A stretch of 64,000 nt of DNA from Frankia sp. AgB1.9 (GTDB taxonomy: Bacteria; Actinomycetota; Actinomycetes; Frankiales; Frankiaceae), in assembly GCF_016786355.1 (NCBI RefSeq), contig NZ_JADWYX010000016.1:1-64000 (forward strand), written 5' to 3'. This document shows, piece by piece, positions 1-64,000 of the stretch. A model generated the notes under the pieces. It was given only the letters and a program-made list of their open reading frames with translations. It was not told the origin of the DNA and searched no databases. The position numbers and the translations under genes are program-made. The stretch's first letter is position 1. Every line of letters begins with the position of its first letter.

Positions 1-287
1 CGCGGGCCGGGGGGGGGGGGGGGCGGGGGGCGCGCCCCGACCCCGTCCACCTCTACCTGGAGGCGAACAACTGCGGGACGGTGCCCGACGTACGCGGCCT
101 GAGCCTCGACAGCGCGGCCGCCGCCCTCAAGGCCCGCGGGCTGAACAACATCCCGTATGTCTACGAGTGTCTGGGCTCGCCGAGTGCCGGCGTCGTCGTC
201 AGCCAGGCTCCCGCCCCCGGCACGAACCAGCTCGCCACCGAGCCCGTCAGCCTCGAACTGCAGGCCGACAACTGCGCTCGGTCCTGA
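1..287 (+). CDS. C-terminal end of a PASTA-domain protein (partial)
   Basis: The frame is open from base 3 to the TGA at 285-287, so only the last 94 or so residues are visible and the start lies outside the window. The visible part holds one whole PASTA-type repeat (begins VPDVRGLSLDSAA, contains VVSQAPAPGT) and the tail of a preceding repeat ending LEANNC, much like the end of the last repeat (LQADNC). PASTA repeats bind muropeptides or beta-lactams and sit outside the membrane on PknB-type kinases or penicillin-binding proteins; which kind this is cannot be told. The paired Cys at the repeat ends is unusual and could form disulphides. The gene overlaps the 3' end of the convergent GGDEF gene by about 41 bp. 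Confidence 0.65.
   Translation, partial: RAGGGGGRGARPDPVHLYLEANNCGTVPDVRGLSLDSAAAALKARGLNNIPYVYECLGSPSAGVVVSQAPAPGTNQLATEPVSLELQADNCARS
9..30. repeat. poly-G tract at window edge
   Basis: Fifteen consecutive G, one C, then six G. In the PASTA frame this reads as a glycine run. It may be a Gly-rich linker between repeats, or a sequencing or assembly artefact. Confidence 0.5.
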
Positions 288-2631
288 CCCCGCCGAACAG
301 GTGGCCGGACGCGAGCGCGCAGCCGAGCTCGCGGACGCGGGCGGCCGCCGCCTCGTCGTTCACCCCGGCGGCGACCACCGTCAGGCCCAGCTGACGAACC
401 GCCGTCAGGAGGGCATTGAGCAGGACGGCCGTTCGCGGCTCGTGCCGGCTGCCGACGACCACCTCGGTGAACGACGAATCCAGCACGACGATGTCCGCCG
501 GCAGGACGCGCAACGCGGAGAGGGACGTGTCGTAGCGGCCCAGATGGGCCAGCGAGATCGACATGCCCAGCGCGCGCAGGTGCTCAAGCTCGCGGGCCGC
601 CGCGGCCAGGTCCGGCGCCTGCGAGGTCGCCTCGACGCCGAGCACCAGCTCCCGCGGACTCGTGCCCGTGACGTCGAGGGCCTCCAGGACCTCACGCGTC
701 GTCGACTCGTCGGCGAACCGCTCCGCGGAGATCACGACATGCACGGGCATTGGACCGCCGGCCTGGCCACGCAGCGCGGCGGCGTGCCCGCAGGCCGCGC
801 GCAGCAACTGGCTGTCCAGCGCGGGGATGAGGCCCGCCGACCGGGCCACGACAACCAGCCGGCTCGGCTGCACCGGCCCCAGGTCGGGATGCGTCCAGGT
901 GAGCCGGGCTTCGTGCGCGACGGTCACCCGGCTGGCGAGATCGACGATCGGCCGATAGTCGACGTCGAGCGTGCCCCCGGCCCGGTCGCCGCTCAGTGCC
1001 GCGCCCAGCGCTGAGCGCAGGGCACTGGGCGACCGCGGCCCGAGCAGCTCCGGCCCGTAGATCGTCAGCGTCCCGGCGGCGTTCGCCTTCGCGGTGTACA
1101 TGGCGACATCGGCCCGGTGCAGCAGTGCCTCCGGACTGATCGGGCCGCTGTCCGGTTCCACGACGACCAGGCCGAGGCTCGCCAGGACGGTGCACTCGCT
1201 GTCGGCGACGATGATCGGCGCACGGATCGCGTCGCCGAGCCGCCGGCTGATCTGTTCGGGGTCGTCGGTCAGCGGCTCCAGCAGGATGGCGAACTCGTCG
1301 CCGCCCAGCCTCGCGACCGTGTCGCTGCCGCGCACCGCGCCCAGCAGCCGAGCGGCGGTGACCCGCAGCAGCTCGTCGCCGGCCGCGTGACCGAGCGCGT
1401 CGTTGATGTGTTTGAAGTCGTCCAGATCGCAGTAGAGCAGCGCCAGCCGGCTCGGCGCCCTGGCCCGCCGGGCGAGCGCCTGGGCGAGCCGGTCGGCGAA
1501 CAGGGCCCGGTTCGCCAGGCCCGTCAGCGGGTCGTGGAATGCCTGGCGGCGCATGGCGAGCCGGTCCTCCTCGACGCGAGTGACGAGGTTCGTGTTGTCC
1601 GCCATCGTGATCATCTGACGGATCAGGGCCAACAGGAACAGCGCCAGCAGGGCCCACACCTCGCGGGGAATTCCGAGCTGTCTCGGCAGGTGCGTCAGCG
1701 TCACCGCGGCGGCGACGGGCAGCGGGACGTAGGGCAGCGCCGCGTGCCACCAACGCCGGCGAGCACCCGTGTCGGCGGTTTCATCAACCAGTGGCCCCTC
1801 CGCGCCGGCCGCCGGGGGCGTGGGAGCCGGCGGCAGCAGGGTCGCTCCCGCGATCAGCAGGGGCCCGACGGCCATCCCGAGGTTCAGCACCGGCCGGCTG
1901 TCGCCCAGGCCGTGGATCGCGGAGTACAGGGAGGCGAGCGTCGACAGCGCGAAGGCCAGCTCACCGACCCCGAGCAGCAGCAAGCCGAGCGGCCGGCGCG
2001 GCCGCCGGAACGCCGCGATGAGGATCACCGCCACGACGAGCGTCTGGCCGATGCCGGTGGAGATGAAGTAGTAGATCGTCGAGGACTGCGACCCGGCGCC
2101 GAGAGCGCGGTTGAGCAGGACCATCCAGGCGATCAGCGCGAGCGCCCCGGTCACGATCAGGCTGTCGAGCGCGGCTACGAGGTGCCACCGCCGGCCTGGG
2201 AGTGCGTCCCGCCCGCGTAGGCCTATGTCGTAGGGATCGGCCGGATAGAGCAGCAGCCCGGCCAGCCCGCACAGCCAGGGCAGGACCGGGGCCACCAGCA
2301 GGACGTCGTTCTTCGGCGTCGGGATGGCGCGTTCGGTGCCCAGGTTGCCGAGCAGGACCAGGGCGCCGATGAGAGCCCCGCCCAGGAGCATTGCGCCCAT
2401 CAGCGCACGCCAGAGCCGTTCCACACCGCGTTGGCGGCTCGCCGCCCACAGGCACAGCCCGCCGCCGCCCAGCAGGCCGCCGGACAGGCTGACCCGCAGC
2501 ACGGCCAACGCCAGGTCGACCGGCAGTACGACCGCGCACAGCGCCAGCACGAGCGAGTAGACGACCGTGGCGACGGCGAACCACCGCGCGCCGCGACCGG
2601 CCCGCGCCGAGACTGCCGCTCCATCGCCCAT
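247..2631 (-). CDS. membrane GGDEF protein with degenerate EAL domain
   Basis: About 794 residues. I chose the ATG at 2631 because AGGAGG lies 11-12 bases upstream; the frame stays open to 2733. The N-terminal ~340 residues contain eight or more hydrophobic segments. A GGDEF domain follows, with intact RLGGDEF near residue 443 and an RxxD product-inhibition motif (RGSD) five residues before it, so c-di-GMP synthesis is plausible. The C-terminal ~255 residues have the EAL fold but the signature reads HEARLTW, the LSVN Asn is replaced (VISAE), the DDFG motif reads LAHLGR and the KID Lys is gone. From family knowledge these are metal and catalytic ligands, so phosphodiesterase activity is probably lost and the domain may be a sensor. 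Transcribed alone, convergent with the PASTA gene. Confidence 0.88.
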   Translation of the reverse strand: MGDGAAVSARAGRGARWFAVATVVYSLVLALCAVVLPVDLALAVLRVSLSGGLLGGGGLCLWAASRQRGVERLWRALMGAMLLGGALIGALVLLGNLGTERAIPTPKNDVLLVAPVLPWLCGLAGLLLYPADPYDIGLRGRDALPGRRWHLVAALDSLIVTGALALIAWMVLLNRALGAGSQSSTIYYFISTGIGQTLVVAVILIAAFRRPRRPLGLLLLGVGELAFALSTLASLYSAIHGLGDSRPVLNLGMAVGPLLIAGATLLPPAPTPPAAGAEGPLVDETADTGARRRWWHAALPYVPLPVAAAVTLTHLPRQLGIPREVWALLALFLLALIRQMITMADNTNLVTRVEEDRLAMRRQAFHDPLTGLANRALFADRLAQALARRARAPSRLALLYCDLDDFKHINDALGHAAGDELLRVTAARLLGAVRGSDTVARLGGDEFAILLEPLTDDPEQISRRLGDAIRAPIIVADSECTVLASLGLVVVEPDSGPISPEALLHRADVAMYTAKANAAGTLTIYGPELLGPRSPSALRSALGAALSGDRAGGTLDVDYRPIVDLASRVTVAHEARLTWTHPDLGPVQPSRLVVVARSAGLIPALDSQLLRAACGHAAALRGQAGGPMPVHVVISAERFADESTTREVLEALDVTGTSPRELVLGVEATSQAPDLAAAARELEHLRALGMSISLAHLGRYDTSLSALRVLPADIVVLDSSFTEVVVGSRHEPRTAVLLNALLTAVRQLGLTVVAAGVNDEAAAARVRELGCALASGHLFGGVRTERSCRPAVRG

Positions 2632-2782
2632 GACCGGCCGAGCTCCTCCTGGCCAGCAGGCAGGCGCGAACGGAGCGCCGAGGCGCCGCCGGCCTCCGGT
2701 CAACCCATTCCCCCCGCCACACGCAGGGAACACATACAGTTACCTAAAGCGACCAGTTGTGGACTGGGGCGACGGCGCCTGG

Positions 2783-3358
2783 TCAGCCGCCTGTGCCGCC
2801 GAGCACCACGCGCACGACCAGGTCGGCGTCGTCGGCCGTCGGCGCTTCCTGCCGGCTGAGCACGCGGTAGAGCAGCGAGCCGATGAGCACGCCGGCGATC
2901 GTCGGCACCGGGGCCTCCGAGCCGAGCTGCCCCGCCATCCGGGCCACCTCCAGCCTGTCCCGCAACAGCTGCTCGTGCGGCGCGGTGAACCGCTCGTACA
3001 GGACGTCGGCGACGGCATGGTCCTCCGCCGTGGCCGCGGTGAGGGCGAGGATGAGGCTCGTGCCACCGGAGGCCAGCCGCGACGTCCAGTCGCGCAGCCA
3101 GGCGCGCAGGTCGGCCTCGATGTCTCCCGTGTCGGGCGGCGGAACCAGCGGTGGCGCGAGGCCACCCTCCAGGGCCGCGTCGGCGACGACGGCGCCCTTC
3201 GAGCCCCACCAGCGGTAGATCGTCTGCTTGCCGACGCCGGCCCGGGCGGCGATGGCGTCGATCGTCAGCCGCTCGTACCCGCGTTCGAGCAGCAGGTCAC
3301 GGGCCGCGTCGAGGATCGCGAGCCGCGAGCTCTCACTGCGCCGACGCCCGCCTGTCAT
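2783..3358 (-). CDS. TetR-family transcriptional regulator
   Basis: 191 residues from the ATG at 3358 (AAAGGG just upstream; an in-frame start at 3388 is less likely). The N-terminal helix-turn-helix is typical of TetR (LTIDAIAARAGVGKQTIYR, then WWGSKGAVV). The C-terminal ligand domain is the generic TetR_C type and gives no hint of the effector. It is divergent from the SDR gene at 3454, and the 95-bp gap holds an inverted repeat that is a likely operator. The simplest model is a repressor of itself and of the two downstream SDR genes. Confidence 0.88.
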   Translation of the reverse strand: MTGGRRRSESSRLAILDAARDLLLERGYERLTIDAIAARAGVGKQTIYRWWGSKGAVVADAALEGGLAPPLVPPPDTGDIEADLRAWLRDWTSRLASGGTSLILALTAATAEDHAVADVLYERFTAPHEQLLRDRLEVARMAGQLGSEAPVPTIAGVLIGSLLYRVLSRQEAPTADDADLVVRVVLGGTGG

Positions 3359-3398
3359 CCCTTTGAGTCTAGAAGCGCCCCGACGCAACCCGCGGGCG

Positions 3399-3404
3399 TA
3401 TAGT
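3399..3404 (+). promoter_or_regulatory. candidate -10 element for the SDR gene
   Basis: TATAGT stands out in this GC-rich DNA, 50 bp before the SDR start and just before the inverted repeat, so bound repressor would cover the probable transcription start. No convincing -35 was found at the right spacing. Confidence 0.35.
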
Positions 3405-3407
3405 CCC

Positions 3408-3433
3408 GTTTCCGAGACTGGTCGTCTCGAAAC
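3408..3433. promoter_or_regulatory. inverted-repeat operator between tetR and SDR
   Basis: CGAGAC and GTCTCG form a perfect 6-bp inverted repeat around a 5-base spacer. It extends outward as GTTT / AAAC with a single extra C on the left. Its position between divergent tetR and target gene is typical of TetR operators. Confidence 0.55.
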
Positions 3434-3453
3434 TGGACGTTTGGAGCTCGGGC

Positions 3454-4296
3454 ATGCCGAACGAGGTACTGGTGGTCATCGGCACGGGGGGCATGGGCGC
3501 CGCCGTCGCCCATCGCGTCGGCACCGGCAAGGCGGTGCTGCTGGCCGACTACGACGAGACCGCGCTGGGCGCCGTGGCCGAGGTCCTGCGCGACGAGGGC
3601 CAGCAGGTGACGACGCAGGTCGTGGACGTCTCGTCCCGGGAGTCGGTGTACGCGCTCGCACGGGCCGCCGCGGCCCTCGGCCCGGTCCGGCACGTGGTCC
3701 ACACCGCCGGGCTCTCCCCCGCGCAGGCTCCGGTCGACGCGATCCTGAAGGTCGACCTGCTCGGCACCGCGCTGGTGCTCGACGCGTTCGCCGAGGTCAT
3801 CGCGGTGGGCGGCGCCGGCGTGGTCATCTCCAGCATGTCCGGCTACCTCGCTCCCCCGCCGGCCCGCGAGATCGAGGCCGCCCTCGCCAACACCGCGACC
3901 GACGAGCTGCTGGCGCTGCCGTTCACCGCGGTCGACGCGTTCCCGAGCCCGGGTTACGCCTACTCCTTCGCGAAGCGGGCCAACCAGCTGCGGGTGCGGG
4001 CGGCGAGCGTCGCGTGGGGTGGGCGGGGCGCCCGGGTCAACTCGATCAGCCCCGGGGTCATCTCGACCAAGATGGGCCAGCAGGAGCTCGCGACCGAGTC
4101 GGGCGCCGGCATGCGCGCGATGGTGGCGGCCTCGGGGACCGGCCGGCTCGGCTCGCCGGACGACATCGCCGCCGCCACCGAGTTCCTCCTGTCGGACGCG
4201 GCCTCGTTCGTCACCGGGATCGACCTGCTCGTCGACGGGGGCGCGGTCGCCGCGGTCTCGACCGGCCGGGTCGACCTGTTCGCCGGGCGGAGCTGA
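3454..4296 (+). CDS. short-chain dehydrogenase/reductase (atypical)
   Basis: 280 residues. The N-terminal Rossmann motif is shortened to GTGGMG near residue 10 and lacks the usual TGxxxGIG spacing. HTAGLS stands in for NNAG, SSMSG supplies the catalytic Ser, and Y170-x3-K174 (YSFAK) supplies the Tyr and Lys. The C-terminal LLVDGG motif is standard. It should be an NAD(P)-dependent oxidoreductase of unknown substrate. The long insertion between the Ser and the Tyr (about residues 130-165, Ala/Pro rich) is seen in 3-alpha-hydroxysteroid dehydrogenase-like SDRs. It starts about 95 bp from the divergent tetR gene and is followed at 114 bp by another SDR gene. Confidence 0.85.
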   Translation: MPNEVLVVIGTGGMGAAVAHRVGTGKAVLLADYDETALGAVAEVLRDEGQQVTTQVVDVSSRESVYALARAAAALGPVRHVVHTAGLSPAQAPVDAILKVDLLGTALVLDAFAEVIAVGGAGVVISSMSGYLAPPPAREIEAALANTATDELLALPFTAVDAFPSPGYAYSFAKRANQLRVRAASVAWGGRGARVNSISPGVISTKMGQQELATESGAGMRAMVAASGTGRLGSPDDIAAATEFLLSDAASFVTGIDLLVDGGAVAAVSTGRVDLFAGRS

Positions 4297-4333
4297 CCGA
4301 GATCTGGCGCCTGGGGCCGGTTGCGGGCACCGT

Positions 4334-4389
4334 GTCTACCCGGGAGTCAGCGTCTACCGGGGAAGTCAGCTCTCCCGCGGAAGTCAGCC
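4334..4389 (+). repeat. three imperfect ~19-bp direct repeats
   Basis: Copies at 4334-4351, 4352-4370 and 4371-4389 all end in GTCAGC(C); the first two begin GTCTACC. They fill the space between the two SDR genes just before the GTG start of the second. They could be a regulator site array or slippage-derived. Confidence 0.6.
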
Positions 4390-4409
4390 GAGGGCAGGAG
4401 GAGCCAGCC

Positions 4410-5180
4410 GTGCAGGTTGATCTCGCCGGCAAGGTCGCGCTCGTGACCGGGGCGTCGCAGGGCATCGGTGCGGCCATCGCGCGGACGTTCGCCGAGAACG
4501 GCGCCAAGGTGATGCTGAGCTCGCGCAAGCGGGAGGGCCTGGAGAAGGCGGCGGCGTCGATCGACGGCGAGGTCGCAATTCACCCGGCGCACGCGGGCAG
4601 TCCGGAGGCGGCCGAGGAGACCGTCGCCGCGACGCTCGCGACGTTCGGCCGCCTGGACATCCTGGTCAACAACGCCGCCACCAGCCCGTACGCGGGCCCA
4701 CTGATCGACATCGACCTGCCGCGGTTCGACAAGACCGTCGAGGTCAACCTGCGCGCGCCGCTCGTCTGGACCCAGCAGGCCTGGCGGCAGTGGCAGTCCG
4801 AGCACGGCGGCAGCGTCCTGAACATCGCCTCGATCGGCGCGATGAAGTTCGGCGGCCCGATCGGCGCCTACGACATGACCAAGGCGGGCCTGGTCCACCT
4901 GACCAAGCACCTCGCGACCGAACTGGGACCCGCTGTCCGGGTCAACGCCCTCGCCCCGGGGCTCGTCCAGACCAACTTCGCCCGCTACCTGTGGGAGGGC
5001 AGGGACGCGGACCCGGCCGAGGCCGCCTGGCCCTGGCCGATGGCGCGGCTGGGCCAGCCGGCCGACATCGCGTCGGCTGCCCTGTGGCTGTCCAGCGAGC
5101 ACGCGGGCTGGATCACCGGAGAGGTCCTGGTCGTCGACGGCGGCTCCCTGCTCGGCTCCGGGGTCACCCCGGCGGGCTGA
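4410..5180 (+). CDS. classical short-chain dehydrogenase (FabG-like)
   Basis: 256 residues from the GTG at 4410, chosen because AGGAGGAG lies 7-13 bases upstream and the Rossmann motif then falls at the usual residue 13-20 (TGASQGIG). NNAA replaces NNAG; the catalytic set is Ser in NIASIG, Y154 and K158 (YDMTK). PG and WITGEVLVVDGG motifs complete a classical SDR, probably NADPH-dependent beta-ketoacyl or alcohol/ketone chemistry; the substrate is unknown. It shares direction with the SDR at 3454 and may be cotranscribed or have its own promoter in the repeat region. Confidence 0.9.
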   Translation: MQVDLAGKVALVTGASQGIGAAIARTFAENGAKVMLSSRKREGLEKAAASIDGEVAIHPAHAGSPEAAEETVAATLATFGRLDILVNNAATSPYAGPLIDIDLPRFDKTVEVNLRAPLVWTQQAWRQWQSEHGGSVLNIASIGAMKFGGPIGAYDMTKAGLVHLTKHLATELGPAVRVNALAPGLVQTNFARYLWEGRDADPAEAAWPWPMARLGQPADIASAALWLSSEHAGWITGEVLVVDGGSLLGSGVTPAG

Positions 5181-5243
5181 GCCACCGTCGCGGGCGCCCA
5201 CGGATCGAGCGGCAGGCACCGTTTGCCCTGCTACCGTTGAGGA

Positions 5244-7010
5244 ATGGCGGTGCCTGACGGGGACTCGCCGTCGGTCGGGCTACTCGCCGGGCATGGCGTG
5301 GTCCTCGCCGGGCTGGCTGGGGCGAACGTCTGGCTCGGGCTGCGGTACGGCGCCGCCGAGCTGCCCGACCTGGTCTCCGAGATCTCCCAGGGTGTCTTCT
5401 TCGCGGCCGCCGGGCTGGCCATCTGGCGCCTGCGTCCGCGTAGCCGGACCGGGCTCTGGATGCTCGCCCTGGGCTATCTGGTGTTCGTCGACAACCCCCA
5501 CGACCTGCAGATCTCGACGGCCGCGCCCGGCTACACCGCGCTGACCGTCGTCGCGGTCACCACGTTCATGGCGCAGTACGCGATCGGCGGGCACATTCTG
5601 CTCGCGTACCCGTCGGGCCGGCTGCCTGGCCGGCCGGAGCGGCTGGTCGTCGCGAGCTGTTTCGGCCTGGCCCTGGCGGGCGGCTTCCTGCTCCTGGTGA
5701 GCCGTACCGTCGATGCCTCGACCTGCACGTTCTGGTGCTACCAGAGCCCGGTCCGGCTGATCCACAGCGCCCGGTTCTACCACGCCGCCGGGCTGGCCGA
5801 CCTGATCGTCTGGATCGGGCTGGCGGGCGCAATCCTTCTGCTGCTCGTGCGGCACGCGCGGCGCTCGACCCCGCGCCGCCGCCGGACACTGCGGCTCGCG
5901 TTCGCGATGTTCGGTCTCGCCCTGGCGCTTTTCGCGGGGCACGAGATCGCCGCCGCGGCGACCGGCCTCGGGTCCCCGGCCGAGCTGGCTCTCTACTACC
6001 TGCACCAGTGGGCGGCGGTCGCCTCGCTGACCGTTCCGTTCTTCGCCGGCCTGCTCTCCGAGCGGCTGGCCTTCGCCTCGGTCGGTGCCCTCGTGGGCCG
6101 GCTCGGGCACGTCACGGCCGGCGAGGTCGAGGCCGCGTTGGGCGAGCTGCTGGGCGACGACGGCCTGCGGGTCGCGTTCCCGACGGCCGACGGGCTGGTC
6201 GACACCGCCGGGCATCCCTACCCACCCCCATCGGACGCGGCCCGGGCCGTCACGCCGCTGGGTGACCCGCCGGTCGCCCTGCTGCTGCACGACCCGGCGC
6301 TGGCCGAGCAGCAGACGCTGCTCGACGCGGCCGCCGGCGCCGCCCGGCTGGCGCTCGAAAACGCGCGGCTGCACGCCGAGGTGCGCCGGCAGGTCGCCGA
6401 GGTGCGCGCCTCGCGGCAGCGGCTCTCGGAGACGGCGGACGCGGAGCGACGGCGCCTGGAGCGAGATCTGCACGACGGCGCGCAGCAACGCCTGCTCGGC
6501 ATCGGCCTGAGCCTCGGCGTGCTGCGCGAGCAGCTGGGCGGGGCCGCCGGGCCGGACCTGGTCGACGACCTGCGGCAGGAGCTGCACGCCGCGATCCACG
6601 AGCTGCGTGATCTTGCCCAGGGCATCCGGCCCGCGATCCTGACCGAGCACGGGCTCGGCGCCGCCCTGGCCGAGCTGGCCCGGCGGGCGGTGATCCGAGT
6701 GAGCCTCGACATCGACGTGCCCGAGCGTGTCGATCCGGTCCTCGAGGCGACCGTCTACTACGTCGTCAGCGAGGCGCTCCAGAACGTGGCCAAGCACGCC
6801 GGCGTCGACGAGGCCCGACTGTCTGTGGTCCGGGAGCCGCGCCAGCTGCTGATCGAGGTCACGGACCGGGGCGTCGGCGGGGCGCTGGTCGCCGGCGGGA
6901 CCGGGCTGCGGGGCCTGCTCGACCGGGTCGACGCCGTCGGCGGCGGCCTGCGGATCGACTCGCCGGCCGGCGGCGGCACCCGCCTGCGCGCGGTGCTCCC
7001 ATGTGCGTGA
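5244..7010 (+). CDS. NarL-type sensor histidine kinase, orphan
   Basis: 588 residues. The first ~275 form an integral membrane sensor with about eight hydrophobic helices. A GAF-like stretch (residues ~290-380) and a short coiled coil (LHAEVRRQVAEVRAS) follow, then the HisKA_3 domain with phospho-acceptor His410 in ERDLHDGAQQR. The ATPase domain has the N box (SEALQNVAKHA), G1 (DRGVGGA) and G2 (GTGLRGLLDRV). Family partners are LuxR/NarL response regulators, usually encoded next door; none is here, so the partner is elsewhere. The start ATG at 5244 has GAGG immediately before it, too close for ideal spacing; a GTG at 5250 is an alternative. Confidence 0.88.
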   Translation: MAVPDGDSPSVGLLAGHGVVLAGLAGANVWLGLRYGAAELPDLVSEISQGVFFAAAGLAIWRLRPRSRTGLWMLALGYLVFVDNPHDLQISTAAPGYTALTVVAVTTFMAQYAIGGHILLAYPSGRLPGRPERLVVASCFGLALAGGFLLLVSRTVDASTCTFWCYQSPVRLIHSARFYHAAGLADLIVWIGLAGAILLLLVRHARRSTPRRRRTLRLAFAMFGLALALFAGHEIAAAATGLGSPAELALYYLHQWAAVASLTVPFFAGLLSERLAFASVGALVGRLGHVTAGEVEAALGELLGDDGLRVAFPTADGLVDTAGHPYPPPSDAARAVTPLGDPPVALLLHDPALAEQQTLLDAAAGAARLALENARLHAEVRRQVAEVRASRQRLSETADAERRRLERDLHDGAQQRLLGIGLSLGVLREQLGGAAGPDLVDDLRQELHAAIHELRDLAQGIRPAILTEHGLGAALAELARRAVIRVSLDIDVPERVDPVLEATVYYVVSEALQNVAKHAGVDEARLSVVREPRQLLIEVTDRGVGGALVAGGTGLRGLLDRVDAVGGGLRIDSPAGGGTRLRAVLPCA

Positions 7011-7139
7011 TCGCCGCCGGCCGACGGTAGCCGCCGCGCGCCTTGCTGAGGGGCGCACCCGCGCGTAACTTCAGGTAGTCCTTTGCGTACAGATAGCGAT
7101 CTCCACGTCAACGCGCCCGTCGAAGGTGGATGTTCGGGG

Positions 7140-10100
7140 ATGTGGGGGCGAACAAGGTCGCGGCGCCGGGGCTGGCTCGGCCGCGCCGCGCCGCTTGCCA
7201 CCGGTGCCGTGCTGGCCGCGCTACTGGCACTGGCCGCGCTGCTGATCGGGCATTGGCAGCTGCGCCACGCCGAGCGGGACCGGCTCGCCAACCAGGTCGA
7301 CCTGGTCGAGAGCATCGCGAGCTACCGGTCGCAGACCGACGACCCACGCATCCTCCAGACGATGGTCGACAACGCCGGCTTCAGCCCGACCGACGCCGCC
7401 CGCGACACCCTCCTGCTGGGGGCCTTCGACCTGACGCCGACGGGCAATCCGACAGTGGCCGTCGCGCTGGTCGACCCGGCCGGGCACATCGTCGCGTCGC
7501 ATCCGGCCGGGGCGGTGATCTCCACCGCCCAGCTGGGACCCGCCTGGCCGGCCGCGCTGCGGGGCCGGCCGGGCTGGTCGTCCGCGTTCGAGTCAGGCGG
7601 CAAGGTGGTCCGCGCCGCGCTCGCCCCGGTGCACGACGGCGACCAGGCGGGCGGCGGCGCGCACGGTCCGGACGGGGGCAGGCCGCGGGTCGTGCTCGTC
7701 TCCCTGTCGGTCGACACCGCCGGCGAACGGTTCCAGGAACGCCTCGGCGCCCTGGAGCGCGGCGCCGGCGGGCTGTCCCAGGTGGACCCCGAGGGCGTCG
7801 CGATCTCGTCGTGGAAACCGGCCGGGGTCGGCCAGCGCGTCCTCGAACCGGCCCAGGTGGCGAGGCTGCCACCCGGGCGCCCGAAGGTGTGGCGGGAACG
7901 GGACGCGGCCGGGCATGAGCTGACCGTGATCGCGGCCCGGCAGCCGACCACCGGCTACGTCACCGTGTTCCAGGTCCACACCCGGCAGCTCTACGGCGAC
8001 CTGCGTGCCCAGCAGACCAGCCGCGACCGGACGCTCGTCGCCCTGCTGGGCGGCTCGGCGCTGGGCCTGGTCCTGTTCGGCGCGCTGCGGGAGTCGGCGG
8101 TCCGCCGGACCCGCGCGCGGCTGTTCGAGCTGATCGGCAACACCCACGACATCATCGTGCTGGTCCGCGACGGCCTCACGGTGGCGTTCATGAGCCCGTC
8201 CGCGCACCGGCTGCTCGGCCAGACCGGGACCGAATGGATCGGTCGGCCGCTGCTGGGCCTCGTCCATCCCGCCGACCGGGACCGGGTGGCGACGGCGCTG
8301 ACCCGGCTGCCGTCCGGCGAGACGACGGTCACGGATGTCCGGCTGCGCACCGGCCCGCGGCCCGCCACCACGGCAACGGCGACGGCCGCGGCAACGGTTA
8401 CCGAGAGCAGCGCGGCCGCGGGTACCGGACGGGAGCCGGAGGCCGGCTTCGGGCTCGACGGCTTCCGCTGGTTCGATCTCACCGCGGTCGACGAGCGCGA
8501 CGTCGCGGACCTCGACGGCGTGCTGATCACCTGCCACGAGGTCGGCGAGCGCAAGGCGCTACAGGACCGGCTGTCCCACCAGGCCTGGCACGACCCGTTG
8601 ACGGGCCTCGCCAACCGGGCGACCTTCCTCGCGCAGGTCGCCGGCGCGCTCACCCGCGCGGCCGAGGAGGGCACCAGGGACGCCCTGCTGTTCATCGACC
8701 TCGACGGCTTCAAGCCGGTCAACGACCTGCACGGCCACGCCGCCGGGGACGATGTGCTGCGGATCGTCGCCCAGCGCATCGTCGCCACCCTGCGACCGAG
8801 CGACCTCGCCGGCCGCTTCGGCGGCGACGAGTTCGGCGTGCTCCTGCGCGACGCCGACCACGCCACCGCGGGCGAGGTGTCCGAGCGCCTCGTGGCGGCC
8901 ATCGGGCGCCCGATCGTGCTGCCCCCCGCCGACGCGGTCGCCGGCGGCGGCCGGGCCGCCTCGCCGCGACGGATGCGGGTCGGGGCCAGCATCGGGGTCG
9001 CCCTGAGCGCACGGCCCGCCGCGGCCACGCCCGTGCCGGACGTCCAGGCGCTGCTGCGAGCCGCCGACCACGCGATGTACGAGGCCAAACGCGCCCGTTC
9101 GCAGGCGCGTACCGCGTTCGCGCCGGACCCTGCCCCGCCCGCCGAACCGACCGGGGCGCAGCCCCGCCCTGTTCCGCCAACCGGTCCGCCCGAGACGCCG
9201 CCGGACCGGGCCGGGGCGGCGCGAACCGCGCGGTCGACCCGGCAGGACCGCGCACCGAGCGCCTGGCGGCCGGCCGCGGCCGGCGGCACCCGAGCCCGGA
9301 CGCCCTGGCCCCGCCGCGCCGCCTCCCGGCACGCCGCAGGCACCGACCCAACGGCCAGCCGGACCCGGCGGCCCTGGCCGGGCTGGCTGCACACCGTGAT
9401 CCTGCTGCTGACGGTCGCGACCCTGCTGCTCGGCGTGGTCGGGATCCGGCTGCATCAGGAAGGCGATGCCCGGCGCACCGCCCGCGCCGCCGCGCTCGCC
9501 CAGAACCGCGCCGTCACGGCCGCGTTCAACGACTCGGCGGCGGCGATCCTGGACCCGCAGCGGCTGGTGCCCTTCGTGTCGGCCGCGCCGTGGACGTTCA
9601 CGAACACCGCGGTCGACCGCGAGATCCTGCGCCGGTTCGCCGCGTCCGCGGTCGGCGGGCCCGACACGGACCTGCTGCTCACGTCGCTGACCGGCCAGGT
9701 TCTCTCGACGCTGCCGACAACCGCCCGGCTGCCCGTCGACACGCACGGACCGCTCTGGCGCGCCGCCGTGGCCGGGCGGGCGCAGTGGACCCCGGTCACC
9801 ACCGACGCGGGCGGAGCCCAGCGGGTGTACGCCCTGGAACCGGTGCTGCGCGGCGACCGGGCCGTGGCGATCCTGGTCATCGGGCGCTCGACCCACCACG
9901 GGCTGCCGACCGTGATCTTCCGCTCGCTCGCTCCCCTGGGCGCGCTCGAGCTGGTGGACGAGAACGGGCGCGTCGGCTTCGGCTCGGACAGCTCGGTCGT
10001 CGGCAAGCGCGTCGTCGATCCCGCGGTGCTGCGCGGACTGCCCGCTAACAACGCAACCCGGGTCCGATCGGTCAAACCGGACGTGATCTCGTTCGCCATA

Positions 10101-11423
10101 CCGACGGGAACGATCCCGGGGTACTCCACCCTGCTGCAGCGCTACCGGGCCGTGGTCTTCGACGATCTCGGCAGCTCGCTGCCCGGCCTCGGACTGCTGC
10201 TCGGCATAGTCGCGTTCACGCTGGTCGCCGTGGCCGTCGCCGATGACCGCCGCCGCCGGTCGGTGCGCCGCGACGCCGACTGGTTCGAGGCGCTGCTGCG
10301 CGGCGCGCACGACATCGTCGCCGTCGCCGCGCCGGACGGGCGGATCCGGGTCGTCGGGCCGTCGGTGTACCGACTCCTGCACCAGCAGCCCACCGACTGG
10401 ACCGGCCACGACGTCGCCGATCTCGTCCACCCCGACGACGCCGCCCGGCTGCGCGCGTTCGTCCTGGCCGCGGCGGCCCGGTCTGTGCCGGGCGCGGACG
10501 GCCCGCCGCCCGCCGAGGCGCACGCGCCGCCGGTCCCGCGCCGGTTGCGCGACGTGCGGCTCCGGACCGCCGAAGGCCGGTACCGGTGGTTCGACGTCAC
10601 CGCGTCGCGGCTGCCGACCACGCCCGACCCGGCGGCCGCGGCGGTGCTGCTGACATGTCATGACATCGGCGAACGCAAGGTGCTCCAGGACGAGCTGACC
10701 GCCGCGGCGTTCCGCGACCCGCTCACCGGCCTGCCGAACCGGGCCGCGTTCGCCCGCCGCCTCGACGAGGCCGTGCTGCGGGTGGCCCGGTGGCGGGTCA
10801 GGCCGCCGGGCGAGCACGAACCGGCCCCGGACGAGCCCGGCTCGGACGGCGGCACCGACGGCGGCCTCGACCACGACGGCGCGGCGGAATCGGCGCCGGC
10901 CGGCGGTCCGACCGAACCGGGGTGGACGCAGACAGCCCATTTCGGCGTCCTGTTCATCGACCTGGACGACTTCAAGCCGATCAACGACCGGTACGGGCAC
11001 GGGACCGGCGACGAGGTGCTGGAGATCATCGCCCGGCGGCTGGAGACGGCCGTCCGCCCGAGCGACACCGTCGCACGCCTCGGTGGTGACGAGTTCGCCG
11101 TGCTCGCCGAGAACACCCACGAGGGCCAGCTGATCGAGCTCGCCCGCCGCGTCGTCGCCGTGTTGGACCAGCCGCTGCGGACCCAGGCGGGCCCGCTGAG
11201 GGTCGCCGCCACGATCGGGGCCGCGGTCTCCACCGCCTATCCGGACCCGCTGCGGACGGTCCGAGCCGCCGACCTCGCCATGTACGACGCCAAGCGCCAC
11301 GGCCGGGCGCGGGTCGCGCTGGCCGGCGCGGACGGGTCCGTCAGGCCGATCGACACCGCGGCGCGGCCGGCCCCCGACCAGTCATCGGCGGCCGAGGCCG
11401 GCGAGCGCCCTGAGGCGGAGTGA
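7140..11423 (+). CDS. double-module membrane diguanylate cyclase (sensor-PAS-GGDEF twice)
   Basis: 1427 residues from the ATG at 7140 (GAAGGTGG about 12 bases upstream; a TTG at 7083 is in frame). Module 1: one TM helix, an extracytoplasmic sensor of about 230 residues, a TM helix, a PAS domain (NTHDIIVLVRDG), and a GGDEF domain with GGDEF at 561 and RPSD inhibitory site. A Pro/Arg-rich linker of roughly 85 residues leads to module 2: TM helix, second external sensor, TM helix, PAS (GAHDIVAVAAPDG) and a second intact GGDEF at 1315 with RPSD. The modules align along their whole length, which indicates an internal duplication. Both active sites look competent. A typical cyclase has one such module. 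Followed by a hairpin and then an EAL phosphodiesterase gene. Confidence 0.9.
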   Translation: MWGRTRSRRRGWLGRAAPLATGAVLAALLALAALLIGHWQLRHAERDRLANQVDLVESIASYRSQTDDPRILQTMVDNAGFSPTDAARDTLLLGAFDLTPTGNPTVAVALVDPAGHIVASHPAGAVISTAQLGPAWPAALRGRPGWSSAFESGGKVVRAALAPVHDGDQAGGGAHGPDGGRPRVVLVSLSVDTAGERFQERLGALERGAGGLSQVDPEGVAISSWKPAGVGQRVLEPAQVARLPPGRPKVWRERDAAGHELTVIAARQPTTGYVTVFQVHTRQLYGDLRAQQTSRDRTLVALLGGSALGLVLFGALRESAVRRTRARLFELIGNTHDIIVLVRDGLTVAFMSPSAHRLLGQTGTEWIGRPLLGLVHPADRDRVATALTRLPSGETTVTDVRLRTGPRPATTATATAAATVTESSAAAGTGREPEAGFGLDGFRWFDLTAVDERDVADLDGVLITCHEVGERKALQDRLSHQAWHDPLTGLANRATFLAQVAGALTRAAEEGTRDALLFIDLDGFKPVNDLHGHAAGDDVLRIVAQRIVATLRPSDLAGRFGGDEFGVLLRDADHATAGEVSERLVAAIGRPIVLPPADAVAGGGRAASPRRMRVGASIGVALSARPAAATPVPDVQALLRAADHAMYEAKRARSQARTAFAPDPAPPAEPTGAQPRPVPPTGPPETPPDRAGAARTARSTRQDRAPSAWRPAAAGGTRARTPWPRRAASRHAAGTDPTASRTRRPWPGWLHTVILLLTVATLLLGVVGIRLHQEGDARRTARAAALAQNRAVTAAFNDSAAAILDPQRLVPFVSAAPWTFTNTAVDREILRRFAASAVGGPDTDLLLTSLTGQVLSTLPTTARLPVDTHGPLWRAAVAGRAQWTPVTTDAGGAQRVYALEPVLRGDRAVAILVIGRSTHHGLPTVIFRSLAPLGALELVDENGRVGFGSDSSVVGKRVVDPAVLRGLPANNATRVRSVKPDVISFAIPTGTIPGYSTLLQRYRAVVFDDLGSSLPGLGLLLGIVAFTLVAVAVADDRRRRSVRRDADWFEALLRGAHDIVAVAAPDGRIRVVGPSVYRLLHQQPTDWTGHDVADLVHPDDAARLRAFVLAAAARSVPGADGPPPAEAHAPPVPRRLRDVRLRTAEGRYRWFDVTASRLPTTPDPAAAAVLLTCHDIGERKVLQDELTAAAFRDPLTGLPNRAAFARRLDEAVLRVARWRVRPPGEHEPAPDEPGSDGGTDGGLDHDGAAESAPAGGPTEPGWTQTAHFGVLFIDLDDFKPINDRYGHGTGDEVLEIIARRLETAVRPSDTVARLGGDEFAVLAENTHEGQLIELARRVVAVLDQPLRTQAGPLRVAATIGAAVSTAYPDPLRTVRAADLAMYDAKRHGRARVALAGADGSVRPIDTAARPAPDQSSAAEAGERPEAE

Positions 11424-11440
11424 GGGTTTAGGTGAGCAGG

Positions 11441-11475
11441 GCCGGCGCACGGGCATAACGGAGACGTGTGCCGGC
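11441..11475. terminator. hairpin after the diguanylate cyclase gene
   Basis: Arms GCCGGCGCACG (11441-11451) and CGTGTGCCGGC (11465-11475) pair over 11 bp with one G-T wobble around a 13-base loop, 18 bp after the stop. There is no T tract, as is common in actinomycetes. Confidence 0.45.
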
Positions 11476-11564
11476 GGGCAACTCCCGTTGCGCGACCGAA
11501 TCCAAGGATTTCCACGGGAATTCAGGAAAGGACCGCCTCGGCCCCAGGGCCCCCAAGCGAAGAA

Positions 11565-12788
11565 ATGGGCATGAGGACGATGGATCCTGATAGCTCGCCG
11601 CGACTCGCCGAAGGCTCGGACACGGAGCGAAGCGTGCTGGGCCTGCTCGCCGCGGCACGCCACCGGCTCGGCATGGAGGTCTCCTGGCTGGACCGTCGTA
11701 CCCAGGACCACGGCCTCGTCACCGACCTCGTCGACGCCCAGGGCTCGCTGCCCGGCCTGGTCCCCGGATTCGTGGACTGCTCTCCCGGCACCACCACCGG
11801 GGACGCCATGCACCATCGCAGGCCCTTCGTCGTGGCGACGGCCGACCGGTGCGCGTGGCCGGACGTGCGGGAACTGGCGAGCCGCAACGGCGCGGGGGCC
11901 TATGCCGGCGCCCCGGTGGTGCTGTGCAACGGCTCGGTCTACGGGATGCTCGGCTGCGCCAGCCGGTCCCCGATGCCCGTCCAGCGCGACCGCGACGCGA
12001 AGTTCCTCGCTCTGCTGGCCGGCGTCCTGGCCGACTGCCTGTGGCCGAGCCCCGCGACCGCGACGGCCCGGACCCGGGACCAGATCTGGCTGCGGGTGCA
12101 CCTGCTGATCGACGCGGGCGGGCCGGACATCGTCTACCAGCCGGTCTACGACGTCGTCGACGGCTCCGTCGCGGTCGTCGAGGCGCTCTCCCGGTTCCCG
12201 GCCGGCTCCGGCGGCCCCGAACGGTGGTTCTTCGACGCCGAGACGGTCGGCCTCGGCCGCGAGCTGGAGACGGCCGCCGTCCGCAACGCCCTACGCGTGC
12301 TTCCCGACCTGCCCGCACCCGCGGTGCTCTCGGTCAACGCCTCCCCGCCCGTGATCGCCTCCCGGGACCTCAACGAACTGTTCGCGGCCGTCCCCGCCGG
12401 GCACCTGGCGGTCGAGGTGACCGAGCACGCCCGCATCGACGACTACGCCTCGGTCCGGACCATCCGCGACGAACTGCGCGGGCAGGGCATCCAGATCGCC
12501 CTGGACGACTTCGGCGCCGGCTACTGCGGCCTGCAGCGGATGCTGGAGCTGCGGCCCGACTACGTCAAGATCGACCGGGCGCTGATCTCGAAGATCGACG
12601 TCGACCCCGCGTACGAGGTGCTCGCCCGCGCGGTGGTCACGCTGAGCAAGGAGATCGGAGCCTCCGTCATCGCCGAGGGCATCGAGACCGCAGCGCAGCT
12701 CGACCGCGTGTCCCGGGTCGGCATCCGGTACGCGCAGGGCTTCCACCTGGCCAGGCCGTCACGTCGGCTGGCCCTCGCCTCCCGGTGA
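11565..12788 (+). CDS. GAF-EAL cyclic-di-GMP phosphodiesterase
   Basis: About 407 residues; the start is uncertain (ATG at 11565, 11571 or 11580; the last has GAGGA only two or three bases away). No membrane helices. The N-terminal third resembles a GAF domain (GAPVVLCNGSVYGMLGC). The EAL domain keeps all catalytic and metal motifs: VEALSRF, LSVNAS, VEVTEH, ALDDFGAGY, YVKIDR, IAEGIET and AQGFHLARP. By family knowledge it hydrolyses c-di-GMP to pGpG. Its position directly after a two-headed cyclase suggests that the two set opposing c-di-GMP levels, with the EAL enzyme cytosolic and answering to an internal signal. Confidence 0.9.
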   Translation: MGMRTMDPDSSPRLAEGSDTERSVLGLLAAARHRLGMEVSWLDRRTQDHGLVTDLVDAQGSLPGLVPGFVDCSPGTTTGDAMHHRRPFVVATADRCAWPDVRELASRNGAGAYAGAPVVLCNGSVYGMLGCASRSPMPVQRDRDAKFLALLAGVLADCLWPSPATATARTRDQIWLRVHLLIDAGGPDIVYQPVYDVVDGSVAVVEALSRFPAGSGGPERWFFDAETVGLGRELETAAVRNALRVLPDLPAPAVLSVNASPPVIASRDLNELFAAVPAGHLAVEVTEHARIDDYASVRTIRDELRGQGIQIALDDFGAGYCGLQRMLELRPDYVKIDRALISKIDVDPAYEVLARAVVTLSKEIGASVIAEGIETAAQLDRVSRVGIRYAQGFHLARPSRRLALASR

Positions 12789-12810
12789 GCGCCCGGGGCG
12801 CACCGGCCCG

Positions 12811-13791
12811 TCAGGGCTCGACGAGGATCTTCGCGCCGGAGTTGGCCGCCACCAGGTCGTCGAACGCCGCGTCGACGTCGGTGAGCTGGACCCGGCGGGC
12901 CAGCAGCAGCGACGGGTCGATCAGCCCGTCGGCGAACGCGGCGACGACGGTCCGGAACTCCTCGGGGGTGTAGTAGACCGCGAAGCCGATCGTGACCTCC
13001 TTCATCAGCGCCGACAGCGACGAGAAGGGTGACGAGTCGACGGAGACCCCGGCGATGACGACGCGGCCCTTCACGCGGGTCGCTGCGACGCAGCCGTCCA
13101 GCAGCTTCGCCTTGCCGGCGCATTCGGCGACGACGTCGTAGGAGGCCGGGGCGGCCTCGTCCAGCGAGGCCAGGACGTCCGTCGCGCCGAACGACGTCGC
13201 GACCTCGCGCCGCGACGCCACCGGGTCGACCACGGTGACGCGGTGCGCGCCGAGCGCCCCCGCCCAGGCGGCGGTGGTGAGCCCGACGCTGCCGCCGCCC
13301 ACGACGAGGACGTCGTCGCCGGCCTTGATCCCGGCGGTCCGGGCGGTGTGCAGGCCGACCGCGAACGGCTCGACGAGGGCGCTGTGCAGCGGGTCGGTCC
13401 CGTCCGGCAGCGGAACGGCAGCGGCGGTGGTCACCACGGCGAGCTCGGCGAAGCCGCCCGAGCTTCCGCCGAGGCCGACCAGCCGGACCGACGCGCAGTG
13501 GGCCACGTGGCCGGACCGGCACCACTCGCACTGGCCGCAGGACAGCGCGGGCAGGACCGCGGCCAGGGAGCCGGTCCGCCACCCGGTCACCCCGGCCCCG
13601 ACCGCGACGACCTCGCCGCCGAACTCGTGCCCCATCACCGTGCCCGCGGGCATCATGGCCCGCGCCTTGACGTCCGAGCCGCACAGGCCGCAGGCCGCGA
13701 CCCGCAGCAGCAGCTCGTCAGGACCCGGCGCCGGGTCCGGCACCGTGACGATCTCGAAACGCCCGCCCGAACCAGTGACCGCCGCGCGCAC
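12811..13791 (-). CDS. zinc-dependent alcohol dehydrogenase (MDR family)
   Basis: 326 residues. The catalytic zinc site is visible (CGLCGSD, then GHEFGGEV), as is the structural zinc loop (CGQCEWCRSGHVAHC with four Cys), and the NAD(P) fold has GGGSVGL. This is a threonine/sorbitol/Zn-alcohol dehydrogenase-type MDR, slightly shorter than the usual 340-350. The substrate is unknown. It lies 51 bp downstream of the alpha/beta hydrolase gene on the same strand. An inverted repeat (13835-13849) in front of it suggests its own control as well. Confidence 0.88.
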   Translation of the reverse strand: MRAAVTGSGGRFEIVTVPDPAPGPDELLLRVAACGLCGSDVKARAMMPAGTVMGHEFGGEVVAVGAGVTGWRTGSLAAVLPALSCGQCEWCRSGHVAHCASVRLVGLGGSSGGFAELAVVTTAAAVPLPDGTDPLHSALVEPFAVGLHTARTAGIKAGDDVLVVGGGSVGLTTAAWAGALGAHRVTVVDPVASRREVATSFGATDVLASLDEAAPASYDVVAECAGKAKLLDGCVAATRVKGRVVIAGVSVDSSPFSSLSALMKEVTIGFAVYYTPEEFRTVVAAFADGLIDPSLLLARRVQLTDVDAAFDDLVAANSGAKILVEP

Positions 13792-13834
13792 AGTTCCTCC
13801 TCAGGCCGCGCCGAGCACGGCCACACGATCCGAA

Positions 13835-13849
13835 CGTATGTTTTATACG
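13835..13849. promoter_or_regulatory. inverted repeat upstream of the alcohol dehydrogenase
   Basis: CGTAT and ATACG are perfect inverted 5-mers around GTTTT. The site overlaps the stop codon of the hydrolase and lies 44 bp before the dehydrogenase start. It is an AT-rich island in GC-rich DNA and a candidate operator or promoter. Confidence 0.4.
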
Positions 13850-14631
13850 ACTGACGTCAGCCAGGCCGCGACGATCGCGTTGAACTCGGCCGGCCGTTCC
13901 TGGTGCAGCCAGTGGCCAGCGCCCTCCCAGGTCACGACCCGGGAGCGCGGGTCGTCGAACAGGGCCCGCTCGGTCGCGGCCCGCGCCGGGTCGGCGTAGA
14001 AGGTCAGCACCGGGCAGCGGCGCCGCAGCAGGTAGGGCTCGCTCTGCGAGCGCAGCGCCATGCCGGACGTCTGCGCCTCCAGCGACTGGCGCAGCACGTG
14101 CGCGTCCATGCCCGCGATCCGGCGCAGCTGCCAGGTCCGCAGCGCCGGCTGCCGGGCCGCGGAGTCCATCCCGCCGCCCACGAGCTGCTGGACGAACGGG
14201 ACCGGGTCGGCGTCGGCGATCAGGTCCAGCATCGGCTGGATACCGCCGGCGATCTCGTCCGGGAACAGGTAGGCCGGGTCGACGGCGACGATGCCCGCGA
14301 CGCGGTCGGGGTACTCCACGGCCAGGCCGCTGACCACGCTGCCGCCCATCGAGTGGCCCAGGGCGACGACCCGCCCGACGCCGAGCTGGTCGAGCAGCCC
14401 GGCGAGGTCCTCGGCGAACTGGCGGGTCGTGTAGCCCTTGGGCGGCGCGCTGGACCGGCCGTGGCCGCGCAGGTCGACCGAGATCACCCGCCGCGACGCG
14501 ACGAACGACGGGAGCTGCCAGCTCCAGTCGTGCGAGTCGGCGGCGTAGCCGTGCACGAGCAGCAGCGGGAGGTCGCCCGCGCCCTCGTCCGTGTAGAACA
14601 GGCGGACGTCACCCACGTCGGCGAAAGGCAC
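13843..14631 (-). CDS. alpha/beta hydrolase
   Basis: 262 residues from the GTG at 14631 (GAGGAGG 5-6 bases upstream). The alpha/beta-hydrolase triad is visible: nucleophile Ser in GHSMGG, oxyanion motif HGYAADSHDW, an acid near residue 220 and the C-terminal His in GAGHWLHQE. Possible roles include ester, lactone or meta-cleavage product hydrolysis, and the sequence does not decide. A palindrome of the island-wide ATCTAGAT family lies 16 bp upstream of the start, which puts this gene in the putative regulon. Confidence 0.86.
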   Translation of the reverse strand: MPFADVGDVRLFYTDEGAGDLPLLLVHGYAADSHDWSWQLPSFVASRRVISVDLRGHGRSSAPPKGYTTRQFAEDLAGLLDQLGVGRVVALGHSMGGSVVSGLAVEYPDRVAGIVAVDPAYLFPDEIAGGIQPMLDLIADADPVPFVQQLVGGGMDSAARQPALRTWQLRRIAGMDAHVLRQSLEAQTSGMALRSQSEPYLLRRRCPVLTFYADPARAATERALFDDPRSRVVTWEGAGHWLHQERPAEFNAIVAAWLTSVV

Positions 14632-14646
14632 CGGGCCTCCTCAAGC

Positions 14647-14658
14647 TAGATACATCTA
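14647..14658. promoter_or_regulatory. island palindrome, site a (TAGATacATCTA)
   Basis: Two TAGAT half-sites face each other around AC. The arrangement is a variant of the ATCTAGAT sites; it shares the CTAGATA half. It lies 16 bp upstream of the alpha/beta hydrolase start. Confidence 0.5.
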
Positions 14659-14693
14659 TAGCTTTCCGCAACGGGAGGCCATCGCGCAAGAGG

Positions 14694-14717
14694 TCCATCC
14701 CCCGGCCGGGGGATGGA
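14694..14717 (-). terminator. 24-bp perfect palindrome after the aryl-alcohol dehydrogenase
   Basis: TCCATCCCCCGG is followed directly by its reverse complement. In RNA it would fold into a stem of about 10 GC-rich pairs, 34-57 bp beyond the stop codon at 14751. It fits a factor-independent terminator without a U tract. Confidence 0.55.
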
Positions 14718-14750
14718 GGAGAGCGCCGGTCCGGTCGGCGCGGCTACGCC

Positions 14751-15875
14751 CTACGCCGGAAGGCCCTCGGCCTGGGCCGTCCGCGCGGGCGGGAGCAGCA
14801 CCGGCTTGACGACCTTGCCGGACAACGAGGCCTCCTCGGCGGCGTTGATCTCGTCGAGCGGGAAGGTCTCGATCAGCTGGTCGAACGGGAACTCGCCGGC
14901 CCGCCACCAGTCGATCAGCTGGGGAATGACGACGCGAGGGTCGGCGCCGCCCTCCAGGATCCCGGACACGGTCTTCCCGATGAGCGCGATCGGGTCGAGG
15001 GTGATCGGCTCGGTCTGGATGCCGACCAGGCCGCAGTGGCCGCCCTGGCGCAGCGCGCTGATCGCGTTGCCGATGACGGTGACGTTGCCGGTGGTGTCGA
15101 AGCTGAACTCGGCCCCGCCACCGGTCAGCGTCTGGATCTGCTGGACGAGGTCCGCGGCGGCCCCGTCAAGCACGTGGGTGGCGCCCAGCTCGGTCGCCAG
15201 CGCCAGCCGGTGGGCGTGCAGGTCGACGGCGATGATGGTGGCCGCGCCGACGGCCTTGGCCGCCATGATCGCGGCCAGGCCCACCGCGCCCGCGCCGAAC
15301 ACCGCGAGGCTCGCGCCGGCCGGCACGGCGAGCTGGACCAGCACCGAGCCGGCGCCGGTCAGGATGCCGCAGCCGAGCGGCCCCAGCTTCTCCAGCGGCA
15401 GGTCCTTGTCGACCACCACGACGTTGCGCTCCGCCGCGACGCAGTAGGTCGCGAACGAGGACTGGCCGAACCAGCGGGACGCGATCTCGCCGCCGTCCGC
15501 GTCCCGCACCCCGGTGGTCCCGTCGGCCCGGCGCCCCAGCAGGTTGCGGAACAGGAACTGGTCGCAGTAGGGCGGACGGCCGCCGCGGCAGTTCGCGCAC
15601 TCGCCGCAGGTGTCGAACGACAGCACGACGTGGTCGCCGACCGCCACCCGCTCCACGCCGGCACCGACGGCCTCGACCACCCCGGCGCCCTCGTGCCCGG
15701 TGATGATCGGGGGCGGCGAGAACGACGCGGCCTGGCGCGGCACGATGTCCGTGTGGCACAGGCCCGCGCCGACCACGCGGACCAGCAGCTCGCCGGGCCC
15801 CGGCGGGTCGAGCTCGACCTCCTCCAGCACGTACGGCCCGTCAGCCCGGCGCAGCACCGCCGCGGTCATCTTCAT
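14751..15875 (-). CDS. zinc-dependent aryl-alcohol-type dehydrogenase
   Basis: 374 residues from the ATG at 15875, supported by GGAGG about 7 bases upstream; earlier in-frame ATGs (15893, 15926) have no such site. Motifs: catalytic zinc Cys in GLCHTD, GHEGAGVVE, structural zinc Cys set CGECANCRGGRPPYC, and the NAD-binding GAGAVGLAA. The long loop after the structural zinc (FLFRNLLGRRADGT) and CGILTGAGSV are typical of class III and aryl/benzyl-alcohol dehydrogenases. It probably oxidises an alcohol to an aldehyde early in the pathway served by this island. Divergent from the GntR gene; an island palindrome lies 32 bp upstream. Confidence 0.88.
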   Translation of the reverse strand: MKMTAAVLRRADGPYVLEEVELDPPGPGELLVRVVGAGLCHTDIVPRQAASFSPPPIITGHEGAGVVEAVGAGVERVAVGDHVVLSFDTCGECANCRGGRPPYCDQFLFRNLLGRRADGTTGVRDADGGEIASRWFGQSSFATYCVAAERNVVVVDKDLPLEKLGPLGCGILTGAGSVLVQLAVPAGASLAVFGAGAVGLAAIMAAKAVGAATIIAVDLHAHRLALATELGATHVLDGAAADLVQQIQTLTGGGAEFSFDTTGNVTVIGNAISALRQGGHCGLVGIQTEPITLDPIALIGKTVSGILEGGADPRVVIPQLIDWWRAGEFPFDQLIETFPLDEINAAEEASLSGKVVKPVLLPPARTAQAEGLPA

Positions 15876-15906
15876 CGACCGACCTCCGCTCATCCCAACC
15901 CTTTTC

Positions 15907-15920
15907 CATAGATATATATG
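15907..15920. promoter_or_regulatory. island palindrome, site b (degenerate)
   Basis: CATAGATATATATG is an imperfect palindrome containing the AGATAT half, 32 bp upstream of the dehydrogenase start and in the divergent region shared with the GntR gene. It is weaker than the other copies. Confidence 0.4.
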
Positions 15921-16167
15921 TTTCAATCACTGAGGGCCACCGACCGTCGGCATGTCCGGCCCGCTGGCGCCCAGGCGGCCGGTCTCGGACGGTACGCTTG
16001 ATTGATCGTCTTGCTCCCGGCCCGGTGACCTCCCAAATGGTGACACCGAACGGTGTGATCGAGCTTGGGCACCGGGCCGACGTCCGCCGGGCCTCGCCCA
16101 GCCGGCGATGCGCACCAGGACCGGCGCGGGCGACGGCCGCGGGCGGCCGATGGAGGAGGAGTCGAGC

Positions 16168-16944
16168 ATGGTGGCCGAGCGCCAGGGAGCCCGCGGCGGC
16201 GAGCGTCCCGGGCTTCGCGAGAAGCCGCAGCAGATCGCCGACGAGCTCCGGCGGCTGATCGTCACCGGGGAGCTGGCCGACGGCGAGTCCCTCGGGCACG
16301 AGCCCGACCTCGTCGAGCGGTTCGGCGTCTCCCGCCCGTCGCTGCGTGAGGCGCTGCGCATCCTGGAGGCCGAAGGCCTGATCACCGTCAAGCGCGGTGT
16401 GCTCGGCGGCATCGTCGTGCACCAGCCCAACGGCCGGATGACCGCGCGCACCGCGGCGCTGCTGCTGCAGGCGCGCAACGTACCGCTGGCCGACGTCTAC
16501 GACGCCCGCGGGCTGATCGAGCCCGTCGCCGCCCGGCTGCTCGCCCAGTCCCGGTCCCGCCGGTCCGCGGCGGCCGAGCTGCGCCGGCTCACCGCCGAGC
16601 AGCTCGAGGTCATCGACGACCCCGAGGCCTTCGGCCGGGCCAACTCCGCGTTCCACGCCCGGCTGGTCGAGCTGGCCGGGAACCAGACGCTGAGCATCGT
16701 CGCCGAGATGCTCAGCGAGATCGTCGCGCGCGCCGTCGCGGCCGTCAGCCAGCCGGACGACGGCAAGGACACCGCCGCGACCCGGGCCCGCGGCCTGCGC
16801 TCCCAGGCCCGGCTGGCCGCCCTCGTCGAGGCCGGCGACGCCGCCGCCGCCGAGACCCACTGGGCCGAGCACATGAAGGTCGTGGGACGGGTGCTGGTCG
16901 CGCAACGCGCGAAGACCGTCATCGACCTCATGCAGCACTACTGA
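16168..16944 (+). CDS. FadR-subfamily GntR regulator (FCD domain)
   Basis: 258 residues from the ATG at 16168, because GGAGGAG sits about 8 bases upstream; in-frame ATGs at 16108 and 16150 lack this. Residues ~15-80 are a GntR winged helix (LVERFGVSRPSLREALRILEAEGLI). The rest is an FCD ligand domain with conserved Asp/His (DVYDARGLIE, FHARLVELAGNQ, HWAEHM), which in the family holds a metal and an organic acid. It is the only regulator gene inside the catabolic island and is the natural candidate to bind the repeated ATCTAGAT palindrome. That link is inference. FCD regulators usually respond to an acid or CoA ester of the pathway. Confidence 0.88.
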   Translation: MVAERQGARGGERPGLREKPQQIADELRRLIVTGELADGESLGHEPDLVERFGVSRPSLREALRILEAEGLITVKRGVLGGIVVHQPNGRMTARTAALLLQARNVPLADVYDARGLIEPVAARLLAQSRSRRSAAAELRRLTAEQLEVIDDPEAFGRANSAFHARLVELAGNQTLSIVAEMLSEIVARAVAAVSQPDDGKDTAATRARGLRSQARLAALVEAGDAAAAETHWAEHMKVVGRVLVAQRAKTVIDLMQHY

Positions 16945-16983
16945 GCGGCGCCCCGGCCCGGGACCTCGACTGAACCCGTAGCG

Positions 16984-17015
16984 GGTCCGCGATAAATCTA
17001 GATATATTGCGGACC
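16984..17015. promoter_or_regulatory. island palindrome, site c, inside a 32-bp dyad
   Basis: ATCTAGAT at 16996-17003 is flanked by GGTCCGC (16984-16990) and GCGGACC (17009-17015), perfect inverted 7-mers sharing the same centre. It lies 59 bp before the amidohydrolase start. It is the most elaborate copy and perhaps a high-affinity site. Confidence 0.6.
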
Positions 17016-17073
17016 GACGGGATGGCGCCCGCGGGTGGACCGCGGGCGGCTGGCGGCGGAGGTGTGGCCGATC

Positions 17074-18312
17074 ATGACCATTGCAGTGGACTCCCCGGAA
17101 GCGGGGTCACCGGCGCCCGACTTCCCGGTGTTCGACGTGGACAACCACCTGTACGAGACCGAGGACGCGCTGACCCGGCACCTGCCGGCGGCGCACCGGG
17201 ACCTGTTCCGGTTCGTCGAGCTGAACGGGCGCAAGAAGCTGGTCGTGCGCAGCCTGCTGACCGAGTACATCCCGAACCCGACGTTCGAGGTGGTGGCCCG
17301 GCCCGGCTCGCACATGGCCTTCTACGCCAGCGAGAACCCCGAGGGGAAGTCGCTGCGCGAGCTCGCCGGCAAGCCGATGCGGACCGTTCCGGCGTTCCGG
17401 GAGCCGGCCGCCCGCCTGGCGCTGATGGACGAGCAGGGGCTCGACACCTGCCTGATGTTCCCGACGCTGGCGAGCCTCATCGAGGAGCGGCTGCGTGACG
17501 ACCCGCGGCTCACCGACGTCGCCATCCACGCGTTCAACGAGTGGCTCCACGACGACTGGACCTACGACTACCAGGGCCGCATCTTCGCCACGCCGATCAT
17601 CACCCCGACGACACCGGAGGCCGGTGTGCGGGAGCTGGAGACGGTGCTCGGCCGCGGCGCGAAGGTCGTCCTGATGCGCCCGGCGCCGGTCACCGGCTCG
17701 CGCGGGCCGCGCTCCCCCTTCCTGCCCGAGTTCGACCCGTTCTGGGCCCGGGTCCAGGAGTCCGGGGTCATCGTCGCCCTGCACGCCTCCGACAGCGGCT
17801 ACCAGGAGTACCTCAACACCTGGGAGGGCCGCGACGGGGAGTTCGTCGCGTTCAAGCCCAAGACCTTCGCCTACGTGGCGGACGGTGGTCGCAGCATCCA
17901 GGACACGCTCGCCTCGGCGATCTGCCACGGCATGCTGGACCGCTTCCCCGGGGTACGCCTGGTCAGTGTGGAGAACGGGGGCAGCTGGGTCGGCGTGCTC
18001 GCGAAGAACCTGGAGCTGACCTACAAGAAGATGCCGCAGGAGTTCCAGACCCATCCGCTGGAACTGCTGCGGCGCAACGTGTGGATCAACCCGTTCTGGG
18101 AGGACTCGCTCGACGGCCTGATCGGCCTGATGGGGACCGACCGGGTCTGCTTCGGCTCGGACTACCCGCACGCCGAGGGCCTCGCCGAGCCGCTGTCGTT
18201 CCTGGACCGGATCACCGACCTCCCGCCTGCCGACGTCGAGCGGATCATGTCAACGAACCTCGCCGACCTGCTCGGCGTGACCCGGTCGGCCCCAGCGGCC
18301 GGGACGGCCTGA
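17074..18312 (+). CDS. amidohydrolase-2 family metal-dependent hydrolase/decarboxylase
   Basis: 412 residues from the ATG at 17074 (GGAGGT about 10 bases upstream; a GTG at 17035 is in frame). COG2159-type TIM barrel: it starts FDVDNHLYE, the modified DxH motif, has an internal His (VALHASDSG) and ends with FGSDYPHAEG, where the Asp binds metal. Members include gamma-resorcylate and other non-oxidative decarboxylases and ring-cleavage hydrolases, so a C-C lyase or hydrolase step on the island's substrate is plausible. It is first in a + strand group with the enoyl-CoA hydratase and the ligase downstream, led by site c. Confidence 0.85.
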   Translation: MTIAVDSPEAGSPAPDFPVFDVDNHLYETEDALTRHLPAAHRDLFRFVELNGRKKLVVRSLLTEYIPNPTFEVVARPGSHMAFYASENPEGKSLRELAGKPMRTVPAFREPAARLALMDEQGLDTCLMFPTLASLIEERLRDDPRLTDVAIHAFNEWLHDDWTYDYQGRIFATPIITPTTPEAGVRELETVLGRGAKVVLMRPAPVTGSRGPRSPFLPEFDPFWARVQESGVIVALHASDSGYQEYLNTWEGRDGEFVAFKPKTFAYVADGGRSIQDTLASAICHGMLDRFPGVRLVSVENGGSWVGVLAKNLELTYKKMPQEFQTHPLELLRRNVWINPFWEDSLDGLIGLMGTDRVCFGSDYPHAEGLAEPLSFLDRITDLPPADVERIMSTNLADLLGVTRSAPAAGTA

Positions 18313-18374
18313 CCGCGCCAGCCGACGGCACGGTTCCACGCAGCCCCACCCCTTCACAGCGGGAGGTTCCCGGT

Positions 18375-19178
18375 ATGGGATTCCAGACGATCCAGTACGA
18401 GGTCGCCGACCGCGTCGCGACGATCACCTTCAACCGGCCGGACCGGCTCAATGCGCTGAGCCCCGCCATGATCGGCGAGCTGCGCCAGGCGTACGCCGAC
18501 GCCGAGGCCGACGACGACGTGTGGATCCTGCTGGTGACCGGCAACGGCCGGGCGTTCTGCGCGGGCGCCGACGTCGGCGAGATCCCAGCGGACGGCCGGG
18601 TGATCTACGACGAGCCGTACCTGTCGACGTTCGCGCAGTGGGAGGCGCCGCAGGAGGGCACCCCGCCGTTCCGGTCGATGACGAAGCCGATCCTGACCGC
18701 CGTCAACGGGCTGTGCTGCGGCGCCGGCCTGGACCTCGTCACCACCGGCGACATCGTGATCGCCTCCGACCGGGCCGAGTTCTTCGACCCGCACGTGAGC
18801 ATCGGGCTGGTCGCGGGGCGCGAGACCGTCCGGCTGGCCCGGGCGCTGCCGACCACCGTCGCGCTGCGGATGGCGCTGATGGGCCGTCACGAGCGGATGT
18901 CCGCCCAGCGCGCCTACGAGCTGGGGCTGGTCTCCGAGGTCGTCGAGCACGACCGGCTGCTGGAGCGGGCGCGGGAGATCGCGGCCATCGTCAACCGCAA
19001 CGCCCCGCTGGCCGTGCGCGGCACCCGCCTGGCGATCCGCCGGGGCCTGGACCTGCCGATGTACGAGGCGGAGGTCATGGCCGAGACGTTCCGCGAGCGG
19101 GTCGTGCGCACCGACGACGCCAAGGAGGGCCCGGCTGCGTTCCTCCAGAAGCGCCAGCCGGAGTGGAAGTGCCAGTGA
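18375..19178 (+). CDS. enoyl-CoA hydratase/isomerase family protein
   Basis: 267 residues, ATG with GGGAGG 8 bases upstream. Crotonase fold: first oxyanion motif FCAGADVGE, second CCGAGLDL. At the position of the first catalytic Glu of crotonase the sequence reads DPHVSIG, so a His replaces it, and the second Glu region reads GRETVRL. It may therefore not be a plain hydratase; isomerase, hydrolase or lyase activity is possible. It follows the amidohydrolase by 62 bp on the same strand and is followed by a CoA ligase. Confidence 0.85.
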   Translation: MGFQTIQYEVADRVATITFNRPDRLNALSPAMIGELRQAYADAEADDDVWILLVTGNGRAFCAGADVGEIPADGRVIYDEPYLSTFAQWEAPQEGTPPFRSMTKPILTAVNGLCCGAGLDLVTTGDIVIASDRAEFFDPHVSIGLVAGRETVRLARALPTTVALRMALMGRHERMSAQRAYELGLVSEVVEHDRLLERAREIAAIVNRNAPLAVRGTRLAIRRGLDLPMYEAEVMAETFRERVVRTDDAKEGPAAFLQKRQPEWKCQ

Positions 19179-19269
19179 CCGCGGCGAGCACGGAGATGAC
19201 CATGGCCGACCCGGCAACCATCGACGCGGGCGACCCACGCCGCGGACCCGCCTTAGCCCGGGCCGCCGC

Positions 19270-20991
19270 GTGACCGCCCCCGGCCAGACGGCGACGCCCG
19301 CCGACCCACGCGCGACCCCGCCCGGCCCGCCGACGGACTGGTCCCTGCCGGCACTGCTGGACGTGATCACCGACGCGGCGCCCGACCGGGAGATGCTGGT
19401 CTGGGAGGACGTCCGGCGCACCTACGCCGAGGTCCGCGACCGCACCCGCCGCCTCGGCGCGTTCCTGCGCGGCAGGGGCCTCGGCGCCCACCGCGAGCGG
19501 GCCGAGCTGGAGCGCTGGGAGTGCGGCCAGAGCCCGGTCGCGATCCTGCTGTCCAACTGCCCCGAGTACATCGAGGCGATGGTCGGCGCCTACCGGGCCA
19601 GGGCCGTGCCGTTCAACGTCAACCACCACTACAACGCCGACGAGGTCGCCGCCCTGCTGGCGGCCGTCGGCGCCGAGGCGGTCGTCTACCACCGCCGGCT
19701 GGGCCCGCTGCTCGCCGCGGCCACCCCGCTGGAGGGCCGGCTGCTGCTCGACGTCGACGACGGCTCGGGGGTCGCGCCGCTCGACGGTTCGACGCCGTAC
19801 GAGCAGGCGCTCGCCGGGGTGAGCGATGCCGAGCTCGACGCGCTGCCCACGGCGTCGCCCGACGACCTCTACCTGGTCTGCACTGGCGGCACCACCGGCA
19901 AGCCCAAGGGCGTCCTGTGGCGGCAGGGTGACGTCTACATCGCCGCGATGGGTGGCTTCGAGGGCGCCACGGCCAAGCGGGTCGCCGCGCTCGTCGCCGT
20001 GCCCGGCGGTCCTGGGGGGCCGCGGTCGCGCGGCGGCGTCTGGTTCGCCGTGCCGCCGCTCATGCACGGCGCCGCGCAGTGGACCGCGTTCGCCGGCCTC
20101 GCCCTCGGGGTCACCCTCGTGCTGCACGAGGACAAGACCCCGTTCGACGCCGGCGCGATCCTCGCCCTCGCCGCCCGCGAACGGGTCACCATGATGACCA
20201 TCGTCGGCGATGCCTACGCCCGTCCCCTCGTCGAGGAGCTGCAGGCCAGCTCCCATGACCTGGCCGCGTTGACGAGCCTGAGCACCGGCGGGGCGACGAC
20301 CAGCGCGGCTCTCAAGCACGCGTTCCTGGAGCTGGTCCCGCACCTGACGATCGTCGACGGCTACGGCGCGTCGGAGACCGGCGGCATGGCGTTCGGCGCC
20401 TCGACGCGGGGCGCCGAGACCCGGCAGTTCACCCTCGGCCCGGGCGGGGCCGTCCTGTCCGCCGACCGCTCGCGGTTCCTGGGCACCGACGAGGCCGAGG
20501 TCGGCTGGACGGCCCGCACCGGCCGGGTCCCGCTCGGCTATCTGAACGACGAGGACCGGACGGTGCAGACCTTCCCGATCGTCGACGGCCGGCGGATCAC
20601 CGTCCCCGGCGACCGGGCCCGCTACGAGGCGGACGGCTCCGGGCGGATCGTCATGCTCGGCCGCGACTCGATGGTCGTCAACACCGGCGGGGAGAAGGTG
20701 TTCGTCGAGGAGGTCGAGGAGGCGCTGCGCCGCCACCCGGACATCCTGGACGCCCTGGTCGTCGGGCGGCCCAGCGAGCGGTTCGGCCAGGAGGTCGTCG
20801 CCCTGGTTCAGCTACGCCCCGGCGCGGCGCTGTCGCCCGCCGAGGTCCGGGAGTACGCGGCCCGGTCCGTCGCCCGGTTCAAGGCGCCGCGCGCGGTGCT
20901 GCTGTGCGAGACGATCGGCCGCCACGCCACCGGCAAGGCCGACTACACCTGGGCCAGAAAGGCCGCTCAGGACGCCGTGCCGGCCACCTGA
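19270..20991 (+). CDS. acyl-CoA synthetase (AMP-forming, FadD-like)
   Basis: 573 residues from a GTG at 19270. ANL-superfamily motifs: the phosphate loop CTGGTTGKPKG at 204-214, the acyl/adenylate motif GYGASETGG, and the C-terminal hinge/lysine region with NTGGEKVFVEE and ATGKADY, where the Lys should catalyse adenylation. It activates a carboxylic acid to its CoA thioester using ATP. The start is 91 bp after the hydratase stop. A GC hairpin (21001-21037) after the stop closes this + strand unit. Confidence 0.9.
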   Translation: MTAPGQTATPADPRATPPGPPTDWSLPALLDVITDAAPDREMLVWEDVRRTYAEVRDRTRRLGAFLRGRGLGAHRERAELERWECGQSPVAILLSNCPEYIEAMVGAYRARAVPFNVNHHYNADEVAALLAAVGAEAVVYHRRLGPLLAAATPLEGRLLLDVDDGSGVAPLDGSTPYEQALAGVSDAELDALPTASPDDLYLVCTGGTTGKPKGVLWRQGDVYIAAMGGFEGATAKRVAALVAVPGGPGGPRSRGGVWFAVPPLMHGAAQWTAFAGLALGVTLVLHEDKTPFDAGAILALAARERVTMMTIVGDAYARPLVEELQASSHDLAALTSLSTGGATTSAALKHAFLELVPHLTIVDGYGASETGGMAFGASTRGAETRQFTLGPGGAVLSADRSRFLGTDEAEVGWTARTGRVPLGYLNDEDRTVQTFPIVDGRRITVPGDRARYEADGSGRIVMLGRDSMVVNTGGEKVFVEEVEEALRRHPDILDALVVGRPSERFGQEVVALVQLRPGAALSPAEVREYAARSVARFKAPRAVLLCETIGRHATGKADYTWARKAAQDAVPAT

Positions 20992-21000
20992 CCGGCGACG

Positions 21001-21037
21001 TCGGGCCCCGGGCGGCTGGAAGACCGCCGGGGCCCGA
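21001..21037. terminator. strong bidirectional hairpin between convergent genes
   Basis: Arms 21001-21015 and 21024-21037 pair (TCGGGCCCCGG against CCGGGGCCCGA plus CGG/CCG with one bulge) around CTGGAAGA. It lies 9 bp after the ligase stop and 8 bp before the stop of the opposing hydratase gene, as a shared terminator should. Confidence 0.6.
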
Positions 21038-21044
21038 CACCGGC

Positions 21045-21839
21045 TCAGCGGCCGGTGAAGCGGGGCTCGCGTCGCTCCAGGAACGAGCGGATGCCCTCGC
21101 CCATGTCCTTGGTGGTGTAGGCGATGTGCTGGGAGCGCGCCTCGTCCTCCAGGGCCTGCTCGAAGGTGAGCGAGCCGGCGGCGTCGAGCTGGCGCTTGAT
21201 CAGGCTGAGCGTGGTGGTCGGCCCGTCGGCGAGCCGGCGGCCCCAGGCTCCGGCGACCTTGGGCAGCTCGTCGGCCGGCACGACCTCGTTGATCAGGCCC
21301 CAGTCCAGCGCGTCCTGCGCGCCGAGGATGTCGCCGAAGAACGCGAGCTGCTTGGCCCGGCGCAGGCCGACGTGGCGGGGCAGCGTCCAGGACGTGCCGC
21401 CGTCGAGCGCGAGGCCGCGGCGAGCGAACACCTCGCAGAACCGGGCCCGGTCGCTGGCCAGGACCAGGTCGCAGGCCAGCGCGATCCCGAGCGCCACCCC
21501 GACGCACACGCCGTCGACGACGGCCAGCGTCGGCTTGGGCAGCCGGTGCAGCCGGTTGATGATGTCGCCGACGACCCGCATCTCGTGCAGGATCGCCTGG
21601 CGGCCACGGCCGGTCAGCCCGCTGGTCGCGTCGCTGTTGCCGGACAGGTCGGCGCCGGAGGAGAAGTTCCCACCCGCGCCGGTCAGCACCAGCGCGCGGT
21701 CGTCCGGGTTCGTGGTGACCTCGGTCAGCACCCGGTCGAGGTCGGCCCAGCTCTCGGCGTTCAGCGCGTTCTTCTTCTCCGGGCGGTTGAACGTGACGGT
21801 GACCAGACCGTCCTGGCGTTCAACGAGCGTCGCCGCCAT
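21045..21839 (-). CDS. enoyl-CoA hydratase/isomerase, PaaG-like
   Basis: 264 residues; ATG with GGGAGG 4-5 bases upstream. Oxyanion motifs FSSGADLSG and CVGVALGIAL. The acid segment EVFARRGLALDGGTSW has the Asp placed as in PaaG/PaaB-type ring-enoyl-CoA isomerases rather than the two Glu of hydratases, so isomerisation of a double bond or epoxide is likely. C-terminal RREPRFTGR is the usual tail. Divergent from the acyl-CoA dehydrogenase at 21932; both probably share palindrome site d. Confidence 0.87.
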   Translation of the reverse strand: MAATLVERQDGLVTVTFNRPEKKNALNAESWADLDRVLTEVTTNPDDRALVLTGAGGNFSSGADLSGNSDATSGLTGRGRQAILHEMRVVGDIINRLHRLPKPTLAVVDGVCVGVALGIALACDLVLASDRARFCEVFARRGLALDGGTSWTLPRHVGLRRAKQLAFFGDILGAQDALDWGLINEVVPADELPKVAGAWGRRLADGPTTTLSLIKRQLDAAGSLTFEQALEDEARSQHIAYTTKDMGEGIRSFLERREPRFTGR

Positions 21840-21890
21840 CGAGCCTCCCTCTGTTCGGCCCTGGCGCTAGTATCGAGGGCGTCCTCTTAG

Positions 21891-21900
21891 TATCTAGATA
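21891..21900. promoter_or_regulatory. island palindrome, site d (TATCTAGATA)
   Basis: A perfect 10-bp palindrome followed by TTTC. It is 52 bp from the start of the leftward hydratase/isomerase and 32 bp from the start of the rightward acyl-CoA dehydrogenase. Confidence 0.6.
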
Positions 21901-21931
21901 TTTCAAAGATCACGTGCAAGGGGTGGCGCCG

Positions 21932-23242
21932 ATGAGCACGGCTTTCTCCAGCAGCGCCGCGGGCGAGGCGGACCTCGGGTTCGACCTGCGGGCCGAGGTC
22001 ACGGCCTGGCTGCACGAGAACTGGGACCCCGAGCTGTCGGTCGAGCAGTGGTGGCAGCTGGTCGCGGCGGGCGGCTGGTCGGCGCCTCATCTGTCCCCGG
22101 AGCAGGGCGGCCGGGGCCTGCCCCAGCGGACCGGCAAGACGGTGCGGTCCGCGTTCGCCGCGTTCGGCGCCCTGCAGCCGCCTGGCGGCCTCGGCCTGCT
22201 GATGGCGGCGCCGACCATCCTCACGTTGGGGACGCCGGAGCAGATCGCCCGGCACGTGCCGCCGATCCTGGACGGCCGCAGCGGCTGGTGCCAGCTGTTC
22301 TCCGAGCCGGGAGCCGGGTCCGACCTGGCCGGGCTCACCACCCGGGCCGAGCGCGACGGCGACCGGTGGGTGATCAACGGCCAGAAGGTCTGGAGCAGCG
22401 GGGCGCGCGAGGCCGACTACGGCATGCTGCTGGCCAGGACCAACTTCGACGTGCCCAAGCACGCCGGCATCTCCTGGTTCGCCTTCAAGCTCGACCAGCC
22501 CGGCGTCACGATCCGCCCGCTGCGGGAGATGACCGGCGACGCCGTCTTCAACGAGGTCTTCTTCGACGACGCGATCGTCCTGAACGAGGACCTGGTCGGC
22601 GGCGAGGGCAACGGCTGGATGGCGGCGAACACGACGCTGCACTTCGAGCGGACCGGGATCGGCGCCGGCGGGGCGCATGCGGGCTTCCCGACGCCCGGCC
22701 CGAACGGCGGGATCCTCGGGATGACAGCCGGCGACGCCGCGAAGCTGCGCGCGCCCGAGGGCCTCACCGTCACCCTCGCCGACCTGGTGGAACTGGCCAA
22801 GGAGCACGGCCGGGCCGACGACCCGGCCATCCGCCAGAAGCTGGCCCGCCTGTACTCCTACCAGCAGATCGGCCAGTGGAACGCGGCCCGCGCCAAGGCC
22901 GAGACCGCCGCCGGTGACGCCGCCGCCGGCACGGCCATCGCCAGCACCGGCAAGATCGCCCAGACCCGGATCACCAAGCTCGCCGCCGAGATCGGCCTGG
23001 ACGTCCTCGAGGCGGGCGGCCTGCTCGCCGGGGCCGACGCGGCGGACGAGGGCAAGTTCAGCAACGCGTTCCTGTTCGCCCGGGCCTCCTCGATCTACGG
23101 CGGCACCGACGAGATCCAGCGCAACATCGCGGCGGAACGCGTCCTCGGCCTCCCCCGCGAGCCCAGCCCCGACCGCGGCCGCCCCTACCGCGAGGTCCTG
23201 CGCGGCCGGGCCACCCGGGATGACGCCGCGCCGGCCGGCTAG
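21932..23242 (+). CDS. acyl-CoA dehydrogenase, large-subunit type
   Basis: 436 residues from the ATG at 21932 (AAGGGG about 9 bases upstream; a GTG at 21914 is in frame). FAD and substrate motifs: QLFSEPGAGSDLAGL, WVINGQKVWSSGA, and the C-terminal IYGGTDEIQRNIAAERVLGLP. The middle carries an insertion (about residues 235-275). This layout resembles the larger partner of heteromeric steroid-type dehydrogenases such as FadE26/FadE29 in mycobacteria. It should introduce an alpha-beta double bond into an acyl-CoA. The dehydrogenase at 23623 may be its partner; the two are convergent across a 380-bp gap. Confidence 0.88.
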   Translation: MSTAFSSSAAGEADLGFDLRAEVTAWLHENWDPELSVEQWWQLVAAGGWSAPHLSPEQGGRGLPQRTGKTVRSAFAAFGALQPPGGLGLLMAAPTILTLGTPEQIARHVPPILDGRSGWCQLFSEPGAGSDLAGLTTRAERDGDRWVINGQKVWSSGAREADYGMLLARTNFDVPKHAGISWFAFKLDQPGVTIRPLREMTGDAVFNEVFFDDAIVLNEDLVGGEGNGWMAANTTLHFERTGIGAGGAHAGFPTPGPNGGILGMTAGDAAKLRAPEGLTVTLADLVELAKEHGRADDPAIRQKLARLYSYQQIGQWNAARAKAETAAGDAAAGTAIASTGKIAQTRITKLAAEIGLDVLEAGGLLAGADAADEGKFSNAFLFARASSIYGGTDEIQRNIAAERVLGLPREPSPDRGRPYREVLRGRATRDDAAPAG

Positions 23243-23622
23243 CGCCAGTTCCGACAAGGTTCGGGCGAGCAGAGCAGCCCGGTCCTACCTCCCGGCCCGT
23301 CAGAAGACGCGTGCCGACGACCTGAAGCAGGGCTCAACGGAGCCGGGACCCGTGATGCTGGCCATCGGCCCCCATCACGGGCCCAGTACCGCGCCCGGCG
23401 TCGGCCCGCTGGCTTGATCGCCGTTTTGGCCCTCACATGGTCACAAAACCACTGCGGTTACAGCCACCCGAGGGCGCAAACGGCGATCTTGCCGGCCTCG
23501 GGCCGAGGTCAACCGCCGCGCCGTTGTCACGGCGGCCCTGGCCGGAGGATGCGCACCGCCAGGGCCGTCGCGGCATGGGATGAAGTAGATAAAACTCTCC
23601 CGGCCGGACCCGTCCAGGCGGG
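23243..23622. other. 380-bp gap between convergent acyl-CoA dehydrogenase genes
   Basis: No coding signal was accepted. It holds copy 1 of the 73-bp inverted-repeat element (23416-23488). The remainder shows nothing recognisable beyond a small AT-richer patch near 23585. Confidence 0.6.
23416..23488. repeat. 73-bp inverted-repeat element, copy 1
   Basis: It begins GATCGCCGTTTTGGCCCT and ends AGGGCGCAAACGGCGATC; the arms are near-perfect inverted repeats. The same 73-bp length and the same arms recur at 57340 and 62892. No ORF inside. It could be a MITE or REP-like element, or act as a bidirectional terminator for the two convergent genes. Confidence 0.8.
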
Positions 23623-24771
23623 TTACACGCCGATGCTGGTGGCCAACCGGTCGCGCCAGAGGGCTGGATCGCCGAAGAGCAGCTCGTCGGACTTGGCCCG
23701 GCGGAAGTACAGGTGGGCGGAGTGCTCCCAGGTGAAGCCGATGCCGCCGTGGACCTGGATGTTGTCGGCCGCGACCTGGGTGTAGGCCTCCGAGCAGTAG
23801 GCCTTCGCGACGGCGGCGATCTTGGCCAGCTCGTCCGCACTCTCGTCGCCCGCCGTGGCCCCGGCCGCGCACCAGGCCGCGTAGTAGGCGGCCGACCGCG
23901 CCGACTCCACCTCCAGCAGCATGTCGGCGCACCGGTGTTTCACCGCCTGGAAGCTGCCGATCTGGCGGCCGAACTGGACCCGGTCCTTGGCGTACTGAAC
24001 CGCCATGTTCAGGGCGACCTCGGCGCCGCCGGCCTGCTCGGCGGCCAGGGCGACGGCCGCCAGGTTCAGCACGTGCTCGATCACCGGCCAGCCCGCGCCG
24101 TCCTCGCCGACCAGGGTGGCCGGCACGCCCGCGAGCTCGACGCGAGCCAGTCGGCGGGTCTGGTCCAGCGTCGCCAAAGGCGCGCGGGTCAGGCCGACAG
24201 CGTCACCCGGGACGGCGAACAGCGACACCCCCGCCGCCGTACGCGCGGCGACCAGCAGCAGATCCGCCGTATGGCCGTCCAGCACGTAGGACTTCGTGCC
24301 GGTCAGCGTCCAGCCGTCACCCGACCGCGCCGCGACGGCGGTGATGCCGCTGGCGTCCCAACGGCCGTTCTCCTCGGCGAAGGCGAGCGTCGCGATGGTC
24401 TCGCCGGCCGCGATTCCGGGCAGCCAGGCCTTCTGCGCCCCGGCATCCCCGGAGCGCAGCAGCGTCCCGACGGCCAGCACCGCCGTCGACAGGTACGGCG
24501 CGCACAGCAGGCGCCGCCCCATCTCCTCGGCGACGATCGCGACCTCCACGAAGGAAGCGCCGGCGCCGCCGAACTCCTCCGGGATCGCGAGACCCACCAG
24601 GTCCAGCTCGCCGGCCAGCTGCGCCCAGACCGCGGGGTCGTAGCCCGCCCGGGTCTCCATCAGGCGGCGCACCTCGGGCTCCGGGGCGGCGTGCTCCAGG
24701 AACGCGCGTACGGTCCGGCGCAGCTCCCGCTGCTCCTCGGTAAAGGCAAACGGCTTCTCGGCCATCTCCAT
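23623..24771 (-). CDS. acyl-CoA dehydrogenase, small-subunit type
   Basis: 382 residues from the ATG at 24771 (AGAAGGG just upstream; ATG at 24765 and 24786 also in frame). N-terminal helical domain, a middle domain with LAFAEENGRWDASG and LTGTKSYVLDG, and a C-terminal domain with RVQFGRQIGSFQAVKHRCAD and VHGGIGFTWEHSAHLYFRR. It lacks the SEPGAGSD segment and the EGTxE-type Glu of the large-subunit type, as in FadE27/FadE28-type partners. A heteromer with the product of 21932 is my inference. Island palindrome site e is 52 bp upstream. Confidence 0.87.
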   Translation of the reverse strand: MEMAEKPFAFTEEQRELRRTVRAFLEHAAPEPEVRRLMETRAGYDPAVWAQLAGELDLVGLAIPEEFGGAGASFVEVAIVAEEMGRRLLCAPYLSTAVLAVGTLLRSGDAGAQKAWLPGIAAGETIATLAFAEENGRWDASGITAVAARSGDGWTLTGTKSYVLDGHTADLLLVAARTAAGVSLFAVPGDAVGLTRAPLATLDQTRRLARVELAGVPATLVGEDGAGWPVIEHVLNLAAVALAAEQAGGAEVALNMAVQYAKDRVQFGRQIGSFQAVKHRCADMLLEVESARSAAYYAAWCAAGATAGDESADELAKIAAVAKAYCSEAYTQVAADNIQVHGGIGFTWEHSAHLYFRRAKSDELLFGDPALWRDRLATSIGV

Positions 24772-24822
24772 CGCCCTTCTCGTCACGCGCGCCCAGCCCG
24801 GCGAGCCGTCGCCTCGTAGGTT

Positions 24823-24834
24823 ATATCTAGATAT
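24823..24834. promoter_or_regulatory. island palindrome, site e (ATATCTAGATAT)
   Basis: A perfect 12-bp palindrome, the best copy in the window, 52 bp upstream of the leftward acyl-CoA dehydrogenase and 16 bp past the stop of the amidohydrolase at 24850. Confidence 0.65.
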
Positions 24835-24849
24835 TTCGGCCGCGGCGGG

Positions 24850-25680
24850 TCACTCGGACTTGGCCCGGTCGGCGAAGAAGAAGGACATGGCGTTGTCGTG
24901 GAGCCAGGCCTGGCGGACCTCGTCGGTGAGGCCGAGGTTGGCCGACTCGGCGAGGCAGCGCTCGAACGAGAGCACCGGGTGGTCGGAGGCGAAGATGATT
25001 TTGTCCCGGCCCCGGGTCGACATGTAGTGCAGCAGCGAGGCGGGCAGCCGCTTGGGCGACCAGGCCGACGTCATCAGCCGCAGGTTCCTGTACTTGAGCA
25101 TCAGCCGGATCGCGGTGTCCCACCAGGGGTCGGCCCCGTGGATCATGCACAGCTTCAGCTCGGGGAACCGGTAGCAGACCCGGTCGAGGTAGATCGGGTT
25201 CTGGACCTCACCGGGGATCGGCGGACCGGGGAGGCCGGTGTTCATGCACAGCGGGAGATCGAGCTCGCAGCACTTCGTGTAGAGCGGGTAGTAGACGGCG
25301 TCGGTGGGCGGGTACATCCCGTCGCCCCAGAAGCTCGGCCCGACGGTGGCGGTGGCGACCGGGTAGTCCCGGACGTACGACTCCAGCGTGCGCAGGGCCC
25401 TCATCGGGCGCAGCAGGTTGAAGGTGCCGACGGCGAGGGCGAACCGGTCGGGGCGCTGCTCGGCGTAGCGGGCGGCCCGGTCCGGCCCCTTGTTGGCCCG
25501 CGAGACCAGGATCGCCCGCTCGACACCGGCGGCGTCCATCGCGTCGATCAGCTCGGGCAGCTCGGGGCTGTGGAAGAAGGAGGCGCCGCCCTTGAAGTAG
25601 TCCTCCTTGACGCGCACCATCCACTCCGGCTGCTTGTCGTCGCCCAGGTGGACGTTGACCAGGCAGTCGATGGCCTTCAT
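24850..25680 (-). CDS. amidohydrolase-2 family protein (second)
   Basis: 276 residues; ATG with AAGGTGAGG upstream, start overlapping the stop of the upstream ligase by 4 bp (ATGA), so translation is coupled. COG2159-like TIM barrel, shorter than the first copy. The usual N-terminal DxHxH is reduced (AIDCLVNVHLG), while MIHGADPWWD and IIFASDHPVL are present, the latter with the metal Asp. With one metal ligand motif altered, catalysis could use fewer metals or be lost. It is last in the four-gene - strand operon 29828-24850 and probably acts on a CoA-pathway intermediate or product acid. Confidence 0.8.
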   Translation of the reverse strand: MKAIDCLVNVHLGDDKQPEWMVRVKEDYFKGGASFFHSPELPELIDAMDAAGVERAILVSRANKGPDRAARYAEQRPDRFALAVGTFNLLRPMRALRTLESYVRDYPVATATVGPSFWGDGMYPPTDAVYYPLYTKCCELDLPLCMNTGLPGPPIPGEVQNPIYLDRVCYRFPELKLCMIHGADPWWDTAIRLMLKYRNLRLMTSAWSPKRLPASLLHYMSTRGRDKIIFASDHPVLSFERCLAESANLGLTDEVRQAWLHDNAMSFFFADRAKSE

Positions 25681-27374
25681 GTCGGCCTCACCTTCCGGGA
25701 TCTGACGACCCCCTGGTCCCGCAGGAGCCGGCGCAGCGCGCCGACGTCGACCTTGCCGCTGGCCAGCCGCGGCACGCCGGCCGGGTCGGTCACCACGAGC
25801 CAGCGGGTCGGGACCTTGAAGCTGCTCAGCCGGGACCTGGCCAGCTCGGCCAGGCCGTCGGGTCCGGCCAGACCGTCGGCTCGGTCCGTGGCGTCAGGTC
25901 CGGCCGTGGCGTCGGATCGGTCCGTGGCGCCTGGTCCGGCTGTGGCGTCGGGCGTCACGACGACCAGCGCGGCGACCTGACGGTCGCCTGTCTCGTCCGC
26001 GACGTCGGTGACGAATGCCTCGCGCACCCCGGCCAGGCCGCGCAGCGCCGACTCGACCTCCAGCGGGTACACGGTCGCGCCGCTGACCTTGAACATGTCG
26101 TCCAGCCGACCCCGGTACCAGAGGTAGCCCTCGGCATCGAGCACACCCGCGTCGGCGGTCGGGTAGAAGCCGTCGCGGTCGAACACGTTCGCCCGGTGGC
26201 GCCCGCAGATGCCGCGCATGAGGTGCGGCCCGCGCAGCCGGATCTCCCCCTCGGCGCCGGGTGGCAGCGGCTGGCCGGTGGCCGGGTCGACGACGCGGAC
26301 CTCGACGCCCGCGAAGGGCTGGCCGCAGCTGCCGTGCTTGCCGGCGGGCAGGTCGGTGTCGAGCCGGGAGCCGCAGTACGGGCCGAACGACTCGGTCATC
26401 CCGAACAGGTTCGCCCGCGCCCCCGCGGCGGGCCGCGCCGCCGCGGGCAGGATCGCGCCGAGGCTGCCCGGCCGCAGCGAGGACAGGTCGACGGTCGGGA
26501 AGTCGGGGTGCGCCGCGAGCCGGGCCGCCTGGTCGGGCCAGCCGCGGAACAGCGTGACCCGCTCCCGTTCGAGGAAGCGCAGCGTGCGCCCGGGCTCCGG
26601 CTCCGCCTCGGTGAGCAGCGTGGCGCCGGCGACGAGCACCGAGAGCAGCCCGGACCCGAACCCACCGGTCCAGAAGAACGGCATCGGGATGTAGAGCCGC
26701 TCACCAGGGCCGACGCGCCGGGCATCCAGGCTGCTGGCGACGGCACGCAACGCGTTGCCGTGGGTGTGCAGCACGCCCTTCGGGCCGCCCGAGCTGCCCG
26801 AGGTGAACAGGACGACGAGGTCGTCGGCGGGCCGGACCACCCGTTCGAGCGCGTCGACCAGCTCGACCGGCGCCGCTGCCGTAGGCAGCTCGTCCGGGGT
26901 CCAGACCGCGCGCAGCGACGGCACCGCCGGCTGCCGGCCGCCCGCGCGCAGGCATTCGGTCAGGCCCGGCACCTCGGCGTCCAGCTCGGCACGGTAGTCG
27001 CGGCCGCGGAAGGCCGGCACCACGACCAGCTGGGTGACGGCCGCGGCCCGTAGCTGGGCGACCAGCTCCGGCGGGCGCAGCAGCGTCGACAGCGGGACGA
27101 GCACCGCGCCGAGCCTGGTCACGGCGAGCGCGTGCACTGCCCAGCCCACGCCGTTCGGCATCACCAGGCCGACCCGGCTGCCCTTGCCGACACCGGCGGC
27201 CACCAGCCGGGCCGCGAGCGCCCGGCTCGCGTCGTCGAGCTCCCGGTAGGTGACGGCGTCGTCGTCGCCGACCAGCGCCCGCAGGTCGGCGTCCTCGCGC
27301 CGCCGGACCACGAGCAGCCCAGGGATCGTGAGCGGCCCCGGGATCGTGGGCGCCGCGAGCTCAGCGGGCGGCAC
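25677..27374 (-). CDS. acyl-CoA synthetase (AMP-forming) with repeat insertion
   Basis: 565 residues from a GTG at 27374 with AAGGAG about 8 bases upstream; it overlaps the preceding ligase gene by 14 bp. Phosphate loop TSGSSGGPKG at 191-200, GMTESFGPY for the adenylate motif, YRGRLDDMFKVSG at the hinge, and a terminal LASGKVD with the catalytic Lys. An Ala/Asp/Gly/Pro-rich stretch of about 36 residues inside the C-terminal domain arises from a tandem 36-bp duplication and is absent from the neighbouring paralogue. It is paralogous to the ligase at 27361 and perhaps activates a different acid or a later intermediate. Confidence 0.88.
   Translation of the reverse strand: MPPAELAAPTIPGPLTIPGLLVVRRREDADLRALVGDDDAVTYRELDDASRALAARLVAAGVGKGSRVGLVMPNGVGWAVHALAVTRLGAVLVPLSTLLRPPELVAQLRAAAVTQLVVVPAFRGRDYRAELDAEVPGLTECLRAGGRQPAVPSLRAVWTPDELPTAAAPVELVDALERVVRPADDLVVLFTSGSSGGPKGVLHTHGNALRAVASSLDARRVGPGERLYIPMPFFWTGGFGSGLLSVLVAGATLLTEAEPEPGRTLRFLERERVTLFRGWPDQAARLAAHPDFPTVDLSSLRPGSLGAILPAAARPAAGARANLFGMTESFGPYCGSRLDTDLPAGKHGSCGQPFAGVEVRVVDPATGQPLPPGAEGEIRLRGPHLMRGICGRHRANVFDRDGFYPTADAGVLDAEGYLWYRGRLDDMFKVSGATVYPLEVESALRGLAGVREAFVTDVADETGDRQVAALVVVTPDATAGPGATDRSDATAGPDATDRADGLAGPDGLAELARSRLSSFKVPTRWLVVTDPAGVPRLASGKVDVGALRRLLRDQGVVRSRKVRPT
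25881..25952. repeat. 36-bp tandem duplication inside the ligase gene
   Basis: Copies 25881-25916 and 25917-25952 differ at four positions or so. They encode 12-residue units of the type ATAGPDATDRxD. A more diverged unit lies just before. The frame is kept. Confidence 0.65.
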
Positions 27375-29007
27375 GCAGCAGCTCCTTGAGGGCGGGCATG
27401 TCGATCTTGCCGCTGGACATCGTCGGCACCTCGTCGTCGGCGAGCAGGACGAACCTGCGCGGCACCTTGTAGGAGGACAGCCGCTCGGCGAGCTGGCCGC
27501 GCAGCTCGTCGGCGTCGACGCCGCGGCCGGACGGCACCCGGACCGCCGCCGCGACGATCTGCCCGCGCGCCGGGTCCTCCAGGCCGACGACGTGCGCCGT
27601 GAGCCCCGCGACGTCGCGGATCACCGCCTCGACCTCGCTCGGCGACACGTTCGCGCCGCCGGTCTTGATCAGGTCGCCGCGCCGGCCATGGAAGTAGTAG
27701 AAGCCCTCGTCGTCGAAGGCGAACAGGTCTCCAGTGCGGAACCACCCGTCGGCGTCGAACACCTCGTGGCGTTCCCTGCCGTAGTAGCCCTCCATCAGGA
27801 ACGGCCCGCGCAGCCACAGCTCCCCCACCGCGCCGACACCGCAGGCCGAACCGTCCGCGTCGACGAGCCGGGCTTCCAGGCCCGGCGCGGGCGGGCCGAA
27901 CGAGCCGCAGCGCCGCTCCGGCTGGTCGCCCTCGTCCGCGCTGACCAGGCAGACGCTGCCGGCCTCGGTCATCCCGAGCATCTGGTGGCGCCGCAGCGGG
28001 TCTTCGGGCCGGACGTCGGGCGGCATGATCGAGTACAGGTTGCCGCGCCGGATCGAGGACAGGTCCCGGCGGGCGAACGTCGGGTCGTTCGGCAGGCCCG
28101 CCACCGACTGGGCGTAGCCGTTGACCATCGTCGGGCGCTCCCGTTCGAGCACGTCGAGCACCCCCGCCGGATTCGACGCGTTCGAGCACACCAGCCGGGC
28201 GCCGGCGACCAGCGTGCCGAGCAGCGCGTAGGCGAACCCGCCGACCCAGAAGAACGGCGAGTTCGAGAAGAGCGCCTCCTCGGGCGTGTAGCGGCGGATC
28301 TCGTTCAGGTTCGCCAGATGCCGGATCAGCGCGCCCTGGGTGTGGACCACGCCCTTCGGCGCGCTCGTCGACCCGGACGTGTGGACGATGACCATCCGGT
28401 CGCTCGGCGCCAGCGACTCCTCGACCGCCGGCGCCAGGTCGTCGTCCACCGTGACGCCGTGGCGCGCGAGCGCGGCAAGGGTCCGGGCCGGGCCGACCCG
28501 CCCGTCGTCGGCGCCGCCGTCCGCCCCGTCGGCGAAGAACACGTGCCGCAGTACCGGCATCGACGCGGCCAGCAGCGGCTGCTCGCCCTGGAGGTCAAGG
28601 TCTCCGACGGCCGACCCGAGCGCGGCCACGTAGTCGTGGCCGCGGAAACCGCGCGCCGCGAGCAGCACCCCGACGTCCGCGTTGTACAACAGTCCGCGCA
28701 GCTCCGCGCTGGTCGAGAACGTGCTCAGCGGGACCGTCACCGCGCCGACCCGCGCGGCGGCCAGCCAGCCGACGACGAAGTCGCTCCCGTTCGGGAACAG
28801 CAGCCCGACGTGGGTCCCCCGGTCGACGCCGAGCGCCAGCAGGCCTCGGGCCAGCTCCCGCGAGCGCCGGTCGGCCTCGGCATAGGTGAGCACGTCGTCG
28901 TCGGACACGAGCAGCACGCGCGGGCCGTACTGCGCGGCCCGCTCACGCAGCAGGGCCGCGACCGTCAGCGGCAGGCCGTCCTCGGCCTCGATCGTCGTCA
29001 CGACCAT
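27361..29007 (-). CDS. acyl-CoA synthetase (AMP-forming)
   Basis: 548 residues; ATG at 29007, two bases after the stop of the upstream hydratase. Motifs: HTSGSTSAPKG ending at 209, LGMTEAGSV, FRTGDLFAFD, FHGRRGDLIKTGGANVSP and MSSGKIDMP with the adenylation Lys. It ligates CoA to a carboxylate with ATP cleavage to AMP. Gene order (hydratase, ligase, ligase, amidohydrolase, all overlapping or within 2 bp) implies a single mRNA under palindrome site f. Confidence 0.9.
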   Translation of the reverse strand: MVVTTIEAEDGLPLTVAALLRERAAQYGPRVLLVSDDDVLTYAEADRRSRELARGLLALGVDRGTHVGLLFPNGSDFVVGWLAAARVGAVTVPLSTFSTSAELRGLLYNADVGVLLAARGFRGHDYVAALGSAVGDLDLQGEQPLLAASMPVLRHVFFADGADGGADDGRVGPARTLAALARHGVTVDDDLAPAVEESLAPSDRMVIVHTSGSTSAPKGVVHTQGALIRHLANLNEIRRYTPEEALFSNSPFFWVGGFAYALLGTLVAGARLVCSNASNPAGVLDVLERERPTMVNGYAQSVAGLPNDPTFARRDLSSIRRGNLYSIMPPDVRPEDPLRRHQMLGMTEAGSVCLVSADEGDQPERRCGSFGPPAPGLEARLVDADGSACGVGAVGELWLRGPFLMEGYYGRERHEVFDADGWFRTGDLFAFDDEGFYYFHGRRGDLIKTGGANVSPSEVEAVIRDVAGLTAHVVGLEDPARGQIVAAAVRVPSGRGVDADELRGQLAERLSSYKVPRRFVLLADDEVPTMSSGKIDMPALKELLRAAR

Positions 29008-29009
29008 GG

Positions 29010-29828
29010 TCAGCGACCGCCGAACTTGGGCTCGCGCCGCTCCCGGAAGGCCGCGAGCCCCTCCCGGAAGTCGCCGGTGCGGGACGACAGCTCCAACGCG
29101 TAGGCCTCCTGCTCCATCGTCTCGGCGAGCCCCAGCTCCAGGCCCCGGTTGACCGACCGCTTGGTCAGCCCGACCGCCACGGTCGCGGCCTGGCCGAGCT
29201 CGGTGACCAGGGCGGCGGTCGCGTCGTCGAGGTCGGCGTCGGGCACCGCCCGGTAGATCAGCCCCCAGTCGGCGGCCTCCCGGCCGGACAGCCTGCGCCC
29301 CAGGATGAGCAGCTCCTTCGCCCGCGCGATGCCGACCAGGCGGGGCAGCAGCCAGGTGGCCCCGCTGTCCGGGCTGAAGCCCCTGGCCAGGAACGGCTCC
29401 CAGAAGCGGCTGGTCTCGGCGGCGACGGTGAAGTCCGCCGCCAGCGCCAGCTGGAACCCGAGCCCGGCCGCGTGCCCGCGCACCGCGCAGACGACGGGCA
29501 GCTGGAGCTCGGTGATCAGCTGGACGAGCCGGTGGGCCTGCAGGGCCGTGCGCCGTTGCACGCTGCCGGTCCGCGGCCGCTCGCCGTCCTTGCTGTTCGA
29601 CGCGACCCAGTCGGCGCCGGAGCAGAAGTCCGGCCCGAGGCTGGACAGCACGACGACCCGCAGGCCGTCGTCGACCGCCGCGTCCTCGAGCGTGGCGATC
29701 AGCAGGCGGACCGTGGCGGGGCCGAGGGCGTTGCGGCGCTCCGGGCGGTTGAGGCCGATCCGCAGCACACCGCCGTCGCGTTCGACGACGACGTCGGCGC
29801 CCGTGGCGGAATCCATGTCGTTCACCAC
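29010..29828 (-). CDS. enoyl-CoA hydratase/isomerase, PaaG-like (second)
   Basis: 272 residues from GTG 29828, or 268 from ATG 29816; no strong ribosome site favours either. Oxyanion motifs FCSGADWV and AAGLGFQLA. The acid segment reads ARGFSPDSGATWLLPRLVG with an Asp as in PaaG-type isomerases. C-terminal RREPKFGGR. First gene of the four-gene - strand operon with two ligases and an amidohydrolase. Palindrome site f lies about 27 bp upstream, where a bound protein would touch the transcription start. Confidence 0.87.
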   Translation of the reverse strand: MVNDMDSATGADVVVERDGGVLRIGLNRPERRNALGPATVRLLIATLEDAAVDDGLRVVVLSSLGPDFCSGADWVASNSKDGERPRTGSVQRRTALQAHRLVQLITELQLPVVCAVRGHAAGLGFQLALAADFTVAAETSRFWEPFLARGFSPDSGATWLLPRLVGIARAKELLILGRRLSGREAADWGLIYRAVPDADLDDATAALVTELGQAATVAVGLTKRSVNRGLELGLAETMEQEAYALELSSRTGDFREGLAAFRERREPKFGGR

Positions 29829-29854
29829 GGCGATGGTAGCGAGGCAGCCCTCAA

Positions 29855-29866
29855 ATATCTAGATGT
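29855..29866. promoter_or_regulatory. island palindrome, site f
   Basis: ATCTAGAT is intact at 29857-29864, with flanks AAAT and GTATT. It is 29 bp upstream of the GTG start of the hydratase that opens the four-gene operon. Confidence 0.6.
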
Positions 29867-29907
29867 ATTGGCGCCCGTGCCGCTCGCCGCCCCAGGACCG
29901 GACCTGG

Positions 29908-31443
29908 TCACGCCAGCACGTCGGACGGCAGCAGGCGGCGGGCGACCTTGCCGGTGGGCAGACGCGGGAACTCGTCCAGGAACCGGACCGAGCGCGGTGC
30001 CTTGAACCGGGCGAGGTGCTCGCGGGCGTAGGCGATGAGCTCGGCCTCCAGCGCGGCAGGGTCGGCCGGGGGGCTCGCGGGCTGGACGACCGCCCGCACC
30101 GACTCGCCCATCTCCGCGTCGGGGACGCCGATGACCACGACGTCCGCGACCCGCGGATGGCGGACCAGGACGTCCTCCAGCTCGCGCGGGTAGATGTTGA
30201 CGCCACCCGAGACGATCATGTTGGTGGCGCGGTCGGTCAGGTAGAGGTAGCCGTCGGCGTCGACATGGCCGATCTCGCCGTAGGTGGCCCAGCCACGGTC
30301 GTCGAACACCGAGGCAGTCTTCTCCGCGTCGCCGTGGTATTCAAAGCGGCGCGCGGCCTCGAAGAAGACCCGGCCGTCGGCGCCGGCCGGCAGCTCCTCG
30401 CCCGCCTCGTCGACGATGTGGACCTTGCCCTGCATCGAACGGCCCACGGAGCCCGGGTGGGCCAGCCACTCCTCGGGCCCGATGAAGCAGAATCCGACGC
30501 CCTCGCTGCCGGCGTAGTACTCGTAGACGATCGGGCCGAGCCACTCCAGCGCCGCCCGTTTGACGTCGACCGGGCACGGCGCGGCGGCGTGGACGAGCGT
30601 CTTCAGGCTGGACAGGTCGTGGCGGGCCCGCTCCTGCTCGGGGAGCTTCAGCAGCCGGACGAGGTGGGTCGGGACGACCTGCGCCATCGTGACCCGGTGG
30701 CGCTCGATCGTCTCGAGGAAGTCGACGGGCTCGAACCGCTCGGTCAGCACGACCGTGCCGCCGATCCGGTGCATCGCGTTGGTCCAGCCCGACGGGGCCG
30801 CGTGGTAGAGCGGAGCGGGGCTCAGGTAGCGGGTGTTCTCGTCGCCGCCGAACAGGAACCGGACCATCGCCGTGAACCCCATCGGCGCGCCCAGCGGGCC
30901 GCCGACCTCGGGCGGCTTGATGCCCTTGGGGCGGCCGGTGGTGCCCGACGAGTAGAACATCCAGGCGCCGTCCGCCTCGTCGTCGATCGGTGTCGACGGG
31001 AAGCCGGCGGCGACCTGTTCGTACAGCTCGAACCCCTCGATCGGCCCGCCGACGGACAGCCGGATCTTCGGGCCGGCGCCGGCCAGCTCGGCCACCACGT
31101 CGGCGCAGGACGCGGAGGCGATCAGCGCGTCGGCGCCGCAGTCCTCGACGATGTAACGGGCCTCGGCGCCGGACAGGTGCCAGTTGATCGGCGTGACCAG
31201 CAGGCCGGCCCGCAGCCCCGCCCAGGTGACCTCGAAGTACTCGGCCCGGTTCTCCATCAGCACCGCGACGTTGGCGCCGATGCCTAATCCGGCCGCGCGC
31301 AGCGCGTGCGCGAGCCGGTTCGACCGAGCCTCCAGCTCCGCGTAGGTGATCGTGACGTCACCGGCGATCACCGCGGGCCGGTCCGGCGCCACGGCGGCGA
31401 ACCACTTCGGATGCTCGAGCTGCGTCGCCACTGTCTCTCCCAT
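29908..31443 (-). CDS. acyl-CoA synthetase (AMP-forming, FadD-like)
   Basis: 511 residues; ATG at 31443 with GGAG upstream, 11 bp after the stop of the next hydratase upstream. Phosphate loop SSGTTGRPKG at 165-174, EYYAGSEGVG for the aromatic/adenylate motif, YLTDRATNMIVSGGVNIYP at the hinge, and LPTGKVARRL with catalytic Lys. It belongs to a different ligase subgroup from the two in the operon to the left, closer to long-chain or steroid-acid ligases of mycobacteria, but the substrate is not readable. Confidence 0.9.
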   Translation of the reverse strand: MGETVATQLEHPKWFAAVAPDRPAVIAGDVTITYAELEARSNRLAHALRAAGLGIGANVAVLMENRAEYFEVTWAGLRAGLLVTPINWHLSGAEARYIVEDCGADALIASASCADVVAELAGAGPKIRLSVGGPIEGFELYEQVAAGFPSTPIDDEADGAWMFYSSGTTGRPKGIKPPEVGGPLGAPMGFTAMVRFLFGGDENTRYLSPAPLYHAAPSGWTNAMHRIGGTVVLTERFEPVDFLETIERHRVTMAQVVPTHLVRLLKLPEQERARHDLSSLKTLVHAAAPCPVDVKRAALEWLGPIVYEYYAGSEGVGFCFIGPEEWLAHPGSVGRSMQGKVHIVDEAGEELPAGADGRVFFEAARRFEYHGDAEKTASVFDDRGWATYGEIGHVDADGYLYLTDRATNMIVSGGVNIYPRELEDVLVRHPRVADVVVIGVPDAEMGESVRAVVQPASPPADPAALEAELIAYAREHLARFKAPRSVRFLDEFPRLPTGKVARRLLPSDVLA

Positions 31444-31454
31444 GGGGGCTCCGG

Positions 31455-32279
31455 TCAGCGACCGTTGGCGGAGGGCTTCGCGAGCTGCTCCTTCATGCCG
31501 TCGAGCAGCATGAGGATCGGCATGCCGCTCTCCGACAGCGCGTGGCCGTGGCCGGTCTGGTGGATGTCGAAGACCGACTGGACCGCCGCGTAGAAGCCCT
31601 GCACGTCGAGCGTCTGGTTGACGGCCCGCTTGGCCTGGCGCAGCGCGAACGGATGCTTGGTCGCGATCTCGGCCGCGAGCGCCCTGGTCGCCTCGCGCAG
31701 GTCAGCCAGCGGGACGACCCTGTTGACCATGCCGACGCGCTCCGCCTCATAGGCGTCCATCTTGCGGCCGGTGAACAGCAGCTCCTTGGCCTTGCGCGGG
31801 CCCATCTCCCAGGTGTGCCCGTGGTACTCGACGCCGCCGATACCCATGTTCACGACCGGGTCGGAGAACGTGGCGTTGTCCGCGGCGATGATCAGGTCAC
31901 AGGGCCAGGCGAGCAGCAGGCCGCCGGAGATGCACACGCCCTGGACGGCGGCGATCGACGGCTTCGGCACGTTGCGCCACCGCAGGCTGTACTCCAGGAA
32001 CCGACGAGACTCGACCTCGTAGATCCCCTCCAGCGTCACCTTCGGCCGGGCACCGTTCGACTCGCCGCCGACACCCTTGATGTCGTGACCGGCGGAGAAG
32101 TGCCTGCCGTTGGCCTGCAGGATGATGACCCGGACCTCGGGGTCGTCGGCGGCCCGCCGCCACGCGGCGTCCAGCTCGTCGAGCAGCTCCAACGTCTGGG
32201 CGTTGGCTGCCTCCGGCCGGTCCAAAGTGATGGTCGCGACGGCGTCGCTGACCTCGTAGTCGATGAACGTCTTCGTCAC
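31455..32279 (-). CDS. enoyl-CoA hydratase/isomerase family protein
   Basis: 274 residues from a GTG with GGAGG 6 bases upstream. Oxyanion motifs FSAGHDIKG (His where Ala is usual) and CISGGLLLA. The segment after it (SDPVVNMGIGGVEYHGHTWE) does not match the two-Glu hydratase pattern, so the exact reaction is open. C-terminal part is long and helical. It leads a two-gene - strand unit with the ligase at 29908; palindrome site g lies about 208 bp upstream, nearer to the divergent hydratase at 32560. Confidence 0.85.
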   Translation of the reverse strand: MTKTFIDYEVSDAVATITLDRPEAANAQTLELLDELDAAWRRAADDPEVRVIILQANGRHFSAGHDIKGVGGESNGARPKVTLEGIYEVESRRFLEYSLRWRNVPKPSIAAVQGVCISGGLLLAWPCDLIIAADNATFSDPVVNMGIGGVEYHGHTWEMGPRKAKELLFTGRKMDAYEAERVGMVNRVVPLADLREATRALAAEIATKHPFALRQAKRAVNQTLDVQGFYAAVQSVFDIHQTGHGHALSESGMPILMLLDGMKEQLAKPSANGR

Positions 32280-32486
32280 GACCGGCCTCCAGGACTGTCG
32301 AGCACGGCGTTGTCTCGATTGACGCCGATGGGGACAACGTCGCGCAAGCGGTCAGAGGTCCGCGCGCCGCGCGCGGAGCAGATGCTGGCCGCGACGCCGC
32401 GCCGGCGGCCGGTCAAGGCCGGCACGCCACCGCCCGTCACCCCTGAGCGCCTCGTACTGCGGCGATGCTAGCCAGCGACCCCACTA

Positions 32487-32500
32487 ATGTCTAGATATAT
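32487..32500. promoter_or_regulatory. island palindrome, site g
   Basis: TCTAGA core at 32490-32495 inside ATGTCTAGATATAT; the left outer base departs from the consensus (GTCTAGAT). It sits 60 bp before the rightward hydratase start. Confidence 0.5.
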
Positions 32501-32559
32501 ACGATGGGGTACCGGCAGGGCATCCTTCCGGGTGGCGGCGGCGACGAGGAGAACCTGCG

Positions 32560-33504
32560 ATGGGTGAAGGACAGACGCGGGACGGCCGCGTGCTGCTGGA
32601 GCGTGACGAGTCCCGCGGCATCGCCCGGCTCACCCTCGACAACCCCGCCCGCCGCAACGCCTACGACCCCGCGATGCGCGCCCAGCTCGCCGCCCACCTC
32701 GACGATCTCGCCGACGACGACACCATCAAGGTCGTCATCCTGCGCGGCAGCGACGACGTCTTCTCCACCGGCGCCGACATGGGCAACGCCTACGCCTGGT
32801 ACGGCGCCGGCACCAATCCCGACGACAACGCCGCGCGCAGCCGACGGCCCAGCCAACGCCGCCGCCTCACCGTCGACCGCCGAAGCTTCGACTTCTACCA
32901 CCAGTTCCTCGGCTACCCCAAGGTCACGGTCGCCGAGGTCAACGGCTATGCGCTCGGCGGCGGCTTCGAACTGGCCCTCATGGCCGACATCAGCGTCATC
33001 GGCGCCACCACCCGCATCGGCATGCCGGCCACCCGCTTCCTCGGCCCCGCCCTCGGCTCCCTGCACATGTTCTTCCACCGCCTCGGCCCCGTCACCGCCC
33101 GGCGCCTCCTGCTCACCGGCGACATCATCCCCGCCGCCGACCTCGCCCACCTCGGTATCTTCACCGAGGTCGTCGACGACGACGCGGTGACCGCCCGAGC
33201 CGAACACTGGGCCCGCAAAGCCGCGAAAATGCCCGCCGACGGCATCACCATCGCCAAAGAAGCCTTCCGCCTCGTCGAACAACTCCAGGCCTACCAAGGC
33301 GAAGAAACCACCAGCTACCTCATCCACGCCTACGGCACCAACCTCCGCTTCGAAGACGACGAATTCAACTTCGTCAAGACCCGCGCCCAACACGGCACCA
33401 AGAAAGCCTTCCAACTCCGCGACGCCCACTTCGACATCACCGACGAACCACTCTTCACCTCCCCCAACGGCCGGGAGCCGACGTTCGGAGCGCCCGCCGG
33501 CTGA
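32560..33504 (+). CDS. enoyl-CoA hydratase/isomerase family protein, unusual codon use
   Basis: 314 residues; ATG with GAGGAG 7-8 bases upstream. Crotonase motifs FSTGADMGN and YALGGGFELALMAD. It is longer than usual at the N-terminal loop (about residues 85-110, Arg-rich) and has an extended C-terminal helical part. Codon use differs from neighbours: the last third uses GAA, CAA and AAA freely and avoids G-ending Leu codons in favour of CTC. That suggests a separate origin or recent arrival. It starts the rightward unit with the AttH/CrtC-like gene 52 bp downstream. Confidence 0.86.
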   Translation: MGEGQTRDGRVLLERDESRGIARLTLDNPARRNAYDPAMRAQLAAHLDDLADDDTIKVVILRGSDDVFSTGADMGNAYAWYGAGTNPDDNAARSRRPSQRRRLTVDRRSFDFYHQFLGYPKVTVAEVNGYALGGGFELALMADISVIGATTRIGMPATRFLGPALGSLHMFFHRLGPVTARRLLLTGDIIPAADLAHLGIFTEVVDDDAVTARAEHWARKAAKMPADGITIAKEAFRLVEQLQAYQGEETTSYLIHAYGTNLRFEDDEFNFVKTRAQHGTKKAFQLRDAHFDITDEPLFTSPNGREPTFGAPAG

Positions 33505-33556
33505 GGCCTCGCCGCCTCGCCTGTCGTCGGGTCCACCCGCTGAGAGGAATCCGCTG

Positions 33557-34687
33557 GTGCTCATTCCCTTTGACGACTACCCGGTGCACCAGACCGCGCT
33601 TCCGCTCGCGCACGCCGGCGACGGCCACCCGGACCAGTACGACCGGTTCTGGTTCAACGGCTACGACGAGAACATGTACTTCGCCGTCGCGCTCGGCCTC
33701 TACCCGAACCGCGGCATCATCGACGCCGCGTTCAGCGTCGTCCACGACGGCGTCCAGCGGTCGGTGTTCGCCTCCGGCCGGATCCCGCTGGACCGCACCC
33801 AGACCAGAATCGGCCCGATCTCCATCGAGATCGTCGAACCGATGCGGGTCGCCCGGATCGTCGTCACCGCCCCGGAGCACGGGCTCGTCGCGGACCTGAC
33901 CGCGACCGCCAGGACGTCCGCGTACGAGGAACCCCGCCAGACCCGGCACGCCGGCACCGTGATGGTCATGGACGTCACCCGGGCCACCCAGCTGGTCACC
34001 TGGTCGGGCACCCTCTCGTCCGGTGGCACGGACATTCCGCTCGGCACGCCCACCTACGGCACCAAGGACCGTTCCTGGGGTATCCGCGGCGTCGGCGACC
34101 CCGCTCCGGCCGCGCCCCGCAACGTGCCGGCGCAGCTGTGTTTCTTCTGGGCTCCGCTGAACTTTCCCGACCAGTGCCTGCACTACCTGCGCTTCGAGGA
34201 CGCCCGCGGCGTCCCGTGGTCGGAGACCGCGGCCGTCCTGCCCGTGCTGGGCGACGAGGCACCGATCTTCGGCGCCGAAACGGGGATTCGCCGGCTGGAC
34301 GGGGTCAGTCACGAGATCCGCTGGGCCCCGGGGCTGCGTCGTTCCGAGGGTGCCACGATCCGGCTCGGGGCCGGCGAGACCGTCGAGCTGGAGCCCATCC
34401 GGACCTTCCGGATGAAGGGCGTCGGCTATCTCCACCCGACCTGGGGCCACGGGAAGTGGCACGGTGAGCTGGCCGTCGGCGGCGAGGCCCACAAGGCCGC
34501 CGACCTCGACGTCCTCGCGTTCGACACCATTCACGTGCAGCAGGTCATGCGCGCGACCTGGGGTGACCGGACCGGCCTCGGCGTCCTCGAACAGGTCGTG
34601 ATCGGCCCCTACGCCCCCGGCGGCTTCACCGAGCTCCTCGACGGCGCCGCGCCGAGGACCGCGCCGGCCGCCCCCGATCCGGCCTGA
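33557..34687 (+). CDS. AttH/CrtC lipocalin-like protein of unknown function
   Basis: 376 residues from a GTG at 33557 with AGAGGA 8 bases upstream. No signal peptide or membrane helix. The sequence is rich in beta strands and has Trp/Asp motifs such as DRSWGIRGVGD and WFNGYDENMYF that recall the AttH/CrtC (hydroxyneurosporene synthase) double-barrel fold. From family knowledge related proteins hydrate or reshape hydrophobic substrates and often accompany acyl-CoA catabolic genes in actinobacteria. The assignment rests on local motif likeness only. It ends the island and faces ohrR across a hairpin. Confidence 0.55.
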   Translation: MLIPFDDYPVHQTALPLAHAGDGHPDQYDRFWFNGYDENMYFAVALGLYPNRGIIDAAFSVVHDGVQRSVFASGRIPLDRTQTRIGPISIEIVEPMRVARIVVTAPEHGLVADLTATARTSAYEEPRQTRHAGTVMVMDVTRATQLVTWSGTLSSGGTDIPLGTPTYGTKDRSWGIRGVGDPAPAAPRNVPAQLCFFWAPLNFPDQCLHYLRFEDARGVPWSETAAVLPVLGDEAPIFGAETGIRRLDGVSHEIRWAPGLRRSEGATIRLGAGETVELEPIRTFRMKGVGYLHPTWGHGKWHGELAVGGEAHKAADLDVLAFDTIHVQQVMRATWGDRTGLGVLEQVVIGPYAPGGFTELLDGAAPRTAPAAPDPA

Positions 34688-34709
34688 CCGCCGACCGAGC
34701 CGGACCGCG

Positions 34710-34740
34710 CGCCCAGCCAGGCGGCGCGCCTAGCTGGGCG
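34710..34740. terminator. hairpin between convergent genes
   Basis: CGCCCAGCCAGGCG (34710-34723) and CGCCTAGCTGGGCG (34727-34740) pair over 14 positions with one mismatch around GCG, 22 bp after the + strand stop and 10 bp before the - strand stop. Confidence 0.55.
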
Positions 34741-34750
34741 GTGCGCCCGG

Positions 34751-35194
34751 CTAGGCGGTGCGCAGCGAGTCGACGATCGTCGTCAGCTCGCCGATGAGCC
34801 GCAGGGCGGTCGGGATGTCGATGCCGTAACGCTGGAAGACCCGCTGTGGGACGTCGGCGGCCTTCGCCCGCAGGGCCGTTCCCTGTTCGGTCAGCGAGAC
34901 GAGGACCCGGCGCTCGTCCGCCGGGTCCCGGGTCCGGTCGGCCAGGCCGAGATCTTCCAGGCGCTTGAGCAGCGGAGTCAGAGTGCCGCTGTCGAGGTGC
35001 AGGCTCGCGCCGATGTCGCCGACCGTCCGCGGTTCCTGCGCCTCCCAGAGCACCAGCATCGTGAGGTACTGCGGGTAGGTCAGGCCAAGCTCCGCGAGAA
35101 CCGGCCCGTAGGCCCGGATCGCGTAACGGCTCGCGCTGTAGAGCGCGAAGCACAGCTGGTTGCCGAGCTCCAGCTGCGGGAGGCGATCGGCCAT
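34751..35194 (-). CDS. ohrR: OhrR-like MarR-family regulator
   Basis: 147 residues from the ATG at 35194. The N terminus LELGNQLCFALYSASR matches the OhrR signature with the peroxide-reactive Cys near residue 15, and YGPVLAELGLTYPQYLTML is equally typical. A MarR winged helix follows (LHLDSGTLTPLLKRLEDLGL, RDPADERRVLVSLT). In known cases organic peroxides oxidise the Cys, releasing the repressor from the ohr promoter. No ohr peroxidase gene is adjacent, so its target must be elsewhere, or it controls only itself. The ribosome site is weak. Confidence 0.8.
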   Translation of the reverse strand: MADRLPQLELGNQLCFALYSASRYAIRAYGPVLAELGLTYPQYLTMLVLWEAQEPRTVGDIGASLHLDSGTLTPLLKRLEDLGLADRTRDPADERRVLVSLTEQGTALRAKAADVPQRVFQRYGIDIPTALRLIGELTTIVDSLRTA

Positions 35195-35327
35195 GCCGTA
35201 GACGTTACAGGCCACCCCCGGTTCATTTGGCCGCTCCCGGGCGCTTGCTTCGCGACGGCTGCCTGCTCGGAGCCGATCCGCCGGCCTGCCCACCAACCCA
35301 CCCCGTCCCGGTTCGCGGCGGATGGTG

Positions 35328-36383
35328 CTAGGGACGGGCGAGGCGCGCGGCCGACGTGAGCAGTTCCGCCGCGAGGGCCGCGTCGCCGCTGATCGCGGCG
35401 CGCGCCGCCTCGGGCGCCCGCCGGTTCGCGGCCACCAGGCAGAACTCGACCGTGTCGAGGACCAGCCCCGCCGCGGGCTCGATCGCGCCGAGCCCGGCAG
35501 GGGGCGGACCACCGAGGTGGACCAGCCAGGCGCCGCCACCAGGCCCGGTCAGCGTGAGGCGCACGGCACCGGCCGGCGCCGTGGCGGCGCGGGGTGGCAG
35601 GGCGCCGAGCAGTCCCGCGGCGAGGTCGGCCATCGCGGCGAGGCTGTCAGCGGGCGGCGACGGCACCGTCAGGCCGGCCGCGACACCGAGGTCGCGGGCG
35701 TGTATCCAGGTCTCGAAGGCACGCGCGACCAGGTGGGAGCCCACCGGCAGGCGCAGGCCGTCGACCTCGACCCACTCCCGCGCGAGCGCCGGCTCGGCGC
35801 GGATCCGCTCCGCCATGGCCGCGATGCCGTCGCGCCACAGCCGCGCGACGCGTGCCCGCGGCCAGCCGTCCACCCACCGCAGCAGGCGTTCGGTGTGGGC
35901 CACCAGGTCGACGTCCGCGGCCACGGGTGGATCGACCGCGATCGCGACCGCGTCGGCCACCAGGGCGTTGCCCGCGGCCAGGTGGGTGACCAGATCGCCC
36001 AACCGCCAGGTGAGGACCGGGCTGGGCCGCAGCAGGACGTCGTCGCTCACCTCGGCGAGCACCACGTCGAGCATCCCGGCCGTGGCCCCGAACGCGGCGG
36101 CGAACGCGGGCAGCTCGGGTGCCGGGCGCCGCCGCGCGCGGGCGGCCGCGAGCACCCGCGACAGCGCGGGCCCGGGCCCGGTGCCGTCGTCCGGCGCGCG
36201 CAGCAGCTGCTCGATTTCCCGGCGCTCGGCCTCGGCCCGCGCGCAGGCCGGGCATTCGTCGAGATGGTCGGCCAGCGGTCCGACGTCCGCCGCGTCGCAC
36301 AGGTGCGACGCCAGCCTGGTCAGGTTGCCCGGATGCGGGTCGGAGGCAGGCGCGCCGGCCGCGTGCCCATCAGAATTCGTCAT
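35328..36383 (-). CDS. zinc-finger anti-sigma factor fused to a maleylpyruvate-isomerase-like domain
   Basis: 351 residues; start overlaps the sigma gene stop by 4 bp (ATGA). Residues ~25-55 hold an anti-sigma zinc motif, HLDECPACA (H-x3-C-x2-C). Residues ~90-250 look like the DinB/mycothiol-dependent maleylpyruvate isomerase N-terminal fold (LTWRLGDLVTHLAAGNALV, WVEVDG, HARDLGVAAGL), and the last ~90 resemble the SCP2-like C-terminal part. No membrane helix is evident. The model is a cytosolic anti-sigma factor that senses through a thiol- or metal-binding enzyme-like domain. Confidence 0.75.
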   Translation of the reverse strand: MTNSDGHAAGAPASDPHPGNLTRLASHLCDAADVGPLADHLDECPACARAEAERREIEQLLRAPDDGTGPGPALSRVLAAARARRRPAPELPAFAAAFGATAGMLDVVLAEVSDDVLLRPSPVLTWRLGDLVTHLAAGNALVADAVAIAVDPPVAADVDLVAHTERLLRWVDGWPRARVARLWRDGIAAMAERIRAEPALAREWVEVDGLRLPVGSHLVARAFETWIHARDLGVAAGLTVPSPPADSLAAMADLAAGLLGALPPRAATAPAGAVRLTLTGPGGGAWLVHLGGPPPAGLGAIEPAAGLVLDTVEFCLVAANRRAPEAARAAISGDAALAAELLTSAARLARP

Positions 36384-36967
36384 CCGCCGATACCTTCCTC
36401 GGCGAGAGCCCGGGCGATGCGCGCCAGTGCGCTGCGCATTCGTGATTTCGCCGTACCCTCCGGGATTCCGAGCTCGGCCGCTACTTCACGGTAGGTCATC
36501 TCCCGGTAGAACGCCAACTCGACCGCGATCCGCAAGGACTCGGGAAGACCGGCGACGGTATGCCGTACCCGGCAGAAGGTGTCTGCCACCTCCACTGTTT
36601 CTGCGGCACTCGGCACCGCCTCCGGCGGCGGCCCGAACCGGCCGGCCGCGGCCCGCTGGCGTTCCTCCGCACGCACCCAGTCGACGGCCCGGCGGTGCGC
36701 CAGCATTGCCAGCCAGCTTCGCAAAGCGGCCCGGTTCGGGTCATAGCGCAGCGGCCGCTCCCAGAGATACCCGAACACGTCCTGGACGATGTCGCCGGCC
36801 GCGTCCCGATCGCGGGTAACCCGCTGGGCAAGCGTCTGAACAAGGTTTCCAAACAGCCTGTAGGCCTCGCACAACGCGCTCTCGTCACCGGCGACCAGCC
36901 GCCTGTGCAGTTCCGCGTCCGCCGACGCCATCTCGGTCGTCGGCCGCGGGCGGTCCCCCGTCACCAC
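36380..36967 (-). CDS. ECF-family RNA polymerase sigma factor
   Basis: 195 residues from GTG 36967 (AGGGGGG 6 bases upstream; GTG 36964 equally possible, and the frame is open to 37060). Region 2 spans about residues 25-90 (QRVTRDRDAAGDIVQDVFGYL, AALRSWLAMLAHRRAVDWVR) and region 4 about 130-190 (LPESLRIAVELAFYREMTY, EVAAELGIPEGTAKSRM). No region 3, as expected of ECF factors. It is cotranscribed and translationally coupled with its anti-sigma partner. No promoter match was identified. Confidence 0.9.
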   Translation of the reverse strand: MVTGDRPRPTTEMASADAELHRRLVAGDESALCEAYRLFGNLVQTLAQRVTRDRDAAGDIVQDVFGYLWERPLRYDPNRAALRSWLAMLAHRRAVDWVRAEERQRAAAGRFGPPPEAVPSAAETVEVADTFCRVRHTVAGLPESLRIAVELAFYREMTYREVAAELGIPEGTAKSRMRSALARIARALAEEGIGG

Positions 36968-37085
36968 ACGTCCACCCCCCTGGAGGGAGGTGATTCTAAC
37001 GTGGACGCTATTCCCGACAGGGTGAACTTCTCGGGTCGGGGCCGCGTCGTGCCGGCTCACAGCCCGGCCCCGACCGAAGAGGACT

Positions 37086-37478
37086 TCAGCCGGCGAGCAG
37101 CGCGGCCCAGTGCGCGGTGTCGAAGTACTCGGTCATCCGCGTCGCCTTGCCGTCGGCGAGCACCCAGTCGTGGACGAAGCCCGACGTGACGACGTGGCCG
37201 GAATCCGACTGGGCCTCCAGCAGGCCGAACGCGATGACGCGGTCTCCTGCCTCGACGAACTCCAGGGGTCGCACCGCCATGTTCTCGCCATAGGCGGCGA
37301 GCACCTTGCCGAAGAAGGACTGCAACTCGCCGTGGCCCTTGTAGACGCCGGCCAGGTCACGCGGCGACCCGGCCGGAGACGTCCACTCGATGTCCGGCGC
37401 GAACCTGGCGAACAGGTCCACGACGTCGCCCCTGGAAAACGCCTCGTAGCCGCCCTTGATGATCTCGGTGTTCGTCAC
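37086..37478 (-). CDS. SnoaL/NTF2-like protein
   Basis: 130 residues from GTG 37478, chosen for GGAGG about 8 bases upstream; the open frame runs to 37535. The cone-shaped NTF2-like fold is suggested by GGYEAFSRGDVVDLFARFAPDIEW, WTSPAG, and FVHDWVLADGKATRMTEYFDT. Members include polyketide cyclases, ketosteroid-isomerase-like enzymes and ligand-binding proteins; the sequence does not show which. A perfect CRP-type palindrome lies about 90 bp upstream. Confidence 0.75.
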   Translation of the reverse strand: MTNTEIIKGGYEAFSRGDVVDLFARFAPDIEWTSPAGSPRDLAGVYKGHGELQSFFGKVLAAYGENMAVRPLEFVEAGDRVIAFGLLEAQSDSGHVVTSGFVHDWVLADGKATRMTEYFDTAHWAALLAG

Positions 37479-37567
37479 GCGAAAGCCTCCGCTCAGCTCC
37501 CCGCCCCCGAAACGTGCGTGCGGGTCGCGAGCCATTCGCGTGGCGGGCGCCGACGGATCACCGCACT

Positions 37568-37589
37568 GACTGTGACCTGGGTCACAGTC
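37568..37589. promoter_or_regulatory. perfect CRP/GlxR-type operator
   Basis: GACTGTGACC and GGTCACAGTC are perfect inverted 10-mers around TG. It matches TGTGA-N6-TCACA exactly, the CRP-family consensus (GlxR or Crp in actinobacteria). Located 90 bp before the NTF2-like start and 34 bp after the stop of the SDR upstream. Confidence 0.65.
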
Positions 37590-37622
37590 GAATCTGAGTG
37601 GCGCCGCCCGTCCGGCGGGGGC

Positions 37623-38561
37623 TCAGCCGGCCAGGGTCTGGACCGAGACCTCCCACAGGTGGGAGGCGGCCTCGGGGTCGAGCGCGAACGGGGCGACGCC
37701 GTTGCGGGCGGTGAGCACGCCGACCTCGGCCTCGTTGCAGTCCTCGAAGTAGCGCCCGCCGACGCCGTCGAGCAGCGGCGCGGTCGCGACCAGGACGGAG
37801 GTGGCGGCGCCCTGCTCGGGGGTCTTCCACTTCAGGCCGCTACCGCCGGCCGCGGTCCGCATCTGCTCCAGCACCTCGTCGGGCACGTACCGCTGCAGGT
37901 TCGTGCGAATCCCGCCCGGCATGAGCGCGTTGACGGTGATCCCGTCCGTGGCCCACCGCTTGCTGGCCTCGACGGCGAACAGCACGTTGGCCGTCTTCGA
38001 CTGCCCGTAGGCCGAGAACGGGTCGTACGGGCGGCGCTCGAAGTGGATGTCGTCGAAGACCACCGGGGACCGGTGGTGCGCGCTGGAGCTGACCGACACG
38101 ACCCGGGCGCGGCCGGCCGCGGCCAGCGCGTCGTGCAGCCCGACCGCGAGGGCGAAGTGGCCCAGGTGGTTGGTCGCGAACTGCATCTCCCAGCCCTCGG
38201 GCGTACGCGCCAGCGGGGACGCCATGACCCCGGCGTTGTTGACGAGGATGTCCAGCGGGCCGTCCCAGCCGGCGACGAAGGCGGCGACCGAAGCCTGGTC
38301 GGCCAGGTCGAGCCGGGCGACCAGGATCTGCTTGCTGCCGGTGGCGGCCGCGAGGTCGGCGGCGACCCGGTCGCCAGCCCCGACGTCGCGGACGGCCAGC
38401 GTCACCTCGGCACCGGCGCCGGCGAGGGCCCGCGCCGTCTCGACACCGATCCCCGAGGCACCGCCCGTGACGACGATGCGCCGGCCCGTGAGGTCGATGC
38501 CCTCGATCACCTCGGCGGCGGTCGACTGGGCTGAGAACGAAGTGGTGATCCGGTCGGTCAT
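37623..38561 (-). CDS. SDR oxidoreductase, retinol-dehydrogenase-like
   Basis: 312 residues. Motifs TGGASGIG near 33-40, NNAGVM, Ser in SVSSSAHH, YGQSK (Tyr/Lys pair), and PGGIRTNLQRY. The extended segment FDDIHFERRPYDPFSAY and length fit the retinol dehydrogenase/WWOX-like SDRs common in actinobacteria; NADP(H) use is likely. The substrate is unknown. Divergent from a TetR gene with two 18-bp operators between them, so it is most likely the regulator's target. Confidence 0.87.
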   Translation of the reverse strand: MTDRITTSFSAQSTAAEVIEGIDLTGRRIVVTGGASGIGVETARALAGAGAEVTLAVRDVGAGDRVAADLAAATGSKQILVARLDLADQASVAAFVAGWDGPLDILVNNAGVMASPLARTPEGWEMQFATNHLGHFALAVGLHDALAAAGRARVVSVSSSAHHRSPVVFDDIHFERRPYDPFSAYGQSKTANVLFAVEASKRWATDGITVNALMPGGIRTNLQRYVPDEVLEQMRTAAGGSGLKWKTPEQGAATSVLVATAPLLDGVGGRYFEDCNEAEVGVLTARNGVAPFALDPEAASHLWEVSVQTLAG

Positions 38562-38585
38562 GGCGTGCTCCCGTCGGTACGCTTA

Positions 38586-38603
38586 ACCGGAGGTTCCTCC
38601 GGT
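38586..38603. promoter_or_regulatory. TetR operator 1
   Basis: ACCGGAGG and CCTCCGGT are perfect inverted 8-mers around TT, between the divergent SDR and tetR genes. Confidence 0.65.
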
Positions 38604-38618
38604 CCGTTGACCACACTA

Positions 38619-38636
38619 ACCGGAGGTTCCTCCGCT
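38619..38636. promoter_or_regulatory. TetR operator 2
   Basis: The same motif, ACCGGAGG TT CCTCCG, with the last two bases changed. It lies exactly 33 bp from operator 1. A half-site TCCGGAGG at 38641-38648 doubles as the tetR ribosome site. Confidence 0.6.
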
Positions 38637-38655
38637 TCATTCCGGAGGTGATGTG

Positions 38656-39222
38656 ATGGCGGCCACGCGGGCCCTGCGCGCCGACGCCCAGCGCAATCGG
38701 GACCGGCTGCTGGAGGTCGCCGTCCGGGTGCTGTCCCAGGCCGGTCCCGACGTGCCGCTGGAGGCGATCGCGAAAGAGGCCGGTGTGGGGATCGGCACGC
38801 TCTACCGCCACTTCCCCAGCCGGGAGGCGCTGGTCGACGCGGCCTACCGCAACGAGCTCGACCGGCTGGCCGACGCCGTCGACGACCTCCTGCGCGACCT
38901 GCCGCCCGATCGCGCCCTGCGCGGCTGGATGGACCGGTTCGTCGACTACCTCGCCGCCAAGCGCGGCATGGGCGACGCACTGCGTGCGCTCATCGCCTCC
39001 GGTGGCGACCCGTTCGCGCACAGCCGCGACCGGCTGACCACCGCCGTCGGGACGCTGCTGCGGGCCGGAGCGGCGGCCGGGACGCTGCGCGCGGACGTGG
39101 CCTCCGACGACATCCTGGTCAGCCTCAGCGCGCTGTCGCTCGCCTCCGCCGACCGCGGCGACCGCGAACAGGCCGGCCGCCTACTGGACCTCCTCATGGA
39201 CGCGCTACGCGTTCGCGCCTGA
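38656..39222 (+). CDS. TetR-family transcriptional regulator
   Basis: 188 residues from ATG 38656 (GGAGG 7 bases upstream; GTG 38653 overlaps). Helix-turn-helix VPLEAIAKEAGVGIGTLYRHF, then PSREALVDAAYRNE, the pattern common in regulators of SDR genes. The C-terminal domain resembles the TetR_C group found with such divergent oxidoreductases. It probably represses itself and the SDR through the paired palindromes; the inducer is unknown. Confidence 0.9.
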   Translation: MAATRALRADAQRNRDRLLEVAVRVLSQAGPDVPLEAIAKEAGVGIGTLYRHFPSREALVDAAYRNELDRLADAVDDLLRDLPPDRALRGWMDRFVDYLAAKRGMGDALRALIASGGDPFAHSRDRLTTAVGTLLRAGAAAGTLRADVASDDILVSLSALSLASADRGDREQAGRLLDLLMDALRVRA

Positions 39223-39254
39223 CCCACCCTTGCGTCGGGAGCGCCGGGCCGGCC

Positions 39255-40121
39255 TTACTTCGGCTTCTGGGACGCGGCGGCGTCGGGCCGCAGTTCCGCG
39301 AGGCTGAGTTGATGCGCCGGCTTGTCGGGCACCGCGATCCGGCGGGTGATCCGCAGATCGGGTCCGGCGTGGAGCAGTTCGCCGGGCTCCATCGGGCGCC
39401 ACATCGGGCTGTCGTCCATCTCTTCGCTGGCGATGACGAGCGCGGGTGCGGCGGCCAGGTCGGGGGAATGGACTCGCATCCGGCCGTTCGTGCCGCTGTG
39501 GTCGAGGTGGCGGTCGCCGTGGTGGCCACCGGCCTGGCGTTCGAGCGTGTACAGCTGGTGGGTGTCGGGATAGCGCAACGCCCAGAGCTCACGCTGGGTC
39601 GTGACGATCAGGTTGAGGGAGTAGAGCGGCAGGTTCGCGGCGACCCAGCGGGCCGCTCGTTCGATGCCGGTGGCCACGTCCCCGGAACTCCTGATCTCCC
39701 GGGTGATCAGAGCGAAGAACCGCTCGGAGTCCGTGTCGCCCTTCACCAGGGAGCGGTCCGGGCCGAGTTCGGCGTCAAGCTGGTCCAGGCCCTCGACTAC
39801 CCCGTTGTGCGCGAACATCCGCCCCTCCTGCTCGAAGGGATGGGTATTGCGCTGTTCCACGGCACCGGTCGAGGCGAATCGGATGTGAGCGAGGAAGGTG
39901 GCCGATTCGACCTTCCGGGCCTCCTGCGCGAAACCCCGGTCCTCATAGGCCGCGATCGGCGCCTTGTACAGCTCGGGAGCGCCGTCGGCGTCGAAGAAGC
40001 CGATCCCGGCGCCGTCCGGCTCCTGGCGGCTCTGGTCGCTGAGGCTGTCCGGGGCGTCCAGCAGCCAGAACGTGGCGCGGGTGCGCAGCGGCGCGCTGCT
40101 CATTCCGAACAGACGACACAT
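39255..40121 (-). CDS. class II glutamine amidotransferase
   Basis: 288 residues beginning MCRLFGMSS; after Met removal Cys2 is the N-terminal nucleophile of GATase class II. Further motifs: QEPDGAGIGFF, LAHIRFASTG, NTHPFEQEGRMFAHNG and GDTDSERFF. It resembles YafJ/EgtC-like stand-alone amidohydrolases. EgtC acts in ergothioneine synthesis, but no egt genes are nearby, so a general gamma-glutamyl hydrolase role is as likely. The upstream MFS gene on the same strand ends 81 bp before it. Confidence 0.85.
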   Translation of the reverse strand: MCRLFGMSSAPLRTRATFWLLDAPDSLSDQSRQEPDGAGIGFFDADGAPELYKAPIAAYEDRGFAQEARKVESATFLAHIRFASTGAVEQRNTHPFEQEGRMFAHNGVVEGLDQLDAELGPDRSLVKGDTDSERFFALITREIRSSGDVATGIERAARWVAANLPLYSLNLIVTTQRELWALRYPDTHQLYTLERQAGGHHGDRHLDHSGTNGRMRVHSPDLAAAPALVIASEEMDDSPMWRPMEPGELLHAGPDLRITRRIAVPDKPAHQLSLAELRPDAAASQKPK

Positions 40122-40202
40122 GCGGCACCACGCTCCTCGTCGGTCGTGCGCCGCCGGCCTACCCCGACGGTCGTGAGCCGGTTGCGGCCCGGCCCGCGTG
40201 CA

Positions 40203-41654
40203 TCATCGCCGACGACCGACCCGACGGCCGCCACGGCGCGACGAGCGAGGGCCGGCCGGGCCGCCGCGGCGTCGGGCCGACAGCCGGTAGGCGGCCAGCA
40301 GGGCGGTGGCCCCCGTCGCGCACCCGCAGACCGGGAAGACGATCAGGGCGGAGGCGGCACCGGCGTGGTCGACGAGCGCGCCGGCCAGTGGGGCTCCGGC
40401 GGCGACGCCGACGCCGTTCGCGATCACCACCCAACCGAAGCCCTCGGTCCGCCGGTGCGCGGGGACCAGCTCGCCGACGATCGCGGTCGAACTGATGATC
40501 AGAGGGGTCAGCGGCAGGCCGGCGATGACGACCGCGACGACCACGGCGTCGATGCCGCCGGCCGAGGCGGCCAGCGGCGCGACCGAGGCGGTCAGGGCGA
40601 ACAGACCTCCCGCCACCCCGAACCGGCGCGGCAGGCTCGAGCGCCAGCGCACCATCCCGTAGCAGATTCCGGCGCACAGGTTGGACGCCGTCAGCGTGCT
40701 CGGCAGCAGTCCTGACGCGGCTCCCCACCCATGCGCGCGGCCGTAGGCCACCAGGGCGACGTCCGAGGCGCCGAAGAACATCCCGAGCGCGACGGCCGAG
40801 GCCAGCAGCGGTACCAGACCCTGGATCCGCCCCATCGACCGCTCCCGGCGGCCCGCCGCGCTGACCGGCACGACAGGCTGGGCCGGGACGACAGGCTGGG
40901 CGGGCACCGGGTGAGCCGAGCCGGGCAGCGCTGTGAAGGCGGCGGTGCCGACGGCGGCGAGCACCAGCGCGGCCGCCGTGCCGGCGGACGGGGCGAGGCC
41001 GGCGAGCGCGCTGGCGGCGGCCGGGCCGGTGACGAAGGTGATCTCGTCGATCGCCGACTCCAGCGCGTACGCGGCGTCCAGCCGCGGCCCGACCGGCAGC
41101 CTGGCGGCCCAGCGCTGCCGGGCGACCGGGCCGACCTGCGGAAGGGTCGCCCCGGTGGCGACCGCGGCTCCGAGCAGCACGGGCACCGGCGCGGCCACGA
41201 CCGCGGCCACGAGGAACCCGACGCCGGTGACGACGTGGGCAGCGGCGAGCAGCGGAAGGACCGCGCGGGGGCCGAGCCGGTCGATACGCCGGCCGATCAC
41301 CGGGCCGGCCGCGGCGCCGGCAAGCGCGATCGCGGCGGTCGTCAGGCCGGCGAGGCGGTACGAGCCGGTGCTCGCCGCCACCAGCAGCATGCCGCCCACA
41401 CCGATCATGGCGACCGGCAGCCGGGCCAGCAGCCCCGCGACCATCATCGGCCGGGTGCCAGGCTGGTTGATCAGCCATCGGTAGGTGGCGGCGCCGGACT
41501 GGGGCGGCTCGGCGGCCACCGGCGCGGCCTGAGATCGAGCCTCAGGCCGGTGCCCGGCCGCGACGGGCCGGTCCGGCGCGGCGGAAATCGTAGGGACGGC
41601 GACAGTAGGGACGGAAATCGGTGCGGACGTGCTGAGGTCAGACGTGACGCTCAT
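40203..41654 (-). CDS. MFS transporter
   Basis: 483 residues from ATG 41654 (GAGGT 8 bases upstream). The first ~60 residues are a polar, Ala/Pro-rich cytoplasmic tail. About twelve hydrophobic segments follow; the MFS loop motif after TM2 appears as GRRIDRLGPRAVL. A loop near the middle carries a short repeat (VPAQPVVPAQPVVPV). The C terminus is Arg-rich. It is an efflux-type carrier by general resemblance, substrate unknown. Confidence 0.82.
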   Translation of the reverse strand: MSVTSDLSTSAPISVPTVAVPTISAAPDRPVAAGHRPEARSQAAPVAAEPPQSGAATYRWLINQPGTRPMMVAGLLARLPVAMIGVGGMLLVAASTGSYRLAGLTTAAIALAGAAAGPVIGRRIDRLGPRAVLPLLAAAHVVTGVGFLVAAVVAAPVPVLLGAAVATGATLPQVGPVARQRWAARLPVGPRLDAAYALESAIDEITFVTGPAAASALAGLAPSAGTAAALVLAAVGTAAFTALPGSAHPVPAQPVVPAQPVVPVSAAGRRERSMGRIQGLVPLLASAVALGMFFGASDVALVAYGRAHGWGAASGLLPSTLTASNLCAGICYGMVRWRSSLPRRFGVAGGLFALTASVAPLAASAGGIDAVVVAVVIAGLPLTPLIISSTAIVGELVPAHRRTEGFGWVVIANGVGVAAGAPLAGALVDHAGAASALIVFPVCGCATGATALLAAYRLSARRRGGPAGPRSSRRGGRRVGRRR

Positions 41655-42004
41655 CGGGCATACCTCGCGACCGAGGCGCAACGGGCGCTCAGCCGGCGGG
41701 GTGACGGGTCCCGGATGCGTCGACTCGGCCACGCCCGACCGCCGGCACGCCGCGCAGCGGCCGGCGCCCCGTTCGAGGTGGACCTCGGGAGGCGGGCCTG
41801 GTCCGCGAAACGACCGTCGACTCTGATGACTGCGTCGACTACTGAGGGTTACGCGGACTGCTGGGCGGCTCGGTGCGGCGCGGTCGCGTAGCACGAAAGC
41901 CGACAAATCATAGCATCGCCCGACGGTTGGGAGGGAGCCCTCGACGTCCCGGGCTCGGCCACGCCCTGTCGCCAGGCTGGTCGGCTCCGCATAGCCTTTG
42001 CCGC
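41655..42004. other. 350-bp divergent intergenic region, no gene seen
   Basis: It separates the leftward MFS gene from the rightward decarboxylase gene. Longer open frames run through it but lack coding character. A small AT-rich patch near 41900-41918 may hold a promoter for the decarboxylase. No repeat or palindrome of note. Confidence 0.5.
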
Positions 42005-43438
42005 GTGGCGCTGCACAGGCAAGCGGTGGGAGACCAGGCGGACGCGCGGCTGGCCGTCCGCCCACAGTTCCGCTGGCCCGCGGGGCAGACGCACCCGGGC
42101 CAGGGGGTCAGCGGCGAGCTGCCGCGCTACCGCATCCCGGCCGGGCCGACGGCCCCTGAGACGGCCTACCAGCTCGTGCACGACGAGCTGATGCTCGACG
42201 GCAACGCCCGGTTGAACCTCGCCACGTTCGTGACGACCTGGATGGACCCACACGCGGACCGGCTGATGGCCGAGTGCGCCGCCAAGAACATGATCGACAA
42301 GGACGAGTACCCGCAGACCGCCGAGCTGGAGGCGCGCTGCGTGAGCATGCTCGCCGACCTCTGGCACGCCGCGGACGCGGCCGACGCGGTCGGCTGCTCG
42401 ACGACCGGCTCGTCCGAGGCGGGCATGCTCGCCGGTCTGGCGATGACCCGCCGGTGGCGGGCCGCGCGCCGCGCCGCGGGCCAGCCGGCCGACCGGCCGA
42501 ACCTGGTGATGGGCGCGAACGTCCAGGTCTGCTGGGAGAAGTTCGCCCGCTACTGGGACGTCGAGGCCCGCCTGGTGCCGCTCGCGCCCGGGCGCACCCA
42601 CCTCACCGCCGACGAGGCCGTGCGGCACTGCGACGAGAACACCGTCGGCGTCGTCGCGATCCTCGGCTCGACGTTCGACGGGACGTACGAGCCGGTCGCC
42701 GAGATCGTCTCGGCGCTCGACCGGCTCGCGGCCGGCGGCGGTCCCGACGTGCCGGTTCATGTCGACGCGGCGTCCGGCGGCTTCGTCGCCCCCTTCTGCG
42801 ACCCCGACCTGCTCTGGGACTTCCGGCTCGACCGGGTGGTCTCGATCAACGCGTCGGGCCACAAGTTCGGCCTGGTCTACCCGGGCGTCGGCTGGGTGCT
42901 GTGGCGCGACCGCGAGCACCTGCCCGAGGAGCTCGTCTTCCACGTCGACTACCTGGGCGGCACGATGCCGACCTTCGCGCTCAACTTCTCCCGGCCCGGC
43001 GCGCAGGTCGTCGCGCAGTACTACTCGCTGCTGCGCCATGGCCGCGAGGGCTACCGGCAGGTGATCCAGGGCTGCCGGGACGTCGCGACCCGCCTGTCCG
43101 ACCAGATCGCCGCGATGGGCCCCTTCGAGCTGGTCTCCGACGGCGCCGGCGGGGGCATTCCCGCGTTCGCGTTCACGCTGCGCGACGCCGACACGGCCGG
43201 GTTCAGCGTGTTCGACGTGTCGGAGCTGCTGCGGACCCGAGGCTGGCAGGTTCCCGCCTACCGGTTCCCGCCGGCGCTGGAGGAGCTCGCCGTGCTGCGG
43301 GTCGTCGTGCGCAACGGGTTCGGTCCGGACCTGGCCGACCTGCTGGTCGCCGACCTACGCCGCGTCGTCGACCGGCTCACCGACGCGAGCCACCCCGGTC
43401 CGCCGCCCGCCGAGACCACATCTGCCTTCCACCACTGA
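42005..43438 (+). CDS. PLP-dependent glutamate decarboxylase-like enzyme
   Basis: 477 residues from GTG 42005; the start is uncertain because no clear ribosome site is present and the frame is open from 41873. GAD-type motifs: NLATFVTTWMDPHADRLM, KNMIDKDEYPQT, the PLP site VGCSTTGSSEAGML, HVDAASGGFVAPF, and SINASGHKFGLVYPG with the Schiff-base Lys at about residue 287. It should convert glutamate to GABA with CO2 release. A GadC antiporter is not adjacent, so an acid-resistance role is not supported by context. Confidence 0.9.
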   Translation: MALHRQAVGDQADARLAVRPQFRWPAGQTHPGQGVSGELPRYRIPAGPTAPETAYQLVHDELMLDGNARLNLATFVTTWMDPHADRLMAECAAKNMIDKDEYPQTAELEARCVSMLADLWHAADAADAVGCSTTGSSEAGMLAGLAMTRRWRAARRAAGQPADRPNLVMGANVQVCWEKFARYWDVEARLVPLAPGRTHLTADEAVRHCDENTVGVVAILGSTFDGTYEPVAEIVSALDRLAAGGGPDVPVHVDAASGGFVAPFCDPDLLWDFRLDRVVSINASGHKFGLVYPGVGWVLWRDREHLPEELVFHVDYLGGTMPTFALNFSRPGAQVVAQYYSLLRHGREGYRQVIQGCRDVATRLSDQIAAMGPFELVSDGAGGGIPAFAFTLRDADTAGFSVFDVSELLRTRGWQVPAYRFPPALEELAVLRVVVRNGFGPDLADLLVADLRRVVDRLTDASHPGPPPAETTSAFHH

Positions 43439-43567
43439 CCGCCCGTGGATGCGCACGCGGTTCTCCGGCCCGGTGGCCGATGAGTTGGCGCGGGTGGGCC
43501 GGTCGAAAGAGGTGAGCGTGCCGGTGGGAATCCGGCGGCCCACCCCTTCGACCGCGGGAGCAGACTC

Positions 43568-43789
43568 ATGGCCACCGAACCCACCGTCACGAAGGTCCAC
43601 GGACCGGCGTCCTACTTCCCGTCGATCGAGAAGAAGTACGGCCGCCCGATCGCCGAATGGAAGACGATCATCCGGTCGAGCAGTCTCACCCGCCACATGG
43701 AGCTGGTCGGCTGGCTGAAGACGGAGTACGGCCTTGGGCACGGCCACGCCAACGCCCTCGTCGCCGACACGCTGGCCGAACGAAGCTGA
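43568..43789 (+). CDS. DUF4287 small protein
   Basis: 73 residues; ATG with GGGAG about 7 bases upstream. It matches the DUF4287 pattern: SYFPSIEKKYGRPIAEW, then a helical part ending in HANALVA. Such small cytosolic proteins are widespread in actinobacteria and of unknown function. Stands 129 bp after the decarboxylase gene, convergent with the lipoprotein gene. Confidence 0.8.
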   Translation: MATEPTVTKVHGPASYFPSIEKKYGRPIAEWKTIIRSSSLTRHMELVGWLKTEYGLGHGHANALVADTLAERS

Positions 43790-43807
43790 CTGGACGCGGC
43801 GCGCGCC

Positions 43808-44518
43808 TCAGCTCTTGCGCCGGATGATGAACGGGTCGGTGGCCGCCGCGACGGCGTGCGCACCCAGGTGCACCGCGCTCGCGGGCAGTTCGGCGCCAGC
43901 GTGCTGGAACCCGAACTGGGTGTAGATCGCGCACTGGTCGGTGAGATCGAAGCCGTCGATCCGGCCGTGGTTGGTCAGGCTGAAGGTCAGCACGTGCCGG
44001 TCGGCCGAGAGCTGGAAGCTGTCGCCCTTCTCCAGCGCGAACGGGTGCGCGGTGATGGTCTGCGCGCTGCGGACGGTCCCGGTGAACACCTCCGGACTCG
44101 TCGAGGGGTGGGTGACGCGCAGATGCCAGCCGGCGCCGTCATGCCACACCCACACGCCGTCGACGCCGCCAGGGGTGACGCTCGGCGCGCCGATGACCTG
44201 GTCGGGCAGCGGTACGGAGCAGTGGTTCTGGCGGGCGTCGCAGGCGCCGGACGATGCCGGCGCCGCGGCGTCGGCGGCGCTGGTCGCGGCGACCGGGGCG
44301 ACCGCGAGCGCGGGCTGGGCCGCGGCCGGCGCCGGAGCGCCGGTAACGCCGGTAGCGGTGGCGGGCTGGGTCGCGGCCGGGGTCGTCGCCGCCACGTTGG
44401 AGGACGCGGCCTGCGCCCCGAGGGTGCCGGCCTGGCAGGCGGTCAGACCGGCGACCGTGGCGGCGGCCGCCAGGCTCACGAAGGTCGCGGTCAACGGGCG
44501 GTTGCGATGGCGGGACAT
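43808..44518 (-). CDS. predicted lipoprotein, unknown function
   Basis: 236 residues. An N-terminal signal of Arg/His followed by a hydrophobic stretch ends in a lipobox, LTAC, with Cys near residue 28. An Ala/Thr/Pro-rich linker of about 65 residues leads to a folded domain with two Cys close together (CDARQNHC) and a beta-rich, Trp-containing part (DGVWVWHDGAGWHLRVTH). The product should be anchored outside the membrane. I do not recognise the family. Confidence 0.75.
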   Translation of the reverse strand: MSRHRNRPLTATFVSLAAAATVAGLTACQAGTLGAQAASSNVAATTPAATQPATATGVTGAPAPAAAQPALAVAPVAATSAADAAAPASSGACDARQNHCSVPLPDQVIGAPSVTPGGVDGVWVWHDGAGWHLRVTHPSTSPEVFTGTVRSAQTITAHPFALEKGDSFQLSADRHVLTFSLTNHGRIDGFDLTDQCAIYTQFGFQHAGAELPASAVHLGAHAVAAATDPFIIRRKS

Positions 44519-44735
44519 GGGGCTCCTCGACGTAGGCGTCGGTGACGACGACCAACGTGATCGTTCAAGACGAGAAGCGTGTGAGCGGAATGTTCGGGCT
44601 CGGTCAACCTCGGCCGGTCATCGGACCCCGCCCGACCGGTCCGGGCGGGGAAGCTCCAGCGGGCGTCCGAGCGGCCCGGATTCTAGGGTGAGGCGAAAGG
44701 CCCAGCCAGAAAGGCGGCAGCGGGGAGGCGAGGTG

Positions 44736-45427
44736 ATGCCCGATATCGACTACGCCACGCTTTTCATCGCCGTGCCAAGCCCGCTCCTCGTGCTGGGGCC
44801 AGATCTGGTGATCGCGGACGCCAACCGGGCATACCTGGAAGCGACCAACCGGACCAGGAACGATCTGGTCGGCGCGTATCTCTTCGAGGCCTTTCCAGCC
44901 AATCCCGCCGACGGCCAGGCCGACGGGGTGAAGAACCTCAGTCTCTCCTTCCAGCGTGTCCTGGCCACCCGGAAGCGGGACATGATGGTCGTCCAGAAGT
45001 ACGACATCCCCGCCGCCGGCCAGCCTGGCGCGTTCGAGGAGCGCTGGTGGTTCGCCGTGAACACACCCGTCCTCGGCCCGGACGGGCAGGGGCAGGGGAT
45101 CATCCACCGGGTCGAGGACGTGACGGCGTTCGTCCGGGCGCAGGCCGGCGTCGCCGCACCGATCCACCGCTCGCCGCGCGGCCCCGGCAGGCCCCCCGGC
45201 CCCAGGCGGGCACGTCCTACCATGCCGACGACACGCTGGTGCTCTACACCGACGGCCTGATCGAACGCCGCGGCGAGGACATCGAGGCCGGGCTGGACCG
45301 CCTGGTCCAGGCGCTGCTGGACAACCGCGCTCTCAGCCCGGAATGCCTGGCCGACGCGTTGCTGGACCGCCTCGGCGTCGCGGGCGGGGCACGCGACGAC
45401 ATCGGCCTCATCGTCGTCCGGCTCTGA
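44736..45427 (+). pseudogene. PAS-PP2C phosphatase remnant with deletion and frameshift
   Basis: From ATG 44736 (GGGGAGG upstream) about 140 residues form a PAS domain (PSPLLVLGPDLVIADANRAY, VEDVTAFVRAQ). The frame then runs out at 45260, while another frame from about 45210 to 45427 encodes the end of a SpoIIE/PP2C phosphatase (ADDTLVLYTDGLIERR, ARDDIGLIVVRL). The central ~150 residues of the phosphatase are missing, so a deletion joined the ends out of frame near 45200. The intact ancestor was probably a RsbU-like regulator of an anti-sigma switch. Confidence 0.75.
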
Positions 45428-45486
45428 GGGTCGTCCGGCTCTGAGCAGGCGCCGCGGCCGGCGGGTGGGTCAGGCCGCCGGGTGGG

Positions 45487-45860
45487 TCAGGCCGCCAGTA
45501 GTTCGCCCAGTCGGGTGACGGCGGGCCGCGAGTACAGGTGCAGCCTGTTGATGTCGAGACCCTCGTCGCCCAGGACGACGAGCAGGTTGGTCTGGCCGAC
45601 GGCGTACACGACGATGTGCCCGCCCGCGCAGCGGGTGATGACCTCGCGCAGCTCGCCCATGCCGACCTCGGCGCCGTGCTCTTGCCCAGGCCGAGCGCCA
45701 CGGCGGCCATCGCCGCGAGGACCTCCGGGCGGACGTCGCTCGCGTCGTGGGTGACCAACAGCCCGTCGACCGAGGCCACCGCGCTGTTGGTCACGCCGGC
45801 CACCTGCTCACGCAGCGTCATGAGTTCCGTGAAAACGGATTCGGTATTCATCCGGCGCAT
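45487..45860 (-). pseudogene. roadblock/LC7 gene with a one-base frameshift
   Basis: From ATG 45860 (GGAGG 7 bases upstream) the frame reads a roadblock N-terminal half (VTNSAVASVDGLLVTHD, AAMAAVALGLGK). After about 45685 the matching C-terminal half (VGMGELREVITRCAGGHIV, VYAVGQTNLLVVLGDEG) is in another frame and ends at the TGA at 45487-45489. Loss of one base near the CACGGCGCCGAGG stretch explains it. It is either a real decay or a sequencing error. Roadblock proteins partner small GTPases and sensor kinases in actinomycete conservons. Confidence 0.75.
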
Positions 45861-45926
45861 TCATCGCCTCCATAACGGGGCTCCCCGCGCAGAGAGCCGG
45901 ACGACTGGTTCATCGATGGCCGGCCG

Positions 45927-46292
45927 TCACATGCTCAGTTCACGTTCGATGGCGCGCAGGCGGTGGCGGGCAAGCGCGAGGTTGGCGCGGGACCGGTCCA
46001 GCGCGAGGTAGAGGAAAAGCTGGCTCCCGCCACGGCTGAGCAGACGGATGAGGTGGTACTGCCGGTCCAGGGTGATCAGGATGTCCTCGATCCCCTCCCG
46101 GACGCCCAGCGCCTCGAGCGTCCTGGCCTTGGCCCGGACGACCTCGGTGTTTCCCGCGGCGGCGATCTCCAGGTTCAGCGCGCGGCCACCCCCGGCGGCG
46201 CCCAGCATCATGCCGCTCTCGTAGTCGACCAGCGCCACCCCCTGTGCGCCGTCGAGCGTCATCGCTTCCTTGAGCGCGGTCTCGATGTCCAT
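45927..46292 (-). CDS. roadblock/LC7-like protein
   Basis: 121 residues from ATG 46292 (weak ribosome site). Pattern GAQGVALVDYESGMMLGAAGG, then EDILITLDRQYHLIRLL and a helical end, fits the roadblock/LC7 (MglB-like) fold. It is next to the frameshifted roadblock gene and the PAS/PP2C remnant. No GTPase, DUF742 or conservon kinase gene is present, so the usual partners are missing locally. Confidence 0.65.
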   Translation of the reverse strand: MDIETALKEAMTLDGAQGVALVDYESGMMLGAAGGGRALNLEIAAAGNTEVVRAKARTLEALGVREGIEDILITLDRQYHLIRLLSRGGSQLFLYLALDRSRANLALARHRLRAIERELSM

Positions 46293-46461
46293 GTCGCGGC
46301 GCAACCCCCACGACGCCCCGTAAACCCGAGCGACACCCAGGGGCGTCCCTGCCGTGGGTGGAACCGCGTGACCTGGGTTTTCCCGCTCGCCCCGAGGGGA
46401 GGAGCCCGCTGGCGTCGGCGCCGGCCGCCGGCCCTGATCTCGCTCGGTCCGGGGGGACGTC

Positions 46462-48105
46462 GTGAGACTGGTTGTGGACCTCACCCGTTGTCAGGGGTAC
46501 GCGCAGTGCGCGTTCCTGGCTCCGGACGTGTTCAGGATGCAGGGTGACGAGGCGCTCTGGTATGACCCGGAGCCCGACGACTCGCGGCGGGAGCAGGTGC
46601 TGCGGGCCGCGGCTGCCTGCCCGGTCCAGGCCCTGCGGGTCGAACCGGCGCGGATGCGGGACGTCCCCGCCGGGACCTGGTCGGCACACGCCGAGGCCGG
46701 CCCAGGCCGTCCCCCGCTCAATGGCGACGCCGACAGCGCGCTGACGCGCACCGGCCGGATTGTGATCGTCGGCGCCTCGCTCGCCGGTCTGCGGGCCGCG
46801 GTGACGCTGCGCCAGGAGGGTTTCGCCGGCTCGCTGACGCTGATCGGCGACGAGGCGAGCGAGCCCTACGACCGGCCGCCGCTGTCGAAGCAGGTGGTCG
46901 ACGGCTGGGTCGCCGGTGGGCACACCGCGCTCCCCCGGCCGGGTGACCTCGCGGCGCGGTGGCGCCTCGGCGTGGCCGCGACTGGCCTGGACCTCGCGCG
47001 CAAGCGGGTACTGCTCGCCGACGGCGAGCAGGTCGAGTTCGACCGTCTGCTGATCGCCACCGGCGCCCGGGGCCGGCCCTGGCCCAAGCCCGCGCAGGCC
47101 ACGCTGGACGGCGTGTTCGTGCTGCGGGGTGGGAGCGACGCCGCCGGCCTGCGGCAACGGCTGGCGGCCAGGCCTCGCCGGGTGCTCGTGATCGGCGCGG
47201 GCTTCACCGGTTCCGAGGTCGCCTCCTCGTGCCGTGGGCTCGGGCTGCCGGTCACTGTCGCCGAGCGGGGCCAGGCGCCGCTGGTCGGCGCGCTCGGCCA
47301 GGCCGTCGGAGCCATCGCCGCCGACCTGCACCGCGAGAACGGCGTCGACCTGCGCTGCGGCGTGACGGTCACCGACCTCGAAGGAGACGACGCCGGGCGG
47401 CTTCGCGCCGCGCGCCTGTCGGACGGGACCGTGCTCGACGTCGACGTGGCCGTCGTCGCGCTCGGCAGCGTGCGCAACGTCGAATGGCTGGAGGACTCCG
47501 GGCTCGCCGCCGGGCCGTGGGGTGTCGGCTGTGACACCGGCTGCCGGGCCTTCACCGTCGACGGCATGGTCGCCGACGACGTGTTCGTCGCCGGCGACGT
47601 GGCGCGCTGCCCGCACCCGGTCTACGACTACCAGTTCCTCGCGCTGGAGCACTGGGGCAACGCGGTCGCCCAGGGCGAGATCGCGGCCCACAACATGATC
47701 AACCCGCAGACCCGGCGCTGGCCGCACCTGGCGATCCCCAGCTTCTGGTCGACGCAGTTCGGTATCGAGATCAAGTCGGTGGGGGTGCCCACCTTCGCGG
47801 ACGAGGTCGTCTTCGCCCAGGGCTCGGTGGCCGACCGGCGTTTCGTCGCCGTCTACGGGTGTCGCGGCCGGGTCACCGCGGCCGTCGCGTTCGACCAGGG
47901 CAAATGGCTCGAGTTCTACGAGGGCCTGATCAGGCAGGCCGCGCCGTTCCCGCCGGAGTTCCGGACCGTCGACGCGGCGGACGGCCGGCGGCCCGTACCG
48001 GCGGGAATCTCCGAGACGCCGATGCTGGTCCGCCAGGCGACCGTCGTCGTCACCGGCCACAGCCCGGACCAGCGCCGGGCCCAGTACGTCCGCCGGGACC
48101 GTTGA
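46462..48105 (+). CDS. ferredoxin-ferredoxin reductase fusion for P450
   Basis: 547 residues from GTG 46462 (GGGGGG upstream). Residues 1-65 are a 3Fe-4S-type ferredoxin with Cys10, Cys16 and Cys53 (CQGYAQC, AAACPVQAL). A ~30-residue linker joins it to an FAD-dependent pyridine nucleotide reductase with FAD motif IVIVGASLAGLRAA, NAD motif VIGAGFTGSEVA, and FVAGDVARCPHP. Normally these are two proteins. The cytochrome P450 begins 58 bp downstream, so one chain probably delivers electrons from NAD(P)H to it. A complete P450 system in two genes. Confidence 0.88.
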   Translation: MRLVVDLTRCQGYAQCAFLAPDVFRMQGDEALWYDPEPDDSRREQVLRAAAACPVQALRVEPARMRDVPAGTWSAHAEAGPGRPPLNGDADSALTRTGRIVIVGASLAGLRAAVTLRQEGFAGSLTLIGDEASEPYDRPPLSKQVVDGWVAGGHTALPRPGDLAARWRLGVAATGLDLARKRVLLADGEQVEFDRLLIATGARGRPWPKPAQATLDGVFVLRGGSDAAGLRQRLAARPRRVLVIGAGFTGSEVASSCRGLGLPVTVAERGQAPLVGALGQAVGAIAADLHRENGVDLRCGVTVTDLEGDDAGRLRAARLSDGTVLDVDVAVVALGSVRNVEWLEDSGLAAGPWGVGCDTGCRAFTVDGMVADDVFVAGDVARCPHPVYDYQFLALEHWGNAVAQGEIAAHNMINPQTRRWPHLAIPSFWSTQFGIEIKSVGVPTFADEVVFAQGSVADRRFVAVYGCRGRVTAAVAFDQGKWLEFYEGLIRQAAPFPPEFRTVDAADGRRPVPAGISETPMLVRQATVVVTGHSPDQRRAQYVRRDR

Positions 48106-48163
48106 TCCGGCGGCCCGCCCAACCCCGAACGCTCTCGCCGTCGAAACCACCGGAGGGGCCGCC

Positions 48164-49435
48164 ATGGCGCCGGCCAGCGTCTTCGACCAGATCCTCGACT
48201 ACGGCAGTCGGGCCGACCCGTATCCGCTGTACGCCCAGCTGCGCCGCACCCCGGTCAGCCGCTCCGACGACGGCACCTTCGTCGTCAGCACCTACGTGGA
48301 GATCGCCGGCCTGCTGCACGACCCGCGGCTCAGCTCGGACCGGCGTAACCGGGCCGACCCGGCCATGGTGGACGGACCGGACCTGCCGCCGGCGTTCATC
48401 GGCCTCGACCCGCCCGCGCACGACCGGATCCGCCGGCTGTTGACGCGGCACTTCGGGCCGCCGCGCAGCCCGGGCCGCGTCGTCGGCCTGGTCCCCGCGA
48501 TGGCCGAGATCGCCGGCAGCCTGGCCGACGACCTGGCCGGCCGTGACCGGGTCGACCTGGTCGACGACTTCGCCTACCCGCTCCCGGTCACGGTCATCTG
48601 CCGGCTGCTCGGGGTTCCGCCCGAGGACGAGCCCCGCTTCCGGGTCTGGGCGGACGTCGCCGTGGCCGCGACCGACCCCGCCACCGGGGACCTCGCCACC
48701 CGGCTGAACCGCCGGGCCGGGGCGATGGTCGAGCTCGGCGGCTACCTCGGCGCGCTCGCCGACGCCGGGCGGCGCCATCCCGGCGACGACCTGCTGTCCG
48801 GGCTCGCCACCGACGACGGTCCGGACGGCAGTCTGTCGCGCGAGGAGATCATGGCCAACGCCGCGTTGCTGTTGATCGCCGGTCATGAGACCACGGTCAA
48901 CCTCATCGCGAACGGGATGCTCACCCTGCTGCGGTACCCCGCGATCCTCGCGCGGCTGCGACGTGAGCCCGACCTCGCCGCCCGGCTGGTGGAGGAGCTG
49001 CTGCGCTACGAGCCGCCGGTGCAGTACCTGCCGAACCGGACCGCCCTCGACGATCTCGAGGTCGCCGGGACCACGATCTCGCGCGGCGCGGCGGTCGCGC
49101 TCGTCCTGGCCGCCGGGAACCGCGACCCCGGCCACGTCCATGACCCCGACCGCTTCGACCCGGACCGGCCGAACATCGAGCACCTCGGCTTCGGGGGTGG
49201 CGTGCACTACTGTTTCGGCGCCCCGTTGGCCCGGCTGGAGGCGCAGCTCGCGCTCACCGAGCTGGCCCGCCGGCTGGTGAACCCACGGCTGCTCGCCGAC
49301 CCGCCGCCCTACCGGCCGAGCCCGGTGCTGCGCGGGCCCCGCCATCTGCCGGTCATGATCGACGACGTGACACCGGGACCAGACCGGCCACGCCAGCTGG
49401 TGTCCACCGGGCCGACCCGGCGGCCGGCGCCCTGA
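48164..49435 (+). CDS. cytochrome P450
   Basis: 423 residues; ATG with GGAGGGG 5 bases upstream. Heme-binding motif FGGGVHYCFGAPLARLE with the Cys ligand at about 350; I-helix AGHETTVN with the acid-alcohol pair (E/T/T); K-helix EELLR (ExxR). Bacterial soluble class I P450, near the CYP107/CYP105-type group by general look. It inserts oxygen into an unknown substrate, using the fused reductase encoded just upstream. Followed by a convergent gene. Confidence 0.92.
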   Translation: MAPASVFDQILDYGSRADPYPLYAQLRRTPVSRSDDGTFVVSTYVEIAGLLHDPRLSSDRRNRADPAMVDGPDLPPAFIGLDPPAHDRIRRLLTRHFGPPRSPGRVVGLVPAMAEIAGSLADDLAGRDRVDLVDDFAYPLPVTVICRLLGVPPEDEPRFRVWADVAVAATDPATGDLATRLNRRAGAMVELGGYLGALADAGRRHPGDDLLSGLATDDGPDGSLSREEIMANAALLLIAGHETTVNLIANGMLTLLRYPAILARLRREPDLAARLVEELLRYEPPVQYLPNRTALDDLEVAGTTISRGAAVALVLAAGNRDPGHVHDPDRFDPDRPNIEHLGFGGGVHYCFGAPLARLEAQLALTELARRLVNPRLLADPPPYRPSPVLRGPRHLPVMIDDVTPGPDRPRQLVSTGPTRRPAP

Positions 49436-49477
49436 CCTCGTCTCCCATCCGCGCCGAGCGGCGACGGCCGGGCCTGC

Positions 49478-50203
49478 TCAGCCGGCCGAGCCGCGCTCGG
49501 AGAGCTCGACCTTGCTGCGCTGCAGCATCAGCCGGATGGCCGGCCCCTGGCTCGCGGGCTCTCCCGACGACGGCGGGTTGGCGAAGTACGCGACGAGGTT
49601 GCACGCGTACGGCGCCGCGCCGACCGTGACGCGGTAGCGCACCGGGTGTGGGCTGTCCCAGTGCACCCGCACCCCGTCGCCGCCGGGCCCGAGCAGCTCG
49701 TCCAGCTCGGCGCGGTGAGGCCCGCCGCCGGTCGGGGTGACCTGGAGGTCGGTCACGGAGCCGTCCCGCTCGGAGATCTCCAGCCGGTCGACGCCTGCCG
49801 GGGGCGGCGTCAGCAGCCGGTAGCCGATCGCCTCCACCAGTTCACCGGTCAGGCCGAACGCGGCGATCACCTGCTCGGCCGGGCTGCCCGCCACCGCGCA
49901 GAGCCGATGCGCCCAGTCCGCGACGACGATCGCGTCGAACCTGCCGCGGCCGACCCGCGCATCCCCGGCGACGCGCAGCGCCTCCGGCCCGACGAGCGGC
50001 TTCGTCCAGGCGGGTGGCCAGTCCTCCAGGTCGAAACCGGGGCGCCCGTCGATGAGCACGGTGTAGAGCGGCTCGGCCGGAAAGTCGTTGACCCGGATCG
50101 TAAGCTCGCTGCCCGCATGGTCAGCGCGGAAGGGGAACTCACCGTTCCCGGTGCGGCTCCACGCGATCGGCTGCTCCGAGAGCCGGCCGAACCCCGTCGC
50201 CAT
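49478..50203 (-). CDS. conserved hypothetical protein
   Basis: 241 residues from ATG 50203 (GGGGAGGGG 6-8 bases upstream; the frame is open to 50671). No signal peptide or membrane helix. Beta-rich, with stretches WSRTGNGEFPFRADHAGSEL, NDFPAEPLYTVLIDG and DFDLEDWP-like segments; no catalytic motif was recognised. Divergent from the MFS gene at 50434 and convergent with the P450 gene. I do not recognise the family. Confidence 0.7.
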   Translation of the reverse strand: MATGFGRLSEQPIAWSRTGNGEFPFRADHAGSELTIRVNDFPAEPLYTVLIDGRPGFDLEDWPPAWTKPLVGPEALRVAGDARVGRGRFDAIVVADWAHRLCAVAGSPAEQVIAAFGLTGELVEAIGYRLLTPPPAGVDRLEISERDGSVTDLQVTPTGGGPHRAELDELLGPGGDGVRVHWDSPHPVRYRVTVGAAPYACNLVAYFANPPSSGEPASQGPAIRLMLQRSKVELSERGSAG

Positions 50204-50433
50204 GTCCCCTCCCCGGCCCGCCGAACACCCCGCGCTGGCAGGGTCGGGCCGAAGCATAGCGGCACCGGCTGGCCTCAGAACGGGCCGATGATCCCGGCCG
50301 AAATCCTGTTGGAGCAGGGGTGCGGCCAGAGGAGCGAGGTCCGGCCATGAGCCAGGGGCCCCGCTAAGCGTCCTGGATGTCCTGACTGGGGCTTTCGTGC
50401 TCGGGACCGGGGCGGCGGCTCTACGATCACGCC

Positions 50434-51753
50434 ATGTCAGCCCCACCCGCCGACGCGCGGGACAGCACCGACGACGGCCTCGCGGTGGCGACCCAGCCGG
50501 CCGGGACCGCCCGGTCGGCCGGGGCCCTCGCCGCGGCGCCCGCCCGAGACCAGATTCGCTACCGCGACCCCGCGCGGCTCCCCTACCTGCTGTCGACGGT
50601 CGGGCTGGAGTGCATGACGGCCGTCGCGGCGCCGTTCTTCTCGCGCACGCTGCGGGCCGCGCCCTTCGCACTCGCCGGTGTCGAGGCGGCCGGCCGGGCC
50701 GGCGGGGCGGCCGCCCGGTACGGCCGCAACCAGCTCGCCGACCGGCGTCCCGGCCTGCGCGGCGCCCTCGACCTGGCGGCGAGCGCGGGGCTCGCCCTGG
50801 CCGCCGGCTTTCTCGCGGCCAGCGGCGCGCTGTGGCAGGCCGGCGCCTGCCGGGCCGGCTCGTGGGCGGCCCGTGGGCTCGGCACGCCGGCCCTGGAGGA
50901 GGAGGCGAGCGCGGCCGGGCCGGCCCGGCTAGGGCGCCGGCTGGGATTCGAGCGGTCGGTCGGCGCGCTCGGCGGCGCCCTCGGCGCCCTGGTGACGGTG
51001 GCCCTGCTGGAGTTCACCAGCCCACGCGGCGTCATCGGCTTCGCCGCGATCCCGATCGCGCTGGCGGTGGTGGTGAGCGCCGTGGCCATGCTCCGGGGCC
51101 GGGGCACCGCCGCGCAGGCGCCGACGGCACCGACCCAGATCAAGATCACCCAGCTGCGCGGCCGGGCGCTGGGCACGCTGCTGGTCGGGGTCGCCTGCTA
51201 CGAGGCGTCCAACATCGCGGTGGTCCTGCTCCTGCTGCGGGCGTCCAAGGTCGTCGGCTCCAGCGGAGCGCTCGCGACCGCCCAGCGGGTCGCTCTGTGC
51301 TACGGGCTCTACCAGCTGACGGCCGCCGTCTGCGCGGCCTGGGTCGGGCGGCTGGTGGACCGAGTCGGGACCGGTTTCGTGCTGGCCGCCGGCGGGGTGA
51401 GCCTGCTGCTGGCCTACCTGGGCCTGGCCACCATCACGGCCGACCACAACGTCACGCTCGCCGTCTGTTTCCTGCTCGCGGGCGCGGCTGCCGGCGCGGT
51501 CGACACCGCCGAGTACACCGGCGTGGCCCGGCTCGCCGGGCCGGAGAGCTGCCGCGCCGCGTTCGGGGCGCTCGCCGGCATCCAGAGCGCGGGCCGGGTG
51601 CTCGCGACGCTCACGGCCGGCGGTCTCTGGACGCTGGTCGGGCCGAAGGCCGGCCTCCTGGTCTGCGGCCCGCTGCTGGTGGTCGCGACGGTCATCTTCC
51701 TGCTGCGGGCCGACCGTCCGCACCGCCAGGCGCGGGCCGAGCTGACCGGCTAG
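50434..51753 (+). CDS. MFS-like membrane transporter
   Basis: 439 residues. The first ~45 are polar, then about ten to twelve hydrophobic segments with the linking sequence WVGRLVDRVGTGFVLAAGG resembling the MFS loop motif in the second half. A long central loop holds Gln/Thr/Arg (residues ~215-240). No substrate clue. Ribosome site weak. Convergent with the flavin reductase gene, 10 bp apart. Confidence 0.75.
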   Translation: MSAPPADARDSTDDGLAVATQPAGTARSAGALAAAPARDQIRYRDPARLPYLLSTVGLECMTAVAAPFFSRTLRAAPFALAGVEAAGRAGGAAARYGRNQLADRRPGLRGALDLAASAGLALAAGFLAASGALWQAGACRAGSWAARGLGTPALEEEASAAGPARLGRRLGFERSVGALGGALGALVTVALLEFTSPRGVIGFAAIPIALAVVVSAVAMLRGRGTAAQAPTAPTQIKITQLRGRALGTLLVGVACYEASNIAVVLLLLRASKVVGSSGALATAQRVALCYGLYQLTAAVCAAWVGRLVDRVGTGFVLAAGGVSLLLAYLGLATITADHNVTLAVCFLLAGAAAGAVDTAEYTGVARLAGPESCRAAFGALAGIQSAGRVLATLTAGGLWTLVGPKAGLLVCGPLLVVATVIFLLRADRPHRQARAELTG

Positions 51754-51763
51754 CGGCCGGGCG

Positions 51764-52945
51764 TCAGGTCGGCTGGGCGCCACCGAGCGCGGTGGTGACC
51801 GTGGCGGCCGCCGCCCGCAGCGCCGCGACCGGGTCGTCGCCGCCGCCGTCGAGCGGGCGGTGCACGCCGATCAGGGTGAGGACGAGGACGGCGGTGCCGT
51901 CGCGGCCGAAGACCGGCGCGGACAGCGTGCGCAGCTCGTCCGCGTGCCGGCGCGGAACCTGCCCCTCGGGTGACGCCACCGCCGGCGACTCGTAGCCGGG
52001 CGGAAGCGACCGGATCAGCCGGCGGATCGCGTCGTGGCCCGGGTCGGCCGGGTCGGTCGGGTCGGCCTTCGCGAGGACCGTGTTCAGCGCGCCGTGCCAG
52101 TCCCGGCCACGGCCGACCGAGTAGCCGGCGGCCCGCACCTGCGCGAGGGTCTCCTCCAGAGCGGCGACGGTACCGGGCGGGCTGTCCTTGCCTGCGCGGT
52201 CCAGCCAGGCCCGGCGCGCCAGCGGGCCGGCCCAGGCGACGAACGCCGTGCCCAGCGGCGGCAGGAACGGGATGCGCTGCCCGACCCTCGGCGCGAGCTC
52301 CCCCGACGACCCGGCGCTGGCGTTCGCGACCAGCACCATCTCGTCGCCGACCGCCGCGCTGGCCACGCACTCGGCGGCGAACCGGGCGGCCAGGTCCTCC
52401 AGCTGCGGGCGGGCCAGGTCGGCCGTGCGCAGCTGGACGGCCAGGTCGCCTTCCCAGGCGGCGAGCGAGAGCGGCGAGAAACGGCCGTAGCCACCCTGGA
52501 AGAACACCAGCGGCAGCACGGAGCGCCCGACGTCGAGGGTCCGGACCCGCCCAAGCACGAGATCGTGGTCGCCGGCGGGATGGACGGCCTCCAGGTCGCA
52601 GTCGATCCAGGCGACGACGCCGTCGAGGACAGGTGCCCCCGACGGCGCCGAGCGCCAGGACAGCTCGGCGAACTTGTCGCCGCCCCGGACGGCGAACGTC
52701 CGGCAGACCGCCTCCTGGTCGAAGCCGAGGATGTTGACGCAGAACCGCCCGGTGGCGGCGATCCGCGGCCAGCTCGACGAGGAGCGGTCCGGGAAGAACG
52801 CGACCAGCGGTGGGTCGAGCGACGCCGACGCGAACGACCCGACGGCGAGCCCCACCGGCGCACCGCCGGCGTCGAGGCCGGTGATGACCGCGACGCCGGT
52901 CGGGAAGTTCCCCAGCACCCGCCGGAAGAACCCGGGATCGATCAC
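51764..52945 (-). CDS. flavin reductase with IclR-type effector-binding tail
   Basis: 393 residues from GTG 52945, eight bases after the stop of the nitronate monooxygenase gene. Residues ~1-160 are a flavin reductase-like FMN-binding domain (NFPTGVAVITGLDAGGAPVG, VGSFASASLDPPLVAFF, RFCVNILGFDQE). The last ~200 residues resemble the IclR C-terminal effector domain (LRTADLARPQLEDLAARF, GQRIPFLPPLGTAFVAWA, YSVGRGRDWHGALNTVLAK), without the DNA-binding helix. It may supply reduced flavin and sense a pathway metabolite. Confidence 0.75.
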   Translation of the reverse strand: MIDPGFFRRVLGNFPTGVAVITGLDAGGAPVGLAVGSFASASLDPPLVAFFPDRSSSSWPRIAATGRFCVNILGFDQEAVCRTFAVRGGDKFAELSWRSAPSGAPVLDGVVAWIDCDLEAVHPAGDHDLVLGRVRTLDVGRSVLPLVFFQGGYGRFSPLSLAAWEGDLAVQLRTADLARPQLEDLAARFAAECVASAAVGDEMVLVANASAGSSGELAPRVGQRIPFLPPLGTAFVAWAGPLARRAWLDRAGKDSPPGTVAALEETLAQVRAAGYSVGRGRDWHGALNTVLAKADPTDPADPGHDAIRRLIRSLPPGYESPAVASPEGQVPRRHADELRTLSAPVFGRDGTAVLVLTLIGVHRPLDGGGDDPVAALRAAAATVTTALGGAQPT

Positions 52946-52953
52946 GACCGGGC

Positions 52954-54069
52954 TCAGTCCTCGATCAGGCCGGACAGGCGCTGGGTGGTCGCGATCCACT
53001 CCTCGACGAGGCCGTGCACCACCTCGCCGGCGGGCCGGCGCGCGTTCATCCGTCCGACGATCTGACCGACCGGGAAGCCGTTGAGCTCGGGTGTTCCGGC
53101 CCGGGTGAACCGGCGGGCCGCCTCGGCCCACACCACGCCCTGCAGCGGCATCGGCAGCGTCTTCGGCGCGTCCGGCCGCTCCCAGGCGTCGGTCCAGGCG
53201 TTGCGCAGCAGCCGGGCCGGCTTGCCGGTCATCGAGCGCGACCGGACGGTGTCCCGCGAGCCGGCCCGCAGCAGGTTGTCGACGACGACCGGGTTGGTGT
53301 CCGCCTCGGCGACCGTCAGCCAGATCGAGCCGGTCCAGGCGCCCTGGGCGCCCAGCGCGAGCGCCGCGGCCATCTGCCGGCCCGAGCCGATGCCGCCGGC
53401 CGCGAGCACGGGTACGTCCGGTCCGACCGCGTCCACGACGTCCGGGATGAGCACCATCGTCGAGATCTCGCCGGTGTGCCCGCCGGCCTCGGTGCCCTGG
53501 GCGACGATGATGTCGACGCCCTGCTCGACCTGCTTGACCGCGTGCCGGGGGCTGCCGACCAGCGCGCCGACCAGGATGCCGTGCTCGTGAGCCCGGTCGA
53601 CGACCTCCTTCGGCGGCGGGCCCAGCGCGTTGACGAGCATCCGGGTCGGGTGCTTGAGCGCCACCTCGACCTGGCCGGGGCCCTCCAGGTCGACGGCGAG
53701 CCCGGCGGCCTTGATGTCCCGGCCGTCCTCGGCCTCGTCCGGCAGTGGGGGGACGCCGTACTCGGCGAGCACCCCGTCGACGAACGTCCGGTACTCCGGC
53801 GGCACCAGGCCCGAGATCTTCTCTCGGGTGAAGCCCTCGCCCTTGCCCATGTAGGCGTTGGGCATGACGATGTCGACCCCGTACGGCTTGCCGTCGACGT
53901 GGTCGTCGATCCAGGACAGCTCGACCTCGAGCTCCTCGGCGTTGAACGCCAACGCGCCGAGCACCCCGAACCCGCCGGCGCGGCTCACGGCCGCCACGAC
54001 GTCCCGGCAGTGCGAGAACGCGAAGATCGGGAACTCGATGCCGAGCCGGTCACAGATGGGTGTTCGCAC
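52954..54069 (-). CDS. nitronate monooxygenase / 2-nitropropane dioxygenase family
   Basis: 371 residues from GTG 54069 (AAGGGG 5-6 bases upstream; GTG 54072 possible). FMN-dependent TIM barrel: TPICDRLGIEFPIFAF, VSRAGGFGVLG, VDIIVAQGTEAGGHTGEI (flavin-phosphate motif) and VPVLAAGGIGSGRQMAAALALGAQG. Related actinobacterial proteins include IpdC in steroid ring degradation, which has been shown to act on CoA intermediates. A KstR-consensus box lies about 175-190 bp upstream. Coupled with the flavin reductase gene. Confidence 0.82.
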   Translation of the reverse strand: MRTPICDRLGIEFPIFAFSHCRDVVAAVSRAGGFGVLGALAFNAEELEVELSWIDDHVDGKPYGVDIVMPNAYMGKGEGFTREKISGLVPPEYRTFVDGVLAEYGVPPLPDEAEDGRDIKAAGLAVDLEGPGQVEVALKHPTRMLVNALGPPPKEVVDRAHEHGILVGALVGSPRHAVKQVEQGVDIIVAQGTEAGGHTGEISTMVLIPDVVDAVGPDVPVLAAGGIGSGRQMAAALALGAQGAWTGSIWLTVAEADTNPVVVDNLLRAGSRDTVRSRSMTGKPARLLRNAWTDAWERPDAPKTLPMPLQGVVWAEAARRFTRAGTPELNGFPVGQIVGRMNARRPAGEVVHGLVEEWIATTQRLSGLIED

Positions 54070-54080
54070 CACGGCCCCTT

Positions 54081-54140
54081 GTCGTTGGGATGGCAGTCGT
54101 TGGGATGGCAGTCGTTGGGATGGCAGTCGTTGGGATGTCG
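54081..54140. repeat. 15-bp tandem repeat, four copies
   Basis: GTCGTTGGGATGGCA occurs at 54081, 54096 and 54111 exactly and at 54126 with the end changed to GTCG. It lies just upstream of the nitronate monooxygenase start. Confidence 0.85.
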
Positions 54141-54244
54141 CCGGGGATGGGCGGCGCCGAGGGCGCGCGGGCGCCGCAACCGCGTCGGCGGTTGTGCCCC
54201 GGTGGCCAGGTAGTGAGGGCATACAAGCATCTTTCGCCCTCAAA

Positions 54245-54258
54245 TGGAACCCGTTCTA
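54245..54258. promoter_or_regulatory. KstR-consensus box
   Basis: TGGAACCCGTTCTA fits the 14-bp KstR operator TNNAACNNGTTNNA exactly and is followed by a run of T. It lies between the divergent nitronate monooxygenase and Gfo/Idh/MocA genes, 80 bp from the latter's start. Confidence 0.5.
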
Positions 54259-54337
54259 GTTTTTTCGCACTGCCGGTTCCTGCCGTGGCCGGTACTGGAC
54301 GCCGCCGGGTTCTGGTCCGGGCGCCGCGCGGAGCAGG

Positions 54338-55405
54338 ATGGCTGGCGTGGCAGAGCGGATCCGGTGGGGCATCGCCGGCACGGGAATGATCGCGCGGGAC
54401 TTCGCCCGCGACCTGGCCCTCGTCGAGGACGCGGAGCTGGTCGCCGTGGGCTCGCGGACCGCGGCGAGCGCCGAGGCCTTCGGCGCCGACCTCGGCGTGC
54501 CTCACCGGCACGCCTCGTACGCGGCGCTGGCCGACGACCCTGAGGTCGACGTCGTCTACGTGGCCTCGCCGCATACCGGGCACCTCGCCCACACGCTGCA
54601 GTTCCTCGGCGCCGGCAAGCACGTGCTGTGCGAGAAGCCGCTCGCCGTGAACGCTGCGCAGGCCGCCTCGATGGCCGCCGCCGCGCGGCAGGCCGGGCGG
54701 TTCCTGATGGAGGCCGTCTGGAGCCGGTTCACCCCGGGCTACCGCGCGATGCGCGCGATCCTCGACGCCGGGGAGATCGGCGAGATCCTGCTCGTCGAGG
54801 CCGAGTTCGGCTTCCGGGCCGACTTCGACCCGGCCCACCGGCTGTTCAACCCGGACCTGGCCGGCGGCAGCGTGCTCGACATCGGCATCTACCCGGTCCA
54901 GTTCGCGCACCTGCTGCTCGGCACGCCCGTCGCGGTGACCGCGAGCGGGGTGCTCGGCGCGACCGGCGTCGACGAGCATGTCGTCGCCGTGCTGCGGTAC
55001 GCCGGTGGCGCGCTCGCCGTCGCGACGTCGTCGCTGCGGGCCGACCTGCCGGGCGCGGCCCGGATCGTCGGCACGCTCGGCTCGATCGAGCTGCCCAGCT
55101 CCATGTGGGCGCCGGAGTCGATCCTCGTCCACGCTCCCGCGGCGCCGAGCAGGATCGGCGCCGACGACGCTGAGCCGGCGCCCGCCCGCCGGATCGACAC
55201 ACCGCTGGCCGGCATCGGGCTGCACTACCAGGTCCGGCACATCCACGATCGCCTGCGCGCCGGCCACCTCGAAAGCGACGTCATGCCGCTGTCCGAAAGC
55301 GTCCGGATCGCCGAGACGCTCGACGCCATCCGCGCCGCCGTCGGCGTCCACTACCCGGACGACGAGCAGCCCGAGCCGTCATCCCCGTTCAGGACGAACA
55401 CCTGA
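54338..55405 (+). CDS. Gfo/Idh/MocA-family oxidoreductase
   Basis: 355 residues; the ATG follows a GAGCAGG stretch. N-terminal Rossmann fold GIAGTGMIARDFARDL, then YVASPHTGHLAHTL, and CEKPLAVN with the conserved Lys. C-terminal domain with FNPDLAGGSVLDIGIYPVQ; the D..H pair positions fit the family. It resembles trans-1,2-dihydrobenzenediol dehydrogenase-type members rather than inositol dehydrogenases. NAD(P)-dependent oxidation of a sugar or diol is expected. It shares the KstR-like divergent region. Confidence 0.87.
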   Translation: MAGVAERIRWGIAGTGMIARDFARDLALVEDAELVAVGSRTAASAEAFGADLGVPHRHASYAALADDPEVDVVYVASPHTGHLAHTLQFLGAGKHVLCEKPLAVNAAQAASMAAAARQAGRFLMEAVWSRFTPGYRAMRAILDAGEIGEILLVEAEFGFRADFDPAHRLFNPDLAGGSVLDIGIYPVQFAHLLLGTPVAVTASGVLGATGVDEHVVAVLRYAGGALAVATSSLRADLPGAARIVGTLGSIELPSSMWAPESILVHAPAAPSRIGADDAEPAPARRIDTPLAGIGLHYQVRHIHDRLRAGHLESDVMPLSESVRIAETLDAIRAAVGVHYPDDEQPEPSSPFRTNT

Positions 55406-55475
55406 CCGGCGCCGAACGCCTCGTCGGTGCGCACCATGGGCACCGGGATCCGACCGGCAGGAAAGATAGATCGCT

Positions 55476-56717
55476 TCAGGCCCAGAGTGCGCAGATGGGT
55501 GCCGCGACAATGTTTCCATCCAGTCGGTAGATCCTTCTTCCGGTGTGAAGAACCACGCCGCAGACGAAACGGTCGCCTAGCTCCTCGCGCAACCAGGCCA
55601 GGTGCGCGGCCGACGACGCGCCGGGCGCGGCGGTGGCCTTCACCTCGATACCGATCACCCGACCCCCGCCGAGCTCAAGCAGAATATCAACCTCACGTCG
55701 GCCGTCTGCCTGACGAAGGTGATACAGACGGGGTCTGCTGGTAGCCACCGGAAGCTCGGCCCGAAGCTGCGCGACGACGAACGTGTCCAGGATGCGGCCA
55801 AGCAGATCCCCGTCGCGCAACACCCCACGCGTGTCGATCCGTAGCGCCGCGCCGATGAGGGCCGCATCCGAGACATACCGCTTCGGCGTCTGAACCAGGC
55901 GTTTAAGTCTGTTGGACCACCAAGCCGGCACCGCCTCGACCACCATCAGGTTCTTAAGGAGTCCTTCGTAGGCGTCGGCAGTCTTGGCGCCTACGTGAGC
56001 GGTCTCGTAGAGGGTCTTGTTGGTGACCAGACCGGCGGAGTTGAGCGCGAGCACCTCGAAGAAACGACGCAGACGTTCAGGATCGCGCTTCTCGCCGAGA
56101 AGTCCGACGTCACGGGTGAGCAGTTGGTCGAGATAGCTTTCGAGCCAATCACCCCGCGTCCTCGGCGACAGCCGTAGAGCGGGCTCCGGGAACCCGCCTC
56201 GCAGCGCGAGCTCGACGTAATCTCCCAGATCCGGTGCGTCGGCCGGTATTCGTAGCGCGTCAACGCCGCTTTCGGCCAACAGGTCGACGAAGGTCGGGCC
56301 TTCGATACGGCCAGCTATTTCCCGCATCGAAAGGCCCGTTATCGCGATCCTGACGAGACGACCAGTACCGGGCCAGGTATCTGCTTGCATGTCCGCGCGG
56401 ATGGAGCCGGCCACCAGGAAACGACCGGGGCTGGGATCTCGGTCGACTGCTCGCTTAATCGCGCCGAGAACCCCGGGAACCACCTGCCACTCATCCAGAA
56501 GAACCGGTTCCTCAGACCAGCGGAGAGCCGTATCCGGATCGGCCTCGAAGGCGGCCGCATCGGCTGGCTGATCCAGATGGACCACACTTCGGGCATGGCG
56601 CGCCGCGGTGGTCGTCTTACCGGTAGCCCGCGGCCCAACCAACAACACCGCCGACAGTTCGGACAAGAGATCATCTACGAGTCGGTCGACGAGTCGTGGC
56701 ACGTACGAGACCGCCAT
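55476..56717 (-). CDS. DUF4143-family ATP-binding protein
   Basis: 413 residues from ATG 56717 (GGAG about 6 bases upstream). Walker A GPRATGKTT near residue 35, Walker B VLLDEWQ near 80, arginine-rich finger region, a winged-helix part (GLVTNKTLYETAHVGAKTAD) and the C-terminal DUF4143 nuclease-like domain with EVDILLE and GIEVKAT. Members resemble AAA ATPases with a restriction-like fold, and the biological role is uncertain. The base composition is a little less GC-rich than its surroundings. Five 23-bp repeats lie upstream. Confidence 0.85.
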   Translation of the reverse strand: MAVSYVPRLVDRLVDDLLSELSAVLLVGPRATGKTTTAARHARSVVHLDQPADAAAFEADPDTALRWSEEPVLLDEWQVVPGVLGAIKRAVDRDPSPGRFLVAGSIRADMQADTWPGTGRLVRIAITGLSMREIAGRIEGPTFVDLLAESGVDALRIPADAPDLGDYVELALRGGFPEPALRLSPRTRGDWLESYLDQLLTRDVGLLGEKRDPERLRRFFEVLALNSAGLVTNKTLYETAHVGAKTADAYEGLLKNLMVVEAVPAWWSNRLKRLVQTPKRYVSDAALIGAALRIDTRGVLRDGDLLGRILDTFVVAQLRAELPVATSRPRLYHLRQADGRREVDILLELGGGRVIGIEVKATAAPGASSAAHLAWLREELGDRFVCGVVLHTGRRIYRLDGNIVAAPICALWA

Positions 56718-56754
56718 GACCACTCCAGACGGCGCCCTCACGCGGAAGGCGCGA

Positions 56755-56869
56755 CCAGTCTCACACGTACCGGAGCACCAATCTTACACACGTGCGAGTG
56801 CCAATCTCACACGTCGTTCAGCACCAAGTTCACACATCGCCCAGAACCAATCTCACACGTCACTCGGCC
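56755..56869. repeat. five tandem 23-bp repeats
   Basis: CCA(A/G)-type units start at 56755, 56778, 56801, 56824 and 56847, exactly 23 bp apart; the core is CCAATCTCACACGT. The other 9 bases vary. It lies 38 bp upstream of the DUF4143 gene start. Confidence 0.85.
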
Positions 56870-56983
56870 GAGGGTCGCCCGACCGGTCACGCTGGGCGCG
56901 GTTCGGGAGCATGCTGGATCTGGCGCCGAGCGGGCTTCGACGGTAGACGGGCGCCGACGGGTGCCTCGGGAAGGTGAGCCACG

Positions 56984-57298
56984 ATGCGGGACCAGGACAT
57001 CGTCAGGCTGGTGCCAATCCTCGTCGTCCTCGCGGTCATCGTCGGCGGGACCGTCGTCGCCCGCCGCCGCGGCTACAACGTCGGTGGTGAGACTGTCGTC
57101 CGCTGCCGTGACGGGCATCTGTTCACGACGTTGTGGATCCCCGGTGGTTCGTTCAAGTCGATCCGCCTCGGCTGGTACCGGCTCCAGTACTGCCCGGTCG
57201 GGCGGCACTGGTCGCTCGTCGCGCCGGTCCGCGACGAGGACCTGACCGACGCCGAGCGCAGCTTCGCCCACGCGCACCACGACACCCGCATCCCCTAG
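56984..57298 (+). CDS. small membrane protein with Cys motif
   Basis: 104 residues; ATG with AAGGTGAG upstream. One N-terminal hydrophobic helix (residues ~8-26, LVPILVVLAVIVGGTVVA), then a soluble part with VVRCRDGHLFTTLWIPGGS and LQYCPVGRHWSLV; two Cys and His residues could bind metal. The pattern recurs in actinobacterial small proteins of unknown function. Probably exposed to the cytoplasm with the helix anchored. Confidence 0.7.
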   Translation: MRDQDIVRLVPILVVLAVIVGGTVVARRRGYNVGGETVVRCRDGHLFTTLWIPGGSFKSIRLGWYRLQYCPVGRHWSLVAPVRDEDLTDAERSFAHAHHDTRIP

Positions 57299-57339
57299 CC
57301 CGCGGCCGGACCTCCGAGCCCAGCCAGCCGTCGCGTCAT

Positions 57340-57412
57340 GATCGCCGTTTCGGCCCTGGGGTGGTTGCAGAAACGTCCTGGATACGACCATCCCAGGGCC
57401 CAAACGGCGATC
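57340..57412. repeat. 73-bp inverted-repeat element, copy 2
   Basis: Begins GATCGCCGTTTCGGCCCTGG and ends CCAAACGGCGATC, with the stem extending to about 25 bp (TGGGGTGGT / ACCATCCCA). The same length and arms as copies at 23416 and 62892. It lies between two same-direction genes. Confidence 0.85.
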
Positions 57413-57592
57413 AAGGCCACACGCGAGGTGGTCGCGGATCTGGCCGGCGATCAGGACGCGGCGGCGCGGCGGACTCCTTGGTCACATCGCGGGCTGGGGT
57501 GACTTTGACCTGGAGCGGGCTGGATAGCGTCGCCTGGTGCAAGCGTCCCGGTTACCCAGGTCCGGGGCGGACGCGGTGCCGGCGGACCGGCG

Positions 57593-58348
57593 GTGAGCGG
57601 TGCCGACATGGTGTTCCTGGTCGTTTCCGGGGTGCTCGCGGGGATCACCGGGACGGTCGGGCTCGCGTCGCTGGTCTCCTACCCGGCGCTGCTCGCGGTC
57701 GGGCTGCCGCCGCTGGACGCCAACGTCACCAACACCGTGGCCCTCGTGTGCATCGCGCTCGGCGCGGTCGGCGGCTCACGGCCCGAGCTCGTCGGGCAGG
57801 CCCCGCGCGTGCTGCGGTTCGGGGCGCTGACCCTGGTCGGTGGCTCGGCCGGCGCCGTGCTGCTGCTGACCACCCCGCCCGGCGCGTTCCGGCTGGCGGT
57901 GCCGTGGCTGATCGCGGCCGCCGGGGTGCTGCTTGCGCTGCAGCCGCGGCTGGTGCGCATGGGCACCGGCACGTTGGACGAGCACGGCCTCCCGATCCGG
58001 CTGGCGGTGCTCGGGGTCGGGGTCTATCTCGGCTACTTCGGCGCCGGCGGCGGTGTCGCGATGCTCGCCGTCCTCGCGCTGACGCTGCCGGAGCCGCTGG
58101 CCCGGGTCAACGCGGTCAAGACCGTCTCGTCGGGCTTCGCGAACCTGCTCGCCACGATCATCTTCGCGTTCTCCGGCCCGGTTCACTGGGCCGCGGCCGG
58201 CCCACTCGCCGTCGGTCTGCTCGCCGGCGGCTACGCCGGGCCCGCGATCGTGCGGGTCGCCCCGGCCACCGTCATCCGCCTGCTGGTCGCCGTCGCCGCA
58301 CTCGGCCTCGCGGTCTGGCTCGGCCTCGACGCCTACGGCGTCCGCTGA
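57593..58348 (+). CDS. TauE/SafE-family anion exporter
   Basis: 251 residues from GTG 57593 (ATG 57608 possible). About eight hydrophobic helices; GITGTVGLASLVSYPALLAVGLP, the internal repeat GYFGAGGGVAMLAVLALTL, and NAVKTVSSGFANLLATIIF are TauE/SafE hallmarks. Members export sulfite, sulfoacetate or other organic anions. No sulfur genes lie next to it. Its stop overlaps the adenine deaminase stop region by 16 bp (convergent). Confidence 0.87.
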   Translation: MSGADMVFLVVSGVLAGITGTVGLASLVSYPALLAVGLPPLDANVTNTVALVCIALGAVGGSRPELVGQAPRVLRFGALTLVGGSAGAVLLLTTPPGAFRLAVPWLIAAAGVLLALQPRLVRMGTGTLDEHGLPIRLAVLGVGVYLGYFGAGGGVAMLAVLALTLPEPLARVNAVKTVSSGFANLLATIIFAFSGPVHWAAAGPLAVGLLAGGYAGPAIVRVAPATVIRLLVAVAALGLAVWLGLDAYGVR

Positions 58349-60219
58349 CCGAGCCCGCCGTCGGCGGTGCTCGGGTCCATCAGGGCGTGGACCGGGTAGC
58401 CGTGGCTCGGGCAGCGGCAGGTCACACCGGTCTCGCGTAGGTCGAGGACGACGTCGGTGAACCGCTGCGCGACGGCGTCCACCAGGCCCAGCTCGGTCAG
58501 CCCCAGGTCGGGGACGACGGCCAGGCCGACGAACGACAGCACCAGATACGGCGAAGGGATGCCGCAACCGAGCGCCACCGCCGCGTCCTGCGCGGCGGCG
58601 AGCGCGTCCCGGGTCCGCTCGAACGGAGCGTCGCTCATCAGCCCGCCGACCGGAAGCGCGACCGCGGCGAGCACCACCCCATCCGCCACGGCGACGAACC
58701 CGCCGCCCAGCTCGCGCAGCGCCCGCACCGCGGCGACCAGGTCGGCGTCGCTCGTACCGACGGCCACCACGTTGGCGTTGGTGCAGTTCGTCGAGATCGC
58801 CAGCGCCCCGAAGCGCAGCGTGAAGCCACGCACGAACCCGACCCCGGTCAGCCCGTCGCCGTGGTGGCGGTCGACCACCGCGATCTTCAGGACGTCACGC
58901 TCGACGTCCGGCTGGACCAGGCCGTCGACGACCGGCAACTCCACGTGGAACGCCCGCTTGAAGTAGCCGTCGTACATCTCCATCGCCTGCACCCAGGCCG
59001 TCGGCGCCGCCGGGTCCCGGGCCGGGACGGCGAGCCGGGCCGGACCGAAGCCGTCCGCGAGCCGGACGGTCTCCCGAGTCCAGGCGGGGATCTCGTCGGT
59101 GTTGGCGAACAGCGCCCGGCCGTTCTCGGCGACCACCGCGCCGCCGACGACGACCAGCTCCGGGCTGGCAGCGGCCAGGTCGCCGATGATCGCCAGGTCG
59201 GCGAGCCGGGCCGGGATGACCGCGCCAACGAGCTGGTCGATCCGGTAATACAGCGCCGCGTTCCAGCTGGCCATCCGGTAGGCGTCCACGGCCGGCACAC
59301 CGGCGGCGATCGCGGCGCGGACGTGATGGTCGATGTGGCCCTCGGTCGCGAGGTCCAGGACGTGCTTGTCGTCGGCGCAGAAGCAGATGTGCCCGAAGGC
59401 CGGGCGGACGCGGTCGAGGTCGGCGAACACGGCGGCGGTGTTGTCGTTCATCGAACCGGCCATCAGCGTCAGCATCGCGCCCAGGCGGATCCGCTCCAGC
59501 GCCTCGTCGGCGGTGGCCGCGTTGTGGTCGTCGCCGACACCGGCGGCCAGGTACGACCACAGCGGCTCGCCGGAGAGGCGCGCGGTGTGCCCGGTGATCC
59601 GCCGGCCGTGACGCAGCGCCGTGAGGTAGCGCTCGGCGGCGACCCGGCTCTCGTCGAACGGGCTGGACTCGCCGAGCGTCACCGACGTCGGCTCCGCCAG
59701 CCGTTCGAGCACCGCCGCCTCGGGGATGATCGCGCCACCGCGTTCCAGCCCGGGGACGACCGGCGTGGTCGGCGAGACCTGCTCGAAGATCCGCAGCGGC
59801 GTGCCGGTCGTGCGCATGACGTCCATGCCGGCGGTTCCGGCGACGTTGGCCATGCAGTCCGGGTCGGTGAGCACGCAGACCGTGCCGCGCGGGACCGTGA
59901 GGCGGGCCAGCTCGCCCGGGGTGAGCATCGTGTACTCGATATGCAGATGTGCGTCGATGAAGGTCGGGACGACGTGCAGGCCGGCCGCGTCGAGCTCGAC
60001 GGTGTCCGCGCCGGCGGTCATCCGCCCGGGCGGCGTGACGGCGGCGATGTGGCGGCCGGAGACGACGACGTCGCGTTCGAGCAGCTCGCCGGTGTGCACG
60101 GCGAGGACCCGGCCGCCGCGCACGATCAGATCGGCCGGCGCCGCGCCTGTCGCGACCCGGCGGGCCAGCATCAGCTCGTCGACGGTCGGCAGCAGCTCGG
60201 GCCGCAGCTGGCCGCTCAT
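58333..60219 (-). CDS. ade: adenine deaminase
   Basis: 628 residues. Amidohydrolase-fold adenine deaminase: FIDAHLHIEYTMLTP with the metal His, FGHICFCADDKH, ASWNAALYY, and a C-terminal domain with FTLRFGALAISTNC and VALPVGGLMSD. Converts adenine to hypoxanthine plus ammonia, using Mn/Fe. Starts with an ATG overlapping the adenosine deaminase stop by 4 bp (ATGA), so the two are translationally coupled. Length normal for the family. Confidence 0.85.
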   Translation of the reverse strand: MSGQLRPELLPTVDELMLARRVATGAAPADLIVRGGRVLAVHTGELLERDVVVSGRHIAAVTPPGRMTAGADTVELDAAGLHVVPTFIDAHLHIEYTMLTPGELARLTVPRGTVCVLTDPDCMANVAGTAGMDVMRTTGTPLRIFEQVSPTTPVVPGLERGGAIIPEAAVLERLAEPTSVTLGESSPFDESRVAAERYLTALRHGRRITGHTARLSGEPLWSYLAAGVGDDHNAATADEALERIRLGAMLTLMAGSMNDNTAAVFADLDRVRPAFGHICFCADDKHVLDLATEGHIDHHVRAAIAAGVPAVDAYRMASWNAALYYRIDQLVGAVIPARLADLAIIGDLAAASPELVVVGGAVVAENGRALFANTDEIPAWTRETVRLADGFGPARLAVPARDPAAPTAWVQAMEMYDGYFKRAFHVELPVVDGLVQPDVERDVLKIAVVDRHHGDGLTGVGFVRGFTLRFGALAISTNCTNANVVAVGTSDADLVAAVRALRELGGGFVAVADGVVLAAVALPVGGLMSDAPFERTRDALAAAQDAAVALGCGIPSPYLVLSFVGLAVVPDLGLTELGLVDAVAQRFTDVVLDLRETGVTCRCPSHGYPVHALMDPSTADGGLGQRTP

Positions 60220-61373
60220 TCCACGTCGCCCGTCGGTACCGGGCCGTGGGACGGGTTGGGACCCTCGGGCCGGGCCGGGTAATCAGCTGGGCCGGGGCTC
60301 CCGTTCGGCGACCGGGTCCGGGCCGCGACGAAACGGTTCACGTCGGCCTGCAGCGCGGCCTGGAGCTCGGGTGGCGCGAAGCTGGCGGCCATCGACGCGC
60401 GGGCGAGGCCGGCGAGCTCCGCCAGGCCCCAGCCGTAGGCGTCAGCGCAGGCCACCCACTCGGACTCCAGCCGGTAGCCCATCGCCGCCGGGTCGTCGGT
60501 GTTGACCGTGACGGCCACGCCGGCGGCGCGCAGGGCGGGCAGCGGGTGGCTCGCCCGGTCGGGGTAGAGCCCGAGCGCCAGGTTCGAGCGCGGGCAGACC
60601 CCGAGCGGCACCTGGGAGTCCGCCAGGCGGCGCAGCAGCGCCGGGTCCTCGACGGCGCGGACGCCATGGTCGATCCGCTCTGCTCGCAGCAGGTCGAGCG
60701 CGTCCCAGACACCCCTCGGACCGGAGGACTCCCCGGCGTGGACGGTCCGGCGCAGTCCCGCGTCCGCCGCGCGGCCGAAGGCCTCGGCGAACCGTGGGCC
60801 CGTGCGCCCGGCGGCCCGCTCGTCGCCGTCGATCGAGAGCGCCACCAGCCGCGGCGGGCGGGCCTCGACGATCCAGTCGACCAGCTCGGCCGCCTCGGCC
60901 GGGGACTGCTGGCGCAGCAGCGACGCGCACAGGTTCACCACGCACAGGCCGTCCTGCTCGGCCTCGTCGAGACCGGCCGCGAACGCGGCGAACAGCGCGC
61001 CGAGCCGGCCGTGCCAGGCACCCCAGTGGGTCGGGTTGATGATCACGTCGGCGTACCGGACGCCGGAGGCGCTCTCCCGGGCCGCGAACCGGTAGGCCGC
61101 CCGAGCCGCCTGCTCCGGTGTCCGGACCAGCCCGCCCTCCCAGTCCAGGAACCGCAGGAACGCCGAGAGGGCGCTGGCCCCCGCGGGCACGTCGTGCGTG
61201 TCGACGTCGAACAGGGTCGCGGCCGGGCCGGGCAGCCGTTCGCCGGCGGCCTTGGCCAGCTCCAGCAGGTCGGCGAGGTCGAAGCACCCCTCCAGATGGA
61301 CGTGTACCTCGGCCTTGGGCAGCGCCCTGACCAGCGTCTCGTCGATGGCCGGGCCAGCGGTCTCCAGAGTCAC
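60216..61373 (-). CDS. add: adenosine deaminase
   Basis: 385 residues from GTG 61373. Zinc-dependent deaminase: KAEVHVHLEG near residue 22, RRTVHAGESSGP, IDHGVRAVEDP, and VTVNTDDPAAM, together holding the zinc His and Asp ligands. Converts adenosine or deoxyadenosine to inosine. With the adenine deaminase downstream it forms a two-gene adenine-salvage or purine-catabolism operon. The C-terminal ~35 residues (Pro/Ser-rich) extend beyond the usual end. Confidence 0.88.
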   Translation of the reverse strand: MTLETAGPAIDETLVRALPKAEVHVHLEGCFDLADLLELAKAAGERLPGPAATLFDVDTHDVPAGASALSAFLRFLDWEGGLVRTPEQAARAAYRFAARESASGVRYADVIINPTHWGAWHGRLGALFAAFAAGLDEAEQDGLCVVNLCASLLRQQSPAEAAELVDWIVEARPPRLVALSIDGDERAAGRTGPRFAEAFGRAADAGLRRTVHAGESSGPRGVWDALDLLRAERIDHGVRAVEDPALLRRLADSQVPLGVCPRSNLALGLYPDRASHPLPALRAAGVAVTVNTDDPAAMGYRLESEWVACADAYGWGLAELAGLARASMAASFAPPELQAALQADVNRFVAARTRSPNGSPGPADYPARPEGPNPSHGPVPTGDVE

Positions 61374-61548
61374 GACCGTGAGCCTTGGTACGGCGCCGTC
61401 GCCCTGTCAACGCGCCGGTGAAGTCGTTACGCAACGGACATACCCGCAGCTCGCGCACCCGTTGCGGCAACGAGGCCGCAACCCCATGAGGGCCTGTCCT
61501 GAAACGCTCGGGGTCCGGTCGTGAGCCGCCCGCGTCGGTCGGCCCAGA

Positions 61549-62841
61549 ATGCCCGTCATGACGGACGCACCCACGGACGAGCCCGTGACCAGCACCGCGC
61601 GCGGCGTGGCGGCCGCACCGGGCCTGCTCGGCGCGCTGTTGCCCGCCCAGCGGTGGACTCCCACGGAGGCGGCGCTGCTCGCCCGGCTCGACCTGATGGC
61701 CGAGACCGAGCTGGCGCCGCTCGCGGCCGCGAACGACGCGGCCGGGCGCTACCCCACGGAGAGCATCGCCGCCCTGCGGGCCGCCGGCCTCACCGCGGTC
61801 AGCGTCCCGGTGGACCTCGGCGGGCCGGGCGTCTCACATCGGTTCTTCCTGGAGGCACTGGTCCGGCTGGCCGCCGTCGACAGCGCCGTGGCGCAGGTCT
61901 GGAAGGTTCACGACGAGTTGACCAGGGAGATCCTCGTCTACTGCCCGGCGGCGGTCCGCCCGTGGCTTGCCGGTGAGCTCCTGGCGGGAAAGCTGCTCGG
62001 CCTCGCGGTCGCCGAGTCGGGCAGGACTGCCGCTGACCCCTGGAAGACCGTCGTCACGACCGCCGACGACGGCCGCCGGGTGATCAACGGTACGAAGATC
62101 TACACCACCGGCGCCGCCGAGGCCGACTACGTCGCGACCTGGGCGTTCGACCCGGTGGCCGGCGCCGGCGACCCGTTCCTCGGTTTCGCGCTGACCCTCG
62201 TCCCCGCCGGCACGCCTGGCCTGACCGTCCACCGCGACTGGGACGCGCTCGGCCAGCGGGCCACCGACAGCGGCACGATCACCTTCGCCGACGTCACCGT
62301 CGACCCGGACCTGGTGGGCAGCGTCCCCGGCCGGGCGCCGCTGCCGCAGAACTCGCTTCGCTACCAGGCCGGTTTCGCCGCGACGCTACTCGGCATCGGC
62401 ATCGGGGCTTTGAAGGCCGCGAGCGGGTTCGTCGCCGCGAGCGCCCGGCCCTGGGTGACCGCCGGCGTGGCCCGGGCCGCCGACGACCCGATGGTGCGCC
62501 GCCTCACCGGTGAGCTGGCGACCGACCTCGCTGCCGCCTACGCGCTGACGCTGGCCACCGGCGACCTCCTCGACGCCTTCGAACGCGGCGAGCTGGACCG
62601 CACGACGCTGGCCATCCCGATCTACGCGGCCAAGGCGGCCGCCTCCCGGGCCGCCGTCCGTGCCACCAGCGAGATCTACGCCCTGATGGGCACCCGCGCC
62701 ACGGCCAGCGGCCACGGCCTCGACCGTTACTGGCGCAACGCCCGCACCCTCTCCCTGCACGACCCCGTCGACTGGAAGCACGCCGAACTAGGCCAGTACC
62801 TCCTCACCGGCCAGCCCCCCGAGCCCGGCGTCTACACCTGA
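61549..62841 (+). CDS. acyl-CoA dehydrogenase-like flavoprotein (DszC/SfnB-like)
   Basis: 430 residues; ATG 61549 or 61558. Acyl-CoA dehydrogenase fold with GLTAVSVPVDLGGPG, the substrate segment VAESGRTAAD (SEPxxG weak), VINGTKIYTTGAAEADY, and a C-terminal helical domain ending LGQYLLTGQPPEPGVYT. No catalytic EGTxE-type Glu is evident; the C-terminal SLHDPVDWKHAELG motif occurs in flavin-dependent monooxygenases of the DszC/SfnB type. It is therefore more probably a monooxygenase than a dehydrogenase. Confidence 0.75.
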   Translation: MPVMTDAPTDEPVTSTARGVAAAPGLLGALLPAQRWTPTEAALLARLDLMAETELAPLAAANDAAGRYPTESIAALRAAGLTAVSVPVDLGGPGVSHRFFLEALVRLAAVDSAVAQVWKVHDELTREILVYCPAAVRPWLAGELLAGKLLGLAVAESGRTAADPWKTVVTTADDGRRVINGTKIYTTGAAEADYVATWAFDPVAGAGDPFLGFALTLVPAGTPGLTVHRDWDALGQRATDSGTITFADVTVDPDLVGSVPGRAPLPQNSLRYQAGFAATLLGIGIGALKAASGFVAASARPWVTAGVARAADDPMVRRLTGELATDLAAAYALTLATGDLLDAFERGELDRTTLAIPIYAAKAAASRAAVRATSEIYALMGTRATASGHGLDRYWRNARTLSLHDPVDWKHAELGQYLLTGQPPEPGVYT

Positions 62842-62891
62842 CCGCCGCAACCGCGCCCTGATCGCGGCAGCGGGGCGACTCGCGTCACCTT

Positions 62892-62964
62892 GATCGCCGT
62901 TTGGGCCCTGGGACGGTCGTGTCGCCGCCGTTTCCACAACCACCCCAGGGCTCAAACGGCGATC
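62892..62964. repeat. 73-bp inverted-repeat element, copy 3
   Basis: Begins GATCGCCGTTTGGGCCCTGG and ends CTCAAACGGCGATC. The reverse orientation aligns best with copy 2. It lies between the convergent flavoprotein and VapC genes, five bases from the VapC stop. Confidence 0.85.
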
Positions 62965-62968
62965 ATGT

Positions 62969-63400
62969 TCATCCCATGAGGCCGGTGTTCGCTGTCGCTA
63001 GGCCCAGCGTTCGGCAGGCTGCGAGGAGCTTCCTGTCGCCACTGGCCACCACGAGATCATCGGAGGCCAGGAGCTGCGCGGCCGCGCAGTGCACGGCGTC
63101 GTAGGCGCGCAACGCCAGTTGTCGAGCGAGCGTCGCCGCCCTCGACACGAGCCCGTCGGTGACGGGCAGGAGGTCGAACTCGGCGTAAAGGTCGTTCAGG
63201 CGCAAAAGTGCCGCCTGGTGGGCGGACCCGCTCAGCTTCCCGAGCCGATTCGCCTGCGCGAGCGCGGCGGCGGCCTCGACGTGGAGCAACCTCGACGACA
63301 CCACCCGGTCAGCCGCGTCCCAGATCCGGATCGCCGTGGCCGAGCCCGGCTCGTCGACCAGCAACGGAACAAACGCGGACGTATCGAAATAGCAGATCAT
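62969..63400 (-). CDS. vapC: PIN-domain toxin, VapC family
   Basis: 143 residues. PIN ribonuclease fold starts YFDTSAFVPLLVDEPG, with acid Asp6; the second acid set is in VEAAAALAQA and AYDAVHCAAAQLLASDD. In family members these acids bind Mg2+ and cleave tRNA or rRNA. The stop comes five bases after copy 3 of the 73-bp element. It overlaps the antitoxin by 4 bp (ATGA), a standard toxin-antitoxin arrangement. Confidence 0.88.
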   Translation of the reverse strand: MICYFDTSAFVPLLVDEPGSATAIRIWDAADRVVSSRLLHVEAAAALAQANRLGKLSGSAHQAALLRLNDLYAEFDLLPVTDGLVSRAATLARQLALRAYDAVHCAAAQLLASDDLVVASGDRKLLAACRTLGLATANTGLMG

Positions 63401-63696
63401 CCACGCTGCTCGCTGACGAGATCGCTGACGATGCCATCCGCCTCGACCGGTCTGGGGCTCGTCCGGATGCGCGACCGGGCGGGTTCGACCACTCCTTCGG
63501 CGATCAGCTGTTCGAGCCGGGTGGGCTTCGCGACAGGCACCAGACGGGCGACGGCCCGGCCGTGATCGGTGATGGTCAGCGTGCGGCCCGCGCGCACCTC
63601 GGCGAGGTGGCGGCTGAGGTTGTCGCGCAGGTCGCGGATACCAACATCCACCGGAGCCTCCAATGTGGCTACATCAACATAGATCATTGTGGCCAC
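63397..63696 (-). CDS. vapB: Phd/VapB-type antitoxin
   Basis: 99 residues from GTG 63696 (GGAGG 5-6 bases upstream; ATG 63687 also possible). Phd/YefM-like N terminus VGIRDLRDNLSRHLAEVRAGRTLTITDHGRAVARLVP binds DNA; the C-terminal part (LEQLIAEGVVEPARSR) should wrap the toxin. Two TGTGGCyACA palindromes overlap its start codon and early codons, which fits autorepression. Confidence 0.85.
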   Translation of the reverse strand: MATMIYVDVATLEAPVDVGIRDLRDNLSRHLAEVRAGRTLTITDHGRAVARLVPVAKPTRLEQLIAEGVVEPARSRIRTSPRPVEADGIVSDLVSEQRG

Positions 63697-63697
63697 A
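63664..63697. promoter_or_regulatory. paired operator palindromes at vapB start
   Basis: TGTGGCCACA (63688-63697, perfect) and TGTGGCTACA (63664-63673, one change) lie 24 bp apart around the start codon of the antitoxin. Confidence 0.5.
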
Positions 63698-63819
63698 TGA
63701 GCCTCCCCTTGTCTAGCTGTTTCTAGCCGAGCCGACACTGGCGGCTCAGACCCTGTCGGAGGCAACTCTCCCCCCTGATCGGATCGGGGTCAAACGGACA
63801 TGCGGGGGCAGCGCGGCGG

Positions 63820-64000
63820 TCAGCGGACGGGGTGCAGGGAGAGGGCCAGGGCGGTCATGGCGTGGCGGTCGACGCCGCGGACCCAGATGCGGGTGTCGGC
63901 GCGGTCGAAGACGAGATGGCCCTGGAGCAGCAGGCCGTCCGGCGGCCACCAGCTGGCGGGGGTGCCGTCCGGCAGCCTGATCCGTTCCCAGCCCGCGGTG
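63820..64000 (-). CDS. C-terminal end of an unidentified protein (partial)
   Basis: A leftward frame open to the window edge, with TGA at 63820-63822, encodes at least 59 residues containing GWERIRLPDGTPASWWPPDG, then a beta-rich end with ADTRIWVRGVDRHAM. The start lies beyond the window. Codon choice and third-position GC fit a real gene. Family not recognised. Confidence 0.6.
   Translation of the reverse strand, partial: TAGWERIRLPDGTPASWWPPDGLLLQGHLVFDRADTRIWVRGVDRHAMTALALSLHPVR

Follow-up and report, generated by a model that had tools for sequence, protein, structure and literature searches.

The window analysed here, the whole stretch of 64,000 nucleotides (64 kb) from the soil bacterium Frankia sp. 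AgB1.9, carries at 35328-36967, on the minus strand, a two-gene pair encoding an ECF sigma factor and a soluble anti-sigma factor. The start of the anti-sigma gene overlaps the stop of the sigma gene by 4 bp (ATGA). The features of the pair are as follows.

36380..36967, minus strand: gene of the ECF sigma factor, 195 aa counted from the GTG start, coordinates including the stop codon; Sigma70_r2 and Sigma70_r4 above cut-off
36659..36862, minus strand: sigma region 2 (residues 36-103); Pfam Sigma70_r2, 44.8 bits, above cut-off
36416..36553, minus strand: sigma region 4 (residues 139-184); Pfam Sigma70_r4, 42.8 bits, above cut-off
35328..36383, minus strand: gene of the soluble anti-sigma factor, 351 aa, coordinates including the stop codon; its ATG lies within the stop of the sigma gene (ATGA)
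36129..36335, minus strand: class I anti-sigma domain (residues 17-85); a profile of 23 relatives matches ChrR, RslA, RskA and RsiW in the PDB
36243..36266, minus strand: zinc motif H40-x3-C44-x2-C47, from the sequence; HxxxCxxC in 72/90 relatives
36129..36170, minus strand: anti-sigma helix 4 (residues 72-85), RRRP at its end; R85 kept in relatives
35688..36071, minus strand: MDMPI_N / DinB-fold metal-binding bundle (residues 105-232); PF11716, 41.9 bits, cut-off 24.2
35982..35984, minus strand: predicted metal ligand H134, aligned with H52 of 2NSF; 90/90 relatives
35712..35714, minus strand: predicted metal ligand E224, aligned with E144 of 2NSF; 88/90 relatives
35700..35702, minus strand: predicted metal ligand H228, aligned with H148 of 2NSF; 90/90 relatives
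35367..35633, minus strand: MDMPI_C / SCP2-like domain (residues 251-339), containing C315; PF07398, 21.0 bits, below the cut-off of 29.5; SCP2 folds at Z 8.7-9.4

The sigma factor was read from the GTG at 36967, the alternatives being a start at 37060, which would give 226 aa, or an ATG start at 36931. It belongs to the ECF group according to the general model TIGR02937 (72.3 bits, cut-off 42.9), and its closest relatives in the PDB are R. sphaeroides RpoE (2.6e-24) and M. tuberculosis SigK (1.3e-20). SigK was also the top NCBIfam model, with a subfamily score of 121.2 bits that stays below the cut-off of 226.

Anti-sigma domain and predicted metal-binding half

The N-terminal part of the anti-sigma protein has the architecture of class I anti-sigma factors, a four-helix domain encoded beside an ECF gene, as judged from the family profile and from helices predicted at residues 21-28, 31-43, 45-61 and 72-84, the first of them at low confidence (AlphaFold2). 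When the window protein alone was searched by sequence against the PDB no match was obtained, and Pfam zf-HC2 gave none at E<=1. The matches came from the family profile, for which anti-sigma domains ranked first (ChrR 6.8e-5, RslA 1.9e-4, RskA 0.0059), and zf-HC2 matched 7 of 10 relatives scanned, 6 of them above the 22.2 cut-off. Together with H40, C44 and C47, these matches are the basis for reading a zinc finger in the window protein, and they bear out the zinc-type domain proposed in a preliminary description made from the sequence. According to PMC7406223, class I anti-sigma factors contact sigma4 through helices 1-3 and sigma2 through helix 4.

The C-terminal half has the MDMPI fold (DinB plus SCP2-like), the model placing the anti-sigma helices first, then a DinB-type bundle and then an alpha/beta domain. 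Residues 91-348 superpose on 2NSF, the mycothiol-dependent maleylpyruvate isomerase of C. glutamicum (Z 15.8, rmsd 4.0, 220 residues), which was the top structural match and the sole one to cover both domains. Single-domain DinB folds followed from Z 14.6, while the M. tuberculosis mycothiol S-transferase with mycothiol and zinc (8F5V) reached Z 10.4 and SCP2 proteins Z 8.7-9.4. The SCP2-like part is thus supported by structure, since the 2NSF match runs to residue 348, and the MDMPI/DinB and SCP2-like assignment of the preliminary description is confirmed by this superposition and by the MDMPI_N score. The closest profile families of this half are TIGR03084 and TIGR03083, of mycothiol-type metal-binding proteins, the latter scoring 51.5 bits, narrowly above its cut-off of 50. 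The window protein and 2NSF have in common the two-domain fold and the metal triad; 2NSF is without an anti-sigma domain and only 16% identical to the window protein, whose enzyme activity is putative.

In the family profile alignment, H134, E224 and H228 fall on chain positions 72, 164 and 168 of 2NSF. Allowing for a 20-residue tag, we infer that these are H52, E144 and H148, which fits the H52A title of 2NSG, and we take the three to be the zinc ligands of that enzyme. The window protein therefore has the His/Glu/His triad of mycothiol-dependent enzymes. No transmembrane helix was found in the protein, the top 19-residue hydropathy (1.66, from residue 91) falling in the first helix of the modelled DinB bundle, so that the predicted lack of a membrane anchor also stood.

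The AlphaFold2 model was built with 23 sequences (mean pLDDT 85.8, pTM 0.76); residues 1-29 lie below pLDDT 50. The Foldseek and VIA lists were filled with matches of the sensor half, so that the anti-sigma half was hardly probed by fold.

Among known systems, RpoE/ChrR of R. sphaeroides (ECF11 type) is the top PDB match for both window proteins. ChrR is likewise soluble and joins a zinc anti-sigma domain at its N terminus to a second metal-binding unit, the sensor, at its C terminus; that sensor is a cupin, whereas the one in the window is of MDMPI type and not a cupin. RsrA and RshA are soluble actinobacterial proteins with an HxxxCxxC anti-sigma domain, as is the window protein, but unlike it they are without an MDMPI sensor domain. 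RskA, the partner of SigK, has the class I anti-sigma domain in common with the window protein and differs in being membrane-bound. Table 1 of PMC8999054 includes in ECF19 members with a soluble anti-sigma factor, for instance Streptomyces albus WP_016472479.1. A literature search, with subscription papers and the Casas-Pastor 2021 ECF reclassification outside its scope, returned no description of an anti-sigma/MDMPI fusion. The architecture may already be tabulated, since soluble ECF19 anti-sigma factors are listed in that table and anti-sigma domains are classified in PMC7406223, where the domain data stand in figures only.

The host genome encodes the mycothiol ligase MshC (608.7 bits, cut-off 485.1) and, elsewhere, a separate true RsrA (101 bits). 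Mycothiol is therefore probably available in the host, and a classical thiol-redox switch is covered by another pair. Outside the class, MshC was above cut-off in 4 of 8 genomes, the same model also matching something in 14 of 14 control genomes, presumably cysteinyl-tRNA synthetases by homology. Against mycothiol as the ligand count the genome G418, which is from another class and has the fusion but showed no clear MshC, and the fact that proteins of the DinB fold use several different thiols.

Relatives of the pair and loss of the zinc bundle

Relatives were collected by a protein search of 58 related genomes (17 matched), by a seeded scan of the genome collection (30 loci in Actinomadura, Streptomyces, Kibdelosporangium, Virgisporangium, Frankia and MAGs) and by profile searches within the class (393 genomes, 171 with a match at 1e-15, matches below about 120 bits looking standalone) and within the phylum (396 genomes, 14 with a match at 1e-40). 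Rows with a profile score of at least 100 bits numbered 111, and 90 distinct ones were left once identical rows had been removed; lower scores were dropped. Six seed peptides were used. One of them, AFETWIHA, spans E224 and H228, so that triad counts from the 30 seeded loci are biased; the remaining loci came from whole-protein or profile searches, with a profile (A1) itself built from the seeded set and the window. Many of the 90 are close Streptomyces-type orthologues and hence not independent. Among the matches listed in the class search are 38 genomes of one genus (g24), probably Streptomyces judging from a gene order common with named Streptomyces loci, and each of the 38 matched at 3.9e-86 or better.

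A sigma gene on the same strand adjoins 84 of the 90 distinct relatives, which makes the pairing other than chance; the sigma/MDMPI-anti-sigma pair is a widespread actinobacterial family. The coupling of the two genes, which had been proposed from the window alone, is in this way confirmed, along with the Pfam matches and the 4-bp overlap. The sigma gene comes first in 78 of the 84 pairs, with a 4-bp overlap in 67 of those 78. The reversed order, with the anti-sigma gene ahead, was seen at L045, L050, L051, L052 and L012/L068. No sigma gene was found at L047 and L100, and L046 ends at a contig end.

The metal triad reads HEH in 88 of the 90 relatives and HAH in the other two (L112 and L117), and W183, R221 and C315 are kept in 89. 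Both HAH proteins are sigma-linked and keep the two histidines, which makes them natural test cases for the role of the metal. The zinc motif HxxxCxxC was found in 72 relatives; its profile positions are gaps in 17 and other residues in one (L042). A sigma gene nevertheless adjoins 15 of these 18 proteins, so that the pair can evidently do without its zinc domain. The preliminary description thus holds for the pair, the domains and the missing membrane anchor, and is weakened where it lets sigma binding by the zinc domain decide. The triad is present in all 18.

Seventeen relatives have no anti-sigma helices 1-3, or none that can be recognised, but retain helix 4 and the triad. R85 is kept in all 17 (and in 69 of the 73 others), most have the helix-4 pattern LRxxxLxxARxRRP, and 14 are beside a sigma gene. 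The model of one of them, Actinomadura L028 (pLDDT 91.9), opens with helix 4 (residues 6-19), followed by an intact MDMPI fold. In a tree of the sensor part, four Actinomadura proteins without the bundle (support 0.999) form a nested group next to zinc-bearing relatives from Actinomadura (0.944), and the bundle-less Frankia L007 is nested among zinc-bearing Frankiaceae proteins (0.922). Because of these two placements, the zinc bundle is, on the tree, to be regarded as lost at least twice. Two further bundle-less groups, of 8 and 3 proteins, were placed less firmly, with a support of 0.175 at the ingroup root. Frankia canadensis has two sigma/MDMPI-anti-sigma pairs on one contig (L060, 4124-10530, and L026), one with the zinc motif and one without.

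Standalone MDMPI relatives served as control. They form one clade (support 1.0) apart from the sigma-linked proteins. No same-strand linked sigma gene was found in any of the 18, a weak sigma match at L138 being on the other strand, and none has helix 4, a single chance R at position 85 in L132 being read as lying before the domain. HEH and W183/R221/C315 are present in 18 of 18. Taken together, sequence and structure comparison establish the pairing, the two-part architecture, the conserved triad and the repeated loss of the zinc bundle with helix 4 and the triad kept.

Candidate signal input of the anti-sigma factor

In what follows, the binding of the sigma factor, the occupancy of the metal site, the ligand, the regulon and the direction in which the system responds are our inferences. 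With moderate confidence, we favour a ChrR-like system in which the MDMPI metal pocket, and not the zinc finger, would sense mycothiol, a mycothiol conjugate or an electrophile. The anti-sigma domain would keep the ECF sigma factor inactive, with helices 1-3 and zinc on sigma4 and helix 4 on sigma2. The sensor would be a recruited mycothiol-enzyme fold of MDMPI type with its His/Glu/His metal site intact; once mycothiol, a conjugate or an electrophile was bound or turned over at the metal, helix 4 would be presented differently and the sigma factor set free. The idea of a thiol or electrophile signal in the preliminary description gains from the intact, near-universal triad (88/90) and from the MshC of the host, which make mycothiol or one of its conjugates a realistic candidate for the ligand. 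The triad is kept where the zinc bundle is lost, which makes the metal pocket the better candidate for signal input, with helix 4 as that for the essential output, and suggests that the enzyme-like half does the sensing. Counting against a sensor are the change of E224 to A in two sigma-linked relatives and the MDMPI_C score of the window protein, which is under the cut-off. Conservation of the triad also agrees with a working enzyme that has no sensor role, and it is just as strict in the standalone relatives.

A redox switch in the zinc finger itself, after the manner of RsrA and RshA, would have oxidation of C44 and C47 eject the zinc and free the sigma factor, leaving the MDMPI half as a scaffold or side enzyme. 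The motif in the window and in 72 of 90 relatives speaks for it, as do a weak match to the RsrA equivalog TIGR03988 (18.5 bits, below its cut-off of 62.5) and the redox-sensing soluble zinc anti-sigma factors described in section 4 of PMC8999054. We consider it unlikely, given that 18 of 90 relatives are without the motif, 15 of them beside a sigma gene and all with the triad, and that the genome has its true RsrA elsewhere.

The MDMPI half may instead be a trigger enzyme, a mycothiol transferase or isomerase that is active and renders the inducer harmless while the anti-sigma domain rides along. Its pocket positions are as conserved as in the standalone proteins (HEH 88/90 against 18/18, W183/R221/C315 89/90 against 18/18), and for the same reason the triad does not separate sensor from enzyme. 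With neighbours that vary and no substrate or pathway context, this alternative appears quite improbable on its own; it is compatible with the ChrR-like reading, the two being inseparable by sequence.

More tentatively, and rather doubtfully at present, the family may represent a new class of trigger-enzyme anti-sigma factors, in which a mycothiol-type metalloenzyme would control an ECF sigma factor through one sigma2-binding helix, the zinc bundle being dispensable and lost more than once. Were this true, the metal-bound mycothiol adduct state would read electrophile load directly into transcription, and an actinobacterial sigma/anti-sigma switch would read mycothiol chemistry by an enzyme pocket and not by cysteine oxidation, alongside SigR/RsrA. 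The bundle-less relatives would then provide a minimal anti-sigma factor made up of one helix and a ligand pocket. They would put the dual-interface model of class I anti-sigma factors directly to the test, and might serve as a small-molecule-responsive part for gene control in actinobacteria.

Neighbouring genes and promoters

Around the pair, the window carries the following genes.

24853-34684: three AMP-binding (acyl-CoA ligase-like) genes, enoyl-CoA hydratases, an amidohydrolase and an Rv3169-family protein
34754-35194, minus strand: OhrR-type regulator of the MarR family, immediately 3' of the anti-sigma gene; NF052638, 143.6 bits, cut-off 200
37089-38561, minus strand: genes for SnoaL-like and SDR proteins, immediately 5' of the sigma gene; a TetR gene (38653-39219) runs divergently from them
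39258-40121, minus strand: class II glutamine amidotransferase, weakly EgtC-like (87.8 bits, cut-off 218.65)
41873-43435, plus strand: glutamate decarboxylase, above cut-off

No neighbour gene was conserved across the subgroups of relatives. The SnoaL/SDR genes upstream and the OhrR-like MarR gene downstream form one block common only to the window and its nearest relative (L056 of genome G001). MarR genes of one loose cluster also adjoin the pair in Actinomadura L029 and Streptomyces L046 and L053, and the last, a second Streptomyces paralogue, has MarR and old-yellow-enzyme genes nearby. Genes of one cluster lie beside or near the pair in L027, L037, L039 and L042, with an AlkZ-like glycosylase (Pfam) in Actinomadura L027 and in the MAG L042. 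The AlkZ-like, MarR and old-yellow-enzyme neighbours give a hint of electrophile or alkylation stress; as neighbours vary between subgroups, no regulon backs an electrophile signal.

The region upstream of the operon had been singled out for a target promoter of the sigma factor, and by eye no autoregulatory ECF promoter common to the subgroups was found there. In the window and its nearest relatives, -10-like hexamers (TAGAAT, TACGAT) stand just ahead of the sigma start. At Streptomyces-type loci (for example L067, 8400-8564) a conserved block that contains ACAAAGGGGCGTGCG and GTGCCGACTACATTCGA lies ahead of the sigma gene, by a divergent STAS-domain gene. A TTGTCRGTG-N8-TANNNT-like site, which we take to be PafBC-like, was found upstream of the Streptomyces-type sigma gene of L070, and 2 others among more than 80 upstream regions have a less exact version of it; as a common feature, a DNA-damage promoter of this type was rejected, the exact-type site being present in 1 locus only.

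The S. coelicolor member of the sigma family may be SCO4409, judging from the STAS neighbour, from the label of SCO4410 and from the gene order around SCO4409, which we take to be that of the Streptomyces-type loci. PMC2631018 labels SCO4410 'anti anti sigma factor' and gives SCO4409 as upregulated by acid shock; PMC6742748 gives SCO4409 a promoter with a 12-nt spacer, and repair genes are enriched in the class to which this promoter belongs. A circuit for DNA damage or alkylation, with a sensor detecting an alkylating agent or its mycothiol adduct and a sigma factor driving DNA repair, would agree with this promoter class, with the L070 site and with the clustered genes near four pairs, two of them with the AlkZ-like gene, but is highly improbable, since the site is so rare, the AlkZ-like gene is absent beside the window pair and the link to SCO4409 goes through a presumed gene order and the STAS neighbour. 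The same literature search returned nothing on SCO4408.
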